Shown one piece after another: positions 1-64,000 of a stretch of 64,000 nucleotides of DNA (position 1 is its first letter; every line of letters starts with the position of its first letter). The notes under the pieces are model-generated. The model was not told where the DNA came from, ran no database searches, and saw nothing but the letters and a program-made list of their open reading frames with translations. Origin of the DNA: Emticicia sp. CRIBPO. Its GTDB lineage: Bacteria > Bacteroidota > Bacteroidia > Cytophagales > Spirosomataceae. The stretch covers positions 310,001 to 374,000 of the forward strand of contig NZ_JAAAKV010000005.1 in the NCBI RefSeq assembly GCF_009905725.1, written 5' to 3'. Made by a program: the position numbers and the translations under genes.

Positions 1-1
1 T

Positions 2-1030
2 CAGAACGGAGGTTTTCCGGAGGGCAGGGATATTTATGCAAGAGCTTCAAATCCAAACCGGCAAGCCCTCGAGGGCAAACTGGCTGCCTTGGAAAACGGC
101 AAGTCGGCAGCATGTTTTTCTTCCGGCCAGGCGGCTACGATGAGCATTTTTCATGCTCTGGGTCACGGGAGCCACGTTATTTTGCCTGATGATATTTATT
201 ATGGAACGAAGGTACTTATTGATAATCTCTATCAATCATGGGGTTTGACCTGTACTTCAGTAGACATGACTGACCTGGCTGAGATTGAGAAGGCAATAAA
301 GAACGAAACAAAGCTCATATGGATGGAAACCCCGTCCAATCCTCAATTAAAAATCACAGACATAGAGGGAGTCGTTCAGATCGCCAGAAAGAAAGGCATC
401 CTCACAGCCTGTGATAATACCTGGGCAACACCCTATTTTACATCACCTTTTGATTTCGGAGTGGATCTTATAATGCATTCCACCACCAAATACCTTTCGG
501 GACACTCAGATATCCTGGGAGGGTGTATTATTGCTTCAGAAAACACACCGGAAGGCGTTTTTCAGAAAGTGAGGGATTTTCAAACCCTCGGTGGAGCCGT
601 TCCTTCTTCTTTTGATACCTGGTTGCTGAACAGAAGCCTGGCTACTTTTTTTGTCAGGATGCCTGTTCATGCTTCAAATGCCGTAAAACTGGCTGAGTTT
701 TTTGAGCACCATGCGGCGATTGAAAAAGTCTATTATCCGGGCCTTGCTACTGATCCGGGGCATGTGATTGCCAAAAAACAAATGAAAAACGGCTTTGGGG
801 GTATGCTTTCGGTCCTGATAAAAGGAGATGAAGTCAACACCCTGAAAGTAGCGTCGAAATTGAAAATATTTAAACACGCTACCAGCCTCGGAGGAGTGGA
901 AAGCCTGGTGGATCATCGTAGAACAGCCGAGGGAACACATTCTGTCAGCCCTCCGAATCTGCTGAGAATTTCTGTCGGGATTGAATCTATTGAAGATTTA
1001 ATTGAAGATTTTAAGCAAGCATTAGTATAA
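2..1030 (+). CDS. Cys/Met metabolism PLP-dependent enzyme (cystathionine gamma-synthase/beta-lyase type), 5' truncated
   Basis: The frame is open from the window edge, so the N-terminus is missing. The visible part starts with the family block YARASNPNRQALE and the phosphate-binding region SSGQAA. The PLP lysine lies in HSTTKYLSGHSD (about visible residue 163) and the C-terminal domain carries SLGGVESLVDHR. Family members catalyse gamma-replacement or beta/gamma-elimination on sulfur amino acids (MetB, MetC, MdeA, CGL type) in the cytoplasm. The exact reaction cannot be told from this sequence. An internal TTG at 89 is not the start, because conserved residues lie upstream of it. The next gene follows after 59 bp. 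Confidence 0.9.
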   Translation, partial: QNGGFPEGRDIYARASNPNRQALEGKLAALENGKSAACFSSGQAATMSIFHALGHGSHVILPDDIYYGTKVLIDNLYQSWGLTCTSVDMTDLAEIEKAIKNETKLIWMETPSNPQLKITDIEGVVQIARKKGILTACDNTWATPYFTSPFDFGVDLIMHSTTKYLSGHSDILGGCIIASENTPEGVFQKVRDFQTLGGAVPSSFDTWLLNRSLATFFVRMPVHASNAVKLAEFFEHHAAIEKVYYPGLATDPGHVIAKKQMKNGFGGMLSVLIKGDEVNTLKVASKLKIFKHATSLGGVESLVDHRRTAEGTHSVSPPNLLRISVGIESIEDLIEDFKQALV

Positions 1031-1089
1031 TATTTTCGATTTAAATCGTTTATTTCGCAATACTTTAACAAAAAGAGCTGATTATAAGC

Positions 1090-2679
1090 ATGAAAAAAAC
1101 TATTGGGATAATTCTTTTCGCCGTCATAGCGGCTAACGCACAAAACCTTAAAACCAAACCCAACTGGCATAACCTCGACTACGCCAAGGATGGCATTAGA
1201 GGAATGAGTACTGAAAAAGCTTATGCAGAGCTGTTAAAAGACAAACCTTCAAAAACAGTAATCGTCGGAGTAATTGACTCGGGTATTGATATTAATCATG
1301 AAGACCTGAAGAACGTCATCTGGGTCAATACCAGAGAAATTCCGGGCAATGGCAAAGATGATGATGAAAACGGATTCATAGATGATGTGAACGGCTGGGA
1401 TTTTATCGGCGGAGCAGATGGAACAGATGTGAACCAGGAGCAGTTGGAAATGACCCGTATTTACAAGAATCTTAAACAAAAGTTTGGTGACAATCCTAAA
1501 AAGAGGCTGATCAAGAAAAACAAATCGGATTATAACCTCTACAAAAAGCTGGAGATTGATATCAAAGATAAAAGAGAAGAGGCTGAGAAATACCTTCCGA
1601 TGTATACCAACATGTACAAGAAGTTTACTGAAGCTGAAGAAACCCTGAAGGCGGTTTTGAAAAAAGATGTGGTATTGACGGCGGATGTTGAACAGATAAA
1701 AGACGAAAACTTTGACAGATCTGTGCGTCAGGCCAAGCAGTTCTGGCTTCAGCTGACAGCCATGGGTGCCACACTTTCAGACCTTAAAGATGGTGTGCAG
1801 CATTTTGAAGATGAGGTTAAGTTTAATTACAATCTTGATTTCGAACCGAGAAAAGTAGTGGGCGACGATCTTTCCAAACTTCAGTATGGTAAATACGGAA
1901 ACAATGAGGTAACAGGCCCTGATGCTATGCACGGTACGCACGTTGCGGGGATCATCGCTGCTCAGAGAGAGAACGGATTAGGTGTAAAGGGCGTAGCAGA
2001 CAATGTGAAAATCATGGTCATCAGATGTGTGCCTAATGGTGACGAAAGAGATAAGGACGTGGCCAATGCCATCAGGTACGCTGTTGACAACGGGGCCCAG
2101 GTGATCAATATGAGTTTTGGCAAAGCCTATTCGCCTGATAAAAAATGGGTGGATGAAGCTGTCAAATACGCAGAAAGCAAAGATGTGGTACTTGTAGCGG
2201 CTTCAGGAAACGATAACCTTGATATAGACCAGGAAGTACATTACCCTGTGAGAGAATATCTTAACGGTGGTCAGGCACAAAACTGGATTTCTGTCGGTGC
2301 TCTGAATCATGAAGAAGCCCCTGACCTGGCGGCAACTTTCAGCAACTATGGAAAAAAAGGAGTTGATGTTTTTGCTCCGGGAGTGGCCATTTACTCTACT
2401 GTTCCGGGAAATAAATACGAAGAAAAACAAGGTACCAGTATGGCTTCCCCGGCTGTAGCAGGTGTAGCGGCTTTATTGAGATCTTATTTCCCTTCTTTAA
2501 CAGCTCCTCAAATCAAGAATATCATTCTTGATTCTTCAGTGAAACTTCCGGATGCTACCGTGAAAATTCCCGGTGGAGAAGAAAAAGTTAAATTCGGAGA
2601 TCTGTCTGTAACCGGCGGGGTAGTAAATACCTACAATGCCGTTAAGATGGCGACCCAAATGACTCAAAAACAACAGTAG
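1090..2679 (+). CDS. Secreted S8 (subtilisin-like) serine peptidase with a long D-H insert
   Basis: A short signal peptide ends near residue 18 (ANAQ), so the enzyme is exported to the periplasm or outside. The catalytic triad is readable: Asp63 in VIDSGID, His284 in HGTHVAGI and Ser450 in GTSMASPAVAG. Asp and His are about 220 residues apart, against about 30-40 in classical subtilisins. The gap holds a charged, helix-rich, probably coiled-coil insert around residues 135-240. There is no obvious C-terminal sorting domain. The substrate is unknown. The gene appears monocistronic, with a promoter for the next gene in the following gap. Confidence 0.93.
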   Translation: MKKTIGIILFAVIAANAQNLKTKPNWHNLDYAKDGIRGMSTEKAYAELLKDKPSKTVIVGVIDSGIDINHEDLKNVIWVNTREIPGNGKDDDENGFIDDVNGWDFIGGADGTDVNQEQLEMTRIYKNLKQKFGDNPKKRLIKKNKSDYNLYKKLEIDIKDKREEAEKYLPMYTNMYKKFTEAEETLKAVLKKDVVLTADVEQIKDENFDRSVRQAKQFWLQLTAMGATLSDLKDGVQHFEDEVKFNYNLDFEPRKVVGDDLSKLQYGKYGNNEVTGPDAMHGTHVAGIIAAQRENGLGVKGVADNVKIMVIRCVPNGDERDKDVANAIRYAVDNGAQVINMSFGKAYSPDKKWVDEAVKYAESKDVVLVAASGNDNLDIDQEVHYPVREYLNGGQAQNWISVGALNHEEAPDLAATFSNYGKKGVDVFAPGVAIYSTVPGNKYEEKQGTSMASPAVAGVAALLRSYFPSLTAPQIKNIILDSSVKLPDATVKIPGGEEKVKFGDLSVTGGVVNTYNAVKMATQMTQKQQ

Positions 2680-2702
2680 TCCGAAATATTTTATCAGCGA
2701 CC

Positions 2703-2733
2703 GTTTAAAAATTCATTTCCGGGCGTACTTTTG
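2703..2733 (+). promoter_or_regulatory. Bacteroidota-type promoter of the GlmU-like/holB pair
   Basis: TACTTTTG at 2726-2733 matches the -7 consensus TAnnTTTG. A degenerate GTTT at 2703-2706 sits 19 bp upstream in the -33 position. The start codon follows 17 bp later, with GGAG at 2746-2749 directly before the ATG, so the leader is very short. Confidence 0.6.
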
Positions 2734-2750
2734 CAAATAAAAGTCCGGAG

Positions 2751-3929
2751 ATGAATTTTATACTTTTTGACGATCCTGTATTCCGTAATCAACTTAAACC
2801 AGTTACCCTCACACGTCCAGTTTCTGAGATCAGAATGGGTGTAATCACCATTGCAGAAAAATGGTCGAGACGTCAGGAGGGTCAGTACAGCTACCTTACA
2901 GAAGCCTATCTTCAATCAAAATTCGCAGTCAATTATGCTGCAGATAATATATATCTGAATGCATCTGTTTTACCGGATAATCAGATTCTCGATAAAATAC
3001 TGACATTAGAAAACGGCCAGGCTCTGACAAAGTCCGGGAAGATACTGGCGGTCAATACAAACCAGCATTTAGGCTTTGGTTTTGATAACCTCGGGTTTGA
3101 ACAGGTAGAGTGGGAGGGCGATGTTTCTTTCCTCACAAAACTTCCTGATTTATTTCTGAAAAATGCTGCCCAGATAAGCTCTGACTTTAGATTGCTGACA
3201 CACGGCAGGCAATCAGCCCCTGTAACAGATAAATATACCAGTGTTTACGGTGAAGAAAATATATTCATTGAAGAGGGTGTTTCTATCAAATCCTCTATTC
3301 TCAATGCTGAAAACGGCCCGATCTATATCGGTAAAAATGCCGTTATCCAGGAAGGCAGCCTGATCATCGGACCTGCTGCCATCGGAGAAGAATCTATGGT
3401 GGCTTTCGGAGCTAAAATAAGGCCGAATACAACCCTTGGGCCCGTTTGCAGGGTAGGAGGTGAAGTGGGGAACTCCATTTTTATGGGTTATTCGAACAAA
3501 GCCCACGATGGATTCCTGGGTAATTCCTTTATCGGCGAATGGTGTAACCTCGGGGCAAATACCAACAATTCGAATCTTAAAAACGATTATAAAGAAGTAA
3601 AACTCTATAATTATCACACCTCACAACTTGAACCCTCCGGGGAAATTTTCTGCGGCACATTCATGGGCGATTATACCAAAGCGGGCATCAGCACCATGTT
3701 CAATACCGGGACAGTTGTAGGGGTAGCTTCCAATGTGTATGGAGCAGACTTTCAGGAGAAATTTATTCCCAGTTTTACCTGGGGCGGCAAACTGTCAGGT
3801 TATGAGGATTACCGTTATGACAAAGCCATAGAGGTGATCAATACGACCATGGGCAGGCGTGCTATGAAACTTTCAGCAGACGACGAAGCCATTTTAAAAT
3901 TCATCTCAGATAATAAAAAGAAAGAATAA
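2751..3929 (+). CDS. GlmU-like putative sugar nucleotidyltransferase with left-handed beta-helix
   Basis: This 392-residue protein starts with MNFILFDDP, typical of a Bacteroidota GlmU-like family. It keeps an N-terminal region reminiscent of nucleotidyltransferases (LTRPVSEIRMG near residue 22) but lacks the full GlmU pyrophosphorylase signature. The second half has hexapeptide repeats of a left-handed beta-helix (runs such as IGKNAVIQEGSLIIGPAAIG, then GNSIFMGYSNKAHDGFLG and GTFMGDYTKAGI), as in acetyl/nucleotidyl transferases. A cytoplasmic role in nucleotide-sugar or cell-wall precursor metabolism is inferred. It is coupled to holB by a one-base TAATG overlap. Confidence 0.8.
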   Translation: MNFILFDDPVFRNQLKPVTLTRPVSEIRMGVITIAEKWSRRQEGQYSYLTEAYLQSKFAVNYAADNIYLNASVLPDNQILDKILTLENGQALTKSGKILAVNTNQHLGFGFDNLGFEQVEWEGDVSFLTKLPDLFLKNAAQISSDFRLLTHGRQSAPVTDKYTSVYGEENIFIEEGVSIKSSILNAENGPIYIGKNAVIQEGSLIIGPAAIGEESMVAFGAKIRPNTTLGPVCRVGGEVGNSIFMGYSNKAHDGFLGNSFIGEWCNLGANTNNSNLKNDYKEVKLYNYHTSQLEPSGEIFCGTFMGDYTKAGISTMFNTGTVVGVASNVYGADFQEKFIPSFTWGGKLSGYEDYRYDKAIEVINTTMGRRAMKLSADDEAILKFISDNKKKE

Positions 3930-5029
3930 TGCTTTTTGCTAATATTCCGGGGCTTCAGGAAACCAAGGATTTACTGATCAGGTCGGTTACCAATAACCAT
4001 GTGGCCCATGCACAGCTTTTTCACGGGCTGGACGGCAGTGCCAACCTGGCTATGGCCCTTGCTTTTGCTACCTATCTCAATTGCGAAGACAAACAGGAAA
4101 CAGATGCCTGCGGAAAATGTTCGTCCTGTCTGAAGATAAAAAAACTGGCTCATCCTGATGTTACTTATATTTTCCCGACCGCCGGGGGTAAAAAAGTACT
4201 CTCAGAAAACTTCATGAAGGAATGGAGGGAATTTGTAGCCGAAAAACCATTCGGAGGGCTTTCGGACTGGCTTAATTTCGTAGAGATTAAACAAGGGAAT
4301 ATTCCTGTTGAAGAAGCCAGGCAACTCATCCAGAATCTTTCCTTAAAATCCTACGAAGGCGGATATAAGATCGTTATTATCTGGCAGGCCGAAAATCTGC
4401 ATACGGCTACGGCCAACGCCCTTTTAAAAATCCTGGAAGAACCACCTGAGCAAACGCTGTTTTTGCTGGTCTGTAGTTCTATGGACCGCTTGCTGACCAC
4501 CATTATCTCAAGGGCCCAGCGGGTTGCGATCAGAAACTTCAATCAGGATGAAGTCATAAAATATCTGATGAAAAAAGGTCTTGACAACGAAGAAAGGGCG
4601 GCTCAGATCGCTTTTCTTTCAGATGGGGATATGAACAAGGCCGAGGAACTGATGGAACAGAAAATCCAGAACGAGCAGGAATGGTTCGCCAACTGGATGC
4701 GGTATTGCTATGCCTTTGATGTTTCAAAACTGATTCCGCTGGCTGATGAATTCGATACTTTTACGAAAGAAACACAAAAAGGACTTTTCGAATATGGTTT
4801 GAGGATTCTGAGGGAATTATTCCTTTACACCCAGAGTGCTGAGCAACTCGTCAGGATAGAAGGAGAAGAACTTGTCTTTGTACAGAAGTTCTCAAAGGTT
4901 TTTAATATAGGAAACCTTGAACATATCATCGGTCTGATCAGCGAGGCCCATTTTCATATTGAAAGAAATGTCAGGGCCAAGATAGCCTTTCTGGACACCT
5001 CCCTGAGTATTTCAAGATTGATAAGATAA
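3929..5029 (+). CDS. holB: DNA polymerase III delta' subunit (clamp-loader subunit)
   Basis: At 366 residues this is a DnaX/HolB-type AAA+ clamp-loader subunit. It has the N-terminal HAQLFHGLDGS region in the P-loop position (no intact GKT, as in non-ATPase delta' subunits). A zinc-module Cys cluster (CEDKQETDACGKCSSC) is present, followed by the conserved TANALLKILEEPPEQTLFLL block and the SRC-like motif altered to ISRAQR. Delta' helps open and load the sliding clamp during replication. Translation probably couples to the upstream GlmU-like gene through TAATG. Confidence 0.88.
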   Translation: MLFANIPGLQETKDLLIRSVTNNHVAHAQLFHGLDGSANLAMALAFATYLNCEDKQETDACGKCSSCLKIKKLAHPDVTYIFPTAGGKKVLSENFMKEWREFVAEKPFGGLSDWLNFVEIKQGNIPVEEARQLIQNLSLKSYEGGYKIVIIWQAENLHTATANALLKILEEPPEQTLFLLVCSSMDRLLTTIISRAQRVAIRNFNQDEVIKYLMKKGLDNEERAAQIAFLSDGDMNKAEELMEQKIQNEQEWFANWMRYCYAFDVSKLIPLADEFDTFTKETQKGLFEYGLRILRELFLYTQSAEQLVRIEGEELVFVQKFSKVFNIGNLEHIIGLISEAHFHIERNVRAKIAFLDTSLSISRLIR

Positions 5030-5108
5030 AGTACTTGAATCTTTATTTTTTCTTTTTAAAAATTAATGCTAGTTTTAACGCATTGTTCAATCCTTTTTTT
5101 AAAACCGA

Positions 5109-6851
5109 ATGAAATCCTTTCAAATTAAAGAACAGGCACCTGTTTTTGATGTAATTATTGTAGGGTCTGGTGCCGGCGGCGGTATGGCAGCCCATCAATT
5201 GACCAAAGCAGGGGCGAAAGTCTGCCTCCTTGAAGCCGGCGGATATTTTGACCCCGCAGATCCCAAATACATTACCCAGCTTAAATGGTCGTATGAATCT
5301 CCGAGAAGAGGAGCTTCCACCGTGCGTCCCTTTGGAGACTTTGACGCAGCCTGGGGTGGCTGGGAGATTGAGGGAGAGCCTTACACCCGCAAAAACGGAA
5401 CTAAGTTTGACTGGTTCAGGTCAAGGATGCTGGGTGGCAGGACCAATCACTGGGGACGTATTTCCCTGAGGTTCGGGCCAAAGGATTTCAAACGCAGAAG
5501 TATCGACGGATTGGGCGACGACTGGCCTATCAGCTACGAAGATGTAGCTCCTTACTATGATGAAGTAGACAAATTGATCGGGGTTTTCGGCTCTAAAGCT
5601 AACCTTCCGAACGACCCGGATAGTATATACTTACCTCCTCCGAAGCCTCGTTTGCACGAGTTGATGATCATGGAGGCCAACAAAAAAACGGGAGTAACGA
5701 CCATTCCTTCCAGGATGTCGATGCTAACCAAGCCTATCAACGACGAAAGAGGCTCTTGCTTCTACTGCGGTCAGTGCGGCAGGGCATGCCAGGCTTATGC
5801 CGACTTTTCGTCATCTTCTGTATTGGTGAAACCAGCCCTTAAAACCGGTAATCTTACCCTGATCAACAATGCGATGGTAAGAGAGGTGCTTACCGATACC
5901 AGCGGACTGGCAACAGGCGTGTCTTACGTAAATAAACATACCTTAGAGGAAGTAACGGTTAATGGTAAAATTGTGATTCTGGCAGCAAGTGCCGGAGAAT
6001 CAGCCCGTTTGCTGTTAAATTCCAAATCATCAAGATTTACAGGTGGTCTGGCCAACTCATCCGGAGTGGTTGGAAAATACCTGCATGACTCGACAGGAGC
6101 CAGCAGAAGTGCTTTTATTCCTCATCTGGTTGACCGTAAAAGATACAACGAAGATGGCGTGGGCGGTATGCACGTTTATTCTCCATGGTGGCTGGATAAC
6201 TCCAAACTTGACTTCCCGAGAGGGTACCACATCGAATACGGTGGAGGTATGGGAATGCCGGGTTATGGCTTCGGCTCGGGCATGGAAAATGTCAACGGGA
6301 AATATCCGGGCAGAGACGGTGTCGTTAAAACCGGCGGTGGGTACGGAGCTTCGCTGAAAGACGACTACAGATTCTTCTATGGTGCCAATATCGGTATGGC
6401 CGGAAGGGGAGAAGCCGTGGCAAGAGAAGATAATTATTGTGAAATCGACCCTAATGTAGTGGATAAATGGGGTATCCCTGTTTTACGTTTCCATTACAAG
6501 TGGAGTGATTATGAAGTAAAACAAGCCAAACACATGCAGGATACTTTCGAGGAAATCATTCATGCTTTAGGTGGTATTGCCAGCGGATCTAAACCGGGAG
6601 CCGATACTGATTATGGTCTGGCTGCACCTGGCAGGATTATTCACGAAGTAGGTACGGTAAGGATGGGTAACGATCCTTCAAAATCTGCTTTGAATAAAAA
6701 TTCCCAGGCCCATGATGTTAAAAACCTTTTTGTGGTTGACGGAGGATCTTTCGTTTCACAGGCAGATAAAAACCCAACATGGACCATCCTGGCATTATCA
6801 ATGAGGGCTTCAGCTTATATCATGGATCAGGTAAAAGCTAAAAAACTTTAA
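5109..6851 (+). CDS. GMC-family FAD-dependent oxidoreductase (catalytic subunit)
   Basis: The 580-residue flavoprotein has its dinucleotide-binding motif GSGAGGG at residues 19-25. It also has the GMC hallmark GGRTNHWGRISLR block near residue 115 and a Cys pair in CFYCGQCGRAC. The C-terminal GMC_oxred_C domain is seen in HEVGTVRMGNDP and DGGSFVSQADKNPTWTILALSMR. Related enzymes oxidise sugars, sugar acids or alcohols (gluconate/glucoside dehydrogenases). The substrate cannot be assigned. It lies 4 bp before a gluconate-2-dehydrogenase subunit-3-like gene, so the two probably form one membrane- or periplasm-associated complex. Confidence 0.92.
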   Translation: MKSFQIKEQAPVFDVIIVGSGAGGGMAAHQLTKAGAKVCLLEAGGYFDPADPKYITQLKWSYESPRRGASTVRPFGDFDAAWGGWEIEGEPYTRKNGTKFDWFRSRMLGGRTNHWGRISLRFGPKDFKRRSIDGLGDDWPISYEDVAPYYDEVDKLIGVFGSKANLPNDPDSIYLPPPKPRLHELMIMEANKKTGVTTIPSRMSMLTKPINDERGSCFYCGQCGRACQAYADFSSSSVLVKPALKTGNLTLINNAMVREVLTDTSGLATGVSYVNKHTLEEVTVNGKIVILAASAGESARLLLNSKSSRFTGGLANSSGVVGKYLHDSTGASRSAFIPHLVDRKRYNEDGVGGMHVYSPWWLDNSKLDFPRGYHIEYGGGMGMPGYGFGSGMENVNGKYPGRDGVVKTGGGYGASLKDDYRFFYGANIGMAGRGEAVAREDNYCEIDPNVVDKWGIPVLRFHYKWSDYEVKQAKHMQDTFEEIIHALGGIASGSKPGADTDYGLAAPGRIIHEVGTVRMGNDPSKSALNKNSQAHDVKNLFVVDGGSFVSQADKNPTWTILALSMRASAYIMDQVKAKKL

Positions 6852-6855
6852 TCAA

Positions 6856-7503
6856 ATGAAAAGAAGAGACATACTTAAAAATATAGGTTTGGGAACAGCC
6901 GGAGTGGTTGTTTCCGGCGATCTTATCGGGCAAACTCCCGTAAAAAAAACTGAGGTTAAACCGATACCTGATGTAGCAGGCGGAAGGCTTAAAGAAGAAA
7001 TTGAGCATAATAATAAACTGAATGCCCAGAGGTTTTTTTCTGCTCATGAACTGGCCACGGTAACCATCCTGGTAGATATCATTATTCCGGCTGATAAGAT
7101 TTCGGGAAGTGCCTCACAGGCAGGAGTACCCGCTTTTATCGAATTCATGGCTAAGGATATCCCAGCACAGCAGACACCTTTAAGAGGAGGTTTGATGTGG
7201 CTGGATATGGAATCAAAGAAACAATTCGGCCAGAAATTCAGGTCTTTAACTCCTGCCAACCGCCTCAAGCTGGTAGACCAGATCGCTTATCCTTCAAAGG
7301 CAAAGCCTGAAATGTCACAGGGTGTGGCATTTTTTAATCTGATGAGAAACCTGACCGCTTCAGGGTTCTTCAGCTCTGAGATGGGGATAAAGGATATCGG
7401 GTATGCCGGAAACACGCCTAATCAGTGGGATGGTGTGCCTAAAGATGTTTTAGCTAAATATAACCTTAGCTATGACGAATGGAGTAAGCATGTAAACGGA
7501 TAA
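6856..7503 (+). CDS. Gluconate 2-dehydrogenase subunit 3-family protein with Tat-like leader
   Basis: This 215-residue protein begins with MKRRDILKNIGLGTAGVVVS, a twin-arginine signal that would export it folded, probably with its GMC partner. The body matches the subunit-3 (gamma) family: FSAHELATVTILVDIIIPAD, then the SQAGVPAFIEFMAKD block. In characterised complexes this subunit supports maturation and export of the flavoprotein. Only 4 bp separate it from the GMC gene, so they form one operon. It is convergent with the downstream Crp/Fnr gene. Confidence 0.88.
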   Translation: MKRRDILKNIGLGTAGVVVSGDLIGQTPVKKTEVKPIPDVAGGRLKEEIEHNNKLNAQRFFSAHELATVTILVDIIIPADKISGSASQAGVPAFIEFMAKDIPAQQTPLRGGLMWLDMESKKQFGQKFRSLTPANRLKLVDQIAYPSKAKPEMSQGVAFFNLMRNLTASGFFSSEMGIKDIGYAGNTPNQWDGVPKDVLAKYNLSYDEWSKHVNG

Positions 7504-7525
7504 TTTATATCTTCAGAAGACTAAG

Positions 7526-7572
7526 TTCTGCAAACGGATGAACCCCAGGTTTATCTTTTTGCAGAATTTTTT
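7526..7572 (+). terminator. Hairpin between convergent genes
   Basis: TTCTGCAAA (7526-7534) pairs with TTTGCAGAA (7558-7566) and is followed by TTTTTTA. The 23-nt loop is large. It ends the GMC/subunit-3 operon and overlaps the stop of the opposing gene. Confidence 0.55.
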
Positions 7573-8164
7573 ATTTACTCTTTTTTGACCGGACCCTGCT
7601 GAGGGTTTCGGGAGTGAGACCTAAAAACGAAGCAATATATTTTAGCGGAGCTCTTTCATAAATTTCCGGATAACTGGTCTGGAAAATCTCATGTCTTTTC
7701 TGGGCACTCATCATTCTCAGAAACCTTACCCTTTCATCATACATGATCAATGATATTTCCGTCAGGATCCGGCCCACGTAATTGGCTTCCGGAAAAGTGT
7801 TATAGAGCTCATACAGGTCTTTATGTTTGAGACAGATGAATTCTGAGTCCTCAAGTAGTTCCACCGCCTCCAGAGACGAAGTTTGTGAAATAAAACTATG
7901 GGGAATATAAATAAAGTTAAACTCATTGATGATCCACGAGGTCACTTCAATCTTCTCTTCATTTTCGTTTTCTTCCTTGAAGTAATACGATCTGACCATT
8001 CCTGACTCTATGAAATAAAGCGTGTCGTTGACTTCTCCGATTTTAACGATAAGGTCACCGGCCTTGCCCGACTTCCTTTTTAATCTTTTATCAAGCTCTT
8101 TCTGGATTTGTTTGGAGATGGGATAAATAGATTTGACTGCTTCTATGAACAGGGTATTTTTCAT
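7571..8164 (-). CDS. Crp/Fnr-family transcriptional regulator
   Basis: It has an N-terminal cyclic-nucleotide-binding-like beta barrel (GDLIVKIGEVNDTLYFIESGMVRSYY) and a C-terminal winged helix whose recognition region is YIASFLGLTPETLSRVR. These are typical Bacteroidota Crp-like regulators whose ligand is usually unknown. The frame extends to a TTG at 8203. However, a TATATTTG -7 box on this strand (8190-8197) would place transcription inside that extension. The ATG at 8164 (MKNTLF) is therefore the better start and gives about 197 residues. It is divergent from the sigma-factor gene, which shares the intergenic region. Confidence 0.9.
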   Translation of the reverse strand: MKNTLFIEAVKSIYPISKQIQKELDKRLKRKSGKAGDLIVKIGEVNDTLYFIESGMVRSYYFKEENENEEKIEVTSWIINEFNFIYIPHSFISQTSSLEAVELLEDSEFICLKHKDLYELYNTFPEANYVGRILTEISLIMYDERVRFLRMMSAQKRHEIFQTSYPEIYERAPLKYIASFLGLTPETLSRVRSKKSK

Positions 8165-8189
8165 CTTTGATGGTTCAGGTAAATTTTTA

Positions 8190-8197
8190 CAAATATA
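8190..8197 (-). promoter_or_regulatory. -7 element of the Crp/Fnr gene promoter
   Basis: Read on the minus strand this is TATATTTG, about 25 nt before the ATG at 8164. A well-spaced -33 TTTG is not obvious, so this rests mainly on the -7 box and its position. Confidence 0.45.
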
Positions 8198-8248
8198 ATG
8201 CAACCTTTAAACAATAAAATTGCATCTTTAAAATGAAACTAAATATTT

Positions 8249-8809
8249 ATGACTAAAATTTTACCTTTGTTTAAAACCGAGTATGATCTGGCTAAAGCAA
8301 TTAAGCAAGGTAATAAGGCTGCACAAAATGAATTTTACAGTAAATATTCTTCAAGGATGCTGGGTATCTGTATGAGGTATATTTCTGATAAAATGCTGGC
8401 AGAAGATGTGATGATCGATGGGTTTATGAGGGTTTTTGATAAAATCGACCAGTTTGGTTTTAACGGAAGCTTTGAGGGATGGGTTAAGAGAATTATGGTG
8501 AATGAAGCCCTGATGTATCTCAGATCGAAAAAAATGATAGAAATAGACCTGGAACTGGTTTCCGATCAGTCTTTTCATTTTTCGGTAGATACGTCGCTGG
8601 AGGCGGAAGATCTGATGAGTGTTATTAATCAGTTGCCGGTAGGTTACAAAACGGTTTTTAACCTCTACGCTATAGAAGGCTATAGTCATGCTGAAATCGC
8701 AGATAAACTGGGGATTTCAGAAGGTACGTCCAAGTCGCAGCTGAGCCGGGCAAGGACCATGTTACAGGAAAAGCTTAGCTATTTAAAAATGAACAATTTA
8801 GGGAATTAG
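8249..8809 (+). CDS. ECF-type RNA polymerase sigma-70 factor
   Basis: At 186 residues it has region 2 (AEDVMIDGFMRVFDKIDQF, then FEGWVKRIMVNEALMYLR) and region 4 (LPVGYKTVFNLYAIEGYSHAEIADKLGISEGTSKSQLSRAR). There is no region 1.1 or 3, as expected for group 4 sigma factors. It would redirect RNA polymerase in response to an unknown envelope or stress signal. It is followed after 2 bp by a membrane-anchored protein in the usual anti-sigma position, and then by an outer-membrane-like protein. Confidence 0.93.
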   Translation: MTKILPLFKTEYDLAKAIKQGNKAAQNEFYSKYSSRMLGICMRYISDKMLAEDVMIDGFMRVFDKIDQFGFNGSFEGWVKRIMVNEALMYLRSKKMIEIDLELVSDQSFHFSVDTSLEAEDLMSVINQLPVGYKTVFNLYAIEGYSHAEIADKLGISEGTSKSQLSRARTMLQEKLSYLKMNNLGN

Positions 8810-8811
8810 AT

Positions 8812-9714
8812 ATGAACCAAATGAAAAAGAACCCTTTAGATGATTTTTTTGCCGAAAGGCTCTCAGATCACGAAGTGACTCCTTCGCAAAGAGCCATGGA
8901 CAGGTTTCATGAAAAATTAGCGGAAAGAGAAAAGAAAGCCTCTCCATTTATGATGATCAGGCCTAAAGCCTGGTATTATTATGGTGCGGCGGCTTCTGTT
9001 GCCCTTTTGATGACGGTCGGTTATCTCCAGTTCAAGTCGGATGAAGCAGTTATTCATTCAACTCCGGGGATGGCTCAGAATCAGAAATCTGTCCCAAAAA
9101 CAGACAACCATACTGCTGCCGTGGCTGAGAATGCTGTTGGTACGGAATCAAAGGAGCAGCCGGGTTCAAAGGATAAAACGGTTAATAAAGCAGTTCAGCA
9201 ATCTTCTAAGCCGGTTGTTGCCCCGCAAACAGCTCCTTCGGTAGCACAGCAAAAGTCTGTTGATGAACTGATCAGGAATATAGAAATAGATGAACGTCCT
9301 AAAGACCAGCTGGCACAGGCTCTTGACAGGTCTGAAAGCATAAAAGCTACCCGGAATACCCCGGTCTCAACAGACCAGAATAAGCTGTTTAAAAGTGAAG
9401 TAGGAGAAACCATCGTGCTGATCACCACCATTCCTGAAGAAGAGGTCATTCATTTACCTAACCAGGATTCAGGCATCAACAAATCGAAGGTGGTAGCTAT
9501 GGGAACCGATAAAGGAGATGAGGAAAAATCTGTCTTCTCAAGGGTTTTCGGAGAAATTAGAAATCTGAAACACGGTGAGAAGGTAAACCTTGCCAAACTC
9601 GGTTTGAAATCAAATGACGATGAGTTAGCCAGGGAAGATGGCTTTATCGCTTCAGAGACCAGGCAAATCAGGCAGGGATGGCAATGGATCAAAGGAAAGA
9701 TCAATAACAATTAA
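8812..9714 (+). CDS. Single-pass membrane protein in anti-sigma position
   Basis: This 300-residue protein is not recognised by sequence alone. The N-terminal 55 residues are charged and cytoplasmic-like. One transmembrane helix follows (about residues 57-75, WYYYGAAASVALLMTVGYL). Then comes a long low-complexity periplasmic region rich in Gln, Lys, Ser and Thr, with a more ordered C-terminus. Its position 2 bp after an ECF sigma gene and its topology fit an anti-sigma factor or sensor, but no zinc-binding anti-sigma motif (HxxxCxxC) is present. The function is inferred from context only. Confidence 0.7.
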   Translation: MNQMKKNPLDDFFAERLSDHEVTPSQRAMDRFHEKLAEREKKASPFMMIRPKAWYYYGAAASVALLMTVGYLQFKSDEAVIHSTPGMAQNQKSVPKTDNHTAAVAENAVGTESKEQPGSKDKTVNKAVQQSSKPVVAPQTAPSVAQQKSVDELIRNIEIDERPKDQLAQALDRSESIKATRNTPVSTDQNKLFKSEVGETIVLITTIPEEEVIHLPNQDSGINKSKVVAMGTDKGDEEKSVFSRVFGEIRNLKHGEKVNLAKLGLKSNDDELAREDGFIASETRQIRQGWQWIKGKINNN

Positions 9715-9796
9715 TAAATCACTATAAATTTAACAGACAGTCACCCGGATTGACCCGTTGGGCTGGCTTAGAGGTACATTTTAACTAATTACTCCA

Positions 9797-10849
9797 ATGA
9801 AAAGGACCGCTTTACTTTTGTTTTTAATAGCTTTCGGGCTTTCTTTTAAGTCTTTTGCGGTGATGCCGTCCGATACCACCGTAATCGAGTTTACAGACAA
9901 GGGTATTAAGAAAAGAATAACCGTTTACACAACCCACAGCAAGAGCTTTGATGTTCCGAAAGTCCTTAACCTGGAGAACCTGCTGAAAGAAATCGGGGTG
10001 GATTCCACGGAAAGAGAGAAAGCCCTGATCCTGATCGGGAAAGATAACAGCAAACAGGACACCATTTTTGTGATATCGAGGGAGGGGAATAAAATCAAAA
10101 TCCTGACCAGGGACCCTGTCTTTAAATCCTCCCAGGACACCGTTATCGTGGGCGAAGAAAAGCACATCATTATCGAAGAAAAAAAGGATTCCTACGATTT
10201 TGAACACAAGTCCGACAAGCCGGAAAAGCCTGCTCAGAAAAAGAAATTCTTTGCCAGAAGTGACTTCGGTATTTACCTGGGGATCAATAATTTTTTCAAT
10301 AACGCATCCCAGGGCCCTTCTCAGCTCTACGACCTAAGGACCTGGCCGTCAAGATATGTCGCACTTTCGTTCAGAAAGAATGCGACCCTGATCAGGGGCG
10401 AAAAAATGGATCTGGCCCTGAGCTACGGTCCGGAAATCGCCTGGTATAATTTTATGTTTGAAAACAGCAACGTTGTCAAATATGAAAACAACCAGGTCAG
10501 CTTTGTGAAGAATACATTTGAGACCAAAAAATCAAAACTGGTGATGCCGTTTCTGAACCTGCCGGTGCTTTTAAACTTCGGCTTCAAGCAGGAGAAATTC
10601 AAAATCGGGATCGGGGGATATATCGGCTACAGAATAGGGGGCTACAGCAAGGTTAAATCTGAATCAGAAGGCCGGGTGATTGAGAAAGCCTCTTTCGGGA
10701 TGAACAAGGTCACCTATGGGCTTACAACGGAATTCGGAAGAAAGAACGGACTGACGCTGTTTTTCAGATATGACCTGAATGACCTTTTCAAGGAAAATCA
10801 GATCAACGGGAAAGACCTGCAGGCTTTCAGTGTAGGCATCAGGTTGTAA
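9797..10849 (+). CDS. Secreted protein with predicted outer-membrane beta-barrel
   Basis: A signal peptide ends near SFKSFA (about residue 21). After a 120-residue periplasmic part, the last 200 residues alternate aromatic and polar residues in strand-like stretches (FGIYLGINNFF, DLALSYGPEIAWYNFMF, FKIGIGGYIGYRIGGYS, GLTLFFRYDLNDLF). The C-terminus, VGIRL, resembles a PorT/OmpA-like barrel. It is third in the sigma-factor operon, 82 bp downstream of the anti-sigma-like gene, so it may be a target or an envelope sensor partner. The exact family is not recognised. Confidence 0.72.
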   Translation: MKRTALLLFLIAFGLSFKSFAVMPSDTTVIEFTDKGIKKRITVYTTHSKSFDVPKVLNLENLLKEIGVDSTEREKALILIGKDNSKQDTIFVISREGNKIKILTRDPVFKSSQDTVIVGEEKHIIIEEKKDSYDFEHKSDKPEKPAQKKKFFARSDFGIYLGINNFFNNASQGPSQLYDLRTWPSRYVALSFRKNATLIRGEKMDLALSYGPEIAWYNFMFENSNVVKYENNQVSFVKNTFETKKSKLVMPFLNLPVLLNFGFKQEKFKIGIGGYIGYRIGGYSKVKSESEGRVIEKASFGMNKVTYGLTTEFGRKNGLTLFFRYDLNDLFKENQINGKDLQAFSVGIRL

Positions 10850-10882
10850 AATTCCGGGCCGGATTAAATAACATTTCTGCTC

Positions 10883-10920
10883 AAAAGTTGCTTTCCTGAA
10901 AATAGGGAGCAACTTTTTTT
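10883..10920 (+). terminator. Rho-independent terminator of the sigma-factor operon
   Basis: AAAAGTTGCT (10883-10892) pairs with AGCAACTTTT (10908-10917) and runs into a T tract. An inner CCT/AGG extension strengthens the stem. The remaining 10921-11091 shows no convincing gene. Confidence 0.85.
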
Positions 10921-11091
10921 CGTTTTAGTTTTTTGCCCTAATAAAAAGGAGAAGGTGATTAAAGAAATTGTAAGTGGCTAACAAACAGTCAGATGATTTA
11001 TCAGGTTTGCGGGCGGGTCTGCGGACTTGAAGGAGACAATTTTATTTGCGATAATTTTTTTAAAAAAACTTTACATTTTTTTGGTCATAAT

Positions 11092-11122
11092 TTTGCGAAT
11101 AAGAAAAAACCTCCTACTTTTG
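11092..11122 (+). promoter_or_regulatory. Promoter of the tRNA-tuf cluster
   Basis: TTTG at 11092-11095 and TACTTTTG at 11115-11122 are separated by 19 bp, the Bacteroidota vegetative consensus. The first tRNA begins 50 bp downstream. Confidence 0.8.
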
Positions 11123-11172
11123 CAACTCCTTTTGAAAAGAGGGCAGTTCTTTGTTTTAAGTTATTAATATTT

Positions 11173-11255
11173 GGGGGTGTACCAGAGTGGCCAAATGGGG
11201 CAGACTGTAAATCTGCTGGTGTACGCCTACGGTGGTTCGAATCCATCCGCCCCCA
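11173..11255 (+). tRNA. tRNA-Tyr (GTA)
   Basis: The acceptor GGGGGTG pairs with CGCCCCC and the discriminator is A. The anticodon loop reads CTGTAAA (anticodon GTA). A long variable arm makes it class II, and the T arm is GGTGG-TTCGAAT-CCATC. CCA is not encoded. It is first of three tRNAs before tuf. Confidence 0.95.
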
Positions 11256-11270
11256 CATCGCTTTTAATAA

Positions 11271-11343
11271 GCGGGCGTAGCTCAGTTGGTAGAGCGACAG
11301 CCTTCCAAGCTGTAGGTCGCGGGTTCGAACCTCGTCGCCCGCT
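11271..11343 (+). tRNA. tRNA-Gly (TCC)
   Basis: The acceptor GCGGGCG pairs with CGCCCGC. The anticodon stem ACAGC/GCTGT encloses CTTCCAA (anticodon TCC). CCA is not encoded. It lies 15 bp after tRNA-Tyr. Confidence 0.95.
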
Positions 11344-11356
11344 CTTAATTCCCTAA

Positions 11357-11428
<72 letters not shown>

Positions 11429-11461
11429 CTGACTTAACTGGCAAGGTGGAATCAGAGCATT

Positions 11462-11494
11462 GAGCAATTATTGTATAATAATTGCTCCTTTTTT
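11462..11494 (+). terminator. Hairpin with U-tract between tRNA-Thr and tuf
   Basis: A perfect 11-bp stem (11462-11472 with 11477-11487), a GTAT loop and then CTTTTTT. It looks like an intrinsic terminator or attenuator placed 41 bp before tuf. Only a weak promoter-like TATAAATCG is seen between it and the tuf ATG, so partial read-through from the tRNA promoter is likely. Confidence 0.7.
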
Positions 11495-11535
11495 GAATTT
11501 TTAATATCGAAAAACTATAAATCGTATCTAATAAA

Positions 11536-12723
11536 ATGGCAAAAGAAAATTTTGACCGTAGCAAACCCCATGTTAATATTGGTACTATCGGTCACGTTGA
11601 CCACGGTAAAACTACATTAACAGCCGCAATTACTACAGTTCTTGCGAAAAAAGGTCTTGCAAAATTGAGAGATTTCTCTTCAATTGACAATGCACCTGAG
11701 GAAAAAGAAAGAGGTATTACTATCAATACTTCACACGTAGAGTACGAAACAGCTAATCGTCACTATGCACACGTTGACTGTCCAGGTCACGCCGATTACG
11801 TTAAGAACATGGTAACTGGTGCTGCTCAGATGGATGGTGCAATTATCGTTGTTGCTGCAACTGATGGTCCTATGCCACAAACTCGTGAGCACATCCTTCT
11901 TGCCCGTCAGGTAGGTGTTCCTCAGTTGGTAGTATTTATGAACAAAGTTGACTTAGTAGATGATCCTGAGCTTCTTGAGCTTGTTGAAATGGAGATTCGT
12001 GAGTTATTGTCATTCTACAAATTCGACGGTGATAATATCCCTGTAATTCAAGGTTCTGCACTTGGTGGCTTGAACGGCGAAGAGCAATGGGTAACTAAAA
12101 TCGAAGAGCTTATGGATGCGGTTGATAGTTTCATTCCACTTCCTGCTCGTGCTACTGATAAGCCATTCCTTATGCCGGTTGAAGACGTATTCTCGATCAC
12201 TGGTCGTGGTACTGTTGCTACTGGTCGTATCGAAACTGGTATCATCAACTCTGGTGAAGCAGTAGATATCCTTGGTATGGGTGCTGAAGGTCTTAAATCA
12301 GTTGTAACTGGTGTTGAGATGTTCCGTAAAATCCTTGACAGAGGTGAAGCTGGTGATAACGTAGGTCTTTTATTGAGAGGTATTGAGAAAGAAGCCATCC
12401 GTCGTGGTATGGTTATTTGTAAGCCGGGTTCAGTAAAACCTCACACTAAATTCAAAGCTGAAGTTTACGTATTGTCGAAAGAAGAGGGTGGTCGTCACAC
12501 TCCGTTCTTTAACAAGTACCGTCCTCAGTTTTATTTCCGTACCACTGACGTAACTGGTGAGATCTTCTTGCCTGAGAACGTTGAAATGGTAATGCCTGGT
12601 GATAACATCACTATCACTGTAAACCTTATCAATGCAATTGCGATGGACAAAGGTCTTCGTTTCGCGATTCGTGAAGGTGGTCGTACAGTAGGTGCTGGTC
12701 AGGTTACTGAAATTCTTGAATAA
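11536..12723 (+). CDS. tuf: Translation elongation factor EF-Tu
   Basis: The 395-residue GTPase has G1 GHVDHGKT (residues 19-26), the switch I region [14 protein letters not shown]3 DCPGHADY and G4 MNKVD. It brings aminoacyl-tRNA to the ribosome. Domains 2 and 3 are complete through [10 protein letters not shown]. Codon use is strongly biased (CGT, GGT, CTT), unlike the flanking accessory genes and as expected for a highly expressed gene. It is the only tuf copy in the window and follows three tRNA genes. Confidence 0.98.
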
Positions 12724-12741
12724 TATTTCTCGAAATATAGC

Positions 12742-12768
12742 AAAAAGCACTCCTTGTGAGTGCTTTTT
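12742..12768 (+). terminator. Rho-independent terminator of tuf
   Basis: AAAAAGCACTC, loop CTTGT, GAGTGCTTTTT: an 11-bp perfect stem that continues into T-rich sequence 19 bp after the tuf stop. Confidence 0.9.
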
Positions 12769-12804
12769 GTGTTTTAGTACAAACACTGTAATACTATCTC
12801 CCTG

Positions 12805-14025
12805 ATGAGGAATTCAAAACCGGCCGGAATTATATTTGTCCTGATTACCGTTCTGATTGATGTGATCGGAATAGGGATCATCATTCCTATTATTCCGGTG
12901 TTGATTCAGGAACTGACCGGAGGAAACATCAGTGAAGCCTCCAATTATGCCCTGTGGCTGGTTTTTGTCTATTCGCTTATGCAGTTTCTCTTTTCGCCGA
13001 TCATCGGTGGGCTCAGTGACAAATACGGAAGACGCCCGGTATTGCTGTTTTCACTTTTCGGGTTCGGGATTGATTACATATTCCTCGCTATGGCCCCGTC
13101 TATCCTCTGGCTGTTTGTAGGGAGGGTTATCGCAGGTATCACAGGAGCAAGTTTCACGACTGCAAGTGCTTATATTGCCGATGTGAGTCCCCCTGAAAAG
13201 AGGGCTCAGAATTTCGGAATGATCGGTGCTGCTTTCGGGCTTGGTTTCATTATCGGCCCGTCACTGGGCGGAATACTGGGAGAATACGGCAGCCGGATTC
13301 CTTTCTGGGTTTCAGCCGCTTTAACATTGGTCAACTGGCTTTACGGATACTTTGTATTACCTGAGTCACTAAAACCCGAAAACAGGAGGCCTTTTGACTT
13401 TAAAAGAGCCAACCCGGTCGGAAGTCTTTTAAACCTCAGGAAATACCCTTTTATACTTACCTTGGTGGCATCTTTGTTCCTGGTATATGTAGCCAATTAC
13501 GCTACCCAGGGGACCTGGTCGTTTTATACCATGGAAAAGTTCAAGTGGGGTGAAATGGAAGTAGGTCTGTCGCTTGGATTTGTCGGATTGATGGTCGCCA
13601 TCGTACAAGGCGGTTTGATCAGGGTGATTATCCCTAAACTGGGTCAGCAGAAAGCTCTGTTTGTAGGTCTGGCGGTGAACGCCCTTGGGCTTCTGGCTTT
13701 TGCTTTCGCCTCCCAATCCTGGATGATGTATGCGATCATGATACCGTTTGCTTTCGGAGGAATAGCCAATCCGGCCTTTCAGGGGATTATCTCCAACCAG
13801 GTCAAGGCAAATGAGCAGGGAGAGCTTCAGGGGGCTTTAACGAGCCTTTTAAGTGTGGCGGCCATCATTGGTCAGCCTTTGATGCTGGGTTTGTTCGGAT
13901 ATTTTACTTCCGCTAAAACAGACCTGTATTTTCCGGGAGCTCCGTTTTTTGTCGGATCCTTGTTGACGGTCATCAGTCTGGTGCTGACTTACAGGACCAT
14001 AAAAAAAGAAAATTTAAAGGTTTAA
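12805..14025 (+). CDS. TCR/Tet-type MFS efflux transporter
   Basis: The 406-residue membrane protein has about 12 hydrophobic segments. It carries the MFS motif [15 protein letters not shown] after TM2 and motif C-like [16 protein letters not shown] in TM5, the antiporter signature shared by TetA-type drug/H+ exporters. Family members pump tetracyclines or other small molecules out of the cytoplasm; the real substrate is unknown. It sits alone between the tuf terminator and the trnW promoter, splitting a usually continuous block. Base composition is similar to the housekeeping flanks, with no sign of a mobile element. Confidence 0.88.
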
Positions 14026-14034
14026 TGCAGTAAT

Positions 14035-14065
14035 TTTGGTGTAACAAAAAATATTGCTAAATTTG
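14035..14065 (+). promoter_or_regulatory. Promoter of trnW-secE-nusG
   Basis: TTTG at 14035-14038, a 19-bp spacer and TAAATTTG at 14058-14065, 26 bp before tRNA-Trp. Confidence 0.78.
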
Positions 14066-14091
14066 CAGCCCAATTAAGGTTCTTTATATAC

Positions 14092-14162
14092 ACGGGAATA
14101 GTTTAAAGGTAGAACTACGGTCTCCAAAACCGTCGGTCTGGGTTCGAGTCCTAGTTCCCGTG
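14092..14162 (+). tRNA. tRNA-Trp (CCA)
   Basis: The acceptor ACGGGAA pairs with TTCCCGT and the discriminator is G. The anticodon loop CTCCAAA has anticodon CCA, and the T arm is CTGGG-TTCGAGT-CCTAG. It is 47 bp upstream of secE, the conserved trnW-secE-nusG arrangement. Confidence 0.95.
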
Positions 14163-14209
14163 CTGTTTTTGAAAATTTTCAAATACAATCATTATTAATA
14201 AGTAGTTTA

Positions 14210-14401
14210 ATGAATAAACTGGTATCTTTTTTTAAGGAATCATGGAATGAGGTAGCTAATGAAGTTACCTGGCCTAAATGGGGTGAGTTGCAGTCAAGTG
14301 CCACTCTTGTTTTGGTAGCATCGCTTATTTTTGCCCTTGTCGTGGGTGCCATCGACTTCCTGATAGATAATTCGTTAAGATTATTATATCAATCAATATA
14401 A
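14210..14401 (+). CDS. secE: Preprotein translocase subunit SecE
   Basis: This 63-residue single-spanning protein has the conserved amphipathic start (FKESWNEVANEVTWPKWGELQ) and one transmembrane helix (about residues 30-48). It stabilises SecY in the inner-membrane translocon. The length matches the short one-helix form of most bacteria. The context trnW-secE-nusG is diagnostic. Confidence 0.95.
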   Translation: MNKLVSFFKESWNEVANEVTWPKWGELQSSATLVLVASLIFALVVGAIDFLIDNSLRLLYQSI

Positions 14402-14430
14402 ACTTAAACGCCTGCAAGAGCAGTCAGCAC

Positions 14431-14982
14431 ATGAGTGAGTTCAGTTGGTATGTTGTAAGAGCCGTATCACAACAAGAAAAGAAAATTAAGAATTATATCG
14501 AAAATGAAGCAGTCAGAAGAAAGCTGACCGATTTCATTCCTGAGATATTGATTCCTTCAGAGAAAATTGTTGAAGTAAGAAACGGAAAAAAGAGAGTCCG
14601 CGAGAAAAATTATTTCCCGGGGTACATTCTTATTAATGCTGACCTGAACAACGGTGAGGTAATGCACATGATCAAAAGCTTGCCTGGTGTTATTGGCTTC
14701 CTTGGTAAAAACGGCGGAGCATCTATTGAACCTGAACCTTTGAGACAATCTGAGGTGAACCGCATCTTAGGTATCCAGGAAGAAATCAGTGAAGAAACGA
14801 TCGACTCAGCTGTGAGCTTCTCAAAAGGTGCTGCAGTTAAAGTAATCGACGGACCATTCAATGGCTTCGAAGGTACTGTAGAAGAAATATTTGACGATAA
14901 GAAGAAATTGAATGTAAGTGTTAAGATCTTCGGAAGAAGCACACCGGTAGAGTTAAGCTACATTCAGGTAGAGAAGATTTAA
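14431..14982 (+). CDS. nusG: Transcription termination/antitermination protein NusG
   Basis: The NGN domain (WYVVRAVSQQEKKIKNYIE through the PGVIGFLG block) is followed by a C-terminal KOW domain (KGAAVKVIDGPFNGFEGTVEEI). NusG binds RNA polymerase and links it to Rho or the ribosome. Its 183 residues are normal. It is 29 bp downstream of secE and followed by a hairpin, so secE-nusG form a unit separate from rplK. Confidence 0.97.
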   Translation: MSEFSWYVVRAVSQQEKKIKNYIENEAVRRKLTDFIPEILIPSEKIVEVRNGKKRVREKNYFPGYILINADLNNGEVMHMIKSLPGVIGFLGKNGGASIEPEPLRQSEVNRILGIQEEISEETIDSAVSFSKGAAVKVIDGPFNGFEGTVEEIFDDKKKLNVSVKIFGRSTPVELSYIQVEKI

Positions 14983-15004
14983 TCAACTCTCCCGAAAAAT
15001 ATAA

Positions 15005-15035
15005 AGAAGGCTGTTCCCCAAAGGAGCAGCCTTCT
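15005..15035 (+). terminator. Hairpin after nusG
   Basis: AGAAGGCTG (15005-15013) pairs with CAGCCTTCT (15027-15035), with inner TCC/GGA pairing. Only a short T-rich tail follows, so termination may be weak. Confidence 0.6.
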
Positions 15036-15165
15036 TCAATGAAAATAGCGGGTGTAACTTATATTCCACTCTCTATCATTCCAAACCCCTTCTCCTTTTT
15101 CCTTTTCTCCGCTTTCCATAAAATCTCATAAATCCATCATATCCAACAATTTATGTGTGAATAAA

Positions 15166-15197
15166 TTTGGAACAAAAAATAATTTCCTCTACTTTTG
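15166..15197 (+). promoter_or_regulatory. Promoter of the rplK-rplA-rplJ-rplL operon
   Basis: TTTG at 15166-15169, a 20-bp spacer and TACTTTTG at 15190-15197, a near-perfect Bacteroidota promoter. Confidence 0.85.
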
Positions 15198-15411
15198 CAG
15201 TCCGTTTTGTAGAAACTGACAAGGCGGCGTAGAATTTTCCTTTCTCTTGTCATAATCTGATTATGTAACGCTTCCCCGGAGAGTCTGGTTAAAACTATGG
15301 AGAATCGAAAGAACATTTAATTGAAAATCAACCAATTGTGACTAGGTTGACGGGATCTTAAAGTTGGGTTCGTATGTTCGTATTTCTCAACATTTTAAAT
15401 TATTTCAAGCA
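15198..15411 (+). promoter_or_regulatory. Long structured 5' leader of rplK
   Basis: About 210 nt separate the promoter from the rplK ATG, long for this genome. A stem TGACAAG (15217-15223) / CTTGTCA (15246-15252) is visible, followed by an ATAAT/ATTAT mini-hairpin. In other bacteria L1 represses the L11-L1 operon by binding this leader. A similar role here is inference only; I did not recognise a defined L1 site. Confidence 0.4.
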
Positions 15412-15849
15412 ATGGCGAAAGAGATCGCAGGATATGTTAAGTTACAGGCTAAGGGTGGTCAAGCCAACCCTGCACCTCCGATTGGTCCTGCCTTAGGTTC
15501 GAAGGGTATTAACATCATGGAGTTCTGTAAGCAATTCAATGCGAGAACTCAGGATAAAATGGGCCAGGTGGTTCCTGTATTGATTACTTACTATACAGAC
15601 AAATCATTTGACTTCGTTATCAAAACCCCTCCTACAGCGGTGTTGTTGATAGATGCAGCTAAAGTAAAGAAAGGTTCTGATCAGCCTAACAGAAATAAGG
15701 TTGGTTCAGTAACTTGGGATCAGGTGAAAGTTATCGCCGAAACCAAAATGCCGGATCTTAACTGCTTCACTATCGAGTCGGCCATGAAAATGGTTGCCGG
15801 AACAGCAGCGAATATGGGCTTAAGGATCAAAGGAGACAGTCCTTTTTAA
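15412..15849 (+). CDS. rplK: 50S ribosomal protein L11
   Basis: The protein starts [32 protein letters not shown], the classical L11 N-terminal domain, and ends with the RNA-binding domain ([12 protein letters not shown]). The frame is open upstream to 15364, but those residues do not belong to L11, so the ATG at 15412 is chosen, giving 145 residues. L11 binds the GTPase centre of 23S rRNA. It is first gene of the L11-L1-L10-L7/L12 operon. Confidence 0.97.
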
Positions 15850-15913
15850 TTTTTTTTCATTTTATTAATGGGAGTTTCGCAAAATGCGGAACGTTAATTA
15901 CCAAACAAACAAT

Positions 15914-16612
15914 ATGGCAAGAATCACAAAAAAAAGAAAAGAAGCCCTTTCGAAGTATGATGCTTCAAAGGAATATTCTTTGGAAGAAGCTGCGGCTGTT
16001 TTGAAGCAGATTTCTTACACTAAGTTTGATTCATCTATTGATGTTGATGTACGTTTGGGCGTTGACCCACGTAAAGCTGACCAAATGGTAAGAGGTGTTG
16101 TAGCCCTTCCGCACGGTACCGGTAAAACAGTAAGGGTTTTGGTTCTTTGTTCTCCTGATAAGGAAGAAGAGGCTAAAGCTGCCGGAGCTGACTACGTAGG
16201 TCTTGACGACTACATCGCCAAGATAGAAAAGGGTTGGACTGATGTCGATGTAATCATCACTATGCCTACAGTAATGGCTAAACTTGGTCGTTTGGGTCGT
16301 GTGTTAGGACCAAGAGGTCTTATGCCAAACCCTAAATCAGGTACAGTTACATTAGAAGTAGGAAAAGCTGTAACAGAAGTAAAAGCTGGTAAAATTGACT
16401 TCAAAGTTGATAAAACAGGTATTATTCATGCAGCCATAGGAAAGGTATCATTCGATCCTAAGCAAATCGCAGAAAATGCTAATGAGTTAATTCAGACACT
16501 GATTAAACTCAAACCATCTTCAGCAAAAGGTACTTATGTGAAAGGCATCAGCTTTTCAAGCACCATGAGTCCGGGTATAAAGATTGACAAATCAACAATA
16601 ATTGGATTGTAA
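15914..16612 (+). CDS. rplA: 50S ribosomal protein L1
   Basis: The L1 protein is recognisable from [12 protein letters not shown], the [10 protein letters not shown] block and the signature [16 protein letters not shown]. The upstream in-frame ATG at 15884 adds ten residues that are not part of the family, so 15914 is preferred (232 residues). L1 binds the mobile L1 stalk of 23S rRNA and often acts as an operon repressor. It lies 64 bp after rplK and 2 bp before rplJ. Confidence 0.97.
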
Positions 16613-16614
16613 TC

Positions 16615-17148
16615 ATGAGAAGAGAAGAAAAAGCAGTAATAATCCAGGAGCTTACCGAGAAGTTTGCTAACTCACCTTATTTCTATATCACAGACGCAAG
16701 TGGTTTGTCGGTTGCTACAACCAACAAATTCAGAAGATTGTGTTTTGACAGAGGTATCGAATACAGAGTGGTTAAGAATTCTTTGATCGAGAAAGCTCTT
16801 GAGACGCTCGACACAGATTACACGCCGTTCAAAGATTCAGTTCTTAAAGGTTTTTCAGGTATCTTATTTCACCCTGAATCGGGTAAAGTAGGGGCGAAAC
16901 TCCTTAAAGATTTTCTTAAAGAAAATAAAAACTCAATTAAGCTTAAAGGTGCTTCAATCGACGGAGGTCTGTTCATTGGTCACGACCAACTTGAGACTCT
17001 TGAGAAATTGAAATCTAAAGCTGAGATGATTGGCGAAGTAATCGGATTGCTACAGTCGCCTGCCAAAAATGTTATTGGCGGACTTCAAAGTGGTGGTCAC
17101 AAATTGGCTGGTATTCTTAAAACTCTTTCTGAGAAAGAAGCCGCCTGA
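16615..17148 (+). CDS. rplJ: 50S ribosomal protein L10
   Basis: The 177-residue protein has the L10 core (REEKAVIIQELTEKFANSPYFYITDASGL, then FRRLCFDRGIEYRVVKNSLIEKAL) and a C-terminal helix that anchors L7/L12 dimers (ALQ/LAGILKTLSEKE region). It forms the base of the ribosomal stalk. Only 2 bp separate it from rplA, leaving no room for a separate L10 leader. Confidence 0.97.
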   Translation: MRREEKAVIIQELTEKFANSPYFYITDASGLSVATTNKFRRLCFDRGIEYRVVKNSLIEKALETLDTDYTPFKDSVLKGFSGILFHPESGKVGAKLLKDFLKENKNSIKLKGASIDGGLFIGHDQLETLEKLKSKAEMIGEVIGLLQSPAKNVIGGLQSGGHKLAGILKTLSEKEAA

Positions 17149-17226
17149 ATTATTCAAGGGTGATACAAGGTGTATCCATCCTACATTTAAAAACAAAAGT
17201 ATTAACTTTCAAAATTTTATATTAAA

Positions 17227-17607
17227 ATGGCAGATTTGAAGGCATTCGCTGAACAATTGGTTAATTTGACCGTTAAAGAAGTAAACGAATTAGCAACTAT
17301 CCTTAAGGATGAATATGGTATTGAGCCTGCAGCTGCAGGTGCGGTTGTAGTAGCAGCAACTGGTGGCGGAGACGCTGCTGAAGCTCCTGCTGAGCAAACT
17401 GCATTCGATGTGATCCTTAAATCAGGTGGTGCTAACAAACTTCAGGTAGTTAAATTGGTTAAAGATCTTACAGGTCTTGGACTTAAAGAAGCTAAAGAAC
17501 TAGTTGACGGTGCTCCAAAAGCATTGAAAGAAGGTATTGCTAAAGATGAGGCTGATGCCCTTAAGAAGCAACTTGAAGAAGCTGGTGCTGAAGTAGAGAT
17601 CAAGTAA
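17227..17607 (+). CDS. rplL: 50S ribosomal protein L7/L12
   Basis: The 126-residue protein has the N-terminal dimerisation helix pair, an Ala/Gly-rich hinge (about residues 37-55) and the C-terminal domain [39 protein letters not shown]. It recruits translation factors to the ribosome. In most bacteria rpoB follows directly, but here a strong hairpin and a foreign-looking island intervene. Confidence 0.97.
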
Positions 17608-17630
17608 TTTACTCTACCGGTATTTTGAGT

Positions 17631-17675
17631 GAGGTGGAATAAGTTGAAAAACTTACTCCACCTCATTTTGTTTTT
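17631..17675. terminator. Bidirectional terminator between rplL and the XRE gene
   Basis: GAGGTGGAATAAGTT (17631-17645) pairs with AACTTACTCCACCTC (17650-17664) with one mismatch and a GAAA loop. ATTTTGTTTTT follows on the + strand. It overlaps the stop codon of the opposing regulator, so it can serve both. It marks the upstream border of the island. Confidence 0.88.
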
Positions 17676-18033
17676 CGAGCATTTCGATTTTTTCTTCCAA
17701 AAGTTCTACCATTTTTGACTTTTCCTTGATAAGGTTATCTTTCTCATTTAGTAATAAAATCAAAAAATCTTTGTCAAGTTTATTGGAAACTGAGTTTTGA
17801 TTAAATGGATTTACATTATTTAATGGCCACCCAGTAAGCTCCCTGAGCACTTCTTCATATGTGATACTTAAGGCCCTGGCGATCTTTGGTATTTCTTCTA
17901 CTTTCAGCTTTTGTTTTCCGTTCTCAAGTCTGTTGTAAGACGAGTGTTCCATATTCAGCATTTCTGCCATATATTCTTGTGAGAAGCTTGCCTGGATTCT
18001 TAATCTTCTTAGATTATCGTTGTTAAAATTCAT
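17653..18033 (-). CDS. XRE/Cro-type HTH regulator with C-terminal coiled coil
   Basis: The N-terminal residues 7-62 form an HTH_XRE domain (LRRLRIQASFSQEYMAEMLNMEHSSYNRLENGKQKLKVEEIPKIARAL, with the SQEYMAE and SSYNRLENG helices). A Asn-rich linker and a C-terminal coiled coil follow (about residues 92-126, LLNEKDNLIKEKSKMVELLEEK). At 126 residues it is a one-component repressor or activator. It is divergent from the precursor peptide, and its own promoter overlaps a palindrome (18079-18092), which suggests autoregulation and control of the island. Confidence 0.88.
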   Translation of the reverse strand: MNFNNDNLRRLRIQASFSQEYMAEMLNMEHSSYNRLENGKQKLKVEEIPKIARALSITYEEVLRELTGWPLNNVNPFNQNSVSNKLDKDFLILLLNEKDNLIKEKSKMVELLEEKIEMLEKQNEVE

Positions 18034-18055
18034 AAAAAGGTATGGTTTTTTGAGT

Positions 18056-18086
18056 CAAATGTACACAAATATACGGAAATAGCAAA
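18056..18086 (-). promoter_or_regulatory. Promoter of the XRE regulator
   Basis: On the minus strand TTTG (18083-18086), a 19-bp spacer and TACATTTG (18056-18063) match the Bacteroidota consensus. The -33 box lies inside the palindrome at 18079-18092. Confidence 0.7.
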
Positions 18087-18092
18087 TGCTAT
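18079..18092. promoter_or_regulatory. Palindrome, candidate operator of the XRE regulator
   Basis: ATAGCA-AA-TGCTAT: 6-bp perfect arms with a 2-bp centre covering the -33 element of the regulator promoter. XRE dimers typically bind such dyads. Confidence 0.5.
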
Positions 18093-18107
18093 TTTAGCCT
18101 TGTAAAA

Positions 18108-18137
18108 TTTGCATAATGTTGTGAGTTTTTTGCATAA
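18108..18137. repeat. Direct repeat TTTGCATAA x2, 21 bp apart
   Basis: Identical 9-mers at 18108-18116 and 18129-18137 lie exactly two helical turns apart, in the regulator-precursor intergenic region. They may be protein-binding half sites. Confidence 0.45.
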
Positions 18138-18167
18138 GGTTTTTTTTGACAGAGGTGTATTATTGCA

Positions 18168-18220
18168 ATATCAAAGGGCATTTCATACAACGGTGTCTTG
18201 AATTTTAAACCCTTTGATAT
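18168..18220 (+). promoter_or_regulatory. Perfect 11-bp inverted repeat before the precursor gene
   Basis: ATATCAAAGGG (18168-18178) and CCCTTTGATAT (18210-18220) could form a stem with a 31-nt loop ending 9 nt before the precursor ATG. It may be an mRNA structure controlling translation or a protein-binding dyad. No canonical TAnnTTTG promoter was found for the precursor. Confidence 0.45.
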
Positions 18221-18229
18221 ATAAATATT

Positions 18230-18385
18230 ATGAAAAGATTGTCATTAGAAGAGCTGAAAGCTCAGAAAGGAGAAAAAAAGTTAGAAGAGTTGAAAACAAG
18301 TAACTTGGAATCAATCAAGGGAGGTGATATCGATTGGTGTCATGTTTGGGATACCATTATAAAAGGTGGGCCTTATATCTTCTAA
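18230..18385 (+). CDS. Double-glycine leader precursor peptide (RiPP/bacteriocin-like)
   Basis: A 51-codon ORF, too short for usual gene callers. The leader is charged and helical (LSLEELKAQKGEKKLEELK) and ends in LESIKGG, residues 26-32, the bacteriocin-type GG cleavage motif read by C39-peptidase exporters. The predicted core is residues 33-51, DIDWCHVWDTIIKGGPYIF: 19 residues with one Cys, one His, two Trp and three Asp. A second IKGG (44-47) repeats the cleavage-site sequence inside the core. A C39 ABC exporter with matching specificity lies 3.4 kb downstream. The peptide's activity and modification are unknown; the assignment rests on the leader and the neighbours. Confidence 0.82.
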   Translation: MKRLSLEELKAQKGEKKLEELKTSNLESIKGGDIDWCHVWDTIIKGGPYIF

Positions 18386-18449
18386 TATAATCATAGACCA
18401 ATTCTCATACCAAGCAATATCTAATTTGGCAGAAGTTTTGAAATTACAT

Positions 18450-18566
18450 CAATGTCGTTTTATAAAGCGAGTGAGGAATAATCTTCACAGGAATCAGAAA
18501 ATAAGTAAAGAGATTTTTTCTTGACTACATTTTAATTGAATGTAGCCCTTTATTAAAACGACATTG
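18450..18566. repeat. 13-bp perfect inverted repeat with nested hairpin
   Basis: CAATGTCGTTTTA (18450-18462) and TAAAACGACATTG (18554-18566) are exact complements, extended by five more pairs with one bulge. They enclose 91 bp with a second hairpin (CTACATT 18525-18531 / AATGTAG 18539-18545). The structure lies between the precursor and the processing genes, so it may attenuate the operon. It could also be a small non-autonomous mobile remnant, though no target-site duplication was verified. No other gene is seen at 18386-18613. Confidence 0.5.
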
Positions 18567-18613
18567 GTTTTAGTAAATTTAAACAGGTGTGAAATGGACT
18601 TAAACAATATTCA

Positions 18614-19345
18614 ATGATCAAGGAAATATTTCAGGATATAAGAATAATTTTACTTAAAGGTGATATAGAAGGGAATCAAGAATCTTTCAAATTAAAGCTA
18701 AAAAAGACTATGCTTATTCTAGTGGTTTCTTTTTTAGTGGCGATGTTCTTGATGCTTTTTATACATCTATCGTTGTTAAAAATGAATATTTCTATAGAGA
18801 ATCAAGTTGATAAATTTATTTCATTAAGAGGGATAGTGTTAAGTGCCTTTTTTTTTATACTAGTTGGGCCAATAATGGAAGAGTTTGTTTTTCGGGCGTC
18901 TTTGAGATATTCTTGCTCTAATATGGTTCTCATGGGGGTGGGGATTAGTTATTTTGGGGTTAGAAATCATGATTTTGCTAGTTGTTTTCCATGGATGAAT
19001 AATACTATTTTTATGATAATAGTAATCTTGTCATTCAGCTTATTTATATTTCTCTTATTGAAATGCTTTAAGAATATAAGTTCTCGTTTAAGTGTATTTT
19101 GGTTAAGAAATCCCAAATTGATTTTCTATTTGTCCGTGATTGTGTTTGGATTTATCCATTTTTTGAATTTTCGTCTGGGGGTAAAGTATTTGTTTTTGAT
19201 GCCTTTGTTGACGTTGCCGCAAACGATGTATGGAATAGTTTTGGGCTATTCGAGAATGAAATTTGGCATACAGTATTCAATATTTTTGCACGTGGCTACT
19301 AACTTATTGTTTTTCTCTCCCAGATTATTAACCTACGTGATATGA
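18614..19345 (+). CDS. CPBP-family intramembrane metalloprotease
   Basis: The 243-residue protein has about six hydrophobic segments. It carries the CPBP (Abi/Rce1-like) motifs: GPIMEEFVFR with Glu89, Glu90 and Arg94; FGFIHF with His182; and LHVATN with His226 and Asn230. Members process prenylated or peptide substrates, or give self-immunity in bacteriocin loci (PlnI and SagE type). Location directly after the precursor suggests either leader processing or producer immunity, which is an inference. The gene is strongly AT-rich (one sampled 60-base line has 18 G/C) and overlaps the next ATG by four bases (ATGA). Confidence 0.85.
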   Translation: MIKEIFQDIRIILLKGDIEGNQESFKLKLKKTMLILVVSFLVAMFLMLFIHLSLLKMNISIENQVDKFISLRGIVLSAFFFILVGPIMEEFVFRASLRYSCSNMVLMGVGISYFGVRNHDFASCFPWMNNTIFMIIVILSFSLFIFLLLKCFKNISSRLSVFWLRNPKLIFYLSVIVFGFIHFLNFRLGVKYLFLMPLLTLPQTMYGIVLGYSRMKFGIQYSIFLHVATNLLFFSPRLLTYVI

Positions 19346-19781
19346 AATTTTATGTCCTTTTTTTGTTTTGCCTTTGCTCTCAACTGCCCAACAAAATTCT
19401 TACAAGTTATGTGATAGCGTGTTTACTAATAAATGGAAACCGCACTATTATTCTTTCAATGCAAAGTACACGCTATCGTCTGAAAAACTTACCGAGGAAG
19501 TAAATAAAACGCTCACTTATCAATCTTCTCAAGTAAATGGATTTATTACCATTCGCTTTGTAGTGAATTGCAAGGGGCAATCTGGCAATTTTGAAATTTA
19601 TCAGATTGATAACAATTACCAGATTGCAAAATTTGAAGACAGATACATTGAGCAATTGTTAAATTTTGTCAAGACCTTAGAAAATTGGAAAATCGGAACT
19701 TATGAAAGCCGGAAATTTGATTATTATGCCTACTTCACTTTTAAAATTGAGCATGGAAAAGTTACTGAAATTGTGCCTTAG
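19342..19781 (+). CDS. Small secreted protein with an apparent frameshift in its signal sequence
   Basis: The main frame encodes a mature part beginning QQNSYKLCDSV and a later G-x-I-x-I-R-F-V-V-N-x-x-G segment that recalls TonB C-terminal domains. It has no proper start: only TTG at 19368, in mid-signal. An ATG at 19342 overlaps the upstream stop as ATGA but is in another frame and soon ends (53 codons). Adding one T to the T7 run at 19358-19364 joins both parts into MKFYVLFFVLPLLSTAQQ, a good signal peptide with an A-Q-Q cleavage site. So the gene is either frameshifted, translated by slippage, or affected by an assembly error. Function unknown. Confidence 0.65.
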
Positions 19782-20574
19782 TCTGACATTCTTATTGGTA
19801 ACCGTTTTGTCTTTTGCTCAAAATGATAGTACCATAAGGGCGAAAAAAGAAAGATTTATCACCCAAAAGTATTGGCATCAATTCAGTTACAATTCATTAG
19901 AATGGCAAATGTACTTAGATTCGGCATTAGTAATTGAGCCTGAAAACGCATACTTGTGGCAACAAAAATCCATGCCAAACTTTAAAAGTGGAAAGTATTA
20001 TGATGGAATGAGATTCTTAAATAAGGCTATTCAGTATGACAGTATTGCTTATCTGGGTTATCGTGGTTTTATGAAATGTATCTTTATGAAAGACTATACA
20101 AGTGCCCTTACAGATTTGAAAGCTATTTATAAAAAACGTCCCCTTGAACACATAATGGATCATAGCTATCCTTTTTGGATAGGTATTTCTTATTTGAAAC
20201 TCAATCAATTAGATTCTGCCGATTATTATTTAGGTTTATCTGTTAATAATGCTTTGTTGAAAGACAAAGACGCAGTACACTATGTAGATTGGTTTTATTG
20301 GGGATTGACAAAATATAAACAAAAAAATTATAAAGTAGCCTTAACATATTTTGAAAATGTCATTGCTCAGAACTCAAATTTCCCGGATGTCGAATATTAT
20401 AAGGCAACGATATTATTACGAAATCATCAAAAAGAGCAAGCAAAAGCATTATTACTACAAGCAAAAGCGAATATAGCAAGTGGATATCGAATGAACGAAG
20501 ACAACGAGGTTTATACTAATTATCCATACCAAATTACGGGTGTCGACATTGATGAACTTTTAGAAAAACTTTGA
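19753..20574 (+). CDS. Secreted tetratricopeptide-repeat protein
   Basis: The frame is open from 19702, but the ATG at 19753 starts a good signal peptide (MEKLLKLCLSLTFLLVTVLSFAQ), giving 273 residues. The mature part has TPR-like helix pairs: residue blocks around MYLDSALVIEPENAYLW, GMRFLNKAIQYDSIAYLGY, and KVALTYFENVIAQNSNFPD. TPRs bind other proteins. It overlaps the upstream gene by 29 bp and shares a TGATG overlap with the next gene. A role as a periplasmic partner of the peptide pathway or in immunity is inferred from position only. Confidence 0.8.
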   Translation: MEKLLKLCLSLTFLLVTVLSFAQNDSTIRAKKERFITQKYWHQFSYNSLEWQMYLDSALVIEPENAYLWQQKSMPNFKSGKYYDGMRFLNKAIQYDSIAYLGYRGFMKCIFMKDYTSALTDLKAIYKKRPLEHIMDHSYPFWIGISYLKLNQLDSADYYLGLSVNNALLKDKDAVHYVDWFYWGLTKYKQKNYKVALTYFENVIAQNSNFPDVEYYKATILLRNHQKEQAKALLLQAKANIASGYRMNEDNEVYTNYPYQITGVDIDELLEKL

Positions 20575-21713
20575 TGAAAATCCTGCAATTTTACATTAGC
20601 GATCTACTATTAGCTCAAAATCAGATTTCGTTGGCCGACACAATCCGAATGGCTATTTATCAGGAAAATGAGGTACTTTTTAATTTGTTAGACTATGAAA
20701 ATGATATACTATTTTTAGAGCCAAATTGTTTCTGCTATTTTCTTTCCGATATTGACCCTGAAAATAGAATGTCCTTAGAACAGACGCTGTTTGGTTATAT
20801 AGCGGAAGAAAAACGTCCTTCAAAAATTGCGGTTAAAGCCGATTTGTTTGGTTTGGTGAATTTGCCAAATTTGGGCTACATTCAGACAAATCCTTTTGAA
20901 GTATTATGGCTGTCATCGCAAGAAATCGAACAAAGATTACTGTCAGGTAAATTTGTTAAAAATAGCAGTATTCGTCTCTGTTTACACCCAACCGATCATC
21001 TGAGCTGTCAAAAAGGGGTAGTGTTTGATGAATCAGTTGAACAATCTTTAGCCAAACATCAGAAACAATTAGAAAAAGCAATAGATTTTTTTCAAAATCA
21101 GGTATCTGATTTTTGGCAACTTATTACTGGTGTTAATAATCAATTTGTAGTTTTTAGTAGCCCTAATCACAATTCTTTTGCAAGTATTTCCCATCATGGC
21201 ACGGCATATTTTAATGTTGAAAACAAACAAAAATCGCCTATATTCTTTATTGATGATATTGCTCACCAATGCGGACACGTCATTTTTAATGTACTTACAC
21301 TTGAAGCTACCAAATTTCTGAAAGTATCGAAAGATTACCCACTTAGGGGGTTTTCGACCAATCCACAAGAAAATAGAGGAGTTTATGGGGCTTTTCATGG
21401 TTTATTTACCTACACAACTATTTTACACTCTTTGGATAAAGTATTAAAATCGGAAACTTTATTTGATGAAAAGCAATGCCACGAGGCATTAGGAAGAATG
21501 GGTTTCTATATGCACAAATTTTATTTAGATCTCCAACTGATGAGTAATTCTGAGATTTTAACACACGATGGCTTAGCCTATCATAAACAATTTTTAGATG
21601 GATATAACACAATACTATTAGAATATGGAAAAGAATTGGCCTTATTAGATTACAGCAATCAACCTTACACTTTTCAATATGACCTGTTTAATGATTTAAA
21701 CCCTTTACAGTAG
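20574..21713 (+). CDS. HExxH-type peptide hydroxylase-like protein carrying HQxxH
   Basis: ATG at 20574 overlaps the upstream stop (TGATG), giving 379 residues. The best resemblance, from memory, is to the HEXXH-motif domain (aKG-HExxH-type peptide beta-hydroxylases in RiPP pathways). The shared layout is FIDDIAHQCGH, then about 35 residues later the block PLRGFSTNPQENRGVYGAFHGLF, which parallels the family's W/L-R-x-D-P-R-P...G-x-x-HG-x-F. Putative metal ligands are His231, His235 and His275. The usual Glu is Gln232. It is the only candidate modification enzyme near the precursor. It may instead be an inactive or peptidase-like homologue. Confidence 0.6.
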   Translation: MKILQFYISDLLLAQNQISLADTIRMAIYQENEVLFNLLDYENDILFLEPNCFCYFLSDIDPENRMSLEQTLFGYIAEEKRPSKIAVKADLFGLVNLPNLGYIQTNPFEVLWLSSQEIEQRLLSGKFVKNSSIRLCLHPTDHLSCQKGVVFDESVEQSLAKHQKQLEKAIDFFQNQVSDFWQLITGVNNQFVVFSSPNHNSFASISHHGTAYFNVENKQKSPIFFIDDIAHQCGHVIFNVLTLEATKFLKVSKDYPLRGFSTNPQENRGVYGAFHGLFTYTTILHSLDKVLKSETLFDEKQCHEALGRMGFYMHKFYLDLQLMSNSEILTHDGLAYHKQFLDGYNTILLEYGKELALLDYSNQPYTFQYDLFNDLNPLQ

Positions 21714-21747
21714 ATTTTTTGAAAGGTTAACAAAGATTAAGTAATTA

Positions 21748-23952
21748 ATGGCTAAAAAACATCCATTCTATCGTCAATATGATCAAAAAGACTGTGGGCC
21801 AACTTGCCTGCGGATGATTAGTAAATTTCATGGAAGAGCTTATGATTCTAACTATTTACGTGAAATAGCTAATCTGACGGGGGATGGTACTACACTTGGT
21901 GGTCTAGCTGATGCCGCCGAAAAGATTGGTTTTAGTTCCTTAGCTCTAAATGTTTCTTTTGACACTTTAGCAGAACAAATCCCCTTGCCATGTATTGCTC
22001 ATTGGCGTCAGAGACACTATGTTGTAGTTTATGAAGCTAACAAAGAAGAGTTGATAGTTGGTGACCCTGGCTATGGATTAATTACTTATTCAAAACAAGA
22101 TTTCATTAAGGGGTGGATACCCGAGAAAAAACCCACCAATGAATCAGAAGGGGTTTTGTTGCTGTTGGAGACCACACCTTTGTTTTACGAGCAGGAAGTA
22201 AAAACAACCGAGAAAAAGTCTTTAACAGGTTTCATTTTTCGATATTTTCGCCCTTACAAAAGGTATATTATTCAACTTTTTATTGGTCTTTTGGTGGCAA
22301 GTTTGTTGCAATTTGCTTTACCGTTTCTAACTCAACAAATAGTTGATACGGGCATAAATACACATAATCTGAGTTTCGTTTCTTTAATATTGATTGCTCA
22401 GATAGTACTTTTTATTTCCCAATCGTTCATAAGTATTATCCGGTCATGGATATTATTACACACAACAAGTCGTATTAACTTACGAATGCTTTCAGATTTT
22501 CTGATGAAGCTGATGAATTTGCCAATTAGTTTTTTTGATTCCAAAACAACCGGGGATTTATTGCAACGTATTCGTGACCACGATCGTGTACAGGCTTTTT
22601 TATCTGCCACTACATTGGACGTGCTTTTTTCATCAATAACATTGTTTGTTTTCGGGGGAATTCTATTCTATTACAATCCTTTATTGTTTTGGACGTTTTT
22701 GACAGGATCATTATTTTACATTGTCTGGGTTCTGATTTTCTTAAAAACGCGGGCAAAGATAGATTATTTATATTTCGACCAGGCTTCCGGTAATCAAAGC
22801 AGTACTATTCAATTGATCAATGGAATGCAGGAAATAAAATTGAATGGCTCAGAAAAAAGACGACGCTGGGAGTGGGAGGCCATTCAGGCACGTTTATTCA
22901 AATTGAATATCCGCAGTTTAGCCTTGTCTCAAACACAAAATGAAGGCGGGAGTTTTATTAATCAAATAAAGAATATCTTAATAAGCTTTATAGCGGCAAG
23001 ATCGGTTATTAATGGAGAAATTACTTTAGGAGCTATGCTTTCGGTACAATATATCATTGGTCAGATGAATGCTCCGATCAATAATTTTTTGACATTTATC
23101 CGGAGTTATCAGGATGCCAAGTTAAGTATTGAAAGATTGGCAGAGATTCATAATAAAACCGACGAAGAAACAAAAGAAGATTTATTGATAAATGAGTTAC
23201 CTGCTAATAAAACGATACAGATGCAAAATCTGGACTTTCGTTATGGAAGTAGTGCATCAGCATTAGTTTTGAAAAACATTAATCTGACAATTCCGGAAGG
23301 AAAAGTAACCGCAATTGTAGGGGCTAGTGGTAGCGGAAAAACAACGCTTTTGAAATTACTTCTCAAGTTCTATGAACCATCTAACGGCCAGATTTATTTA
23401 GGCAATACCAATCTGAAAAATTTGAGTTACAATTTCTGGCGTAGCCAATGCGGAGTTGTGATGCAGGATGGTTATATTTTTGCAGACTCTATTGCCCGTA
23501 ATGTCAGTGAATCAGACATAAATGGCTCAATAAATAAGAGAAAACTTCAAAATGCTATCCATACTGCAAACATAAGTGAATTTGTTGAACAATTACCCAG
23601 CGGTTTTAACACCCGGATTGGCTCAAGCGGAATGGGAATTAGTGGTGGGCAAAAGCAAAGGATTTTAATAGCCCGTGCTGTTTACAAAAATCCTGAATTT
23701 TTATTCTTCGATGAAGCCACTTCTGCATTAGATGCTAATAATGAAGCTCAGATAATGCGGAATTTGGATGAGTTTTTCAGAGGTAGAACTGTAGTCGTAG
23801 TTGCACATCGTTTAAGTACAGTTAAGAATGCAGATCAGATTATTGTACTTAATAGGGGTGAAATAGTTGAATCAGGGACTCATGATGATTTAGTGTACAA
23901 GCAGGGCTATTACTATTCATTGGTAAAGAATCAATTAGAATTGGGAAGTTAA
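21748..23952 (+). CDS. C39-peptidase ABC transporter (PCAT), peptide maturation and export
   Basis: The 734-residue protein begins with a C39 peptidase domain: catalytic Cys16 in QKDCGPTCL, His90 in RQRHYVVV and Asp106 in VGDPGYG. A six-helix ABC exporter domain follows (about 165-450) and then the ATPase: Walker A GASGSGKT (525-532), signature ISGGQKQR (from 631) and Walker B LFFDEATS (Asp655, Glu656). Such transporters cut after GG and export the core peptide, which fits the precursor at 18230. The gene starts 35 bp after the hydroxylase-like gene and overlaps the HlyD gene by one base (TAATG). Confidence 0.95.
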   Translation: MAKKHPFYRQYDQKDCGPTCLRMISKFHGRAYDSNYLREIANLTGDGTTLGGLADAAEKIGFSSLALNVSFDTLAEQIPLPCIAHWRQRHYVVVYEANKEELIVGDPGYGLITYSKQDFIKGWIPEKKPTNESEGVLLLLETTPLFYEQEVKTTEKKSLTGFIFRYFRPYKRYIIQLFIGLLVASLLQFALPFLTQQIVDTGINTHNLSFVSLILIAQIVLFISQSFISIIRSWILLHTTSRINLRMLSDFLMKLMNLPISFFDSKTTGDLLQRIRDHDRVQAFLSATTLDVLFSSITLFVFGGILFYYNPLLFWTFLTGSLFYIVWVLIFLKTRAKIDYLYFDQASGNQSSTIQLINGMQEIKLNGSEKRRRWEWEAIQARLFKLNIRSLALSQTQNEGGSFINQIKNILISFIAARSVINGEITLGAMLSVQYIIGQMNAPINNFLTFIRSYQDAKLSIERLAEIHNKTDEETKEDLLINELPANKTIQMQNLDFRYGSSASALVLKNINLTIPEGKVTAIVGASGSGKTTLLKLLLKFYEPSNGQIYLGNTNLKNLSYNFWRSQCGVVMQDGYIFADSIARNVSESDINGSINKRKLQNAIHTANISEFVEQLPSGFNTRIGSSGMGISGGQKQRILIARAVYKNPEFLFFDEATSALDANNEAQIMRNLDEFFRGRTVVVVAHRLSTVKNADQIIVLNRGEIVESGTHDDLVYKQGYYYSLVKNQLELGS

Positions 23953-25250
23953 TGGAAAATATAGACATTGAAGAAGCTGAAATCAGAAGCGAAGCGGTCA
24001 GAGATTTTTTGGAGACCATTCCAAACTGGCTGATTCGATGGGGGATCCTTAGCACATCTATTGTATTGTTAGTTGTATTTTCTGCAGGCTGGTGGATCCA
24101 TTACCCTACAATTGTGGTTGCGGATTTTACATTGAGCTCTACAAGCCTCCCCAAGCCGGTAATCGCGAAAGTCGATGGTAGATTGGAAAAGATATTTGTA
24201 AAAGAAAACCAAAAGGTAAAAACAGGCGAAATGCTTGGCTATTTAGAAAGTACTGCAAATCACAATGAAATGTTAAAGCTTGAAAGCGAATTGAAAAATT
24301 TTGATACCAACTTGTTGAATGATAATATAGCGGAGGTGCATTTAGTTACTTTGGGTAAGTATTATCACTTAGGGGAGCTTCAAGATCAGTACCAGGATCT
24401 CCAGCAAAATTATGTTCAGATGAGTTTCCTGTTTAAGGATAAATACTTTCAAAAAAGGAAAGATTTTATTGAGAATGAAATAAATGAAATTCTTACTATT
24501 AACCAGCATTTGCAAGACCAGTTAAAGTTATATGACAGAGATGTAGAATTGTCAGATAAAGAATATAAAATAAACCAAAAACTGTTAAACGAAAAGGTTA
24601 TCGCCAAACTGGACTTATACAGAGAAGAGAGTAAACTTTTGGCTAAAAAGATACCTATCAAAAATATTCAAAATACGATTTTAAATAACAGGGCATTGGT
24701 TAATAGCAAACAACGGGAGATCTTGGAGCTGGAAAATACTACCCTGTTACAAAAGGAGTCATTCAAACAATCATTAAATATTCTGAAAAGTAATATTGAA
24801 CAATGGAAAAGCAGATATGTTTTATTTTCTCCCATTGATGGTCATGTTAATTTGGCTGGTTCGCTTCAGGAAAAGCAATATGTTAAATCAGGTTCTGAAA
24901 TTCTGTTTATATCAACACAGAATAAGACTTATTTGGGAGAAATCAGGATTCCACAGGCCAATTTTGGTAAAGTTAAAAAAGGACAAAAAGTTTTAATAAA
25001 GCTTCAGGGGTATCCTTTCGAAGAGTTTGGATCAATACGAGGACAGATAGTCACAATAGCAGAACTATCGTCTCAGGACAACCAGTTCTTTTGGGCTACT
25101 GTGAGTTTGCCAAACGGTTTGCTAACAGACGCAAACAAAAAAGTGGAGTATAAAACCGGTATGAAAGCTTCAGCAGAAATCGTTACGGAAGATATGAAAT
25201 TAATCGAGCGATTACTTTTTGCTTTTAAACGCTCATTACAAACCAGATAA
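23952..25250 (+). CDS. HlyD-family membrane-fusion/adaptor protein
   Basis: At 432 residues it has one N-terminal transmembrane helix (about residues 33-55), a biotinyl-lipoyl-like half (VIAKVDGRLEKIFVKENQKVKTGEMLGYLES), a long alpha-helical hairpin (about 110-275) and a second lipoyl half with a barrel domain (RYVLFSPIDGHVNLAGSL, then GQKVLIKLQGYPFEEFGSIRG). It bridges the ABC exporter to an outer-membrane channel such as TolC, which is not encoded here. It is translationally coupled to the C39 exporter and is the last gene of the island. Confidence 0.93.
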   Translation: MENIDIEEAEIRSEAVRDFLETIPNWLIRWGILSTSIVLLVVFSAGWWIHYPTIVVADFTLSSTSLPKPVIAKVDGRLEKIFVKENQKVKTGEMLGYLESTANHNEMLKLESELKNFDTNLLNDNIAEVHLVTLGKYYHLGELQDQYQDLQQNYVQMSFLFKDKYFQKRKDFIENEINEILTINQHLQDQLKLYDRDVELSDKEYKINQKLLNEKVIAKLDLYREESKLLAKKIPIKNIQNTILNNRALVNSKQREILELENTTLLQKESFKQSLNILKSNIEQWKSRYVLFSPIDGHVNLAGSLQEKQYVKSGSEILFISTQNKTYLGEIRIPQANFGKVKKGQKVLIKLQGYPFEEFGSIRGQIVTIAELSSQDNQFFWATVSLPNGLLTDANKKVEYKTGMKASAEIVTEDMKLIERLLFAFKRSLQTR

Positions 25251-25272
25251 CAACATATTTTTTTAGAAAAAC

Positions 25273-25303
25273 TTGTCTTCTTAAGAAGAAACACATACCT
25301 TTG
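25273..25303 (+). promoter_or_regulatory. rpoBC promoter with a palindrome in its spacer
   Basis: TTG at 25273-25275, a 20-bp spacer and TACCTTTG at 25296-25303 fit the Bacteroidota consensus. The spacer holds a 14-bp perfect palindrome, TCTTCTTAAGAAGA (25276-25289), in a position where a bound protein would block polymerase. It starts 22 bp after the island's last stop. Confidence 0.7.
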
Positions 25304-25360
25304 CAAGCTTTTTGATGATTGTTTCACCGTGCTTTGGTTCTTTCATCAAGACAGATAACA

Positions 25361-25419
25361 TTTTACCCGATACACTTCTGTTTTCGTAGGGCAGATGAAA
25401 AGGGGTAAATTCGTTTTTT
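25361..25419 (+). promoter_or_regulatory. Terminator-like hairpin in the rpoB leader
   Basis: TTTACCC (25362-25368) pairs with GGGTAAA (25403-25409), an inner CTTCTG/CAGATG pairing is possible, and TTCGTTTTTTC follows at once. In a leader of about 215 nt this could act as an attenuator. The rest of 25420-25524 shows no other recognisable element. Confidence 0.4.
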
Positions 25420-25524
25420 CTTCACTGCGATTTTTGATAGCTAAAATTTACAGGATCGGGCATCCACGCCTTATTTTAGCATAGTCAAGTAATTTAAATT
25501 TTTAACATTTAAACATTTAAAACC

Positions 25525-28500
25525 TTGAATTTGACAGAAACCGGAAGGAAGACTTTTGCAAGTGTTCAACCCGTACTGGAATATCCTGACTTTTTGGATA
25601 TTCAGCTGCAATCATTTACCGAATTTTTCCAGATTGATACCCCAGCCGAAAGCCGTCGTGCCGAAGGTCTGTATCAGGTATTCATGGATAACTTTCCGAT
25701 TGCTGACTCACGGGAAAATTACGTACTGGAGTTCGTCGATTATACCATCGACCAACCAAAATACTCTGTGGATGAATGTATCGACAGAGGCTTAACATAT
25801 TCTGTGCCGCTGAAAGCCAAACTTCGTTTGCTTTGTAATGACTCAGATAATGAAGATTTCGAAACCATCGAGCAGGAGGTATTCTTAGGTAATATCCCTT
25901 ACATGACCGGAAGAGGTTCTTTCGTCATCAATGGTGCGGAAAGGGTTATCGTTTCTCAACTTCACAGATCGCCGGGTGTATTCTTCTCTATGAGCAAGCA
26001 TACCAACGGTACCAAACTTTACTCTGCCCGTGTTATCCCGATGAAGGGTTCATGGATCGAGTTCTCTACTGACGTAAACAACGTCATGTATGCCTATATC
26101 GACCGTAAAAAGAAGTTTCCTGTAACCACCCTGCTTCGTTCAATCGGATTTGGTTCGGATAAGGAAATTCTTGATTTATTTGGTCTTTCTGAAGAGGTGA
26201 AAGCCACTAAAGAAAATCTTAAAAACGTTGTTGGCCGTAAACTGGCTGCAAGGGTTCTTAAAACATGGACTGAAGACTTCGTGGATGAAGACACCGGTGA
26301 GGTGGTTTCAATCGACAGGAATGAAGTTATCCTTGAAAGGGACTCTATCATCTCTGAAAGTGATGTGGCTACGATCCTTGATACGGAGCAGAAATCGGTT
26401 ATCCTTCATAAAGAAGATGCCAACGTTGCCGAGTTCAACATCATTTACAATACACTACAGAAAGATAGCTCGAACTCTGAAAAAGAGGCTGTTGAGCAAA
26501 TATACCGTCAGCTGAGAAACACTGAAGCACCTGATGAGGCTACTGCCCGTGAGATTATTCAGGGTCTGTTCTTCTCTGACAAGAGATATGACCTGGGTGA
26601 AGTAGGCCGTTACAGGGTTAACACCAAACTTAACCTGACTACAGATCTTGAAACAAGGGTATTAACTACTGAAGATATTATCTCTATCGTGAAATATCTG
26701 ATCGGTTTGATCAACTCTAAAGCCGTTGTCGATGATATCGATCACCTTTCCAATCGTCGTGTTCGTACGGTAGGAGAGCAGTTGTCAGGACAATTCGGCG
26801 TTGGTCTTGCCCGTATGGCCCGTACCATCAAAGAAAGGATGAACGTAAGGGATAATGAAGACTTCAAGCCTGTTGACCTGATCAACGCGAGAACGCTTTC
26901 TTCTGTTATCAACTCGTTCTTCGGTACCAACCAGCTTTCTCAGTTTATGGACCAGACCAACCCTCTTGCTGAAATTACGCACAAACGTCGTATGTCAGCA
27001 CTTGGACCAGGAGGTCTTTCAAGAGAAAGAGCAGGTTTCGAGGTTCGTGACGTTCACTATACTCACTATGGCCGTCTTTGTACCATTGAAACTCCGGAAG
27101 GACCAAACATCGGTCTGATTTCCTCACTTTGTACTTTCGCTAAGGTCAATTCAATGGGATTCATTGAAACGCCTTATATGAAAATCGAAGAAGGTAAAAT
27201 CACCGGAACCATCGAATACCTGACAGCTGAAGAAGAAGACGGTAAAAACATCGCCATGGCAACAGCCGACGTGGATGAAGCCGGTAACTTTACCGTAGGT
27301 AGCCTGAAATGTAGATATGAAGGGGATTTCCCATTGAAAAACCCTAATGATATTGAGTTCATGGATATTGCTCCTAACCAGATCGTATCTGTGGCCGCTT
27401 CGCTGATTCCTTTCCTTGAGCATGATGATGCCAACCGTGCCCTGATGGGTTCGAACATGCAACGTCAGGCTGTTCCTTTGTTCAGACCTGAGGCTCCTAT
27501 CGTAGGAACAGGTTTGGAAGGAAGACTGGCGAGAGATTCACGTACGCTGATTGTAGCGGAAGGCGAAGGATTTATTGAATACGTGGATGCTGAGAAAATT
27601 GTGGTAAACTATGACTGGAACAGCGATCAGACACTTGTAAACTTTGACACCAATGTTAAAACTTACAACCTGATTAAATTCCGCAGAACCAACCAGGATA
27701 CCTGTATCAACCTTCACCCGATTGTTCTTAAAGGACAAAAAGTGAAAAAAGGTCAGATCCTGGTAGAAGGATACGCAACTCAGGGTGGTGAATTAGCCCT
27801 TGGACGTAACCTTCAGGTAGCCTTCATGCCTTGGCAGGGATATAACTTTGAGGATGCGATCGTGATTTCGGAGAGAGTGGTTCGTGAGGATATCTTTACC
27901 TCTATCCACATCGAAGAGTTCGACCTTGAAGTAAGAGATACCAAAAGAGGAGAAGAAGAGCTTACTGCTGAAATCCCGAACGTTTCGGAAGAAACCGTTA
28001 AAAATCTTGATGAAAACGGTATCGTAAGAGTAGGTACCCACATCAAAGAAGGAGATATCCTGATCGGTAAGATCACTCCGAAAGGAGAGTCTGATCCGAC
28101 TCCGGAGGAAAAACTACTTCGTGCCATCTTTGGTGACAAAGCCGGTGATGTGAAAGATGCTTCGAAAAAGGCTCCGCCATCGTTAAGAGGTGTGGTTATC
28201 GATACCAAACTTTTCTCAAGACCATCTAAAGAAGAAAGAGTTAAACATAAAGAAGAATTGAAAGTGTTGATGAAACAACACAGCAAATCTTTGATGGCTC
28301 TTAAATCTGTGATGATTGATAAAATGACCGAATTGCTTGACGGTCAAACCGGTAACGGTGTTAAGCACAAATTCGGAGAAGAACTGATTTCTAAAGGAAT
28401 GAAGTTCAATAAATCAAACATTTCTAATAACCTGTTCCCTGAAAAGAACCCGTTTGTGGATGAAAGCTCATACAATGTGCCGGAAGAAGCAAACCTTTTG

Positions 28501-29382
28501 GGTGATATCATTCTTGAAGGATGGACTGGTGACGATCACCTGAACTCGCAACTGGTTAAGCTGGTGAAAAACTATCTTGCCAAACGCAGTGAGCTGATCG
28601 GGGTTTACAAAAGAGAAAGATTCGTACTTGAAGTAGGTGATGAGCTTCCTGCAGGTATCGTGAAACTGGCCAAAGTTTACATCGCTAAGAAACGTAAGTT
28701 GAAAGTGGGTGATAAAATGGCGGGTCGCCACGGTAACAAAGGGGTTGTGGCAAGGATCGTCCGTGACGAAGACATGCCGTTCCTTGAAGACGGAAGCCCG
28801 ATGGATATCGTTCTTAACCCGCTTGGTGTACCTTCAAGGATGAACATCGGACAGCTTTATGAAGTTGTTTTAGGATGGGCCGGAAGGAAACTGGGTCGCA
28901 GATATGCAACGCCTATTTTTGACGGAGCTTCAACTGAAGAGGTAGCTAACGAATTGAAAGAAGCTGGTTTAGCTGAATTTGGACGTACGCAATTATATAA
29001 CGGTCTTACAGGAGAGCCGTTTGACCAGAAAGTAACAGTAGGTATCATGTACATGCTGAAACTGGGTCACCTGGTAGATGATAAGATGCACGCCCGTTCA
29101 ATCGGACCATACTCATTGATTACGCAACAGCCATTGGGTGGTAAAGCTCAGTTTGGTGGTCAGCGTTTTGGTGAGATGGAGGTGTGGGCTCTTGAGGCCT
29201 TCGGTGCTTCTCATATTCTTCGTGAGATTCTGACCCTTAAGTCAGATGACGTAATCGGACGTGCAAAAGCTTATGAAGCGATTGTGAAAGGTGAAAACCT
29301 TCCTAAAGCGAACATTCCTGAATCATTCAACGTATTGGTTCATGAATTGAGAGGTTTGGCTCTGGAAATCACCTTGAAGTAA
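25525..29382 (+). CDS. rpoB: DNA-directed RNA polymerase subunit beta
   Basis: The 1285-residue beta subunit is complete. The rifampicin region reads [29 protein letters not shown] with the usual sensitive-type Asp, His and Ser. The catalytic-face blocks GRHGNKGVV and [21 protein letters not shown] and the C-terminal ETRVLTTED and [12 protein letters not shown] regions are present. In-frame TAA at 25510 excludes an upstream ATG, so the start is TTG at 25525 (or 25531). It lies 274 bp after the island and 37 bp before rpoC. Confidence 0.98.
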
Positions 29383-29419
29383 TTTAAACAGAATCATTTT
29401 CATATAAAAAATTTAGAAA

Positions 29420-32400
29420 ATGTCATTAAAGAAAAACAAAAAGCTAAACAGCGATTTTAATAGCATCACCATTAGTTTGGCCTCTCCGGAATCAATCCTG
29501 GAGGGATCATTCGGTGAGGTTACCCAACCGGAAACGATCAACTACAGAACCTACAAACCAGAAATGGGAGGTCTTTTCTGTGAGCGTATTTTCGGACCTG
29601 TAAAGGACTGGGAATGTCACTGTGGTAAATACAAAAGAATTCGTTACAAAGGCATCATCTGCGACCGTTGTGGTGTTGAAGTAACCGAGAAAAAAGTCCG
29701 TCGTGAAAGAATGGGACACATCGAATTGGTTGTGCCTGTTGCTCACATCTGGTACTTCAGAAGTTTACCGAACAAAATCGGTTACCTTCTGGGATTATCT
29801 TCCAAGAAACTGGATCAGGTTATCTACTACGAAAGATACGTGGTAGTGCAGGCTGGTATCAAAGAGGAAGACGGTGTTTCTTACATGGATTTCTTAACAG
29901 AAGAGGAGTATCTTGATCATCTTGACAAATTGCCGAGAGAAAATCAGCTGCTTCCTGACGAAGATCCTAATAAGTTCATCGCTAAAATGGGAGCAGATGC
30001 TTTGCAGATGCTTCTTTCAAGATTGAAACTGGACGAGCTTTCATACGAATTGCGTCACCAGGCAGCTACTGATACTTCTCAGCAGCGTAAAGCCGAAGCT
30101 CTTAAGAGATTGAGAGTGGTTGAAGCTTTCCGTGATGCCAATTCCCGTATCGAAAACAGACCTGAATGGATGATCATCCGTATGGTGCCTGTTATTCCAC
30201 CTGAATTGCGTCCGTTAGTGCCTCTTGATGGTGGCCGTTTTGCAACATCTGACCTGAACGATCTTTACAGAAGGGTGATTATCCGTAACAACCGTTTGAA
30301 AAGACTGTTGGAAATCAAAGCTCCGGAGGTAATCCTTCGTAACGAGAAACGTATGCTTCAGGAGGCTGTTGATTCACTTTTTGATAACTCAAGAAAAGTC
30401 AACGCCGTAAGATCTGATGGTAACCGTGCCCTGAAATCACTTTCAGACATGCTGAAAGGTAAGCAAGGCCGTTTCCGTCAAAACCTTTTGGGTAAAAGGG
30501 TCGATTATTCAGGACGTTCGGTAATCGTGGTAGGACCAGAGCTTAAACTACATGAGTGTGGTCTTCCTAAAGATATGGCGGCTGAATTATTCAAACCGTT
30601 TATCATCAGAAAACTGATCGAAAGAGGTATCGTTAAAACGGTAAAATCTGCGAAGAAAATAGTAGATCGCAAAGACGCTGTAATCTGGGATATCCTTGAA
30701 AATGTATTGAAAGGACACCCTGTATTGCTAAACCGTGCTCCTACACTTCACCGTCTGGGTATCCAGGCGTTCCAGCCGAAACTGGTAGAAGGTAAGGCGA
30801 TCCAGTTACACCCGTTGGTTTGTACAGCCTTTAACGCTGACTTTGACGGTGACCAGATGGCTGTTCACGTTCCGCTTGGACAGGAAGCCATTATGGAAGC
30901 CTCAGTGTTGATGTTGTCATCACATAACATTCTTAACCCTGCCAACGGTGCACCGATCACGGTACCATCACAAGACATGGTGTTAGGTCTGTATTATGTA
31001 ACCAAAGGCAAGAGAACAACTCCAGAAGAGAAAATCCTGGGAGAAGGCATGACTTTCTACTCAGCTGAGGAAGTAATCATCGCCCTTAACGAAGGACAGA
31101 TCTCGAAACATGCTTATATCAAGGTAAAAGTTAAAGTTAAAAATGAGAATGGTGAATTAGTTGACCAGATCATCGAAACTGTTGCCGGTAGAGTATTGTT
31201 CAACCAGTTTGTTCCTGAGAAAGTCGGATACATCAATGAACTGTTGACGAAGAAAAAACTTCAGAAAATCATTGGTCAGGTATTCAAAGAAGTAAGCTTT
31301 GCCCGTACGGCCCAGTTCCTTGACGAAATCAAAGAACTAGGATTCCAGTCGGCATTTAAAGGTGGTTTGTCTATCGGTCTGGGTGATATCATGATCCCTG
31401 AAGAAAAACAATCACTGATTGAAAATGCCCGTGGCGAAGTAGAAGAAGTACAGAATAACTACATGTTTGGTATCATTACCGAGCGTGAAAGATATAACCA
31501 GATCATCGATATCTGGACCCGTGTCAATACAAGATTGCGTGAGACTTTGTTGCACCAACTTGAAAATGACCGTCAGGGCTTTAACCCGGTTTACATGATG
31601 ATGCACTCCGGAGCCCGTGGTTCTCAGGAGCAGATTCGTCAGCTGGGTGGTATGAGGGGTCTTATGGCCAAGCCTCAGAAGAACATTGCAGGTTCGGTAG
31701 GAGAGATCATTGAGAACCCGATTCTTTCTAACTTTAAGGAAGGTCTTGACGTTCTTGAGTACTTTATCTCTACCCACGGTGCCCGTAAAGGTCTTGCCGA
31801 TACAGCCCTTAAAACTGCCGATGCCGGTTACCTGACCAGACGTTTGCATGACGTTGCTCAGGACGTGGTAGTCAATGAAGAAGATTGCGGTACTTTGAGA
31901 GGTATCAATGTTTCTGCCCTGAAAGAAAATGAAGATGTGATCGAGCCATTATCTGAAAGGATTCTTGGACGTACGTCTGTTCATGACATTATCGATCCTT
32001 TAACCAAGGAGCTTATTGTATTGGCAGGTGACGAAATCACTGAAGAAATTGCTGACAGAATTGATCAGACAGCCATTGAAACCATCGAGATCCGTTCTCC
32101 TTTGACTTGCGAAACCCGTACAGGTATCTGTGGTAAATGTTACGGACGTAACCTAGCCTCAGGCAGAATGGCGGATGTCGGAGAAGCTGTGGGTGTAATT
32201 GCCTCTCAGTCTATCGGTGAGCCGGGTACACAGTTGACGCTCCGTACTTTCCACACAGGGGGTACTGCGATGAACGTTTCTGTTGAAGCGAACATTAAAG
32301 CGAAGTTTGCCGGTAAACTGGATTTCGAAGATATCAGAACAGTTGATTCAATTGATAAAGAAGGAAATCCTGCAGTGATCGTTATCGGTCGTCGTGGTGA

Positions 32401-33721
32401 AGTAAGAATTATCGATCCTGAATCTAAACAAATCCTTATTTCCAACATTGTTCCTTACGGTTCAACATTGGTTGTTAAGGAAGGTCAGACCGTTAAAAAA
32501 GGTGAGCAGATCTGTCACTGGGATCAGTTTAACGCCGTTATCCTTTCTGAAATGGACGGGGTAGTTGCTTATGATTCCATCGAAGAAGGTATTACTTATC
32601 GTGAAGAAGCCGATGAACAAACCGGTTTCCGTGATAAAGTAATCACAGACTCTAAAGACAGAGCTAAAAACCCGAGTGTGATCGTTAAAGGCGGAGAAGA
32701 AAAAGAATATAACCTTCCGGTAAGTGCACGTCTGATGGTTGAAGACGGACAGGTGATCAAAGCAGGTCAGATCCTTGCCAAGATCCCTAGAGCGATCAAC
32801 ATGAACCGCGATATCACCGGTGGTCTTCCGAGGGTAACAGAGCTTTTCGAAGCACGTAACCCTTCCAACCCTGCGGTTGTTTCTGAAATCGACGGTGTGG
32901 TATCTTATGGTACTATCAAACGTGGTAACAGAGAGATTTACGTAGAGGCTAAGGATGGTACCAAAATGAAATACATGGTATCTCTTTCTAAACTGATCCT
33001 TGTTCAGGAAGGTGACTTTATCCGTGCGGGTGAGCCGTTATCAGATGGAGCCATTACTCCGGCAGACATTTTGAGAATTAAAGGACCTACTGCTGTTCAG
33101 GAATACCTGGTTGATGAAACTCAGGCAGTATACCGTCAGCAAGGGGTAAAAATCTCGGACAAACACATTGAGGTGATCGTGCGTCAGATGATGCAGAAAG
33201 TCGATATGATTGATGCCGGTGATACTTCATTCCTTGAAATGCAGGCTATCGACAAATGGACATTCCGTGAAGAAAACGACAGAATCATCGATAAAAAGGT
33301 GGTTGTAGATGCTGGTGCATCTGAAGTTTTCAAACCGGGTCAGATCATCACCAACCGTGAATTCAGAGATGAAAACGGAAGGCTGAAACGTGAAGACAAA
33401 AAACAAATGACTGTAAGAGATGCTCAGGCGGCAGTTTCTCAGGTAATGCTTCAGGGTATTACGACTGCTTCATTGGGTACTGAATCGTTCATTTCTGCGG
33501 CATCGTTCCAGGAAACTACCAAGGTACTTTCTGAAGCAGCCGTGAAAGGAAAACGTGATGATCTTGAAGGTCTGAAAGAAAACGTTATCGTTGGTCACCT
33601 GATTCCTGCCGGAACAGGTAGAAGAACTTACCAGTCTATCATAATTGGTTCAAAAGAAGAACTTGAAGCAGCTAAAGAAAGAAGGGTAATCGAACCGAGA
33701 AAACGTGAGTACGTAGATTAA
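29420..33721 (+). CDS. rpoC: DNA-directed RNA polymerase subunit beta'
   Basis: At 1433 residues it has the N-terminal zinc finger ([24 protein letters not shown]), the active-site Mg2+ loop [15 protein letters not shown], the trigger-loop region [18 protein letters not shown] and the second zinc cluster ([13 protein letters not shown]). It is co-transcribed with rpoB and ends at a strong terminator. Nothing is unusual. Confidence 0.98.
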
Positions 33722-33725
33722 TAAA

Positions 33726-33757
33726 TGAAACAAATGACGGAAACGTCATCCGTTTCA
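33726..33757 (+). repeat. Hairpin without T-tract just after rpoC
   Basis: TGAAAC-aa-ATGACG, loop GAAA, CGTCAT-cc-GTTTCA: two 6-bp helices with an internal loop, 4 nt after the rpoC stop. It is not a terminator by itself and may protect the mRNA 3' end. Confidence 0.55.
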
Positions 33758-33776
33758 GGATTAGTATGAATTTAAA

Positions 33777-33812
33777 AGAGGGTTGACCATTTGCTGGTCA
33801 GCCCTCTTTTTT
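33777..33812 (+). terminator. Rho-independent terminator of rpoBC
   Basis: AGAGGGTTGACCA (33777-33789) pairs with TGGTCAGCCCTCT (33795-33807) with one G-T pair, then TTTTT. Confidence 0.92.
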
Positions 33813-33910
33813 GTCGTATAGTCCAACATTCAGCTTGCTTATAATGCTCCTGAATCGTGTAAAGATACTTTTAAAGAATTTAACGATTCTTTTTTAATAT
33901 TTTTAAGACT

Positions 33911-34080
33911 TACTTTTGAATTTGGGGATAAAAATTAATAAATTTGTTAGTTGTATGTGCCGGAAGGCATATCATTGAAAGAGAATTAAGACATCATCCC
34001 TTAAAAGGTGATTTATCATAGGTTAAAGTATTTTCGTCTCAGAAAGGCATTTGGGTTTCCTAAATGTCTTTTTATTTTTT
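33911..34080 (+). ncRNA. Candidate small structured RNA
   Basis: No protein gene fits 33813-34317. A TACTTTTG -7 box (33911-33918) is followed by three hairpins: ATGTGCC/GGCATAT with a GGAA loop (33955-33972), ATCA-t-CC/GG-TGAT (33993-34012), and an intrinsic terminator AGGCATTT/AAATGTCT with a GG/CC extension and a long T tract (34045-34080). This would give an RNA of about 155 nt. The -33 element is poor and no known RNA family was recognised. Confidence 0.4.
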
Positions 34081-34214
34081 GTAGACGCAAGCCATAAGCT
34101 TTCAATCCCGGAAATGCTTGATTAATGATATTAAGCTTAAAAGAAAATATTGGTTTCCAAGCCTCTGAACGCTTGTACGATAATGTTAACAGATAACTTT
34201 TCAGTCTCCACATT

Positions 34215-34308
34215 CAATCATTGAGGCATTCAGTCATTGGTTATCAGCCATGACTTGGCAATTAAGTTATTCATTACCTTTATACAATCACTGAGGCATT
34301 CAATCATT
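34215..34308. repeat. 24-bp imperfect direct repeat
   Basis: CAATCATTGAGGCATTCAGT... at 34215-34238 recurs at 34285-34308 with two mismatches; the start-to-start distance is 70 bp. The flanks contain further CATTCA/TCATT fragments. It lies just past the 3' end of the response regulator gene and has unknown meaning. Confidence 0.6.
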
Positions 34309-34317
34309 CAAAACTAA

Positions 34318-34995
34318 TCAGCAGATCAGCTTAAACCCTTCCCCATGAAGGTTAAGAATCTGAATGGAGGTGTCGTTTTTGAGGTGTTTTCTCAGCTTTG
34401 TGATGTAGACATCCATACTTCTGGCATTGAAATAGGAATCGTCTCCCCATATCAGCTTAAGGGCGTAGCTCCGGCTGATGGGTTTGTTTTTGTTTTGGCA
34501 GAACAGGTTGAGAAGCCCCGATTCTTTGGTTGTAAGCTTTTGTTTTGATCCATCCCATGACAACTCATGGTTCTCCGGATTAAACTCGTAGGTGCCGATG
34601 TTAAACGGCTGCGAAAGGTCCTTGGCTTCAGACTTGCCGGCACGTTTCATGATGGCTTTGATACGCATCAGAAGTTCTTCCATGCTGAAGGGTTTGGTGA
34701 TGTAATCGTCTGCACCGGCATTAAAACCGCGAAGAGTATCTTCCTGCATTGATTTGGCCGTAAGAAAAATGAGCGGCACTTCTTCGTTATTTAGGCGGAT
34801 TTCCTTTGCTAATGCGAAGCCGTCTTTCTTAGGCATCATGACGTCCAGGATACAGAAGTCAAAACTGTATTTCAGAAACAGGTCCATGCCTTCGTTCCCG
34901 TCTCTTGCCAACTCTACCTCATAGCCTTTGGCTATTAAATATTCTTGTAGTAATAATCCTAAATTAGGGTCGTCTTCGGCTAATAATATTTTCAT
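34318..34995 (-). CDS. OmpR-family response regulator
   Basis: The 225-residue protein has a receiver domain with acidic pocket Glu7-Asp8-Asp9, phospho-acceptor Asp51 (CILDVMMPKKDG), the Thr/Lys switch (FLTAKS, YITKPF), and a C-terminal winged helix (ARSMDVYITKLRKHLKNDTSIQILNLHGEGFKL). It is the transcription partner of the histidine kinase whose gene ends 7 bp upstream, so the two form one operon. Target genes and signal are unknown. Confidence 0.95.
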   Translation of the reverse strand: MKILLAEDDPNLGLLLQEYLIAKGYEVELARDGNEGMDLFLKYSFDFCILDVMMPKKDGFALAKEIRLNNEEVPLIFLTAKSMQEDTLRGFNAGADDYITKPFSMEELLMRIKAIMKRAGKSEAKDLSQPFNIGTYEFNPENHELSWDGSKQKLTTKESGLLNLFCQNKNKPISRSYALKLIWGDDSYFNARSMDVYITKLRKHLKNDTSIQILNLHGEGFKLIC

Positions 34996-35002
34996 TGATC
35001 TG

Positions 35003-36886
35003 TTAGTTTATGGTGGGTGCCTTAATCGGGTTCTCCAGGGGTAAAAATATCTCAAAAGTGCTTCCTTCGGTGGGTTTGCTGGTCACTTTAACATGACCGT
35101 TGTGCAACTCAACCATCTTTTTGACATAACTCAACCCCAGGCCAAAGCCTTTTACATCGTGAACATTTCCTGTCGGAACCCTGTAGAATTTCTCAAATAT
35201 GCGGCTCAGTTGTTCTTTGTTCATACCTATACCCTTGTCTTCCACTTTTAACATCAGCCCCTGGTTTGAATCAGCAGTGGTGATGGTAATTTCGGGTGTT
35301 TCTTTAGAATATTTGATGGCATTGTCCAGAATGTTGTAAACAATATTGGTAATGTGTACTTCGTCCCCGAGAAGAACCGGCTGACCGGCGTTCAGGTCCA
35401 TGTGCAGTCTACCACCTTTCTGTTCAATCTGTACACTCAGATTCTGAGAGACGTGTTCGATGATCTCATGAAGATTGACTTCATCCAGGTGCAGCTTCAC
35501 ATCACCTTTTTCCAGCAGGGCAATCTGCAATACTTTTTCCACTTGGTTACCGAGTCTTTTGTTTTCATCGTGTATGATGTTCAGATACCGCGTTGTTTTG
35601 CTTTTATCCATTCTTACCTGTTCATCTTTCATGACCTCCACAGCCAGTGATATAGTGGATATCGGCGTTTTCAGCTCATGGGTCATGTTATTGATGAAGT
35701 CGTTCTTGATGTTCGACAGTTTTTTCTGATTCAACATGGTGCTTACTGAGGAGAAAAAGATGCCGCCAATCATGAGGATCAGAAGGGCAGAAGTACCAAA
35801 TACTGACCACATGTTTCCTAAAATAAAGCTCTCTTTCTCCGGAAAATAAACATACAGAAACTGGTCCTGCACCATGGCATCGTTAGGAAACAGCCGGACA
35901 TTGTAAGATTTGGAAGCCAGCTGAGGATTAAAGTTGAGGGCATAAGACGTGAAAATCATGTTCCCGTTATTCTTGACACCATACTCAAACGGGATGGTAA
36001 TGCCATTGTTATGAAGCTCATGACGCAGCAATGTGTCCAGCATTTGCTGATTCAGCCTTTCATAAATATTACGGTTGCCTTTGATAAAATCCTTGAATAC
36101 ATCACGTACCAGTTCTGCCTTATTTTGTTTTTTCTCCAGGGCCACCTTGATGTTTTCCGTCGAAACCGGGGCCGGTTTGGAGACTTGTTTTTTTGAAAGC
36201 GAATCTCCTTTGGTATTAAACCTGAAGGTAAAACCTGAAGCAGAATTACCTAAGGGACCCAAAGTGCCATCCTGATTAAGGCTGTATTTTATGGTTTCGG
36301 AGGGGAGTTTCGGGAATCCAACCTGCTCATTCAGTGTATTGATTATCTCGTCAAGGCTTTCCTCACGATCAAAAATTTCATGGGCATTTTTATTGAACCT
36401 CTCCCACATCAGATTTTGCTCACTGAGCATATTTTTGATGAAATGAAGCCTGTTTTCAGGGAAAACGATAAGGTTCGGCCCGCCTATATCTGAAGGTAAA
36501 ATGGTTTTGCTTTCGTAGTAAATCTGATTATAATTCATCGGATTATGCTCTCCGTCATAGACATTAAGATCACCTGACGCCAGGTGATTCAGGCTATCCT
36601 GTGCAGAAGGTTTTCTATGCTGAGTTTTCCGTTTTGACGGTTTGGGCTCGGCATGGAGAATGGCCTGCAGACGCTTGTTTTCGTCAGCCTTTATTTTTTG
36701 ATTAGCCAGAAATATGACTTCCTGTTTCTCCACTTTCCGGATGGTTTCATAAAGAGATTCCATCACTTTCCGGTCAAACTGCTCTTTTTTAACCGCAAAA
36801 GCATTCTCTACCCAATACCATTGAAACCCGATGAGGCACAGCATGGCGAGAAACATCAACCCGATTAATACTTTAAAATTCTTCAA
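35003..36886 (-). CDS. Membrane sensor histidine kinase
   Basis: The 627-residue kinase has TM1 at about residues 5-24, a large periplasmic sensor region (about 30-360, unrecognised) and TM2 at about 362-381. The HisKA domain follows with His403 in NNMTHELKTPIS, then a HATPase domain with N (VYNILDNAIKYS), G1 (VEDKGIGM) and G2 (GFGLGLSYVKKM) boxes. There is no HAMP motif. It should phosphorylate the regulator encoded 7 bp downstream. The sensor region contains a Lys/Gln-rich low-complexity segment near residues 235-260. Confidence 0.94.
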   Translation of the reverse strand: MKNFKVLIGLMFLAMLCLIGFQWYWVENAFAVKKEQFDRKVMESLYETIRKVEKQEVIFLANQKIKADENKRLQAILHAEPKPSKRKTQHRKPSAQDSLNHLASGDLNVYDGEHNPMNYNQIYYESKTILPSDIGGPNLIVFPENRLHFIKNMLSEQNLMWERFNKNAHEIFDREESLDEIINTLNEQVGFPKLPSETIKYSLNQDGTLGPLGNSASGFTFRFNTKGDSLSKKQVSKPAPVSTENIKVALEKKQNKAELVRDVFKDFIKGNRNIYERLNQQMLDTLLRHELHNNGITIPFEYGVKNNGNMIFTSYALNFNPQLASKSYNVRLFPNDAMVQDQFLYVYFPEKESFILGNMWSVFGTSALLILMIGGIFFSSVSTMLNQKKLSNIKNDFINNMTHELKTPISTISLAVEVMKDEQVRMDKSKTTRYLNIIHDENKRLGNQVEKVLQIALLEKGDVKLHLDEVNLHEIIEHVSQNLSVQIEQKGGRLHMDLNAGQPVLLGDEVHITNIVYNILDNAIKYSKETPEITITTADSNQGLMLKVEDKGIGMNKEQLSRIFEKFYRVPTGNVHDVKGFGLGLSYVKKMVELHNGHVKVTSKPTEGSTFEIFLPLENPIKAPTIN

Positions 36887-37040
36887 AACTTAATACACCT
36901 GTTTATTGACTATCAAATTTAACGATTCTTCTGCTTAGAAAATGCGGGTTTAACACTTTTTAACTTCTGTCAAAACTTTATTTTTACTCAGAATTTACAT
37001 TCACATTCAGTAACTTACGTTCTTAAATCTATCCTTATCA

Positions 37041-37877
37041 ATGCTTCTTGTTTTAATCATTTTTATAGTTCTTCTATTGGGCGGTTTATTTGTTTTCAGG
37101 CTGATGCTCACCCATCTCAAACCATCAGGGTATCCTGATCCGCGGAATATTTCTGTTTCAGATAAAAATAAACCCGTGCTGGTGTGTTTTGGCGACAGCA
37201 ATACCCATGGCAATGTAAGTTACAACTGGGTAAACCAGGTCAGAAAAGAATTTCCGGAAATGACTGTTTTCAACGCCGGAATAAACTCTGATCTGACTTT
37301 TTCATTGCTCAGAAGGGTGGATGATGTAGTACTGGCCGATCCTGATTATATCACAATCCTGATCGGAACCAACGATGTCAATGCGGTGGCCTACGAAGTT
37401 TCAGAAAAAAGATACCGTTCCATGAACCGTCTTTTGAAAGATGAGAATACAGGTCCTGAGGGTTTCGAAGAAAACCTTAAGACGATCATTCAAATCTTAA
37501 AAAGCAGGACCAAAGCCGGGATTGCCTTACTCTCGTTGCCTTTGATGGGAGAAGATCTTACAAACAAAACGAACACTTTGGCAGATGAATATTCAGCAGT
37601 CATCCTGAAAATCGCTACCTTTGAAAACCTTAGTTATATTCCGGTAAGGGAAGAGCAGAAGGCCTATCTGCTGGAAAATCCTCCGAGAAGTAAATATGCC
37701 TTTGAAAAATACCCGTTCCTTTTAACCAGGTCTGTGGTTTTGCACTATTTTTTCGGACAGTCCTGGAATAAAATAAGTGAAGGTATCGGGAATGTATTAA
37801 GTCCGGATTTTATGCATCAGAATGATACGGCCGGGAAAAAGATCGCTGACCAGGTAATAAAATGGATAAATGATTAA
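37041..37877 (+). CDS. SGNH/GDSL-family hydrolase, membrane anchored
   Basis: At 278 residues it has an N-terminal hydrophobic anchor (LLVLIIFIVLLLGGLFVF), then SGNH block I FGDSNTHG (nucleophile Ser), block III IGTNDVN, and block V DFMHQN with the Asp-His pair. Such enzymes hydrolyse esters of lipids, acetylated sugars or peptides, here probably at the outer face of the inner membrane. Its end overlaps the following monooxygenase gene by 8 bp, so they are co-transcribed. Confidence 0.88.
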   Translation: MLLVLIIFIVLLLGGLFVFRLMLTHLKPSGYPDPRNISVSDKNKPVLVCFGDSNTHGNVSYNWVNQVRKEFPEMTVFNAGINSDLTFSLLRRVDDVVLADPDYITILIGTNDVNAVAYEVSEKRYRSMNRLLKDENTGPEGFEENLKTIIQILKSRTKAGIALLSLPLMGEDLTNKTNTLADEYSAVILKIATFENLSYIPVREEQKAYLLENPPRSKYAFEKYPFLLTRSVVLHYFFGQSWNKISEGIGNVLSPDFMHQNDTAGKKIADQVIKWIND

Positions 37878-39150
37878 AGTTTGTATCATCGGAGCCGGAC
37901 CTTCAGGCATTACCGCCGCTAAAACCCTGAAGGAAGCAGGGATAGATTTTGTCTGTTACGAAAAAGGATCAGACATAGGGGGGGTGTGGCGATACAACAA
38001 TGATAACGGGCTTTCATCCGCCTATAAATCACTTCATATCAATACCAACAGGAACCTCATGGCTTATTCTGATTTCCCGATGCCTGAACATTACGCTATG
38101 TTTCCGCATCACGAAGAAATCATCCGGTATTTTGAAGATTATGTAAGGCATTTTGATATCAGGAAATTCATCAGGTTTAAATCGGCTGTTGCCCGGGTAA
38201 GCCCTGAAAAAGACGGCCGGTTTGAAGTAAAACTGGAAGATGGTTCCTCAGAGTTGTTCACCCATGTGATTGTAGCCAACGGACATCACTGGAACCCGAG
38301 ATATCCTGAATTTGAAGGCAAATTTGAGGGAGAAGTGATGCACTCACATTATTACAGGGAGCCTGATCAGATTAAAAATAAAGATGTGCTGGTGGTGGGT
38401 ATCGGTAATTCGGCCGTTGACATTGCCTGTGAAGCCGCCAGGCAGTATTCCGGCAAAGTAGTGATTTCAACCAGAAGCGGAGCCTACATTACACCTAACT
38501 GGATCTGGAGCATCCCTTTTGACAGCCTTGCCAATCCTGCTACGGCCAGGCTACCCTTATGGATTCAGAGAAAACTTCTGGGTCTTACCTTATGGCTGGC
38601 CCGGGGCAAACAGGAAGACTACGGAGTACCCAAACCGAAACGACCATTGCTCAGCGAGCACCCGACATTATCTCAGGATTTGCTGAACCTCTCAGGAAGA
38701 GGAGCCGTTAAGTTTAAACCCAATATTAAAAAGTTGGAAGGCAGGACCGTTTACTTTGAGGACGGCACTTCACAGGATTTTGATATCCTGGTATATTCCA
38801 CCGGGTATAAAATTACTTTCCCATTCCTGAAACACATTCCGCAGTTTGACGTGGAAGAAACGAATGACATCAGGCTTTACAAGAAAGTAATTGACCCCGG
38901 GTTTCCCGGTCTCTTTTTCATTGGGCTCATGCAGCCTTTGGGAGCCATTATGCCTTTGTCGGAAGTTCAGTCGAAATGGATCGTTTCTGTATTAAAAGGA
39001 ACGACCGTTTTACCCACGGTCGCAAAAATGAAGGAAGAAATCATGAGGGACAAACAAAAGATGTCGGAGCGATACAAGTCATCCGCACGCCACACCCTGC
39101 AGGTTGATTTTCATGTCTATAAAAATGAACTTGAAAAAATGATGAAATAA
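37870..39150 (+). CDS. Flavin-containing monooxygenase-like NAD(P)/FAD oxidoreductase
   Basis: The FAD motif GAGPSGIT sits at residues 8-15, a second dinucleotide fold is GIGNSAVD, and between them is the FMO/BVMO fingerprint FxGxxxHxxxY (FEGEVMHSHYY). The 426-residue length fits class B flavoprotein monooxygenases, which oxygenate N, S or carbonyl groups. The substrate is unknown. The gene overlaps the SGNH hydrolase by 8 bp and ends 1 bp before ruvX. Confidence 0.9.
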   Translation: MIKVCIIGAGPSGITAAKTLKEAGIDFVCYEKGSDIGGVWRYNNDNGLSSAYKSLHINTNRNLMAYSDFPMPEHYAMFPHHEEIIRYFEDYVRHFDIRKFIRFKSAVARVSPEKDGRFEVKLEDGSSELFTHVIVANGHHWNPRYPEFEGKFEGEVMHSHYYREPDQIKNKDVLVVGIGNSAVDIACEAARQYSGKVVISTRSGAYITPNWIWSIPFDSLANPATARLPLWIQRKLLGLTLWLARGKQEDYGVPKPKRPLLSEHPTLSQDLLNLSGRGAVKFKPNIKKLEGRTVYFEDGTSQDFDILVYSTGYKITFPFLKHIPQFDVEETNDIRLYKKVIDPGFPGLFFIGLMQPLGAIMPLSEVQSKWIVSVLKGTTVLPTVAKMKEEIMRDKQKMSERYKSSARHTLQVDFHVYKNELEKMMK

Positions 39151-39151
39151 G

Positions 39152-39565
39152 ATGCCAAGAATACTCGCGATAGATTACGGAATGAAAAGAACAGGGATGG
39201 CCGTTACGGATCCTTTAAAGATCATAGCCACAGCTCTGGAAACAGTGCCTACAGAAACTGCCATCGGTTTTTTAAAGAAATATACAGAGAAGGAACCGGT
39301 AGAACGGTTTGTGTTAGGTATGCCTCTTGGTCTTGACAGCAGGGATACGGATGCTACTCAGGCTGTCCGGAATTTTGCAGAAGTCCTAAAAACAGAATTT
39401 CCGCTTATTCCTGTCAGTTTTCATGACGAGCGGTTTACTTCTAAATTGGCCGGAAGGGCGATGATAGCAGGAGGGATGAAGAAAAAAGACAGGCAGGTCA
39501 AAGGAAATCTCGACAAGATCAGTGCAGTGATCATCCTTCAGAGTTTTATGGAGTCTCAGTTTTAA
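39152..39565 (+). CDS. ruvX: YqgF/RuvX putative Holliday-junction resolvase and pre-16S rRNA nuclease
   Basis: At 137 residues it has the RNase H-like fold: LAIDYGMKRTGMAVTDP at the N-terminus, FVLGMPLG, and HDERFTS, with the acidic metal ligands Asp7, Glu and Asp in place. E. coli YqgF matures the 16S rRNA 5' end; a resolvase activity is also proposed. It is last gene of the SGNH-FMO-ruvX unit and convergent with the ThiF gene. Confidence 0.93.
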   Translation: MPRILAIDYGMKRTGMAVTDPLKIIATALETVPTETAIGFLKKYTEKEPVERFVLGMPLGLDSRDTDATQAVRNFAEVLKTEFPLIPVSFHDERFTSKLAGRAMIAGGMKKKDRQVKGNLDKISAVIILQSFMESQF

Positions 39566-39586
39566 AGGCTAGTTAACAGGAATAAA

Positions 39587-40651
39587 TTATCCTGAAATTC
39601 CACCTTTAAGGTTGATCAGATTGTCAAAACCGAACTTTTCTTTTAGTATACTAATAGCCCTGCTGCTTCTTAATCCTGTCTGACAATGGATTACGACAGG
39701 AATGTCTTTTCTGATTTCGTTCCGGCGATCTTCAATTTCATCCAGGGGAATTAACTCTCCCTCCAGGTTGTTAGCTTCGTACTCATTTGGCTCCCTCACA
39801 TCAACCAGTTGGAAATCTTTATCTTCAGCCTGCCATCTTTCCAGTTCTTCCAATGTGATTTCATTGACCTGACTGACCTGGCAGAATACTTCATAGTCTA
39901 TCAACTCAATGACCTTTGGGCGGTCAGCTATTTTAGGGATTCTGAATTTCCTGCTGAAAAGTGTAAGGGCATCAATGATAAATAATTCACCTGCCAGCGG
40001 CTGACCAAAACCGCCCAGGATTTTAAGGGCTTCGTTGGCCTGCATTGAGCCGATCAAACCTGCAATGACACCCAAAACCCCCGCTTCTGCACAGTTCGGA
40101 GCCATTTCCGGTGGCGGAGGCTCAGGGAATAGGTCACGGTAAGTAGAAGAGTCCTGATGATTGAAAACGCCTACCTGACCTTCGAAACGGTGAATAGCAC
40201 CATAAACGTAGGGCTTTCCGAGTATCTCACAGGCGTCATTAACCAGGTACCTTGTCGGGAAATTGTCAGAACCATCCACGATCAGGTCATAAGAGCGGAA
40301 AATGTCAAGAACATTATAGCGATCAAGCCTTACAGCATGTTGCGTAACCCTGATGCCGGGATTGATCTCAGCAACAGACCGGGCTGCCAGTTCAATTTTT
40401 GATTGTCCTACAGCATCATTTTTATATAATATCTGGCGATGAAGGTTGCTTTTTTCGACCTTATCATATTCAACCAGGCCGATATTACCCACACCCGCAG
40501 CAGCCAGGTAAAGGATCACAGGACTTCCCAATCCACCACAGCCGATGATCAGTACTTTGGCTTCCTTCAGCCGTTTCTGACCAGCCTCACCCAGTTCCGG
40601 GAGGATGATCTGACGTTGATATCTCTGAAAATCGTCTGTTGATAAGTCCAT
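39587..40651 (-). CDS. ThiF/MoeB-type adenylyltransferase fused to a rhodanese domain
   Basis: The N-terminal E1-like domain has the ATP motif GCGGLGSPV near residue 38, the Arg-containing SNLHRQILY, DGSDNFPTRYLVND and NCAEAGVLG. The C-terminal rhodanese domain (from about 255) carries its active Cys in VVIHCQTGLRSSR. Such fusions activate the C-terminus of a ubiquitin-like sulfur carrier (MoaD or ThiS) and load sulfur for molybdopterin or thiamine synthesis. No moa or thi gene is in the window, so the pathway is open. It is last in the lipB-epimerase-thiF operon. Confidence 0.9.
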   Translation of the reverse strand: MDLSTDDFQRYQRQIILPELGEAGQKRLKEAKVLIIGCGGLGSPVILYLAAAGVGNIGLVEYDKVEKSNLHRQILYKNDAVGQSKIELAARSVAEINPGIRVTQHAVRLDRYNVLDIFRSYDLIVDGSDNFPTRYLVNDACEILGKPYVYGAIHRFEGQVGVFNHQDSSTYRDLFPEPPPPEMAPNCAEAGVLGVIAGLIGSMQANEALKILGGFGQPLAGELFIIDALTLFSRKFRIPKIADRPKVIELIDYEVFCQVSQVNEITLEELERWQAEDKDFQLVDVREPNEYEANNLEGELIPLDEIEDRRNEIRKDIPVVIHCQTGLRSSRAISILKEKFGFDNLINLKGGISG

Positions 40652-40685
40652 TTTTCTGTTTTGAAAAATTATGTTCAGGTGTTTT

Positions 40686-41711
40686 TTATCCTGAAATAAT
40701 ACTTTTAAATGCGGCCCCTATACCGTTTCTTTCAGGATATACAGCTACTCCTTTGTCCAGGTAAACCCCTTCCGCCGGATCGTTGGCAATGAGGATAGAG
40801 CCATCCATATCCACATAATCAATCAAAGGCAAAAGCTGACCTATGGCCGAGATACCGATGCTGGTTTCTGTCATGCAGCCCACCATCACTTTCATGTTCA
40901 GCTCCCTGGCCTTTTTGATCATCCTTCTGGCAGGTGTTAATCCCCCACACTTGGCCAGTTTGATGTTGATGGCATTGAAATAACCATGACAACGTTCCAC
41001 GTCTTCTTCTACAATGCAACTTTCATCAGCAACAAGCGGTAATGCAGATGATTTGATGACTTCCTTCATCCCTTCAAGATTATCGGCGAGTAAGGGCTGT
41101 TCTATGAATTCTACATTGTACTTTACCAGTTCCCGGGAGTTTCTGATGGTTTCGTCCACACCCCATCCACAATTGGCGTCTACCCTGAATACTGCATCGG
41201 TATGCTGCCTGAGGGCTTTTACAATTTCCAGGTCGTTTTCCGTTCCAAGCTTGATTTTATAAACCGGGAAATCAAACTCTTTCATTTTTTGGACCATGAT
41301 ATCGATCTCATCAATACCTATAGTATAGTTGGACACCGGATTATGGTCAAGTGTGAGGCCCCAGAGTTTATAAAGTGGCTGGTGTTGTTTTTTTGCCCAG
41401 AGATCATAAGCTGCAATATCCAGGGCACATTGAGCAAAATGATTGCCTTTAAAATTCGGCCTCAGGTATGCCCAGAAATCTTCCGGGCTTTGGAGGTCGT
41501 AATTTTCTATGAATTCCTTTTTGTCTTCGATGAGTTGCTGCATGCTTTCGGGGGTGATACCGTAATAAGGCACAGGAGTTGCTTCTCCGTAGCCGGTGTA
41601 TTCCCCGTCCTGCAATTCAACCACAAATGTTTTGGTTTCTGTCCTGGCTCCGTGAGCAATCCTGAAAATGTAGCGGCTTTTTAGCGTTAAGATATGTGTT
41701 TTTACCTTCAT
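40686..41711 (-). CDS. Dipeptide epimerase (enolase superfamily, L-Ala-D/L-Glu type)
   Basis: The 341-residue enolase-superfamily enzyme has YKIKLG (the KxK catalytic lysine motif), metal ligands in DANCGWG, EQPL and ADES, and the second catalytic lysine in NIKLAKCGGL. The family epimerises L-Ala-D/L-Glu and related dipeptides in murein-peptide recycling, although Bacteroidota members vary in dipeptide specificity. It lies between lipB and the ThiF-rhodanese gene with gaps of 20 and 34 bp. Confidence 0.9.
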   Translation of the reverse strand: MKVKTHILTLKSRYIFRIAHGARTETKTFVVELQDGEYTGYGEATPVPYYGITPESMQQLIEDKKEFIENYDLQSPEDFWAYLRPNFKGNHFAQCALDIAAYDLWAKKQHQPLYKLWGLTLDHNPVSNYTIGIDEIDIMVQKMKEFDFPVYKIKLGTENDLEIVKALRQHTDAVFRVDANCGWGVDETIRNSRELVKYNVEFIEQPLLADNLEGMKEVIKSSALPLVADESCIVEEDVERCHGYFNAINIKLAKCGGLTPARRMIKKARELNMKVMVGCMTETSIGISAIGQLLPLIDYVDMDGSILIANDPAEGVYLDKGVAVYPERNGIGAAFKSIISG

Positions 41712-41731
41712 AAAGTGATGTATGTTGATTG

Positions 41732-42436
41732 TTATGCTGTTTCAAAGATTTCCATTTCAAACAGGTCAGAGATGTGCTTTCTGAGTTTGCCCGATACTTC
41801 AGACAGGTCTAAAGTACGTCCCAGCTCACTTTCGAGCGAACAAACAGCCTTGTCGTCAATGCCGCATGGGATAATATTGTTGAAGTAATTGAGGTCTGTG
41901 TTGACATTAAATGCAAAACCATGCATGGTTACCCATCGGCTGGCTTTGACGCCCAGGGCACATATTTTCCTGGGATTATCATCCTTGCCTATCCATACTC
42001 CGGTCAGGCCTTCAATCCTGCCGGCTTCAATGCCATAATCTGCACAGGTCATGATTACGGCTTCCTCCAGCAACCTCATGTATTTGTGGATGTCGGTAAA
42101 GAAATTGTCAAGATCGATGATGGGATACCCCACCAGTTGTCCCGGACCGTGATAGGTGATGTCTCCTCCTCTGTTAATCTTAAAAAACGTTGCTTTTTTG
42201 TCAGCCAGGCCTTGTTCGTCAAGCAGAAGGTTTTCCTGCTTCCCGCTTTTGCCGAGGGTATAAACATGCGGATGCTGGCAGAAAATGAGATAATTAGGCG
42301 TGGCCTGCTTTTCAGTCAGGTCACGGTTCGTAATTTTGTAGCTGACTATTTTCTGAAACTGTTCTTCCTGGAAATCCCAGGCTTCCTGGTATTCAACCAA
42401 ACCAAGGTCAATAAATTCTACTCTTTTATTTTGCAT
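41732..42436 (-). CDS. lipB: Lipoyl(octanoyl) transferase
   Basis: At 234 residues it has the LipB signature RGGDITYHGPGQLVGYPIIDL, the catalytic Lys in RKICALGVK, and the nucleophile Cys in IIPCGID. It moves octanoate from acyl carrier protein to lipoyl domains, the first step of lipoate synthesis. It is first gene of a three-gene minus-strand operon and divergent from yraN. Confidence 0.95.
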   Translation of the reverse strand: MQNKRVEFIDLGLVEYQEAWDFQEEQFQKIVSYKITNRDLTEKQATPNYLIFCQHPHVYTLGKSGKQENLLLDEQGLADKKATFFKINRGGDITYHGPGQLVGYPIIDLDNFFTDIHKYMRLLEEAVIMTCADYGIEAGRIEGLTGVWIGKDDNPRKICALGVKASRWVTMHGFAFNVNTDLNYFNNIIPCGIDDKAVCSLESELGRTLDLSEVSGKLRKHISDLFEMEIFETA

Positions 42437-42510
42437 TATTTCAGATCAATCATCTTACATTTGACAAGCATTTAATCTTATCTTAATCATACAACAAAAT
42501 AAATAAAAAA

Positions 42511-42861
42511 ATGAGTCAAAATCAGGATTCAGGAAAAGAAGGCGAAGACCTGGCTGTTGCCCACCTCATTAAAAACGGATACCATATCATCCGGCGGAAT
42601 GTAAAAATAGGCTATTCAGAACTGGATATTATTGCAAAACGGGATAATATCCTCGTGTTTGTAGAGGTTAGACTCCGTGAAAATCACTGGCATGGTTATC
42701 CTGAACAAACGATGACTAAAGCCAAAATAAACGCCGTTAAAAGAGGAGCGGAGAGATATCTGGATACTTATACCTGGGAAGGTGAGATCAGATTTGATTT
42801 TATTTCTATCCTGATGAAGCCTGAATTTGAACTTTTGCATTTTGAAGATGCTTATTTTTGA
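42511..42861 (+). CDS. YraN/UPF0102-family endonuclease-like protein
   Basis: The 116-residue protein has the conserved nuclease-fold core GYHIIRRNVKIGYSELDIIAKRDNILVFVEVRLR, with the E-LDII and FVEV(K/R) pattern of restriction-endonuclease-like folds. The family is widespread but poorly characterised and is possibly a nuclease acting on DNA. It is divergent from lipB. Confidence 0.9.
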   Translation: MSQNQDSGKEGEDLAVAHLIKNGYHIIRRNVKIGYSELDIIAKRDNILVFVEVRLRENHWHGYPEQTMTKAKINAVKRGAERYLDTYTWEGEIRFDFISILMKPEFELLHFEDAYF

Positions 42862-42965
42862 AAATACTTATCCGTTACAACACTTTTTTTCTCTGATAAA
42901 CGTATTTATTTTTGCATTTTAAATTTACTTTTACACATATCAGGTTCCAAAATCACTTTCATCGA

Positions 42966-43730
42966 ATGAAATTCCCCTTTTTAGTTTTAGCTATAGCTTT
43001 TTTTATGTCGGGCTGCGGCTCTTCTGAAAAAGATGAGAAGGCATTGCCTGATCAAAAGCCCATTCACTCTATTCTGTTTATTGACAAAACAGAAAGTGTA
43101 AGTGTGTCTAATCCGTTTATTCTTAATAAATATAAGAACATTATACAATCACTGGTAGATCTTAATATCAATAAGGCCGGAGATCAGCTGGAGATTTATT
43201 ACATCCATGAAAATACCTCAAAGGCAAGGTGCCTTAACCTGGTGGCCAGAACGACCAAGGACTCTGAGGAGGGCATGAATGCAACGGATATTGAAGCCAA
43301 TAAAAACAACTATGAGCTGAGCATAGCCAAAGAAAGAAAACTGATCTTTAATATGGCCATGGAAAAGCTGATGTCCGAAAATACCGGAGCGTCTAACAGG
43401 GAAACCAACATATCTGTGAGTGTGCCGCTGGTATCTGATGCTTTAAAAGGGAATGAGGACGTTCGTGTGTATTATTTCTCTGACATGATTGAGAGCGTAA
43501 AAGCTGGCCGCGATTTTCATATAGCACCCCCTTCGAGCACAGAAGTAGCACAGGAATGGGCTAAAACAGATGCTGCCAAATATAAAGACCTTAATCTTTC
43601 GTCAGCTGTGATTACGGTGATTCTGCCTTTTGAAGCCACAAGTTCATCGAAAGAAAACAACCCGCACGTGACGGATTACTGGAAGGCTTATTTTGGAGAA
43701 CTGGGCGTAAACCAAATCAGCGAATTATAA
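42966..43730 (+). CDS. Lipoprotein, possibly with a von Willebrand A-like domain
   Basis: The frame is open from 42912, but the ATG at 42966 starts a clean lipoprotein signal (FPFLVLAIAFFMSGCGSS, lipobox Cys). The mature protein begins with a segment SILFIDKTESVSV that resembles a vWA/MIDAS-like strand and loop, followed by alternating helices and strands and DVRVYYFSDMIES. Function is not recognised; a surface or periplasmic role is inferred from the lipobox. It lies 58 bp upstream of mraY. Confidence 0.78.
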   Translation: MKFPFLVLAIAFFMSGCGSSEKDEKALPDQKPIHSILFIDKTESVSVSNPFILNKYKNIIQSLVDLNINKAGDQLEIYYIHENTSKARCLNLVARTTKDSEEGMNATDIEANKNNYELSIAKERKLIFNMAMEKLMSENTGASNRETNISVSVPLVSDALKGNEDVRVYYFSDMIESVKAGRDFHIAPPSSTEVAQEWAKTDAAKYKDLNLSSAVITVILPFEATSSSKENNPHVTDYWKAYFGELGVNQISEL

Positions 43731-43788
43731 ATTTTGAGCAGATTAATGTTTATATTTGCCTGAATTTCCCTAAAAACCCCCATTTTTT

Positions 43789-44985
43789 ATGTTATATTAT
43801 CTTTTTACCTATTTAGATCAGGTATTTGATATTCCCGGAGCCGGTGTTTTCAAATACATATCTTTCAGGGCGTCTGCCGCTACCATTCTGTCATTACTTA
43901 TTGCGGCCATTTATGGCCAGCGTATCATTAAAATGCTTCGTAACCTTCAGATCGGTGAGAGTATCCGCGATTTGGGTTTACAGGGTCAAATGGAGAAAAA
44001 AGGAACGCCTACCATGGGTGGTTTTATTATTCTGGCCTCACTGATGATCCCCGTTCTTTTGTTTGCAAGACTGGATAATGTCTATATTGTTCTGCTGATC
44101 ATTACCACCATCTGGACCTGTATGATCGGATTTGTAGACGATTATATCAAAGTATTCAAGAAAGACAAAGAAGGTCTGAAGGGAAGATTCAAGATCATCG
44201 GTCAGATTGGTTTAGGGCTGATTGTCGGTTTTACCTTATACTTCAATGATCATGTTAAAGTAAGGGAATTTACAGGGCCGAATGCGAGTTTTGTGGATAA
44301 ACATATCCTTACGACTACTGTTCCTTTTCTTAAGAACAACGAGATTGATTACAATATTTTAGGAAGTTTTCTTCCCGAAAGCCTTGCCTGGGTGCCTTAC
44401 GTTTTCATTTGTATCTTCATCATCACGGCTGTCTCCAACGGAGCCAACATCACGGACGGTATTGACGGGTTGGCGGCCGGATCATCTGCCATTATCGGTT
44501 TGACGCTGGCGATTTTTGCTTATCTGTCGGGAAATAAGATTTTTGCAGAATACCTTAATATCATGCTGATTCCCAACTCGGGAGAAGTGGTGATTTTTTG
44601 TGCGGCCTTTCTCGGGGCTTGTATAGGTTTCCTCTGGTATAATGCCTATCCTGCCCAGGTTTTTATGGGCGACACCGGCAGTCTTATGTTAGGAAGTGTG
44701 ATTGCTACCCTGGCTTTGGTTTTGAGAAAAGAATTGCTGATTCCGATCCTTTGCGGCATATTCCTGGTAGAAAGCCTTTCGGTCATCCTCCAGGTAAGTT
44801 ATTTTAAGTATCAGAAACGGAAGCACGGGCTTGAATATGCCCAGCAGCACCGCCTGTTCCTGATGTCTCCGCTTCACCACCACTATCAGAAAAAAGGATT
44901 TAATGAATCGAAAATAGTTACCCGTTTCTGGATCATCGGGGTTGTACTCGCTGTAGTATGCCTTGTAACCCTCAAACTGCGATAA
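43789..44985 (+). CDS. mraY: Phospho-N-acetylmuramoyl-pentapeptide transferase
   Basis: The 398-residue membrane protein has about ten helices. The MraY signatures are [12 protein letters not shown], the catalytic Asp pair region [43 protein letters not shown] and [19 protein letters not shown]. It makes lipid I from UDP-MurNAc-pentapeptide and undecaprenyl phosphate. It normally sits in the dcw cluster, but here its neighbours are a lipoprotein and an S9 peptidase. Confidence 0.95.
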
Positions 44986-45007
44986 TATACCTATTTTATT
45001 AAGTGTT

Positions 45008-45044
45008 TTCAGGCTATCTCAACGGGTAGCCTGAATTGTTTTTT
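45008..45044 (+). terminator. Rho-independent terminator of mraY
   Basis: TTCAGGCTA (45008-45016) pairs with TAGCCTGAA (45027-45035), then TTGTTTTTT. Confidence 0.9.
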
Positions 45045-45084
45045 AGTTTCTTCAAGCCAAACTATAACCTATAATATTCGAGCC

Positions 45085-47889
45085 ATGAAACATTCATTTT
45101 TGCTTTTGTTGTTACTTACTCTTTTTGGGCAGTCAGTCAGTGCTCAGAAAAGACCGATGACCCATAAAGACTACGACCAATGGAAAGCGATCAATGAAAC
45201 TCAAATCACACATGACGGCATGTGGACGGTGTTTACGCTCAACCCTCAGGATGGAGATGGTAAACTGGTTTTTTACCCGATGCGGGGAAACCTGATTGAC
45301 ACAGTCAACCGGGCCAATAATGTGAAAATCTCCCCGAATTCAGAACTGGCCGTTTTTAAGATCAACGTTCCGGAAGACTCTCTGACGGCCGCCAAGAAAG
45401 CCAAAAAGAAGAAAGAGAATTTTCCAAAAGACAGCCTGGGGATTTATCAGCTCAGAAGCCAGAGCCTGGAGAAAATTCCTGCTGTAAAGAGTTTCATTTT
45501 TCCGGAGCTCACCAACGAATGGCTGGCCTATCTTCATTATCCTGGTTTCCCTGAAAAAAAAGATACAGTAAAAGTAGTAAAGGGTGCTCCTAAGAAGAAG
45601 AAAGAAACGGAAGATAACGGCAGTAAGCTGGTGCTTCGTCACCTGACTTCAAAAGCCGACCAGGTATTTAATTTTGTTTACCAGTATAAATTTGATAAAA
45701 ACGCAAAGCATCTCGCATTTGCGACCACCGGAAATGATTCTACCATCGCTTCAGGATTATATGTTTACCACACAGATAAAAAAAGCCTGAGCCCCGTTCT
45801 TAAAACCAAGGCAAAAGTGCTTACTGTGTCTTTTTCAGAGGACGGTAGCCATATGGCATTTGTGACAGATCCCGATACCACCAAAAAGGCCCTGAAAAAG
45901 AACTATCAGTTGTATTACTGGAAAGCTGACCAGGAAACCGCCGAACTGGTGGCTGACTCATTGAAAAACCCTGCTCCGGCCAAATGGACGGTTAGTCAGT
46001 ATTACGAACCGCTTTTCTCTAAAGACGGCTCGAAATTGTTTTTCGGAACTGTACCGCCTGCATTGGTCAAAGACACGACGATACTGGAAGAAGACATTGT
46101 GAAAGTGGATGTGTGGAACTGGAAAGACCCGAAACTGATGACCCAGCAACTGGCCACCCTGAGTGCCGATTTAAAGAAGAGTTATCTAGCTGTGTTTAAT
46201 ACCGGTAACAAGAAAATGAACCAGTTGGCTACGCTGGAAATACCGACGGTGAAGCTGACCAAAGAGGCTAACGAAGAGGTCTTATTGGGGATTTCTGACC
46301 TGAAATATTCAGGACAACACTGGGACTGGAACGGAACGGCTGATCTTTATGCTATATCGGTGAAAGACGGGCGGCCTTCTAAAGTGACTGAGGGGGTGAA
46401 ACCTGAAGCCAGAGACCTGTCTGTTTCTCCAGCCGGAAAATATATTTACTGGTATTCAAAAGCCGATACGGCCTGGTTTGCCTATAATGTGCGGTCCGAG
46501 AAGGTGATCAGGCTGACCAATTCTTCTGCTTTTTCTGATAAGGAAGACGATGACCATCCTGACTATCCGGGTGCGTATGGAGCGGCAGGCTGGACGGAAG
46601 ATGACAATGAATTGCTGATTTATGATAAGTTTGACATCTGGAGTGTGGATCCTTCCAAAGCCGGAGACCTGAAGCGTTGGACCAAGGGCCGTGAGGATAA
46701 GCTCATTCACCGGTATGTCAGACTGGACAAGGATGAGAAATTCATAGATTCAAAAAAGACTTTGTTGCTGCATATCTTTAATGAAAGATCGAAGCAATCG
46801 GGATATGCCCAGATGACCAACCTGGCAGAAAGAAAGGTGTCGATCCTGGTGCTGGAGGATTACTGGTATTCAAACAGTGTATTCAAGGCCAAAGAAGCTT
46901 CTGATGTCGTATTTACAAGAGAACGTTTTGATTCATTTCCTGATTTATATACTTCTGCGGATATGGGTTTTAAAGAGATCAGGAAGATTTCGGAAGCCAA
47001 TCCACAGCAGAAAAACATCAGCTGGGGCAGTGTGGAGATGGTAAGCTGGAAGAGCCTGGAAGGGATAGAATTGAAAGGGTTGCTGTACAAGCCTGAGGAC
47101 TTTGATCCGTCAAAAAAATACCCGATGATTACTTATTTCTACGAAAAACTGTCGGATGAATTGTACAGGTACCAGGTGCCGCAGCCGATCAGGGCCAGTG
47201 TCAACTATTCTTATTATGTAAGCAACGGTTATGTCTTGTTCGTGCCCGATATTGTTTACAAAGACGGATATCCCGGTCAGAGTGCCTACAACTGTATTAT
47301 GCCGGGAGTGATGAAAGTGCTGGATATGGGCTTTGTGGATAAAACAAAACTAGGTATACAAGGACACAGCTGGGGAGGATACCAGACGGCTTACCTGATC
47401 ACCAGGACGGACTTGTTTACCGCTGCTGAAGCAGGAGCCCCGGTGGCTAATATGACAAGTGCTTATGGGGGAATCCGCTGGGATACGGGGTTGTCGAGGA
47501 TGGCACAATATGAAAATACCCAGAGCCGTATCGGAGCTACTTTGTGGGAGAAACAGAACAACTATATTGAGAATTCGCCTTTGTTTTATCTGCCTCAAGT
47601 CAAAACACCACTGCTGATGATGCATAACGACGACGACGGTGCTGTGCCGTGGTATCAAGGTATCGAAATGTTTATGGGACTTAAAAGACTCAATAAGCCT
47701 GTCTGGATGGTCAACTACAACGGTGAGAAACATGGGCTGATTCAAAGAAAAAACAGGAAAGACTGGTCTGTGCGAATGTCACAATTCTTTGACCATTACT
47801 TGAAAGGAGCACCTGCCCCGGTTTGGATGAGTAAGGGTGTGCCAGCTGTGGAAAAGACTTTGAATTATGGGTTTAAGGTAGGGGAGTAG
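45085..47889 (+). CDS. Secreted S9 (prolyl oligopeptidase) family peptidase
   Basis: The 934-residue enzyme has a signal peptide ending at QSVSAQ (about residue 20), a long beta-propeller-like N-terminal part, and a C-terminal alpha/beta hydrolase. The nucleophile is Ser762 in GHSWGGY, the acid is in HNDDDGAVPW (Asp849-851) and the base is His883 in EKHGL. Related periplasmic enzymes cleave oligopeptides or acylated peptides. The first 150 residues include two Lys-rich segments. It has its own transcription unit. Confidence 0.93.
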   Translation: MKHSFLLLLLLTLFGQSVSAQKRPMTHKDYDQWKAINETQITHDGMWTVFTLNPQDGDGKLVFYPMRGNLIDTVNRANNVKISPNSELAVFKINVPEDSLTAAKKAKKKKENFPKDSLGIYQLRSQSLEKIPAVKSFIFPELTNEWLAYLHYPGFPEKKDTVKVVKGAPKKKKETEDNGSKLVLRHLTSKADQVFNFVYQYKFDKNAKHLAFATTGNDSTIASGLYVYHTDKKSLSPVLKTKAKVLTVSFSEDGSHMAFVTDPDTTKKALKKNYQLYYWKADQETAELVADSLKNPAPAKWTVSQYYEPLFSKDGSKLFFGTVPPALVKDTTILEEDIVKVDVWNWKDPKLMTQQLATLSADLKKSYLAVFNTGNKKMNQLATLEIPTVKLTKEANEEVLLGISDLKYSGQHWDWNGTADLYAISVKDGRPSKVTEGVKPEARDLSVSPAGKYIYWYSKADTAWFAYNVRSEKVIRLTNSSAFSDKEDDDHPDYPGAYGAAGWTEDDNELLIYDKFDIWSVDPSKAGDLKRWTKGREDKLIHRYVRLDKDEKFIDSKKTLLLHIFNERSKQSGYAQMTNLAERKVSILVLEDYWYSNSVFKAKEASDVVFTRERFDSFPDLYTSADMGFKEIRKISEANPQQKNISWGSVEMVSWKSLEGIELKGLLYKPEDFDPSKKYPMITYFYEKLSDELYRYQVPQPIRASVNYSYYVSNGYVLFVPDIVYKDGYPGQSAYNCIMPGVMKVLDMGFVDKTKLGIQGHSWGGYQTAYLITRTDLFTAAEAGAPVANMTSAYGGIRWDTGLSRMAQYENTQSRIGATLWEKQNNYIENSPLFYLPQVKTPLLMMHNDDDGAVPWYQGIEMFMGLKRLNKPVWMVNYNGEKHGLIQRKNRKDWSVRMSQFFDHYLKGAPAPVWMSKGVPAVEKTLNYGFKVGE

Positions 47890-48110
47890 GGAGGATGGGA
47901 AAAGGGAACGGATGGCAGATATGGATTAGAGATGTTTCTGAATATATTATCCGCTATTTTTAATTTGACTGGCGTTTTGTACTACTACGACAATTCTGGT
48001 AGTCAGGATGCCCTTTGTTATCTTATCTTCAAGGAAAATAAATTCAACCCTTCAAAATTGCAATTCAAGCCGGACTTTTGTATCATTAATCTCTGAAAAA
48101 CGAGAAAGCT

Positions 48111-48563
48111 ATGAAAACAATCTTCGACGAAACCCTCAGAGCTGAAATAATTCAGCGGATCAACAGCATCGCGGAAGATAAAACCGCTGAGTGGGGCAAA
48201 ATGAACCTTTACCAGATGGTGAAACATTGCTCGAACTGGGATGAGTGGATTCAGGGCAAAAATAATCCGGTGTACAAACAGGCGTTTATCGGTTTTTTGT
48301 TTGGGAAACTGGCTCTTAGAGGCATGGTGAAAGACGATCGTCCGCTGAAGAAGGGTATGCCTTCGGGTGCGGCTTTTGAGGTCAGGGAAAAGGAAGGGGA
48401 TATTGAACTGACCAGACAGAAATGGGCCGGTCTGATTGCTGATTATGCACATTATTCGAATCCGGGCTTTATTCATGATTTCTTCGGGAAAATGACCGTG
48501 GAGCAAATCGGGATCCTGGCGTATAAGCACAACGATCATCATCTGAGGCAGTTCGGATGTTGA
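48111..48563 (+). CDS. DUF1569 (DinB-like) protein
   Basis: The 150-residue protein has a four-helix-bundle pattern with the His positions expected for DinB-like metal sites (LYQMVKHCSNWDEW in the first half and LAYKHNDHHLRQFG at the end). The DUF1569 family has no firm function; DinB-like proteins often act as thiol transferases. No promoter of the canonical form is clear, only GACTTTTG at 48074-48081. The 220 bp before it hold no other gene. Confidence 0.8.
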   Translation: MKTIFDETLRAEIIQRINSIAEDKTAEWGKMNLYQMVKHCSNWDEWIQGKNNPVYKQAFIGFLFGKLALRGMVKDDRPLKKGMPSGAAFEVREKEGDIELTRQKWAGLIADYAHYSNPGFIHDFFGKMTVEQIGILAYKHNDHHLRQFGC

Positions 48564-48614
48564 GATACTTATCTCTGACCTGACTTACATTTACTAATTT
48601 ATTGTAAAACTCAT

Positions 48615-49355
48615 ATGAAACTGATTTTCCTGTTCGCCTTTCTTATTTTACTGACAACACATGGCTTAAGCCAGGAAAATGTATCAAGCAAAAAATTTGA
48701 GGAGATTACTTTAGTTAATAAGATTGATTTCTATAATCCGAAATTCGACCAGACCAGATTTAGCTGCGGCTTTCTTTTAAAGTATAAGAATGACACTTTT
48801 GCCGTAACAGCGAAGCATCTTCTGAAGATCATCAGGTCAGATGAAATGAAGGCCGTGACTTTTGAAAACAGTATCAGGAACTGGACGCTATACCCCCTGA
48901 CTAAAAAAGAGGAGGTCGTTATAACGGATAAGCTACTCAACGAAAACAACTCGGAATCCCTGGATGCGAAATCTACGTATGATGATGACTGGCTGGTGTT
49001 TTCTATTAAAGAAAACCGCTCAAAAGTTAGGCCTTTGGAAATAAGAACAGCCCCTCTTGTGGACGGAGAAAAACTTTATGTAGCAGGCTGGACGCGGAAA
49101 ATGGAAACCGGCGGGCAGAGGGTTTATGAATTTGAATATTATAAGACAATAGATAACAGGATTTTATTAAAAGATCTTATTGTGCCTGAGCAGTTCGGTG
49201 GCTTAAGCGGTGCTCCTTTATTAGATGAACATGGGCTGGTAGCGGGGATTGTATCTAATGCCACTGTGGATAAGCAAACTAACAAAAGGTACTTCTCCCC
49301 CTGTAATCTGGTAAGCCTGATGTCTTTCTTAGATAAACTTCCGCCTGGTAAATAA
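48615..49355 (+). CDS. Secreted trypsin-like serine peptidase homologue (GLSGAP)
   Basis: The signal peptide ends at THGLSQ (about residue 20). The chymotrypsin-like layout is visible: TAKHLL with the His, DDDWLVFSI with the Asp, and GGLSGAPLLDEHGLVAGIVS around the presumed Ser. The usual GDSGGP is GLSGAP here, which is common in remote trypsin-like_2 proteins. At 246 residues it may be an active protease or a degenerate sensor-like homologue. Confidence 0.75.
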   Translation: MKLIFLFAFLILLTTHGLSQENVSSKKFEEITLVNKIDFYNPKFDQTRFSCGFLLKYKNDTFAVTAKHLLKIIRSDEMKAVTFENSIRNWTLYPLTKKEEVVITDKLLNENNSESLDAKSTYDDDWLVFSIKENRSKVRPLEIRTAPLVDGEKLYVAGWTRKMETGGQRVYEFEYYKTIDNRILLKDLIVPEQFGGLSGAPLLDEHGLVAGIVSNATVDKQTNKRYFSPCNLVSLMSFLDKLPPGK

Positions 49356-49451
49356 GAGACTGAGGGCCCTCTGAACAAAGCAAATCCGCCTTTTAAACAA
49401 AATGGCCAGGATATTTAACTTCTAATTTTGCTCCCATAAAATTAATTAAAC

Positions 49452-50465
49452 ATGGGACAAGACAATCAAAAGACAGAACAAAAACCAATAGGGTCGGGGT
49501 TTGGTGAGAAAAGCACGACCAGTGAAGTGATCAAAGGCATTGATCTTTCAGGAAAGACAGTTATTGTAACTGGTGGCTATGCAGGCATCGGGCTTGAAAC
49601 CACCAGGATACTGGCGGAAGCCGGGGCTGATCTTGTGGTACCTGCCAGAGATAGGGAAAAGGCTCTTAAGAACCTGGAAGGTATCGCCCGGATAGAAGTG
49701 GAAACCATGGACTTAATGGATCCTCATTCTATTGACGCTTTTGCTGCGAAATTTATCTCATCGGGAAGGCCGCTTCACTTGCTGATCAATAACGCGGGTA
49801 TCATGTGGGTGCCCCTGCAACGCGATAGCCGCGGCTACGAATCACAGCTATCGACCAATCACCTGGGACATTTCCAGTTAACGGCCAGGCTGTGGCCTGC
49901 TCTCAAACAAGCCAATGGGGCCAGGGTGGTGCATGTGTCGTCATACGGACACCAGATGTCTCCGTTTCATTTTGAAGACCCTAATTTTCTCCACCGGGAA
50001 TATGAAACGCTGGCAGGGTACGGACAATCTAAAACGGCCTCCAATTTATTTAATGTTGAACTTGACAGACAGGGAAAGGATTTCCGTATCCGTTCTTTTG
50101 CTTTACATCCAGGCTCGGTGATCGGAACAGATCTTGGGCGTGTGGCACCTATGGCCTTGTTTCAGCAAATGGGTACACATGATGCTGACGGGAACATTTT
50201 TGAAAGTGTGGCAGCGAAGCTAAAGACCATTGAACAGGGGGCGGCAACTACCATCTGGTGTGCTACAAGTGCCTCTTTAGAGGGTAAAGGTGGGGTGTAT
50301 TGTGAAAACTGTGACATTGCTGAATTGGACCAGGGGCAGATCGAACAACGCTATGACGAGCCATTCTCACTTCGCGGGGTACAGCCTTATTCTGTAGATG
50401 AAGCTGATGCAAAAAGATTGTGGGCTTTAAGTGAAGAGATGACGGGCGTGAATTTTAATGTGTAA
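49452..50465 (+). CDS. Short-chain dehydrogenase/reductase
   Basis: The 337-residue SDR has the cofactor motif TGGYAGIGLE near residue 40, NNAGIM, the catalytic Ser in VHVSSYG, and the YxxxK pair in YGQSKTASN. The 30-residue N-terminal extension and overall layout resemble retinol-dehydrogenase-like SDRs. Substrate unknown. It precedes a strong terminator. Confidence 0.9.
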   Translation: MGQDNQKTEQKPIGSGFGEKSTTSEVIKGIDLSGKTVIVTGGYAGIGLETTRILAEAGADLVVPARDREKALKNLEGIARIEVETMDLMDPHSIDAFAAKFISSGRPLHLLINNAGIMWVPLQRDSRGYESQLSTNHLGHFQLTARLWPALKQANGARVVHVSSYGHQMSPFHFEDPNFLHREYETLAGYGQSKTASNLFNVELDRQGKDFRIRSFALHPGSVIGTDLGRVAPMALFQQMGTHDADGNIFESVAAKLKTIEQGAATTIWCATSASLEGKGGVYCENCDIAELDQGQIEQRYDEPFSLRGVQPYSVDEADAKRLWALSEEMTGVNFNV

Positions 50466-50483
50466 TGAAAACTTATCGTTTAG

Positions 50484-50526
50484 ACAGATCAGCCGGAAGC
50501 TTCTTCCCGGCTGATCTGTTGTTTTC
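50484..50526 (+). terminator. Rho-independent terminator of the SDR gene
   Basis: ACAGATCAGCCGG (50484-50496) pairs exactly with CCGGCTGATCTGT (50507-50519), followed by TGTTTTC. Confidence 0.88.
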
Positions 50527-50587
50527 AATAGCAAATAGAATTTGCAAAAAATGTGTACTTTTATCCGCCTAATACAATCGAAGAGGA

Positions 50588-51346
50588 ATGACAAATGCCG
50601 AGATTCAATACAGGATCGTTCAACCTGACCCGTTGCTTTCAGACTTTGTGGAAAGATACTGGATGCTGGCAAACCTTTCGGATAGTGAAAGGGAAATTGT
50701 AATTATTCCTGATGGCAGAATCGACATTTTCTTTTCTTATTCTGCCAGTGAACCCTATCATATTACACTGATGGGTCTGGAAAGTGAACCCACGCAGACG
50801 ATGCTTCCGGCTCATACCTTGATATTTGCCATTAATCTCAAACTTCTTGCGGCCGAATACCTACTGGGGATGTCGTTGTCGGATTTGCTGGATGAAGCCT
50901 TTATTTTGCCGGATGGTTTCTGGGGCATTACCAGGGAGGATCTAAGTGATTTTGACGGGTTTTGCGATAAGGTTTCCGCAAAGATAAAAACGCTCCTTCC
51001 GAAAGAGACAGACAAAAGGAAACGAAAACTTTTTGAACTTATTTATGCATCGGACGGCTCAATGACGGTGAAAGCGTTATCTGAAGAGGTATATTGGACG
51101 AGCCGGCAGATCAACCGTTATTTCAACCAGCGATTCGGGCTTTCATTAAAGGCTTATTGTAATATTTTGCGTTTCAGGGCGTCGTTTCAGCACATCAAGG
51201 AAGGGAAGCTCTTTCCTGAACAGAATTTTACAGACCAGGCTCACTTTATAAAAGAAGTAAAAAAGCTGTCCGGAGTAACCCCGAAAGAATTGTTCAAAAA
51301 CAAAAACGACCGATTTCTACAATTTTCAGCTCTGCCCGGAAAGTAG
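50588..51346 (+). CDS. AraC-family transcriptional regulator
   Basis: The 252-residue protein has an N-terminal ligand-binding-like region (RYWMLANLSDSEREIVIIPDGRIDIFFSY, DUF6597-like) and a C-terminal AraC DNA-binding domain (VKALSEEVYWTSRQINRYFNQRFGLSLKAYCNILRFR, then the second helix pair and KKLSGVTPKEL). It stands 28 bp before the TetX-like gene on the same strand and is the obvious candidate to control it. Confidence 0.88.
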   Translation: MTNAEIQYRIVQPDPLLSDFVERYWMLANLSDSEREIVIIPDGRIDIFFSYSASEPYHITLMGLESEPTQTMLPAHTLIFAINLKLLAAEYLLGMSLSDLLDEAFILPDGFWGITREDLSDFDGFCDKVSAKIKTLLPKETDKRKRKLFELIYASDGSMTVKALSEEVYWTSRQINRYFNQRFGLSLKAYCNILRFRASFQHIKEGKLFPEQNFTDQAHFIKEVKKLSGVTPKELFKNKNDRFLQFSALPGK

Positions 51347-51374
51347 TTTTGCATCATCATTAACATTTAAAATT

Positions 51375-52640
51375 ATGATGATCAAAAACAAAAAAATTGC
51401 GATAGTAGGCGGAGGCCCCGGAGGCCTGACATTGGCAAGACTTTTACAACTCAAAGGAGCAAATGTAAAAGTCTATGAAAGGGACATTGATAAAGACGTA
51501 AGGATACAAGGCGGGGCCCTCGACCTGCACACAGAATCGGGTCTGGCGGCACTGACCAGGGCTGGTCTGATGGATGAATTCAGGGCCAGGTACAGGCCGG
51601 GAGCTGAGAAAATGCGGGTGATGGATAACCAGGCGAAAATTTACATCGACCAGCATGCTGAAAAAGACACCGAAACATTCGGGGACAAGCATCACAGACC
51701 CGAGATTGACCGCGGTCCTTTGCGTGATATTCTGCTTGGCTCGTTAGATCCCGGTACGGTGGTTTGGGACAGTCATATTTTATCGGTTGAGCCTGTTCAG
51801 GACAGCTGGAAACTGACGTTTCAAAACGGGAATACCGACACAGCAGATATAGTCATCGGGGCGGACGGAGCCAATTCCAAAATCAGGGCCGTTGTCACAG
51901 ATATTAAACCTTTCTGGACGGGCATAACGATGGTCGAAGGCTCTATAAAAGACGCTGAAAAAACGGCTCCGACAATTCATAAACTACTGAAAGGCGGTAA
52001 GATCTTTGCCTTCGGCAATGAAAAGACCCTGATAGTGAGTTCAAAAGGTGATGGAAGCTTTGGTTTTACCACGGCTTGTAAAACGGATGAATACTGGCAT
52101 AAAGAAAGCGGAATAGATTTTAAGGATAATAAACAGGTATTGGCCTGGTTTAAAGCAGAGTTTTCGGAATGGGGCAGTGTCTGGCACGAGCTGTTTGCGG
52201 GTGAAAACACGCTGTTTATCCCCCGGCCACAGTATTGCATGCCTTTAGACCAGAAATGGGAGACTAGATCTAATATAACGCTACTGGGCGATGCTGCCCA
52301 CTGGATGCCGCCATTTGCCGGAGAAGGTGTAAATATGGCCATGCTGGATGCTTTGGAATTGAGCGAAGCCCTTACCGATCCAGCATTTGCTGATATACAA
52401 ACAGCCATTGCGTCCTATGAAAAAGGGATGCTGAAAAGGTTTTCTAAAATAGGGCAGGGAACACTGTTTAACACAGAATGGATGCATCAGCCGGATGCCC
52501 TGGATGATATGCTGACGATGTTCAGCACGAATATAGTAAAACAGGCCAGGTTTGTCAGTAAGATGTTCATCCATGTAACATTGGTGCCTTTTGTGCGGAA
52601 AGTTGCCGGACTTTCACCGAAGCAGACTGTTCTGACATAA
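51375..52640 (+). CDS. TetX-like FAD-dependent monooxygenase
   Basis: At 421 residues it has the FAD motif GGGPGGLT (12-19) and RDIDKDVRIQGGALDLHTESG, close in layout to the corresponding segment of TetX. PEIDRGPLRDILLGSL and the GDAAHWMPPFAGEGVNMAMLDALELS FAD-ribityl motif match as well. TetX hydroxylates tetracyclines. The similarity is at family level, so resistance cannot be claimed and the natural substrate may be another aromatic compound. A TAGTTTTG -7-like box (51344-51351) overlaps the AraC stop. Confidence 0.85.
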   Translation: MMIKNKKIAIVGGGPGGLTLARLLQLKGANVKVYERDIDKDVRIQGGALDLHTESGLAALTRAGLMDEFRARYRPGAEKMRVMDNQAKIYIDQHAEKDTETFGDKHHRPEIDRGPLRDILLGSLDPGTVVWDSHILSVEPVQDSWKLTFQNGNTDTADIVIGADGANSKIRAVVTDIKPFWTGITMVEGSIKDAEKTAPTIHKLLKGGKIFAFGNEKTLIVSSKGDGSFGFTTACKTDEYWHKESGIDFKDNKQVLAWFKAEFSEWGSVWHELFAGENTLFIPRPQYCMPLDQKWETRSNITLLGDAAHWMPPFAGEGVNMAMLDALELSEALTDPAFADIQTAIASYEKGMLKRFSKIGQGTLFNTEWMHQPDALDDMLTMFSTNIVKQARFVSKMFIHVTLVPFVRKVAGLSPKQTVLT

Positions 52641-52719
52641 GTTTAATGCTCCTGATATGCTCTCTTTAACATCATTTTGTCAGCAGGTATAAAGGAATTT
52701 TTCTAAATGCCTGCTTATT

Positions 52720-52748
52720 GTTGTCAAACATACTATATTTATGACAAC
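52720..52748. promoter_or_regulatory. 29-bp imperfect palindrome, candidate operator
   Basis: GTTGTCAAACATA (52720-52732) and TATTTATGACAAC (52736-52748) are inverted copies agreeing at 11 of 13 positions around a 3-bp centre. It lies about 82 bp before the EVE-MarR pair; MarR proteins bind such dyads. Confidence 0.5.
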
Positions 52749-52830
52749 TATTAAAATATGTAAAATTGTATTGACCATCAAAATGCCTGTAAAAGGATAC
52801 AAAGGTCATAAAAGTTAACCAGGACCATTT

Positions 52831-53277
52831 ATGATACAAGAAAAGCGTAATACCAGATACTGGGTCATCGTTGCCTCGAAAGACCATGTTAAAACGGGCA
52901 TTGCAGAAGGCATTGCCCAGGCTTGTCACGGAAAATCCTCTCCTTTGAAAAGGATGAGAAAAGGGGATTTTATCATTTACTATTCAGGAAAACTGGTGAT
53001 GGGTAAACCCGAAAAATGCCAGGAATTTACAGCCATATGCGAAGTAGTGAATGACGAAGTGTACCAGGTGCAGGTGTCGGAAGATTTTTGTCCTTCGAGA
53101 CGTGTCATTGAATTTTTGCCGGGGAAAGATGTTCCTATTTTACCATTGCTAAACGATCTGGATTTTATTCAGAATAAAAAAAATTGGGGTTATTCATTTC
53201 GTTTTGGTTTCTTTGAAATAAATCAACGTGATTTTGATATTATCTACTCGCAAATGATTCAAGAGAGTTATGCCTGA
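52831..53277 (+). CDS. EVE-domain protein
   Basis: The 148-residue protein is essentially one EVE domain (RYWVIVASKDHVKTGIAEGIAQACHGKSSPLKRMRKGDFIIYYSGKL). EVE folds are PUA-like and bind modified bases in nucleic acids. In this subfamily (a single-domain, stand-alone form) the function is unknown. Its last bases overlap the MarR gene by 8 bp, so the two are one unit. Confidence 0.87.
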   Translation: MIQEKRNTRYWVIVASKDHVKTGIAEGIAQACHGKSSPLKRMRKGDFIIYYSGKLVMGKPEKCQEFTAICEVVNDEVYQVQVSEDFCPSRRVIEFLPGKDVPILPLLNDLDFIQNKKNWGYSFRFGFFEINQRDFDIIYSQMIQESYA

Positions 53278-53731
53278 AAAAATTGAATTTCATTTTAAAA
53301 GTCCTGAAGAAAGCCCTGGTTACCTGCTCGGGCAGCTTACCATGCTATGGCAGCGTAGGCAAAAGAAGGTCCTTGATCCATTGGACCTGACACACACACA
53401 GTTTGTTTTGCTGGCAGCACTGGCATGGCTTTCAAAAGAAAACAATGCCGTAACACAGGTGGATATTGCCAGGCAGAGCAATGCCGACAGGATGATGGTG
53501 TCCAAGGTATTGCGGACGCTGGAAGAAAAAAAATTCATAACCCGGCAGGAACACGAAAAGGACACCAGGGCAAAAACCATTAGGCTAACCGCTTCTGGGG
53601 GAACTGTCTTGCAAAAAGCCCTTAAAGATGTTGAAAATACCGACCTTGATTTCTTCTCTATTTTAGAAACAAAACTCCCGTCTTTCAATGCTGTGATGTT
53701 AAAACTCATCGAGGAAAATAAAAGTGAATAG
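53270..53731 (+). CDS. MarR-family transcriptional regulator
   Basis: The 153-residue protein has the MarR winged helix: TQVDIARQSNADRMMVSKVLRTLEEKKFITRQEHEKDTRAKTIRLTASG, including the DxRxxx wing. It overlaps the EVE gene by 8 bp. A palindrome upstream of the EVE gene is its likely operator. The signal is unknown. Confidence 0.9.
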   Translation: MPEKIEFHFKSPEESPGYLLGQLTMLWQRRQKKVLDPLDLTHTQFVLLAALAWLSKENNAVTQVDIARQSNADRMMVSKVLRTLEEKKFITRQEHEKDTRAKTIRLTASGGTVLQKALKDVENTDLDFFSILETKLPSFNAVMLKLIEENKSE

Positions 53732-53858
53732 AAGCATTTTTTGATATTTTAATGAACTTTTGTACATTAGTCAGGCTGAAATTTGTCAACCCAGGGATTT
53801 GATATTTCTGTTTTTCAGCAAAGAAGATTTACGATCGGAATCATTAAAAAATAAAAAA

Positions 53859-54470
53859 ATGCCGCAATTCAATCCGGAAGTTGATGAATACATTGCAAAA
53901 TCAGCAGAGTTTGCTAAACCGATACTGGAACATCTGCGTAAAATAATCCATGACACCTGTCCCGATGTGCAGGAAGTAGTGAAATGGGGTTATCCGCATT
54001 TTGATTATAAAGGCGACATGATGTGTATACTTGGATCTTTCAAAAGCCATTGTTCATTCAGCCTTTATAAAGCGGAATTAATGAGCGATCCGAAAATCAT
54101 TGAAAGTGTAAAAGCAGGAAAGAAGATGGGTTACTTGGATAAGGTTAAATCCCTGTCGGATTTGCCCTCTGAGGAGGTATTGGTTGCATATATTCAGGAG
54201 GCGATGGATTTGAATGAGAAAGGAATAAAAAAGGAAAGGCCTAAGTCGGATAAGCCGAAAGTATTGGAAATGCCTGACGCTTTCAGAGAACAGCTTGAAG
54301 CCAACCCAAAGGCCAGAGAAGTATTTGAAAGCAAATCCGATTCTTTCCGCAAGGAATATTTAGTGTGGATCATTGACGCGAAAACAGACGCTACAAGACA
54401 AAAACGGATAGACCAGTCATTGGAATGGATCGCCGAAGGAAAAAGCCGGTTCTGGCAATATGCAAAGTAA
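53859..54470 (+). CDS. DUF1801 plus YdeI/OmdA-type protein
   Basis: The frame is open from 53760, but the ATG at 53859 (MPQFNPEVDEYI) begins the recognisable domain, giving 203 residues. The first half matches DUF1801 (VQEVVKWGYPHFDYKGDMMCILGSFKSHCSFSLY). The second half resembles the OmdA/YdeI family (MPDAFREQLEANPKAREVFE, then SFRKEYLVWIIDAKTDATRQKRI). YdeI relatives have been linked to protection against peptides, but no function is proven. Confidence 0.82.
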   Translation: MPQFNPEVDEYIAKSAEFAKPILEHLRKIIHDTCPDVQEVVKWGYPHFDYKGDMMCILGSFKSHCSFSLYKAELMSDPKIIESVKAGKKMGYLDKVKSLSDLPSEEVLVAYIQEAMDLNEKGIKKERPKSDKPKVLEMPDAFREQLEANPKAREVFESKSDSFRKEYLVWIIDAKTDATRQKRIDQSLEWIAEGKSRFWQYAK

Positions 54471-54528
54471 AAGGTACCGCTGAGTGAAACTGCATGCTAT
54501 TCATAGTGCCCAATCAAATCTTGTAGCA

Positions 54529-55101
54529 ATGAAAAATCATTTGATACTCCTTTTTTTCTTATCAATACAGATTTCAAATGCACAGCGGTTTGACAAAAAA
54601 GCCTTTGATAAAAAGTATGAACTGAAAAGTGATGTGGCTTATGTCATCAACGGTGTGCTTTATCAACCCAGAGAAAGGGTCAGGATAGACTCAGCCCTGG
54701 GGTCTTATCCTATTGAACACTTGGTGGAGGTCAGTAAGGTAAGCGGGATGAACGGGTATAAGAACAACGAGCTCGTGATCATTTCATTTGCCTATAAACA
54801 ATCAGCCAGGCAAATTTCTAAAGCACTGGAAGACATCAAAGGCAAGTTTTCTGATCGGTACGCAGGCTCTGAATTGCCCGCTTCTGCTTATCTTAAAAAC
54901 CCTGTTTTGTGGATTGACAATGAAAATATACCCCAGGTTAAAGCCCGGCAGGCCATAGAAAAACTAAAGCCCGATGAGATTTATTTTATCGATTATAAGA
55001 AAGACCAGATCAGTGCAGCCCGTTACGGACAAAACGCGAAGAATGGCCTGGTGAGGGTATGGACAAGTAAAAGCGGAAACAAAGAGTTGTTAAACGAATA
55101 A
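54529..55101 (+). CDS. Secreted protein of unknown function
   Basis: The GTG at 54484 is in frame, but the ATG at 54529 starts a clean signal peptide (HLILLFFLSIQISNAQ), giving 190 residues. The mature part has a repeated pattern around AYVINGVLYQP and PVLWIDNENIPQ, and a later DEIYFIDYKKDQISAARYG, which recalls TonB-plug-like or hypothetical Bacteroidota secreted proteins. No family could be named. Confidence 0.7.
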   Translation: MKNHLILLFFLSIQISNAQRFDKKAFDKKYELKSDVAYVINGVLYQPRERVRIDSALGSYPIEHLVEVSKVSGMNGYKNNELVIISFAYKQSARQISKALEDIKGKFSDRYAGSELPASAYLKNPVLWIDNENIPQVKARQAIEKLKPDEIYFIDYKKDQISAARYGQNAKNGLVRVWTSKSGNKELLNE

Positions 55102-55222
55102 ACACTTCCGGTTTATTTACATTAACCGGAGGCTTTTAATCGATATTTATTCATCTGTTGTCATTTTTGTTTTAACTTTCGAATATATCGGAGCCGGGTC
55201 CGGTTACTTTCTCTGCAAAAGT

Positions 55223-55642
55223 ATGAAAGCCAAAACGTCATTCGCCATTGATCAGATCATTTCAAATCCTCAGAAAGTCTTCTTAACAGACAGTTTGGGG
55301 GCAGCACTGACTTCGTTTCTTTTAAGCATGATTCTTTCCAGGTTTGAAAATGAGTTCGGGATGCCGAAGGCAGTCCTTTTTAATTTATCCCTGGTGGCCG
55401 GTATTTATGCTGTTTATTCTATCTGTTGCTGTTTTTTTGTGCAGGGCAATTGGCGTCTTTTCCTGAGGATAATCGTGATTGCCAACCTCTTATACGCATG
55501 CTCCACCGTGGGGCTGGTCATTTACTTTTACAAGAGCCTGACGGTTTTGGGTATAACTTATTTTCTGCTTGAACTCCTGGTGATAGGGATTCTGATCTCT
55601 GTGGAAATGAAAGCTCTTTCTTATGGTCAGGATAAGGGGTAA
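55223..55642 (+). CDS. Small four-helix membrane protein
   Basis: The 139-residue protein has about four hydrophobic segments (LGAALTSFLLSMILS, AVLFNLSLVAGIYAVYSICCCFF, FLRIIVIANLLYACSTVGLVIYF, LGITYFLLELLVIGILI). A short cytoplasmic start precedes them. No conserved catalytic motif. Function unknown. Confidence 0.7.
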   Translation: MKAKTSFAIDQIISNPQKVFLTDSLGAALTSFLLSMILSRFENEFGMPKAVLFNLSLVAGIYAVYSICCCFFVQGNWRLFLRIIVIANLLYACSTVGLVIYFYKSLTVLGITYFLLELLVIGILISVEMKALSYGQDKG

Positions 55643-55825
55643 AGTTCTCCACGGAAGCACATTTTTTCTGGCTTCCATTCCGGCAAATAAGTTTTGTAAT
55701 TCTGAGACAATTACTGTATTTTTAGTTTCTATAAAAACGGAATTGTTTATGAGATGAGTGAGCTCGTTCAGCAATTCCCGGCCCAGAGTAAAAATTTGTC
55801 AAGTACATAGGTTTTCCTTTGTAAA

Positions 55826-57025
55826 ATGCAATTCCCTGACATTCTTATTTTATCCGGAATCATCTGTGGTTTCGTTACCAGTATTATTTTAATTATCACG
55901 GCAAAAAATGTCAATAACCGTTTAATCGGGCTATCATTTTTTACGCTTTGGTGGCAGGCTTTGTTTTATTTGCTTACAGCTACATTTCTTATCTACAAGG
56001 TTCCTTATCTCTATCGTGTGGGTGCCCCTTTTTATTATCTGATCCCTGCGTTAAACTATCTGTATGTCAGGAATATCTTACACAAACAAAAGACCCTTTC
56101 CGGCTATGACTACTGGCATTTTCTCCCGTTCATGCTCTCTGTCGTTGATCTGATGCCTTACTATTTATCAGATACCTCCGTTAAGCTGGCGTTTGTCGAT
56201 GCCGTCATGAAAGATGTCAACAACTGCTATCTAATGAAAACCGGTTTTTTGCCCAGTTATCTGCATTTCCTGATAAGGCCGGTACAGGGGATTATCTACT
56301 CTGTTTTTCAGATCCTTCTGATTTATAAAGCCATTAAAGCCGGTGGTATAAGAATAATCTGGCCGGGCTATACCTGGTTAATTTTACTGACCCTGTTTTT
56401 TATGATCCTTCACTCAGGGATGCTGGTCAGTGCGGTCACGATCTATTATAACCAGGGGATCGGGAAGCCATTCTTTGAATTGCTGGCATTACCCAAAATC
56501 TACATCAGCGTCACATTTTTATGTGTTTGCCTGTGTTTATTCTTTTTTCCTAAGATTTTGTACAATTTGGCTCCTGTAGAAACCTCAGAGCCCGGCGATG
56601 CTAAGGTGATCAGCGATGCGACTCTGTCTTCAGATCTTCCTAACCGGGCAAAGCTTAAAGTCCCGCTATCTGATGACAAAGTAGATGAATATATCGAACG
56701 CATAGAGACGCTGATGGAAGAATCACAATGTTTTACCCGAGACCTCACCCTGAACGGTATGGCTGATTTACTGGATATCAACCACCGTTATCTGTCTTAT
56801 ATCCTGAATAATCATTATGAGTCGAGCTTTCCTGACTTTATTAACGGGTACCGGATACGGTACATTCTTAAGCGTATTAATGCCGGAGATTTCAAAACAC
56901 TTAAATTAGAGGCCATTGCCAATGATGCCGGTTTTACTTCACGCACGACCTTTCATAATGCTTTCAAAAAACACATCGGCTCCAATCCTTCGCAATATAT
57001 CAGGAAGCATGTGCCAGCTAACTGA
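55826..57025 (+). CDS. AraC-type regulator with membrane-spanning N-terminal domain
   Basis: At 399 residues it has roughly seven transmembrane segments in the first 250 residues, a linker, and a C-terminal AraC domain (LTLNGMADLLDINHRYLSYILNNHYESSFPDFINGYRI, then LEAIANDAGFTSRTTFHNAFKKHIGSNPSQYIR). Such Bacteroidota proteins are thought to sense membrane or extracellular cues and act directly on DNA. Target genes are unknown. Confidence 0.85.
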   Translation: MQFPDILILSGIICGFVTSIILIITAKNVNNRLIGLSFFTLWWQALFYLLTATFLIYKVPYLYRVGAPFYYLIPALNYLYVRNILHKQKTLSGYDYWHFLPFMLSVVDLMPYYLSDTSVKLAFVDAVMKDVNNCYLMKTGFLPSYLHFLIRPVQGIIYSVFQILLIYKAIKAGGIRIIWPGYTWLILLTLFFMILHSGMLVSAVTIYYNQGIGKPFFELLALPKIYISVTFLCVCLCLFFFPKILYNLAPVETSEPGDAKVISDATLSSDLPNRAKLKVPLSDDKVDEYIERIETLMEESQCFTRDLTLNGMADLLDINHRYLSYILNNHYESSFPDFINGYRIRYILKRINAGDFKTLKLEAIANDAGFTSRTTFHNAFKKHIGSNPSQYIRKHVPAN

Positions 57026-57053
57026 ACACTTCCTTATTCAATGCCCGTCGGGT

Positions 57054-57098
57054 ATGTTCCGTTTTCAGTAAACGGAACATGAACTATTATTTTTTTTA
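57054..57098 (+). terminator. Rho-independent terminator after the membrane AraC gene
   Basis: ATGTTCCGTTT (57054-57064) pairs with AAACGGAACAT (57070-57080), followed by GAACTATTATTTTTTTTAC. Confidence 0.75.
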
Positions 57099-57201
57099 CG
57101 CCCGTCTTGATTCCTTTGCCATCGCAAATACGAAGCGGATAGTTTAAAACCGGATAACTACCAACGCTGTATTTTGCAGTAACCCTTAAACCCAAATTAT
57201 T

Positions 57202-57786
57202 ATGGCAATTGGTAAATTATCAAAATCGCTCTACCTGAGCTCTCTTCCAGAAAACTGTACTTTTAACGTTACCCGTTTTGAAATTGAACGCCGGGACGAC
57301 TGGTACTCCTATCTAGAAGGGGCCTCGTCAAGGAAAGCTCCTTATGAAGTTACACCCCGCACACAGGACGGCAGAGGGGGTGTTGTTGGTCATTCTATCC
57401 TGTCAACGACCTCTGTAACCGACAGAGGAACAGGAGCTTCGTGCACCCTGCATTTTGCTGTGACGTGTAAGATTGAAGGAAAAACAATTGAGAAGAGCGG
57501 CTATTTTAAATTCTCTTCAACCAACTGGCCCTTTTTCGGTCGACCTGATTATTGTCTGGGCTTGTTCGGGTTTGACGGAGAGCCCGTCAGAGAGTTAACA
57601 AGTCAGACACCGACTCTGGTCAGTCCTGACCCGTACTACATGAGTATTGCCATAAAAGACAATAAACTCTATTTGATAGCCAGTATTGAAGATAACTTAT
57701 CTACTACTGTGATATCTAATGTTGTCGGTGGAATACTTTATGCACATACCAAGGCCCTTACCTGGGCAGTAGGTCTGATTTTTTAA
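57202..57786 (+). CDS. Cytoplasmic protein of unknown function
   Basis: The 194-residue protein has no signal peptide or transmembrane helix. Beta-rich segments dominate (CTLHFAVTCKIEGKTIEKSGYFKFSS, then YYMSIAIKDNKLYLIASIEDN) and Cys residues are few. It is not recognised. It stands alone between two terminator-like hairpins, so it has its own transcription. Confidence 0.7.
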   Translation: MAIGKLSKSLYLSSLPENCTFNVTRFEIERRDDWYSYLEGASSRKAPYEVTPRTQDGRGGVVGHSILSTTSVTDRGTGASCTLHFAVTCKIEGKTIEKSGYFKFSSTNWPFFGRPDYCLGLFGFDGEPVRELTSQTPTLVSPDPYYMSIAIKDNKLYLIASIEDNLSTTVISNVVGGILYAHTKALTWAVGLIF

Positions 57787-57800
57787 CATCTTTAAAAACA

Positions 57801-57840
57801 TGCTGGAGCCGGGAGGAGATGTTCTTCCCGGCTTCAGCAT
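57801..57840 (+). terminator. Hairpin after the unknown protein
   Basis: TGCTGGAGCCGGGA (57801-57814) pairs with TCCCGGCTTCAGCA (57826-57839), with only a short T tail. Confidence 0.55.
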
Positions 57841-57958
57841 TTAACAAGCAAACTCACCGCGTCTGATCTGCATCTTATAATAAGCCTCCAGGTTACTTTT
57901 AATCTCTTTTTGTTTTAGCTATATTTGAACAGGTGGTAGTTTTAAAAACAGCGAGACA

Positions 57959-58417
57959 ATGGATAACCCGGCAGAAAACCCGAATGTAAAGCAGGCCGTT
58001 CCGTTTTTTATGGTGACCGATATGGCGAGGTCTCTTCACTTTTATCTGAGCGGCCTCGGTTTTGAACTCAAAATCAAATGGGAACCTGAGGGTACTATTG
58101 AGTGGTGCTGGCTTCAGCTCGGAGAAGCCTCGCTGATGTTGCAGGAATACAGGAATAATGTCCCGGCAGAAAAACGTGGTGTGGGCGTCAGTATTGTCTT
58201 TATGTGTAATGACGCCCTAAAAATCTACCGGGATATTTTGGAAAGAGGTTTGGTTCCGAAAGAACCCTTTGTCGGCAACAACCTCTGGGTAACGGAAATA
58301 AGCGATCCTGACGGTTATCATCTCTTTTTCGAAAGTCCTGCTAATGTTCCGGAAGAAACGAGGTATTCTGAGTGGATCAAAACCAATGGTCCGGAAGCAC
58401 CAGGAACAGCTCCATAG
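57959..58417 (+). CDS. VOC-family (glyoxalase/bleomycin-resistance-like) protein
   Basis: The 152-residue protein has one VOC fold unit (PFFMVTDMARSLHFYLSGLGFELKIKW, later WVTEISDPDGYHLFFESP), with the DPDGY(H)LFFE metal-site end. Such proteins bind metals and act as glyoxalases, dioxygenases or drug-binding proteins. It is 15 bp upstream of a Crp/Fnr gene in the same direction, so the two are likely one operon. Confidence 0.85.
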   Translation: MDNPAENPNVKQAVPFFMVTDMARSLHFYLSGLGFELKIKWEPEGTIEWCWLQLGEASLMLQEYRNNVPAEKRGVGVSIVFMCNDALKIYRDILERGLVPKEPFVGNNLWVTEISDPDGYHLFFESPANVPEETRYSEWIKTNGPEAPGTAP

Positions 58418-58432
58418 TAATCAACAGCTAAA

Positions 58433-59002
58433 ATGACAGACTTTTCAGAAATAAAGAAATCGTTATTAAAACTATATCCTTTTTCGGAGGAGCAGCTTGG
58501 GCAGTTTACAGGCCGGCTCATTTATAAAAAACTTAAAAAAAAGGACTTTCTTTTGACTCCGACGCAGGTTTCTTCCGGAATGGCCTTTGTTTTGAGCGGC
58601 AGTTTCCGGATGTGCACCGAAACCGAAAACAGTGTACTGACCATCAAGTTTTTTACTGAAAACCAATGGGTGGCTGACCTGGAAAGCCTGCTGATACAAC
58701 AGCCTTCTAAAAATTACATTGAAGCTCTTGAGCATTCAGAAATTGCTTTTATGGCACTCAAAGACCTCCATTTTCTGATGGACTTGCACCCCTCTTTCCG
58801 GATGTTGAATGCTCTGATGGCTAATCTGACAATTTCGGCTACCCACATCGCCACGATTAATACAAAAAGCCCTGACGAAAGATATACAGAACTTCTCCGG
58901 AAACATCCTGAATGGATCAACCGCTTTCCACAAATGCAGATTGCCTCTTACCTGGGAATGACCCCTGAAACGCTCAGCAGGGTACGGGCCAGGCTCATCT
59001 GA
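58433..59002 (+). CDS. Crp/Fnr-family transcriptional regulator
   Basis: At 189 residues it has a cNMP-binding-like barrel (FLLTPTQVSSGMAFVLSGSFRMCTE) and a C-terminal HTH with the typical Bacteroidota recognition segment MQIASYLGMTPETLSRVR. It is a second Crp-like protein in the window, related in layout to the one at 7.6 kb but clearly different in sequence. It is coupled to a VOC gene. Confidence 0.9.
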   Translation: MTDFSEIKKSLLKLYPFSEEQLGQFTGRLIYKKLKKKDFLLTPTQVSSGMAFVLSGSFRMCTETENSVLTIKFFTENQWVADLESLLIQQPSKNYIEALEHSEIAFMALKDLHFLMDLHPSFRMLNALMANLTISATHIATINTKSPDERYTELLRKHPEWINRFPQMQIASYLGMTPETLSRVRARLI

Positions 59003-59066
59003 TTTCTTGATTGCAATCAATTTTATTTCTCAGGATTACCACCAACTTTGTGCAAATAAAATTTAA

Positions 59067-59429
59067 ATGCAAATGCTGACAGACATTCATCCGAAATTAC
59101 CCATGCGTAACAAGGCCGTTACAAGGGACTATTATTTAAACAAGCTGGGTTTCAGCGAATTTGGAAGTGCAGATTACGAAGGCTACCTGATGATACAGAA
59201 AGACCACATCCAGATCCACTTTTTTGAATTTAAAGACCTTGATCCCAAAGAGAATTACGGACAGGTGTATATCAGAACTGACGATATCGAAAAATATTAC
59301 CGCTTGTTGCAGGAAACCGGAACCCAGATACATCCCAACGGACATCTTAAGCTGAAAGCCTGGGGACAAATGGAGTTTGCCCTGCTTGACCCTGATAATA
59401 ACCTGCTGACTTTCGGGCAGAGTATATAA
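59067..59429 (+). CDS. VOC-family bleomycin-resistance-like protein
   Basis: The 120-residue protein has the VOC pattern LPMRNKAVTRDYYLNKLGF at the start and GQMEFALLDPDNNLLTFGQ at the end, with the metal-binding His and Glu in HIQIHFFEFKD and nearby. This size and layout match BRP/glyoxalase single-unit proteins that bind hydrophobic or antibiotic ligands as dimers. ATG at 59073 is a possible alternative start. The substrate is unknown. Confidence 0.85.
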   Translation: MQMLTDIHPKLPMRNKAVTRDYYLNKLGFSEFGSADYEGYLMIQKDHIQIHFFEFKDLDPKENYGQVYIRTDDIEKYYRLLQETGTQIHPNGHLKLKAWGQMEFALLDPDNNLLTFGQSI

Positions 59430-59512
59430 TGTTGATATTTAAACACTGTTTCCGTGATGTCGGACAGTCTGTTTTGAAAATTGAAATATTTTTGAAAAAA
59501 GATTATTATTTA

Positions 59513-59542
59513 TTGTTTTTCGATAAATAATTATTATGTTTG
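59513..59542 (+). promoter_or_regulatory. Promoter of the DUF2975-HTH pair
   Basis: TTG at 59513-59515, a 19-bp spacer and TATGTTTG at 59535-59542, 28 bp before the ATG. Confidence 0.7.
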
Positions 59543-59570
59543 CATCATCAATTTAAAAAAATAAACAATC

Positions 59571-60128
59571 ATGGAGATTAAAATCACCACAAAACACATA
59601 CTACTGGTATTGTATATCCTTTCCTGGATCATCTTCGTAGGGGTAAGCATCCAGGCCGGCGGCTCTATCGTCGCAGCTGTTTTTGCCCTCGCAAAACCTG
59701 AGTTTGTTAAAAACCTCTGGCTTTGGAGTCAGGTCGATCTTTCCGCCCTTTATGCTTTCGACCAGACCCAGTTCTTTGTCATTCTTGTGATGATGAGCAT
59801 CGTTTCCGTGCTGAAAGCCATCATGTTCTATCTCATCATCAAAGTCCTGCATGACAGGAAAATCAGCATAGCCCAGCCTTTCAGCAACACCCTCCGCAGC
59901 TTTATCCTTAATCTGTCGTTTCTTTCCTTTTTAATAGGTATATTTTGTGCCTGGGCAGTCAGCTATGCAGACGGGATCGTTAAGCAAGGCGTTGAGATGC
60001 CCATGATACAATATTTACACCTCGAAGGAGCCGACGTGTGGCTGTTTATGTCCGTCATACTTTTTGCCATAGCCCACATCATTAAAAGAGGGATTGAAAT
60101 TCAAAATGAAAACGAATTAACCATATAA
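59571..60128 (+). CDS. DUF2975 membrane protein
   Basis: The 185-residue protein has four membrane segments (ILLVLYILSWIIFVGVSI, FFVILVMMSIVSVLKAIMFYLII, SFILNLSFLSFLIGIFCAWAV, VWLFMSVILFAIAHII), matching DUF2975. Such genes are usually paired with a small HTH regulator, as here 3 bp downstream, suggesting a membrane-linked regulatory pair. The role is unknown. Confidence 0.85.
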   Translation: MEIKITTKHILLVLYILSWIIFVGVSIQAGGSIVAAVFALAKPEFVKNLWLWSQVDLSALYAFDQTQFFVILVMMSIVSVLKAIMFYLIIKVLHDRKISIAQPFSNTLRSFILNLSFLSFLIGIFCAWAVSYADGIVKQGVEMPMIQYLHLEGADVWLFMSVILFAIAHIIKRGIEIQNENELTI

Positions 60129-60131
60129 CTT

Positions 60132-60338
60132 ATGCCGATAATAGTCAACCTTGATGTGATGATGGCCAAACGGAAGATGTCGCTCAACGAACTCTCCGAG
60201 AAAGTCGATCTGACGTTGTCCAACCTCTCCATCTTAAAAACCGGGAAAGCCAAAGCCGTTCGTTTCAGTACACTGGAGGCTATATGCAAGGTGCTGGACT
60301 GTCAGCCCGGAGATATCCTCGAGTTCAGGGACGAATAA
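60132..60338 (+). CDS. Small XRE-type HTH regulator (YozG-like)
   Basis: The 68-residue protein is a single Cro/CI-type HTH domain (NLDVMMAKRKMSLNELSEKVDLTLSNLSILKTGKAKAVRFSTLEAICKVLDCQPGDILEF). It is 3 bp after the DUF2975 gene, so it belongs to the same transcript and probably regulates it. Confidence 0.9.
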   Translation: MPIIVNLDVMMAKRKMSLNELSEKVDLTLSNLSILKTGKAKAVRFSTLEAICKVLDCQPGDILEFRDE

Positions 60339-60472
60339 GTCAGCTGTCCAACGTCTTGGACGTACGGACGGGAACGCCCAGTTGGCGACTGCTGGTCTTT
60401 GACCGGTGAGGAGGACATTTCCTTCAGATTCATCCATAGAAAAAATCCTGCATTCTTTCGATCCTAAAAACA

Positions 60473-60506
60473 AAACAGTGCCCCGGACTAACCGGAGACA
60501 CTGTTT
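60473..60506 (-). terminator. Terminator of the minus-strand lipoprotein gene
   Basis: AAACAGTG (60473-60480) pairs with CACTGTTT (60499-60506) with an inner CCGG/CCGG pairing. On the minus strand it is followed by a T-rich tract. Confidence 0.75.
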
Positions 60507-60523
60507 GAGCGGCTGAATAATGA

Positions 60524-61021
60524 TCAGTATAAAGGCAGTACCGACTGTTCTGTCAGGTTAAGACCTTTCATCACACTGTCAAGATTGTTTTTGTCAAGGC
60601 CTTTGGCAAACTTACCCGGTACAATCACGACCCTGAAAGTCTTGCCTACTCTCCACGTGCTGTTCAGTTTCAGACGGTCGAAGTTCGCGTCCATAAAAAT
60701 GCTGAAGTCAGATCTTGTGAAGTCGAAATTGTATTGCATCACCCCTTCGTTGAAAGTGTATATCTGTGGAAGAGGTTTCCAGATATCCGCCCCGTTTTTG
60801 TCTGTTCCTGAGAACTCATACACCAGCAATACATCAGATTCAAAAATGACCGGCTTCAGATCATAGAAACTACGGAAATTATTGGCTGTCGTAAAATCAG
60901 CCTTTACTTCAAAAACCTCGGCAAGAAGTTCGTTGGTAACAGGGGCAGGGGTATCATTTATAGTACATGATTGAAATAAACCTGTAGTAATTAATAATCC
61001 GAGGAGCATTAGCTTTTTCAT
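60524..61021 (-). CDS. Lipoprotein of unknown function
   Basis: The 165-residue protein begins with a lipoprotein signal (KLMLLGLLITTGLFQSC, lipobox Cys19). The rest is soluble with beta-strand character (FESDVLLVYEFSG, TFRVVIVPGKFAKGL). No family is recognised. It is divergent from the dihydrofolate-reductase-like gene. Confidence 0.78.
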   Translation of the reverse strand: MKKLMLLGLLITTGLFQSCTINDTPAPVTNELLAEVFEVKADFTTANNFRSFYDLKPVIFESDVLLVYEFSGTDKNGADIWKPLPQIYTFNEGVMQYNFDFTRSDFSIFMDANFDRLKLNSTWRVGKTFRVVIVPGKFAKGLDKNNLDSVMKGLNLTEQSVLPLY

Positions 61022-61166
61022 AACTGTAAGTATTTATTATTTTAATGTGATTTACCAATTAGATGCACTTCCCGGCGTTTTGGTTTGCTCATGAAAGCAA
61101 TATAAAATCAAAAAAAATGTAACAGGCTGGTTTTCAATGTTAAGGAAAATGTTAACGGAGTTTTTA

Positions 61167-61174
61167 TATATTTG
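61167..61174 (+). promoter_or_regulatory. -7 element of the RibD/DHFR-like operon
   Basis: TATATTTG, 34 bp before the ATG at 61209. No convincing -33 TTTG at the expected spacing. Confidence 0.45.
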
Positions 61175-61208
61175 TGCACAATGATCAACCTTTTGAAAAG
61201 TAGCAAAA

Positions 61209-61769
61209 ATGAGCTTTAAACTGACCATACACATGGTTTCGAGTCTAGACGGCCTCATCGCCAAAAAAGACAACAGCGTTTCGTGGTTTGAAACGCCCGA
61301 TCACTATGAAAACGGCATCACGGAAGAAAATGCCGAGGCTTTTATGAAGACCATCGATTGCTTTGTGATGGGGTCAAAAACTTATGAACACGCCCTGGAA
61401 CTGTCAAAGGACTACGGCTGGGCTTACGGCGATACGCCGACCGTTGTGGTGAGTCATCGTAACCTGCCCGTTGAAAGGAATAATATCGAATTATATGCGG
61501 GCGAGCTGCATAAACTGGTGGAGGAACACCTGAAACCTCGCTATAAGAATGTATGGTTGGTGGGTGGGGCTGAGCTTGCCGGAGATTTTATGCGTCTGAA
61601 ACTCGCTGATGAAATAAGGTTGTCTGTCATACCTATTATACTGGGAGAGGGCATTCCTTTTTTCAAAGATACCGTGCCGGAGCAAACCCTTCACCTGAGA
61701 AACGTATCGGGCTACAAGACGGGGATCGTCGAGATGTGGTATGAAATTAAGAAAGGGGAAGCATCATGA
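61209..61769 (+). CDS. Dihydrofolate reductase/RibD C-terminal-like protein
   Basis: The 186-residue protein has the RibD_C/DHFR fold pattern: TIHMVSSLDGLIAKKDNSVSWFE, then DCFVMGSKTYEHAL, TVVVSHRNLP and NVWLVGGAELAGDFMRLKLADEIRLSVIPIILGEGIPFF. It should bind NADPH. The substrate is unknown. Its stop overlaps the next ATG as ATGA, so it is coupled to the phosphotransferase. Confidence 0.88.
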   Translation: MSFKLTIHMVSSLDGLIAKKDNSVSWFETPDHYENGITEENAEAFMKTIDCFVMGSKTYEHALELSKDYGWAYGDTPTVVVSHRNLPVERNNIELYAGELHKLVEEHLKPRYKNVWLVGGAELAGDFMRLKLADEIRLSVIPIILGEGIPFFKDTVPEQTLHLRNVSGYKTGIVEMWYEIKKGEAS

Positions 61770-62665
61770 CACCCCCGCAATACCTGCTCGATCTTATTGA
61801 AGAGACTTTCAACACCAAAACAAAGGATTGGAGACAACCCGATTGCGGATTGTCTGCGGCACATCGTTACTCGGTGCAGCTGAAAGGCGGCGATAAAGTT
61901 TTTGTCAAAGCAGCCACTGATGCGGCTACAGAATTCTGGCTGCGAAATGAGCACCTGGCATTATCGTCTATCCGCGGAAAATTTATGCCGGAAGTTATTT
62001 CCTGGATAGACCAACCCGGCATTTACCCGGTCCTGATCACTCAGGACTTAAGTGATGCTTACTGGCCGGCAAGCCATGCAGGTGTAAGCTGGAGAACCGG
62101 TGATTTCGGGCGGCTGATGGAGGGCCTTGAGGAACTCCGGGATATTGAAGACGTTCACTTACTCCCAGCGATGACCAACGAAGAACATGCCGCCTGGCCT
62201 GCTATTGCTGAAAACCCTGAGACTTTGTTACAACTGAATTTTTGTACAGAGAAATGGTTTAATCACGCCATCACACACCTGATCGAAGCTGAAAAGAAAT
62301 ATGACAGAACGGGCAACAGTCTGGTACATGGCGATGTAAGAAGCGATAATATTTGCTTTGCCGGTTCACAGATGATATTGGTAGACTGGAGTCATACCGC
62401 CCGAGGTCATGCTCAATACGACGTCGCGAATCTTCTGCCAACACTTCACCTGGAGGGCGGGCCGGAACCATTTGAGCTGATGCCTGATGGAGCTGGTGCC
62501 GCTTCATTTTTATGTGGCGGCTTGATTCAACGTTTGAATGATGATAATGAAATGCCGGAGTGGCTGAAGAAAGTCTTCAGGAGACTCATCACCATTGAAC
62601 TGGAGTGGGCCGCAAAAAGCCTGCATATCGATAAACCTGACGGGGCTCACTGGCGATCGATCTGA
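61766..62665 (+). CDS. Aminoglycoside phosphotransferase-like kinase (APH fold)
   Basis: The 299-residue kinase-like protein has the Brenner-type motif LVHGDVRSDNICFAG (catalytic Asp and Asn) and the metal-binding Asp in LVDWSHTARG. The family phosphorylates aminoglycosides, homoserine, choline and other small molecules; the substrate is not predictable here. It overlaps the DHFR-like gene by 4 bp (ATGA), a common drug/metabolite-modifying pair context in accessory regions. Confidence 0.85.
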   Translation: MTPPQYLLDLIEETFNTKTKDWRQPDCGLSAAHRYSVQLKGGDKVFVKAATDAATEFWLRNEHLALSSIRGKFMPEVISWIDQPGIYPVLITQDLSDAYWPASHAGVSWRTGDFGRLMEGLEELRDIEDVHLLPAMTNEEHAAWPAIAENPETLLQLNFCTEKWFNHAITHLIEAEKKYDRTGNSLVHGDVRSDNICFAGSQMILVDWSHTARGHAQYDVANLLPTLHLEGGPEPFELMPDGAGAASFLCGGLIQRLNDDNEMPEWLKKVFRRLITIELEWAAKSLHIDKPDGAHWRSI

Positions 62666-62682
62666 CCAGGAGCATCCGTTCT

Positions 62683-62892
62683 TCAGTTTACCGCTTTCTT
62701 CATAAAATAGCTCTGAACGCGGGAGCCGATAAAGCCACAAAGGACACCGTTTAGTACAGACGCAATGACGACAATACCCGGAGCAAGCTCATCAGACGGA
62801 GCAGTGTTGTCAAGAATGATTAATTTGAACATCAGAAGAAAGCCTGCCACGCCTGCGACAAAACCACCGATTTTACCTGTCTTGTTTTTCAT
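62683..62892 (-). CDS. Small two-helix membrane protein
   Basis: The 69-residue protein has two hydrophobic segments (GGFVAGVAGFLLMFKLIIL and IVVIASVLNGVLCGFIGSRV) joined by an Asp/Glu-rich loop. It is convergent with the phosphotransferase gene. Function unknown. Confidence 0.65.
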   Translation of the reverse strand: MKNKTGKIGGFVAGVAGFLLMFKLIILDNTAPSDELAPGIVVIASVLNGVLCGFIGSRVQSYFMKKAVN

Positions 62893-63108
62893 AATTGATA
62901 ATGATTTAAAGATTGAGACACAAACATATTAAAAGTACTTTGAAACACAAAGTTAATTATAAATTTATTTTCATTGAGAAACATCACTGTCGGAGAGAGG
63001 GTTAGCATGATTTGTTAATAACTAAGGATGCTGAAGAACAGGAAGTGATTGTTGATCTTTATAGACATGAAAAGAATAGCTTTATTGCCCCGAATTCTAT
63101 TTCTTAAC

Positions 63109-63139
63109 TTTTGTATTTCTGCCAACTTTTGTACTTTCG
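63109..63139 (+). promoter_or_regulatory. Promoter of the DUF3667 gene
   Basis: TTTG at 63109-63112, a 19-bp spacer and TACTTTCG (63132-63139), one base off the consensus, 30 bp before the ATG. Nothing else was seen at 62893-63108. Confidence 0.6.
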
Positions 63140-63169
63140 CATGCCAAATGATGATAAAAAACCAGTTCA

Positions 63170-63886
63170 ATGAATACTTGCAGAAACTGTGCCGCCGAAT
63201 TTGAAACAAAGTATTGCCCCGAGTGCGGAACGTCCGCCCAGATAAAGAGGATCGACAGGCATTATGTAGTGCACGAACTTCAGCACGGCATCCTGCATTT
63301 TGAGAAAGGGTTTCTTTTTACCGTCAAAGAACTCCTGACCAGACCGGGTCATTCTATCCGGAAGTTCATAGAGGGCGACAGGGCTAAGCATTACAAACCC
63401 ATCGGATTTCTGATCATTTGTTCTATTATCTATTCTTTTGTTAGTCATTACATCGGGAAATACAATACGGTGGTGACCGTTGATAAAGGCTATGTTGACA
63501 AACTGTCGCAATGGATAATTGATCACTATAATTACTCAAATATCATTGAAATGTTCTTTCTGGCCCTGACCGTAAAATGGTTTTTCAGGAAGAAAGGGTA
63601 TAATTATTTTGAAAACTTTGTCCTGCTGTCTTATCTGACGGGCCTGGGTATGCTGATCGGCGTTATCTTTCTTGTGATAGATTACCTGGCAAAAACAGAT
63701 ACATTACAAACGGTATATCTTCCGCTTACCATTGTTTATACCGTCTGGGCTATCGGGCAATTCTTTAATGAGCGAAAGTGGATGGTTTATCTGAAGGCTT
63801 TATTGGCTTATCTGTTAGGGTTTTTTATGTTCATGCTGTCTGTTAACCTGTTGGGTATCTTTCTGAATGTGATCCTTAAAAAATAA
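63170..63886 (+). CDS. DUF3667 zinc-ribbon membrane protein
   Basis: At 238 residues it starts with a zinc ribbon (CRNCAAEFETKYCPECG, two CxxC pairs), then the DUF3667 core (LLTRPGHSIRKFIEGDRAKHYKPIGFLII), followed by four to five transmembrane segments to the end. It is typical of Bacteroidota, with no known function. Its gene ends at a strong terminator. Confidence 0.9.
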   Translation: MNTCRNCAAEFETKYCPECGTSAQIKRIDRHYVVHELQHGILHFEKGFLFTVKELLTRPGHSIRKFIEGDRAKHYKPIGFLIICSIIYSFVSHYIGKYNTVVTVDKGYVDKLSQWIIDHYNYSNIIEMFFLALTVKWFFRKKGYNYFENFVLLSYLTGLGMLIGVIFLVIDYLAKTDTLQTVYLPLTIVYTVWAIGQFFNERKWMVYLKALLAYLLGFFMFMLSVNLLGIFLNVILKK

Positions 63887-63912
63887 GATCTGCTCCATTT
63901 CATAATAAAAAA

Positions 63913-63947
63913 AGCTGTCTCAGGGTAAATTGAGACAGCTATTTTTT
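63913..63947. terminator. Terminator after the DUF3667 gene
   Basis: AGCTGTCTCA (63913-63922) pairs with TGAGACAGCT (63931-63940), followed by ATTTTTT; AT-rich on both sides, so it may serve both strands. Confidence 0.88.
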
Positions 63948-63966
63948 AATTTTAGGAAGATATTGC

Positions 63967-64000
63967 TTATAAATGACTCACCAGACTGTAACGATCGCCT
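63967..64000 (-). CDS. Possible 3' end of a minus-strand gene
   Basis: One minus-strand frame reads into the window and ends GDRYSLVSHL then TAA at 63967-63969, just beyond the shared terminator. Eleven codons are too few to identify it. Confidence 0.3.
   Translation of the reverse strand, partial: GDRYSLVSHL

Follow-up and report, generated by a model that had tools for sequence, protein, structure and literature searches.

In bacteria, rplL and rpoB are usually adjacent genes. In the window, the 64,000-nucleotide stretch of Emticicia sp. CRIBPO DNA that we analysed, rplL ends at 17607 and rpoB starts at 25525, and the interval holds eight open reading frames, the same eight that an earlier sequence-only reading had named. 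The first is divergent and encodes an XRE-family (HTH_3) regulator (17653..18033, minus strand; PF01381, 43.7 bits, cut-off 23). The other seven lie on the plus strand and encode a 51-aa precursor peptide (18230..18385), with the leader MKRLSLEELKA...IKGG and the core DIDWCH; an accessory CPBP/Rce1-like intramembrane protein (18614..19345; PF02517, 25.3 bits, cut-off 22.4); a small secreted protein (19368..19781) that may be TonB-CTD-like; a TPR protein whose N-terminus is signal-like and which forms a pair with the frame before it (19753..20574; TPR_2, 34.6 bits); a 380-aa enzyme with an HQxxH motif (20574..21713); a C39-peptidase ABC exporter, or PCAT (21748..23952; PF03412 114.1 bits, PF00664 110.2, PF00005 108.3); and an HlyD-type periplasmic adaptor (23952..25250; PF16576, 33.6 bits, cut-off 30), which scores 120.2 bits (E 1.1e-34) against TIGR01843, under the cut-off of 208.65. 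The precursor, the small secreted frame and the 380-aa protein match no Pfam or NCBIfam family over cut-off. Among the matches listed for the eight proteins in Pfam/NCBIfam-type profile searches there is no integrase or transposase of the block's own, as a mobile element would carry, and the matches listed likewise include no radical SAM, MNIO or ATP-grasp protein.

Several of these genes overlap, at 19753-19781 (29 bp), 20572-20576 (TGATG) and 23950-23954 (TAATG), as had been read from the sequence. The same cannot be said of an ATGA overlap at 19342, which had been taken as the start of an intact small secreted gene. From the ATG at 19342 the frame runs for 53 codons before it ends; the conserved domain is encoded in another one, whose first listed start is TTG at 19368. 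A relative in an Emticicia MAG (L063) has an unbroken frame; the window's gene appears, from its frames, to be broken near its 5' end.

Two inverted repeats flank the regulator gene. The first (17630..17665, plus strand), with 16-nt arms that are 94% complementary and a 4-nt loop, is followed by T-rich sequence and overlaps the end of the XRE gene; it is the probable terminator of rplL, and by eye a hairpin and T-run also follow rplL in four other loci (L057, L058, L034 and L035). The second (18158..18230), also found by repeat search, contains the exact arms ATATCAAAGGG and CCCTTTGATAT, lies directly 5' of the precursor start and has a hairpin z-score of -2.71. By eye, pairs of AAAG and CTTTG arms about 30-35 nt apart stand just before the precursor in L044, L073, L078, L086 and L095, so that six of the 22 upstream regions, the window included, have them. 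This repeat may serve the divergent XRE protein as its operator.

The closest known kin of the 380-aa protein are the alphaKG-HExxH peptide beta-hydroxylases (TIGR04267 / IPR026337; ChlH, SjiH, BpmH, PflC/PosC, PesO). An HExxH-like motif had been attributed to it, but the sequence reads HQCGH, and all 31 aligned members have HQxxH, with the motif Glu replaced by Gln throughout. H231, H235, R268, H275 and R308 are invariant in the 31 members; R268 and H275 align with the canonical Arg and His, with the Arg-x6-His spacing of ChlH, and in SjiH a Gln occupies the canonical His position. Against TIGR04267 the window enzyme reaches 11.7 bits (E 0.18), short of the 40-bit cut-off, and 11 of the 31 members match at E<=0.1, the best at 1.8e-6. 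In structure comparison the protein shares the fold of the ChlH HExxH domain, and two alphaKG-HExxH structures rank far above any peptidase. The description of an unusual modifying enzyme is thus supported at the level of fold. Besides the altered motif, the window enzyme differs from the known hydroxylases in standing alone with a C39 exporter and in its GG-X4-CH partner peptide.

Characterised members of the alphaKG-HExxH family, as described in PMC13060819, hydroxylate His, Asp, Phe, Gln or Pro, and PflC and PosC also cleave the backbone oxidatively (PMC12636437). Since the Glu is replaced by Gln in every member, this chemistry need not hold for the HQxxH group. Metal-dependent oxidation of the precursor is still the most likely function of the enzyme, because of its fold, the invariant HxxxH together with the Arg/His pair, and the adjoining precursor gene. 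Two Dyadobacter genomes and one Cytophagales MAG (L067, L070, L078) have an interrupted reading frame for the enzyme; their exporter and HlyD genes are present and partly broken too.

In the precursor, the Cys-His pair occupies core positions +5 and +6 after the Gly-Gly site, giving the pattern GG-X4-CH. A leader-plus-GG pattern that did not require CH was applied to the window, the neighbourhoods of the 18 other enzyme genomes and six comparison loci; it returned 20 peptides, each adjoining an enzyme or a piece of one and each with GG-X4-CH, and none in the six comparison loci. With the window precursor as query, 16 of 222 genomes matched, all of them among the 19 family genomes that have the enzyme, and a leader-GG-CH precursor lies in the enzyme neighbourhood in all 19. 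The invariant columns of a 35-peptide alignment (A4), most of whose rows had been chosen by a GG..CH pattern, are G31, G32, C37 and H38.

The association extends beyond the family. A GG-X3-6-CH frame occurs in 26 of the 33 named loci that have the enzyme, in every case with at least one on the strand of the enzyme gene, as against 1, 1, 0, 4 and 0 loci in five dinucleotide shuffles of the 33. Three of the seven loci that lack such a frame are on contigs beginning inside the enzyme (L076, L081, L094); two, from planctomycetes (L075, L083), have directly before the enzyme a frame with an N-terminus that is signal-like by eye, which contains CH and no GG site; in L084 and L087 no CH peptide was found. 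In L091 the CH peptide is located 5 kb downstream. Controls came from 20 of the 22 family C39 transporters that rank next in similarity, with 12.4 kb around each (two shortened by contig ends): one neighbourhood contains a GG-X3-6-CH frame, and none the HQxxH enzyme. The pairing of HQxxH enzyme and CH precursor is thus seen in Bacteroidota and gammaproteobacteria, with another form of precursor in planctomycetes. As expected of a RiPP locus, there is a precursor gene with a conserved leader and processing site, and a tailoring-type enzyme is conserved beside it.

Some loci depart from the common layout. The longer precursor-like proteins that precede the enzyme in planctomycete and zetaproteobacterial loci (L075 8583-8909, L083 8507-8917, L085 8593-8877) are of another type and have in common, C-terminal to CH, the segment (I/V)W(I)xELVPVF; GG is missing from two of them. 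In the Emticicia MAG (L063, on a contig shared with L038) two precursor-enzyme units stand in tandem, separated by a 75-aa frame that by eye resembles the start of an MBL-type secreted protein. At one control locus (L126, 11337-11558, minus strand) a GG-TAD-CH peptide lies by a different C39 exporter; the HQxxH enzyme was not found in the 12 kb there.

Precursors of a comparable kind are known from the same phylum. The Bacteroidetes GG-leader families TIGR04149 and TIGR04139, which PMC8939145 places next to SPASM maturases and in ATP-grasp loci, resemble the window precursor in having a short leader that ends in GG. They differ in that the window's partner enzyme is neither radical SAM nor ATP-grasp and in the CH motif. 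Assignment to TIGR04149 as a radical-SAM-modified precursor was rejected, at 10.8 bits against a cut-off of 25 and with radical SAM proteins absent from the matches listed for the eight proteins. In the literature searched we did not find the combination of an HQxxH oxygenase-like enzyme with a near-invariant Cys-His peptide.

The exporter has its C39, ABC membrane and ATPase domains in that order, all three over cut-off, and an adjoining HlyD gene. In this it resembles the PCAT and HlyD pairs of bacteriocin and graspetide loci, from which it differs in that its 18 closest C39 domains belong to the cassettes described here: across 222 family genomes all 18 lie within cassette loci, after which the ranking drops from E 1.5e-53 to 8.6e-47. 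Precursor and transporter are therefore conserved together, where the sequence-only reading had named the opposite as evidence against itself. The genome also has a paralogous exporter (L059), 54% identical, with a GG peptide that contains VVGGKMFYCQC and no CH; the HQxxH enzyme was not found in that stretch. No TolC gene lies in the island; a frame that is TolC-like by eye is present in the paralogous cluster (L059 4935-6227).

Around this core the gene content varies. When 38 loci (the 33 named ones, four further family loci and the window) were clustered by BLAST, the exporter was present in 31 (in L077 as a weaker 238-aa piece only), HlyD in 29, an MBL-fold secreted protein in 17 (PF00753 in both members scanned), the TPR protein in 11, CPBP in 10 with the window counted, the small secreted protein in 10, an unnamed secreted 395-aa protein in eight and an amidohydrolase type in five. 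The window cassette has the CPBP, small secreted and TPR types and lacks the MBL, 395-aa and amidohydrolase types. Parts of the cassette have evidently been exchanged, since in Runella loci exporters sharing 76-77% identity with the window's go with an enzyme that shares only 27%. Over 25 loci, leader variation correlates with that of the exporter (partial r 0.60, p 0.0002) and not clearly with that of the enzyme (0.08, p 0.22). The residues flanking CH do not track the enzyme (0.10, p 0.11) or, strongly, the exporter (0.16, p 0.03), so co-variation of core and enzyme was not found.

Base composition and the relatives bear on how the block came to lie here. Its G+C is 33.8% (17608-25524) against 42.8% in the remaining window, and 81 same-sized overlapping stretches elsewhere in the window range from 41.5 to 44.6%. 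The low G+C claimed earlier is thus real, though in 1-kb steps the island spans about 30 to 36% and not 30-32% alone. The junction was surveyed in 121 sampled family genomes, with rplL found in 118, the start of rpoB in 116 and both in 113. The two are on one contig and strand in 87, with gaps below 1 kb in 79 (median 308), about 1.1 kb in three and 5.0-7.9 kb in three, and far apart in two; in the remaining 26 they are on different contigs or strands, partly from fragmented assemblies. In six genomes (G101, G104, G103, G105, G118 and G152) they share a contig but are separated by a long distance or differ in strand, which means that some lineages have a split operon.

All three long gaps belong to the window's genus, in three of its 10 genomes, and their gene content differs. 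Names given by eye to the L057 insert (1504-9318) include a group II intron-type reverse transcriptase and histidine-kinase-like, LytTR-like and PKD/PQQ-repeat-like proteins; the L058 insert (1512-6539) has, among others, a RES-like and a PKD/PQQ-like protein. The junction therefore tolerates inserts in this genus. Among the nine other genus genomes the gap is below 1 kb in seven and filled with other genes in two, and none of the nine yields a hit for the 380-aa enzyme at E<=0.001. The situation that would have told against a foreign origin, close relatives all carrying the block here, is not what the genus presents.

We propose, with a probability of roughly 65%, that the interval between the rplL and rpoB units holds a horizontally acquired RiPP-type cassette in which the HQxxH enzyme oxidises the precursor and the C39/HlyD system exports it. 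This agrees with the minimal RiPP-like cassette of foreign origin, with an unusual modifying enzyme, suggested by the sequence-only reading, both of whose own counter-tests came out in its favour. The HQxxH protein, as a branch of the alphaKG/Fe(II) HExxH fold, would coordinate a metal with H231, H235 and possibly H275, and would oxidise the precursor at or beside Cys-His, by beta-hydroxylation of the His or by an oxidative change of the Cys-His pair. The pair, which persists in loci that lack the GG site and this exporter, is the natural candidate site. The C39 domain would then cut after GG, and the exporter would secrete the product together with HlyD and a TolC-type protein encoded outside the island; such cleavage and export are what these families are established to do. 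Control of the cassette may lie with the XRE protein, acting through the inverted repeat before the precursor. Several observations weigh against this reading: the Gln that replaces the motif Glu in all 31 members, the score under the TIGR04267 cut-off, the missing co-variation of core and enzyme, the enzyme loci without a GG-X3-6-CH frame, the distant CH peptide of L091, the GG-X3-CH peptide of L126 where no enzyme was found, and the lack of a TolC gene in the island.

The biological role of the product is a separate matter. That it is a metal-binding or signalling peptide and no bacteriocin is a serious possibility, to which we give somewhat less than even odds whatever the enzyme does: a Cys next to a His could coordinate metal, the loci of relatives include further secreted proteins that are hydrolase-like (the MBL-fold and amidohydrolase clusters, in 17 and five of 38 loci), and a dedicated immunity gene is not recognisable. 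On the other hand, the CPBP and small secreted proteins could serve as immunity, and no metal-responsive gene was recognised beside the cassette. It is improbable that the HQxxH protein is a relative which has lost catalysis or taken on a new task, binding the precursor as a chaperone, leader-binding protein or sensor; on this reading the exported peptide would be otherwise unmodified, and its Cys-His would bind metal or form a disulfide. The universal change of Glu to Gln would suit such a role, as would CH flanks that do not follow the enzyme, but a dead protein need not keep the five residues that are invariant in all 31 members. A zincin-type peptidase acting in maturation or breakdown of the peptide is very improbable, given that the general-base Glu of zincins is absent from every member, that peptidases rank far below the alphaKG-HExxH structures and that cleavage is already supplied by the C39 domain.

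Taking the oxidative reading further, we consider with some reserve, as a rather doubtful extension, a cross-phylum RiPP class in which HQxxH oxygenases act on a near-invariant Cys-His, usually three to six residues after GG and in planctomycetes without a GG site. The outcome might be a cross-link between Cys and His or an oxidised pair that binds metal, and the secreted hydrolases would be interchangeable accessory proteins. The cassette, imported, small and RiPP-type, with a family that spans several phyla, has a plausible claim to represent a new peptide class. Its enzyme belongs to a branch that in the window protein escapes the NCBIfam and Pfam models, and its partner precursor offers a simple candidate target of two almost invariant residues; as only two small genes are involved, the reaction is directly testable.

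That the block normally belongs between rplL and rpoB in this lineage, with no insertion, is already contradicted: two other genus members do have long inserts here, but these hold different genes, most relatives have a short gap and all nine lack a match to the enzyme, and the island's G+C differs from its surroundings. The junction is better regarded as a place that tolerates inserts within one genus. Just upstream of rpoB lies a short element (25394-25432, in full about 25371-25435) of the form GATGNAAAGGGG...TCACTGCGATT, with no Rfam match and no folding signal; absent from the 111 other family genomes, it is present in one copy per genome in all 10 genus members, those with other inserts included.
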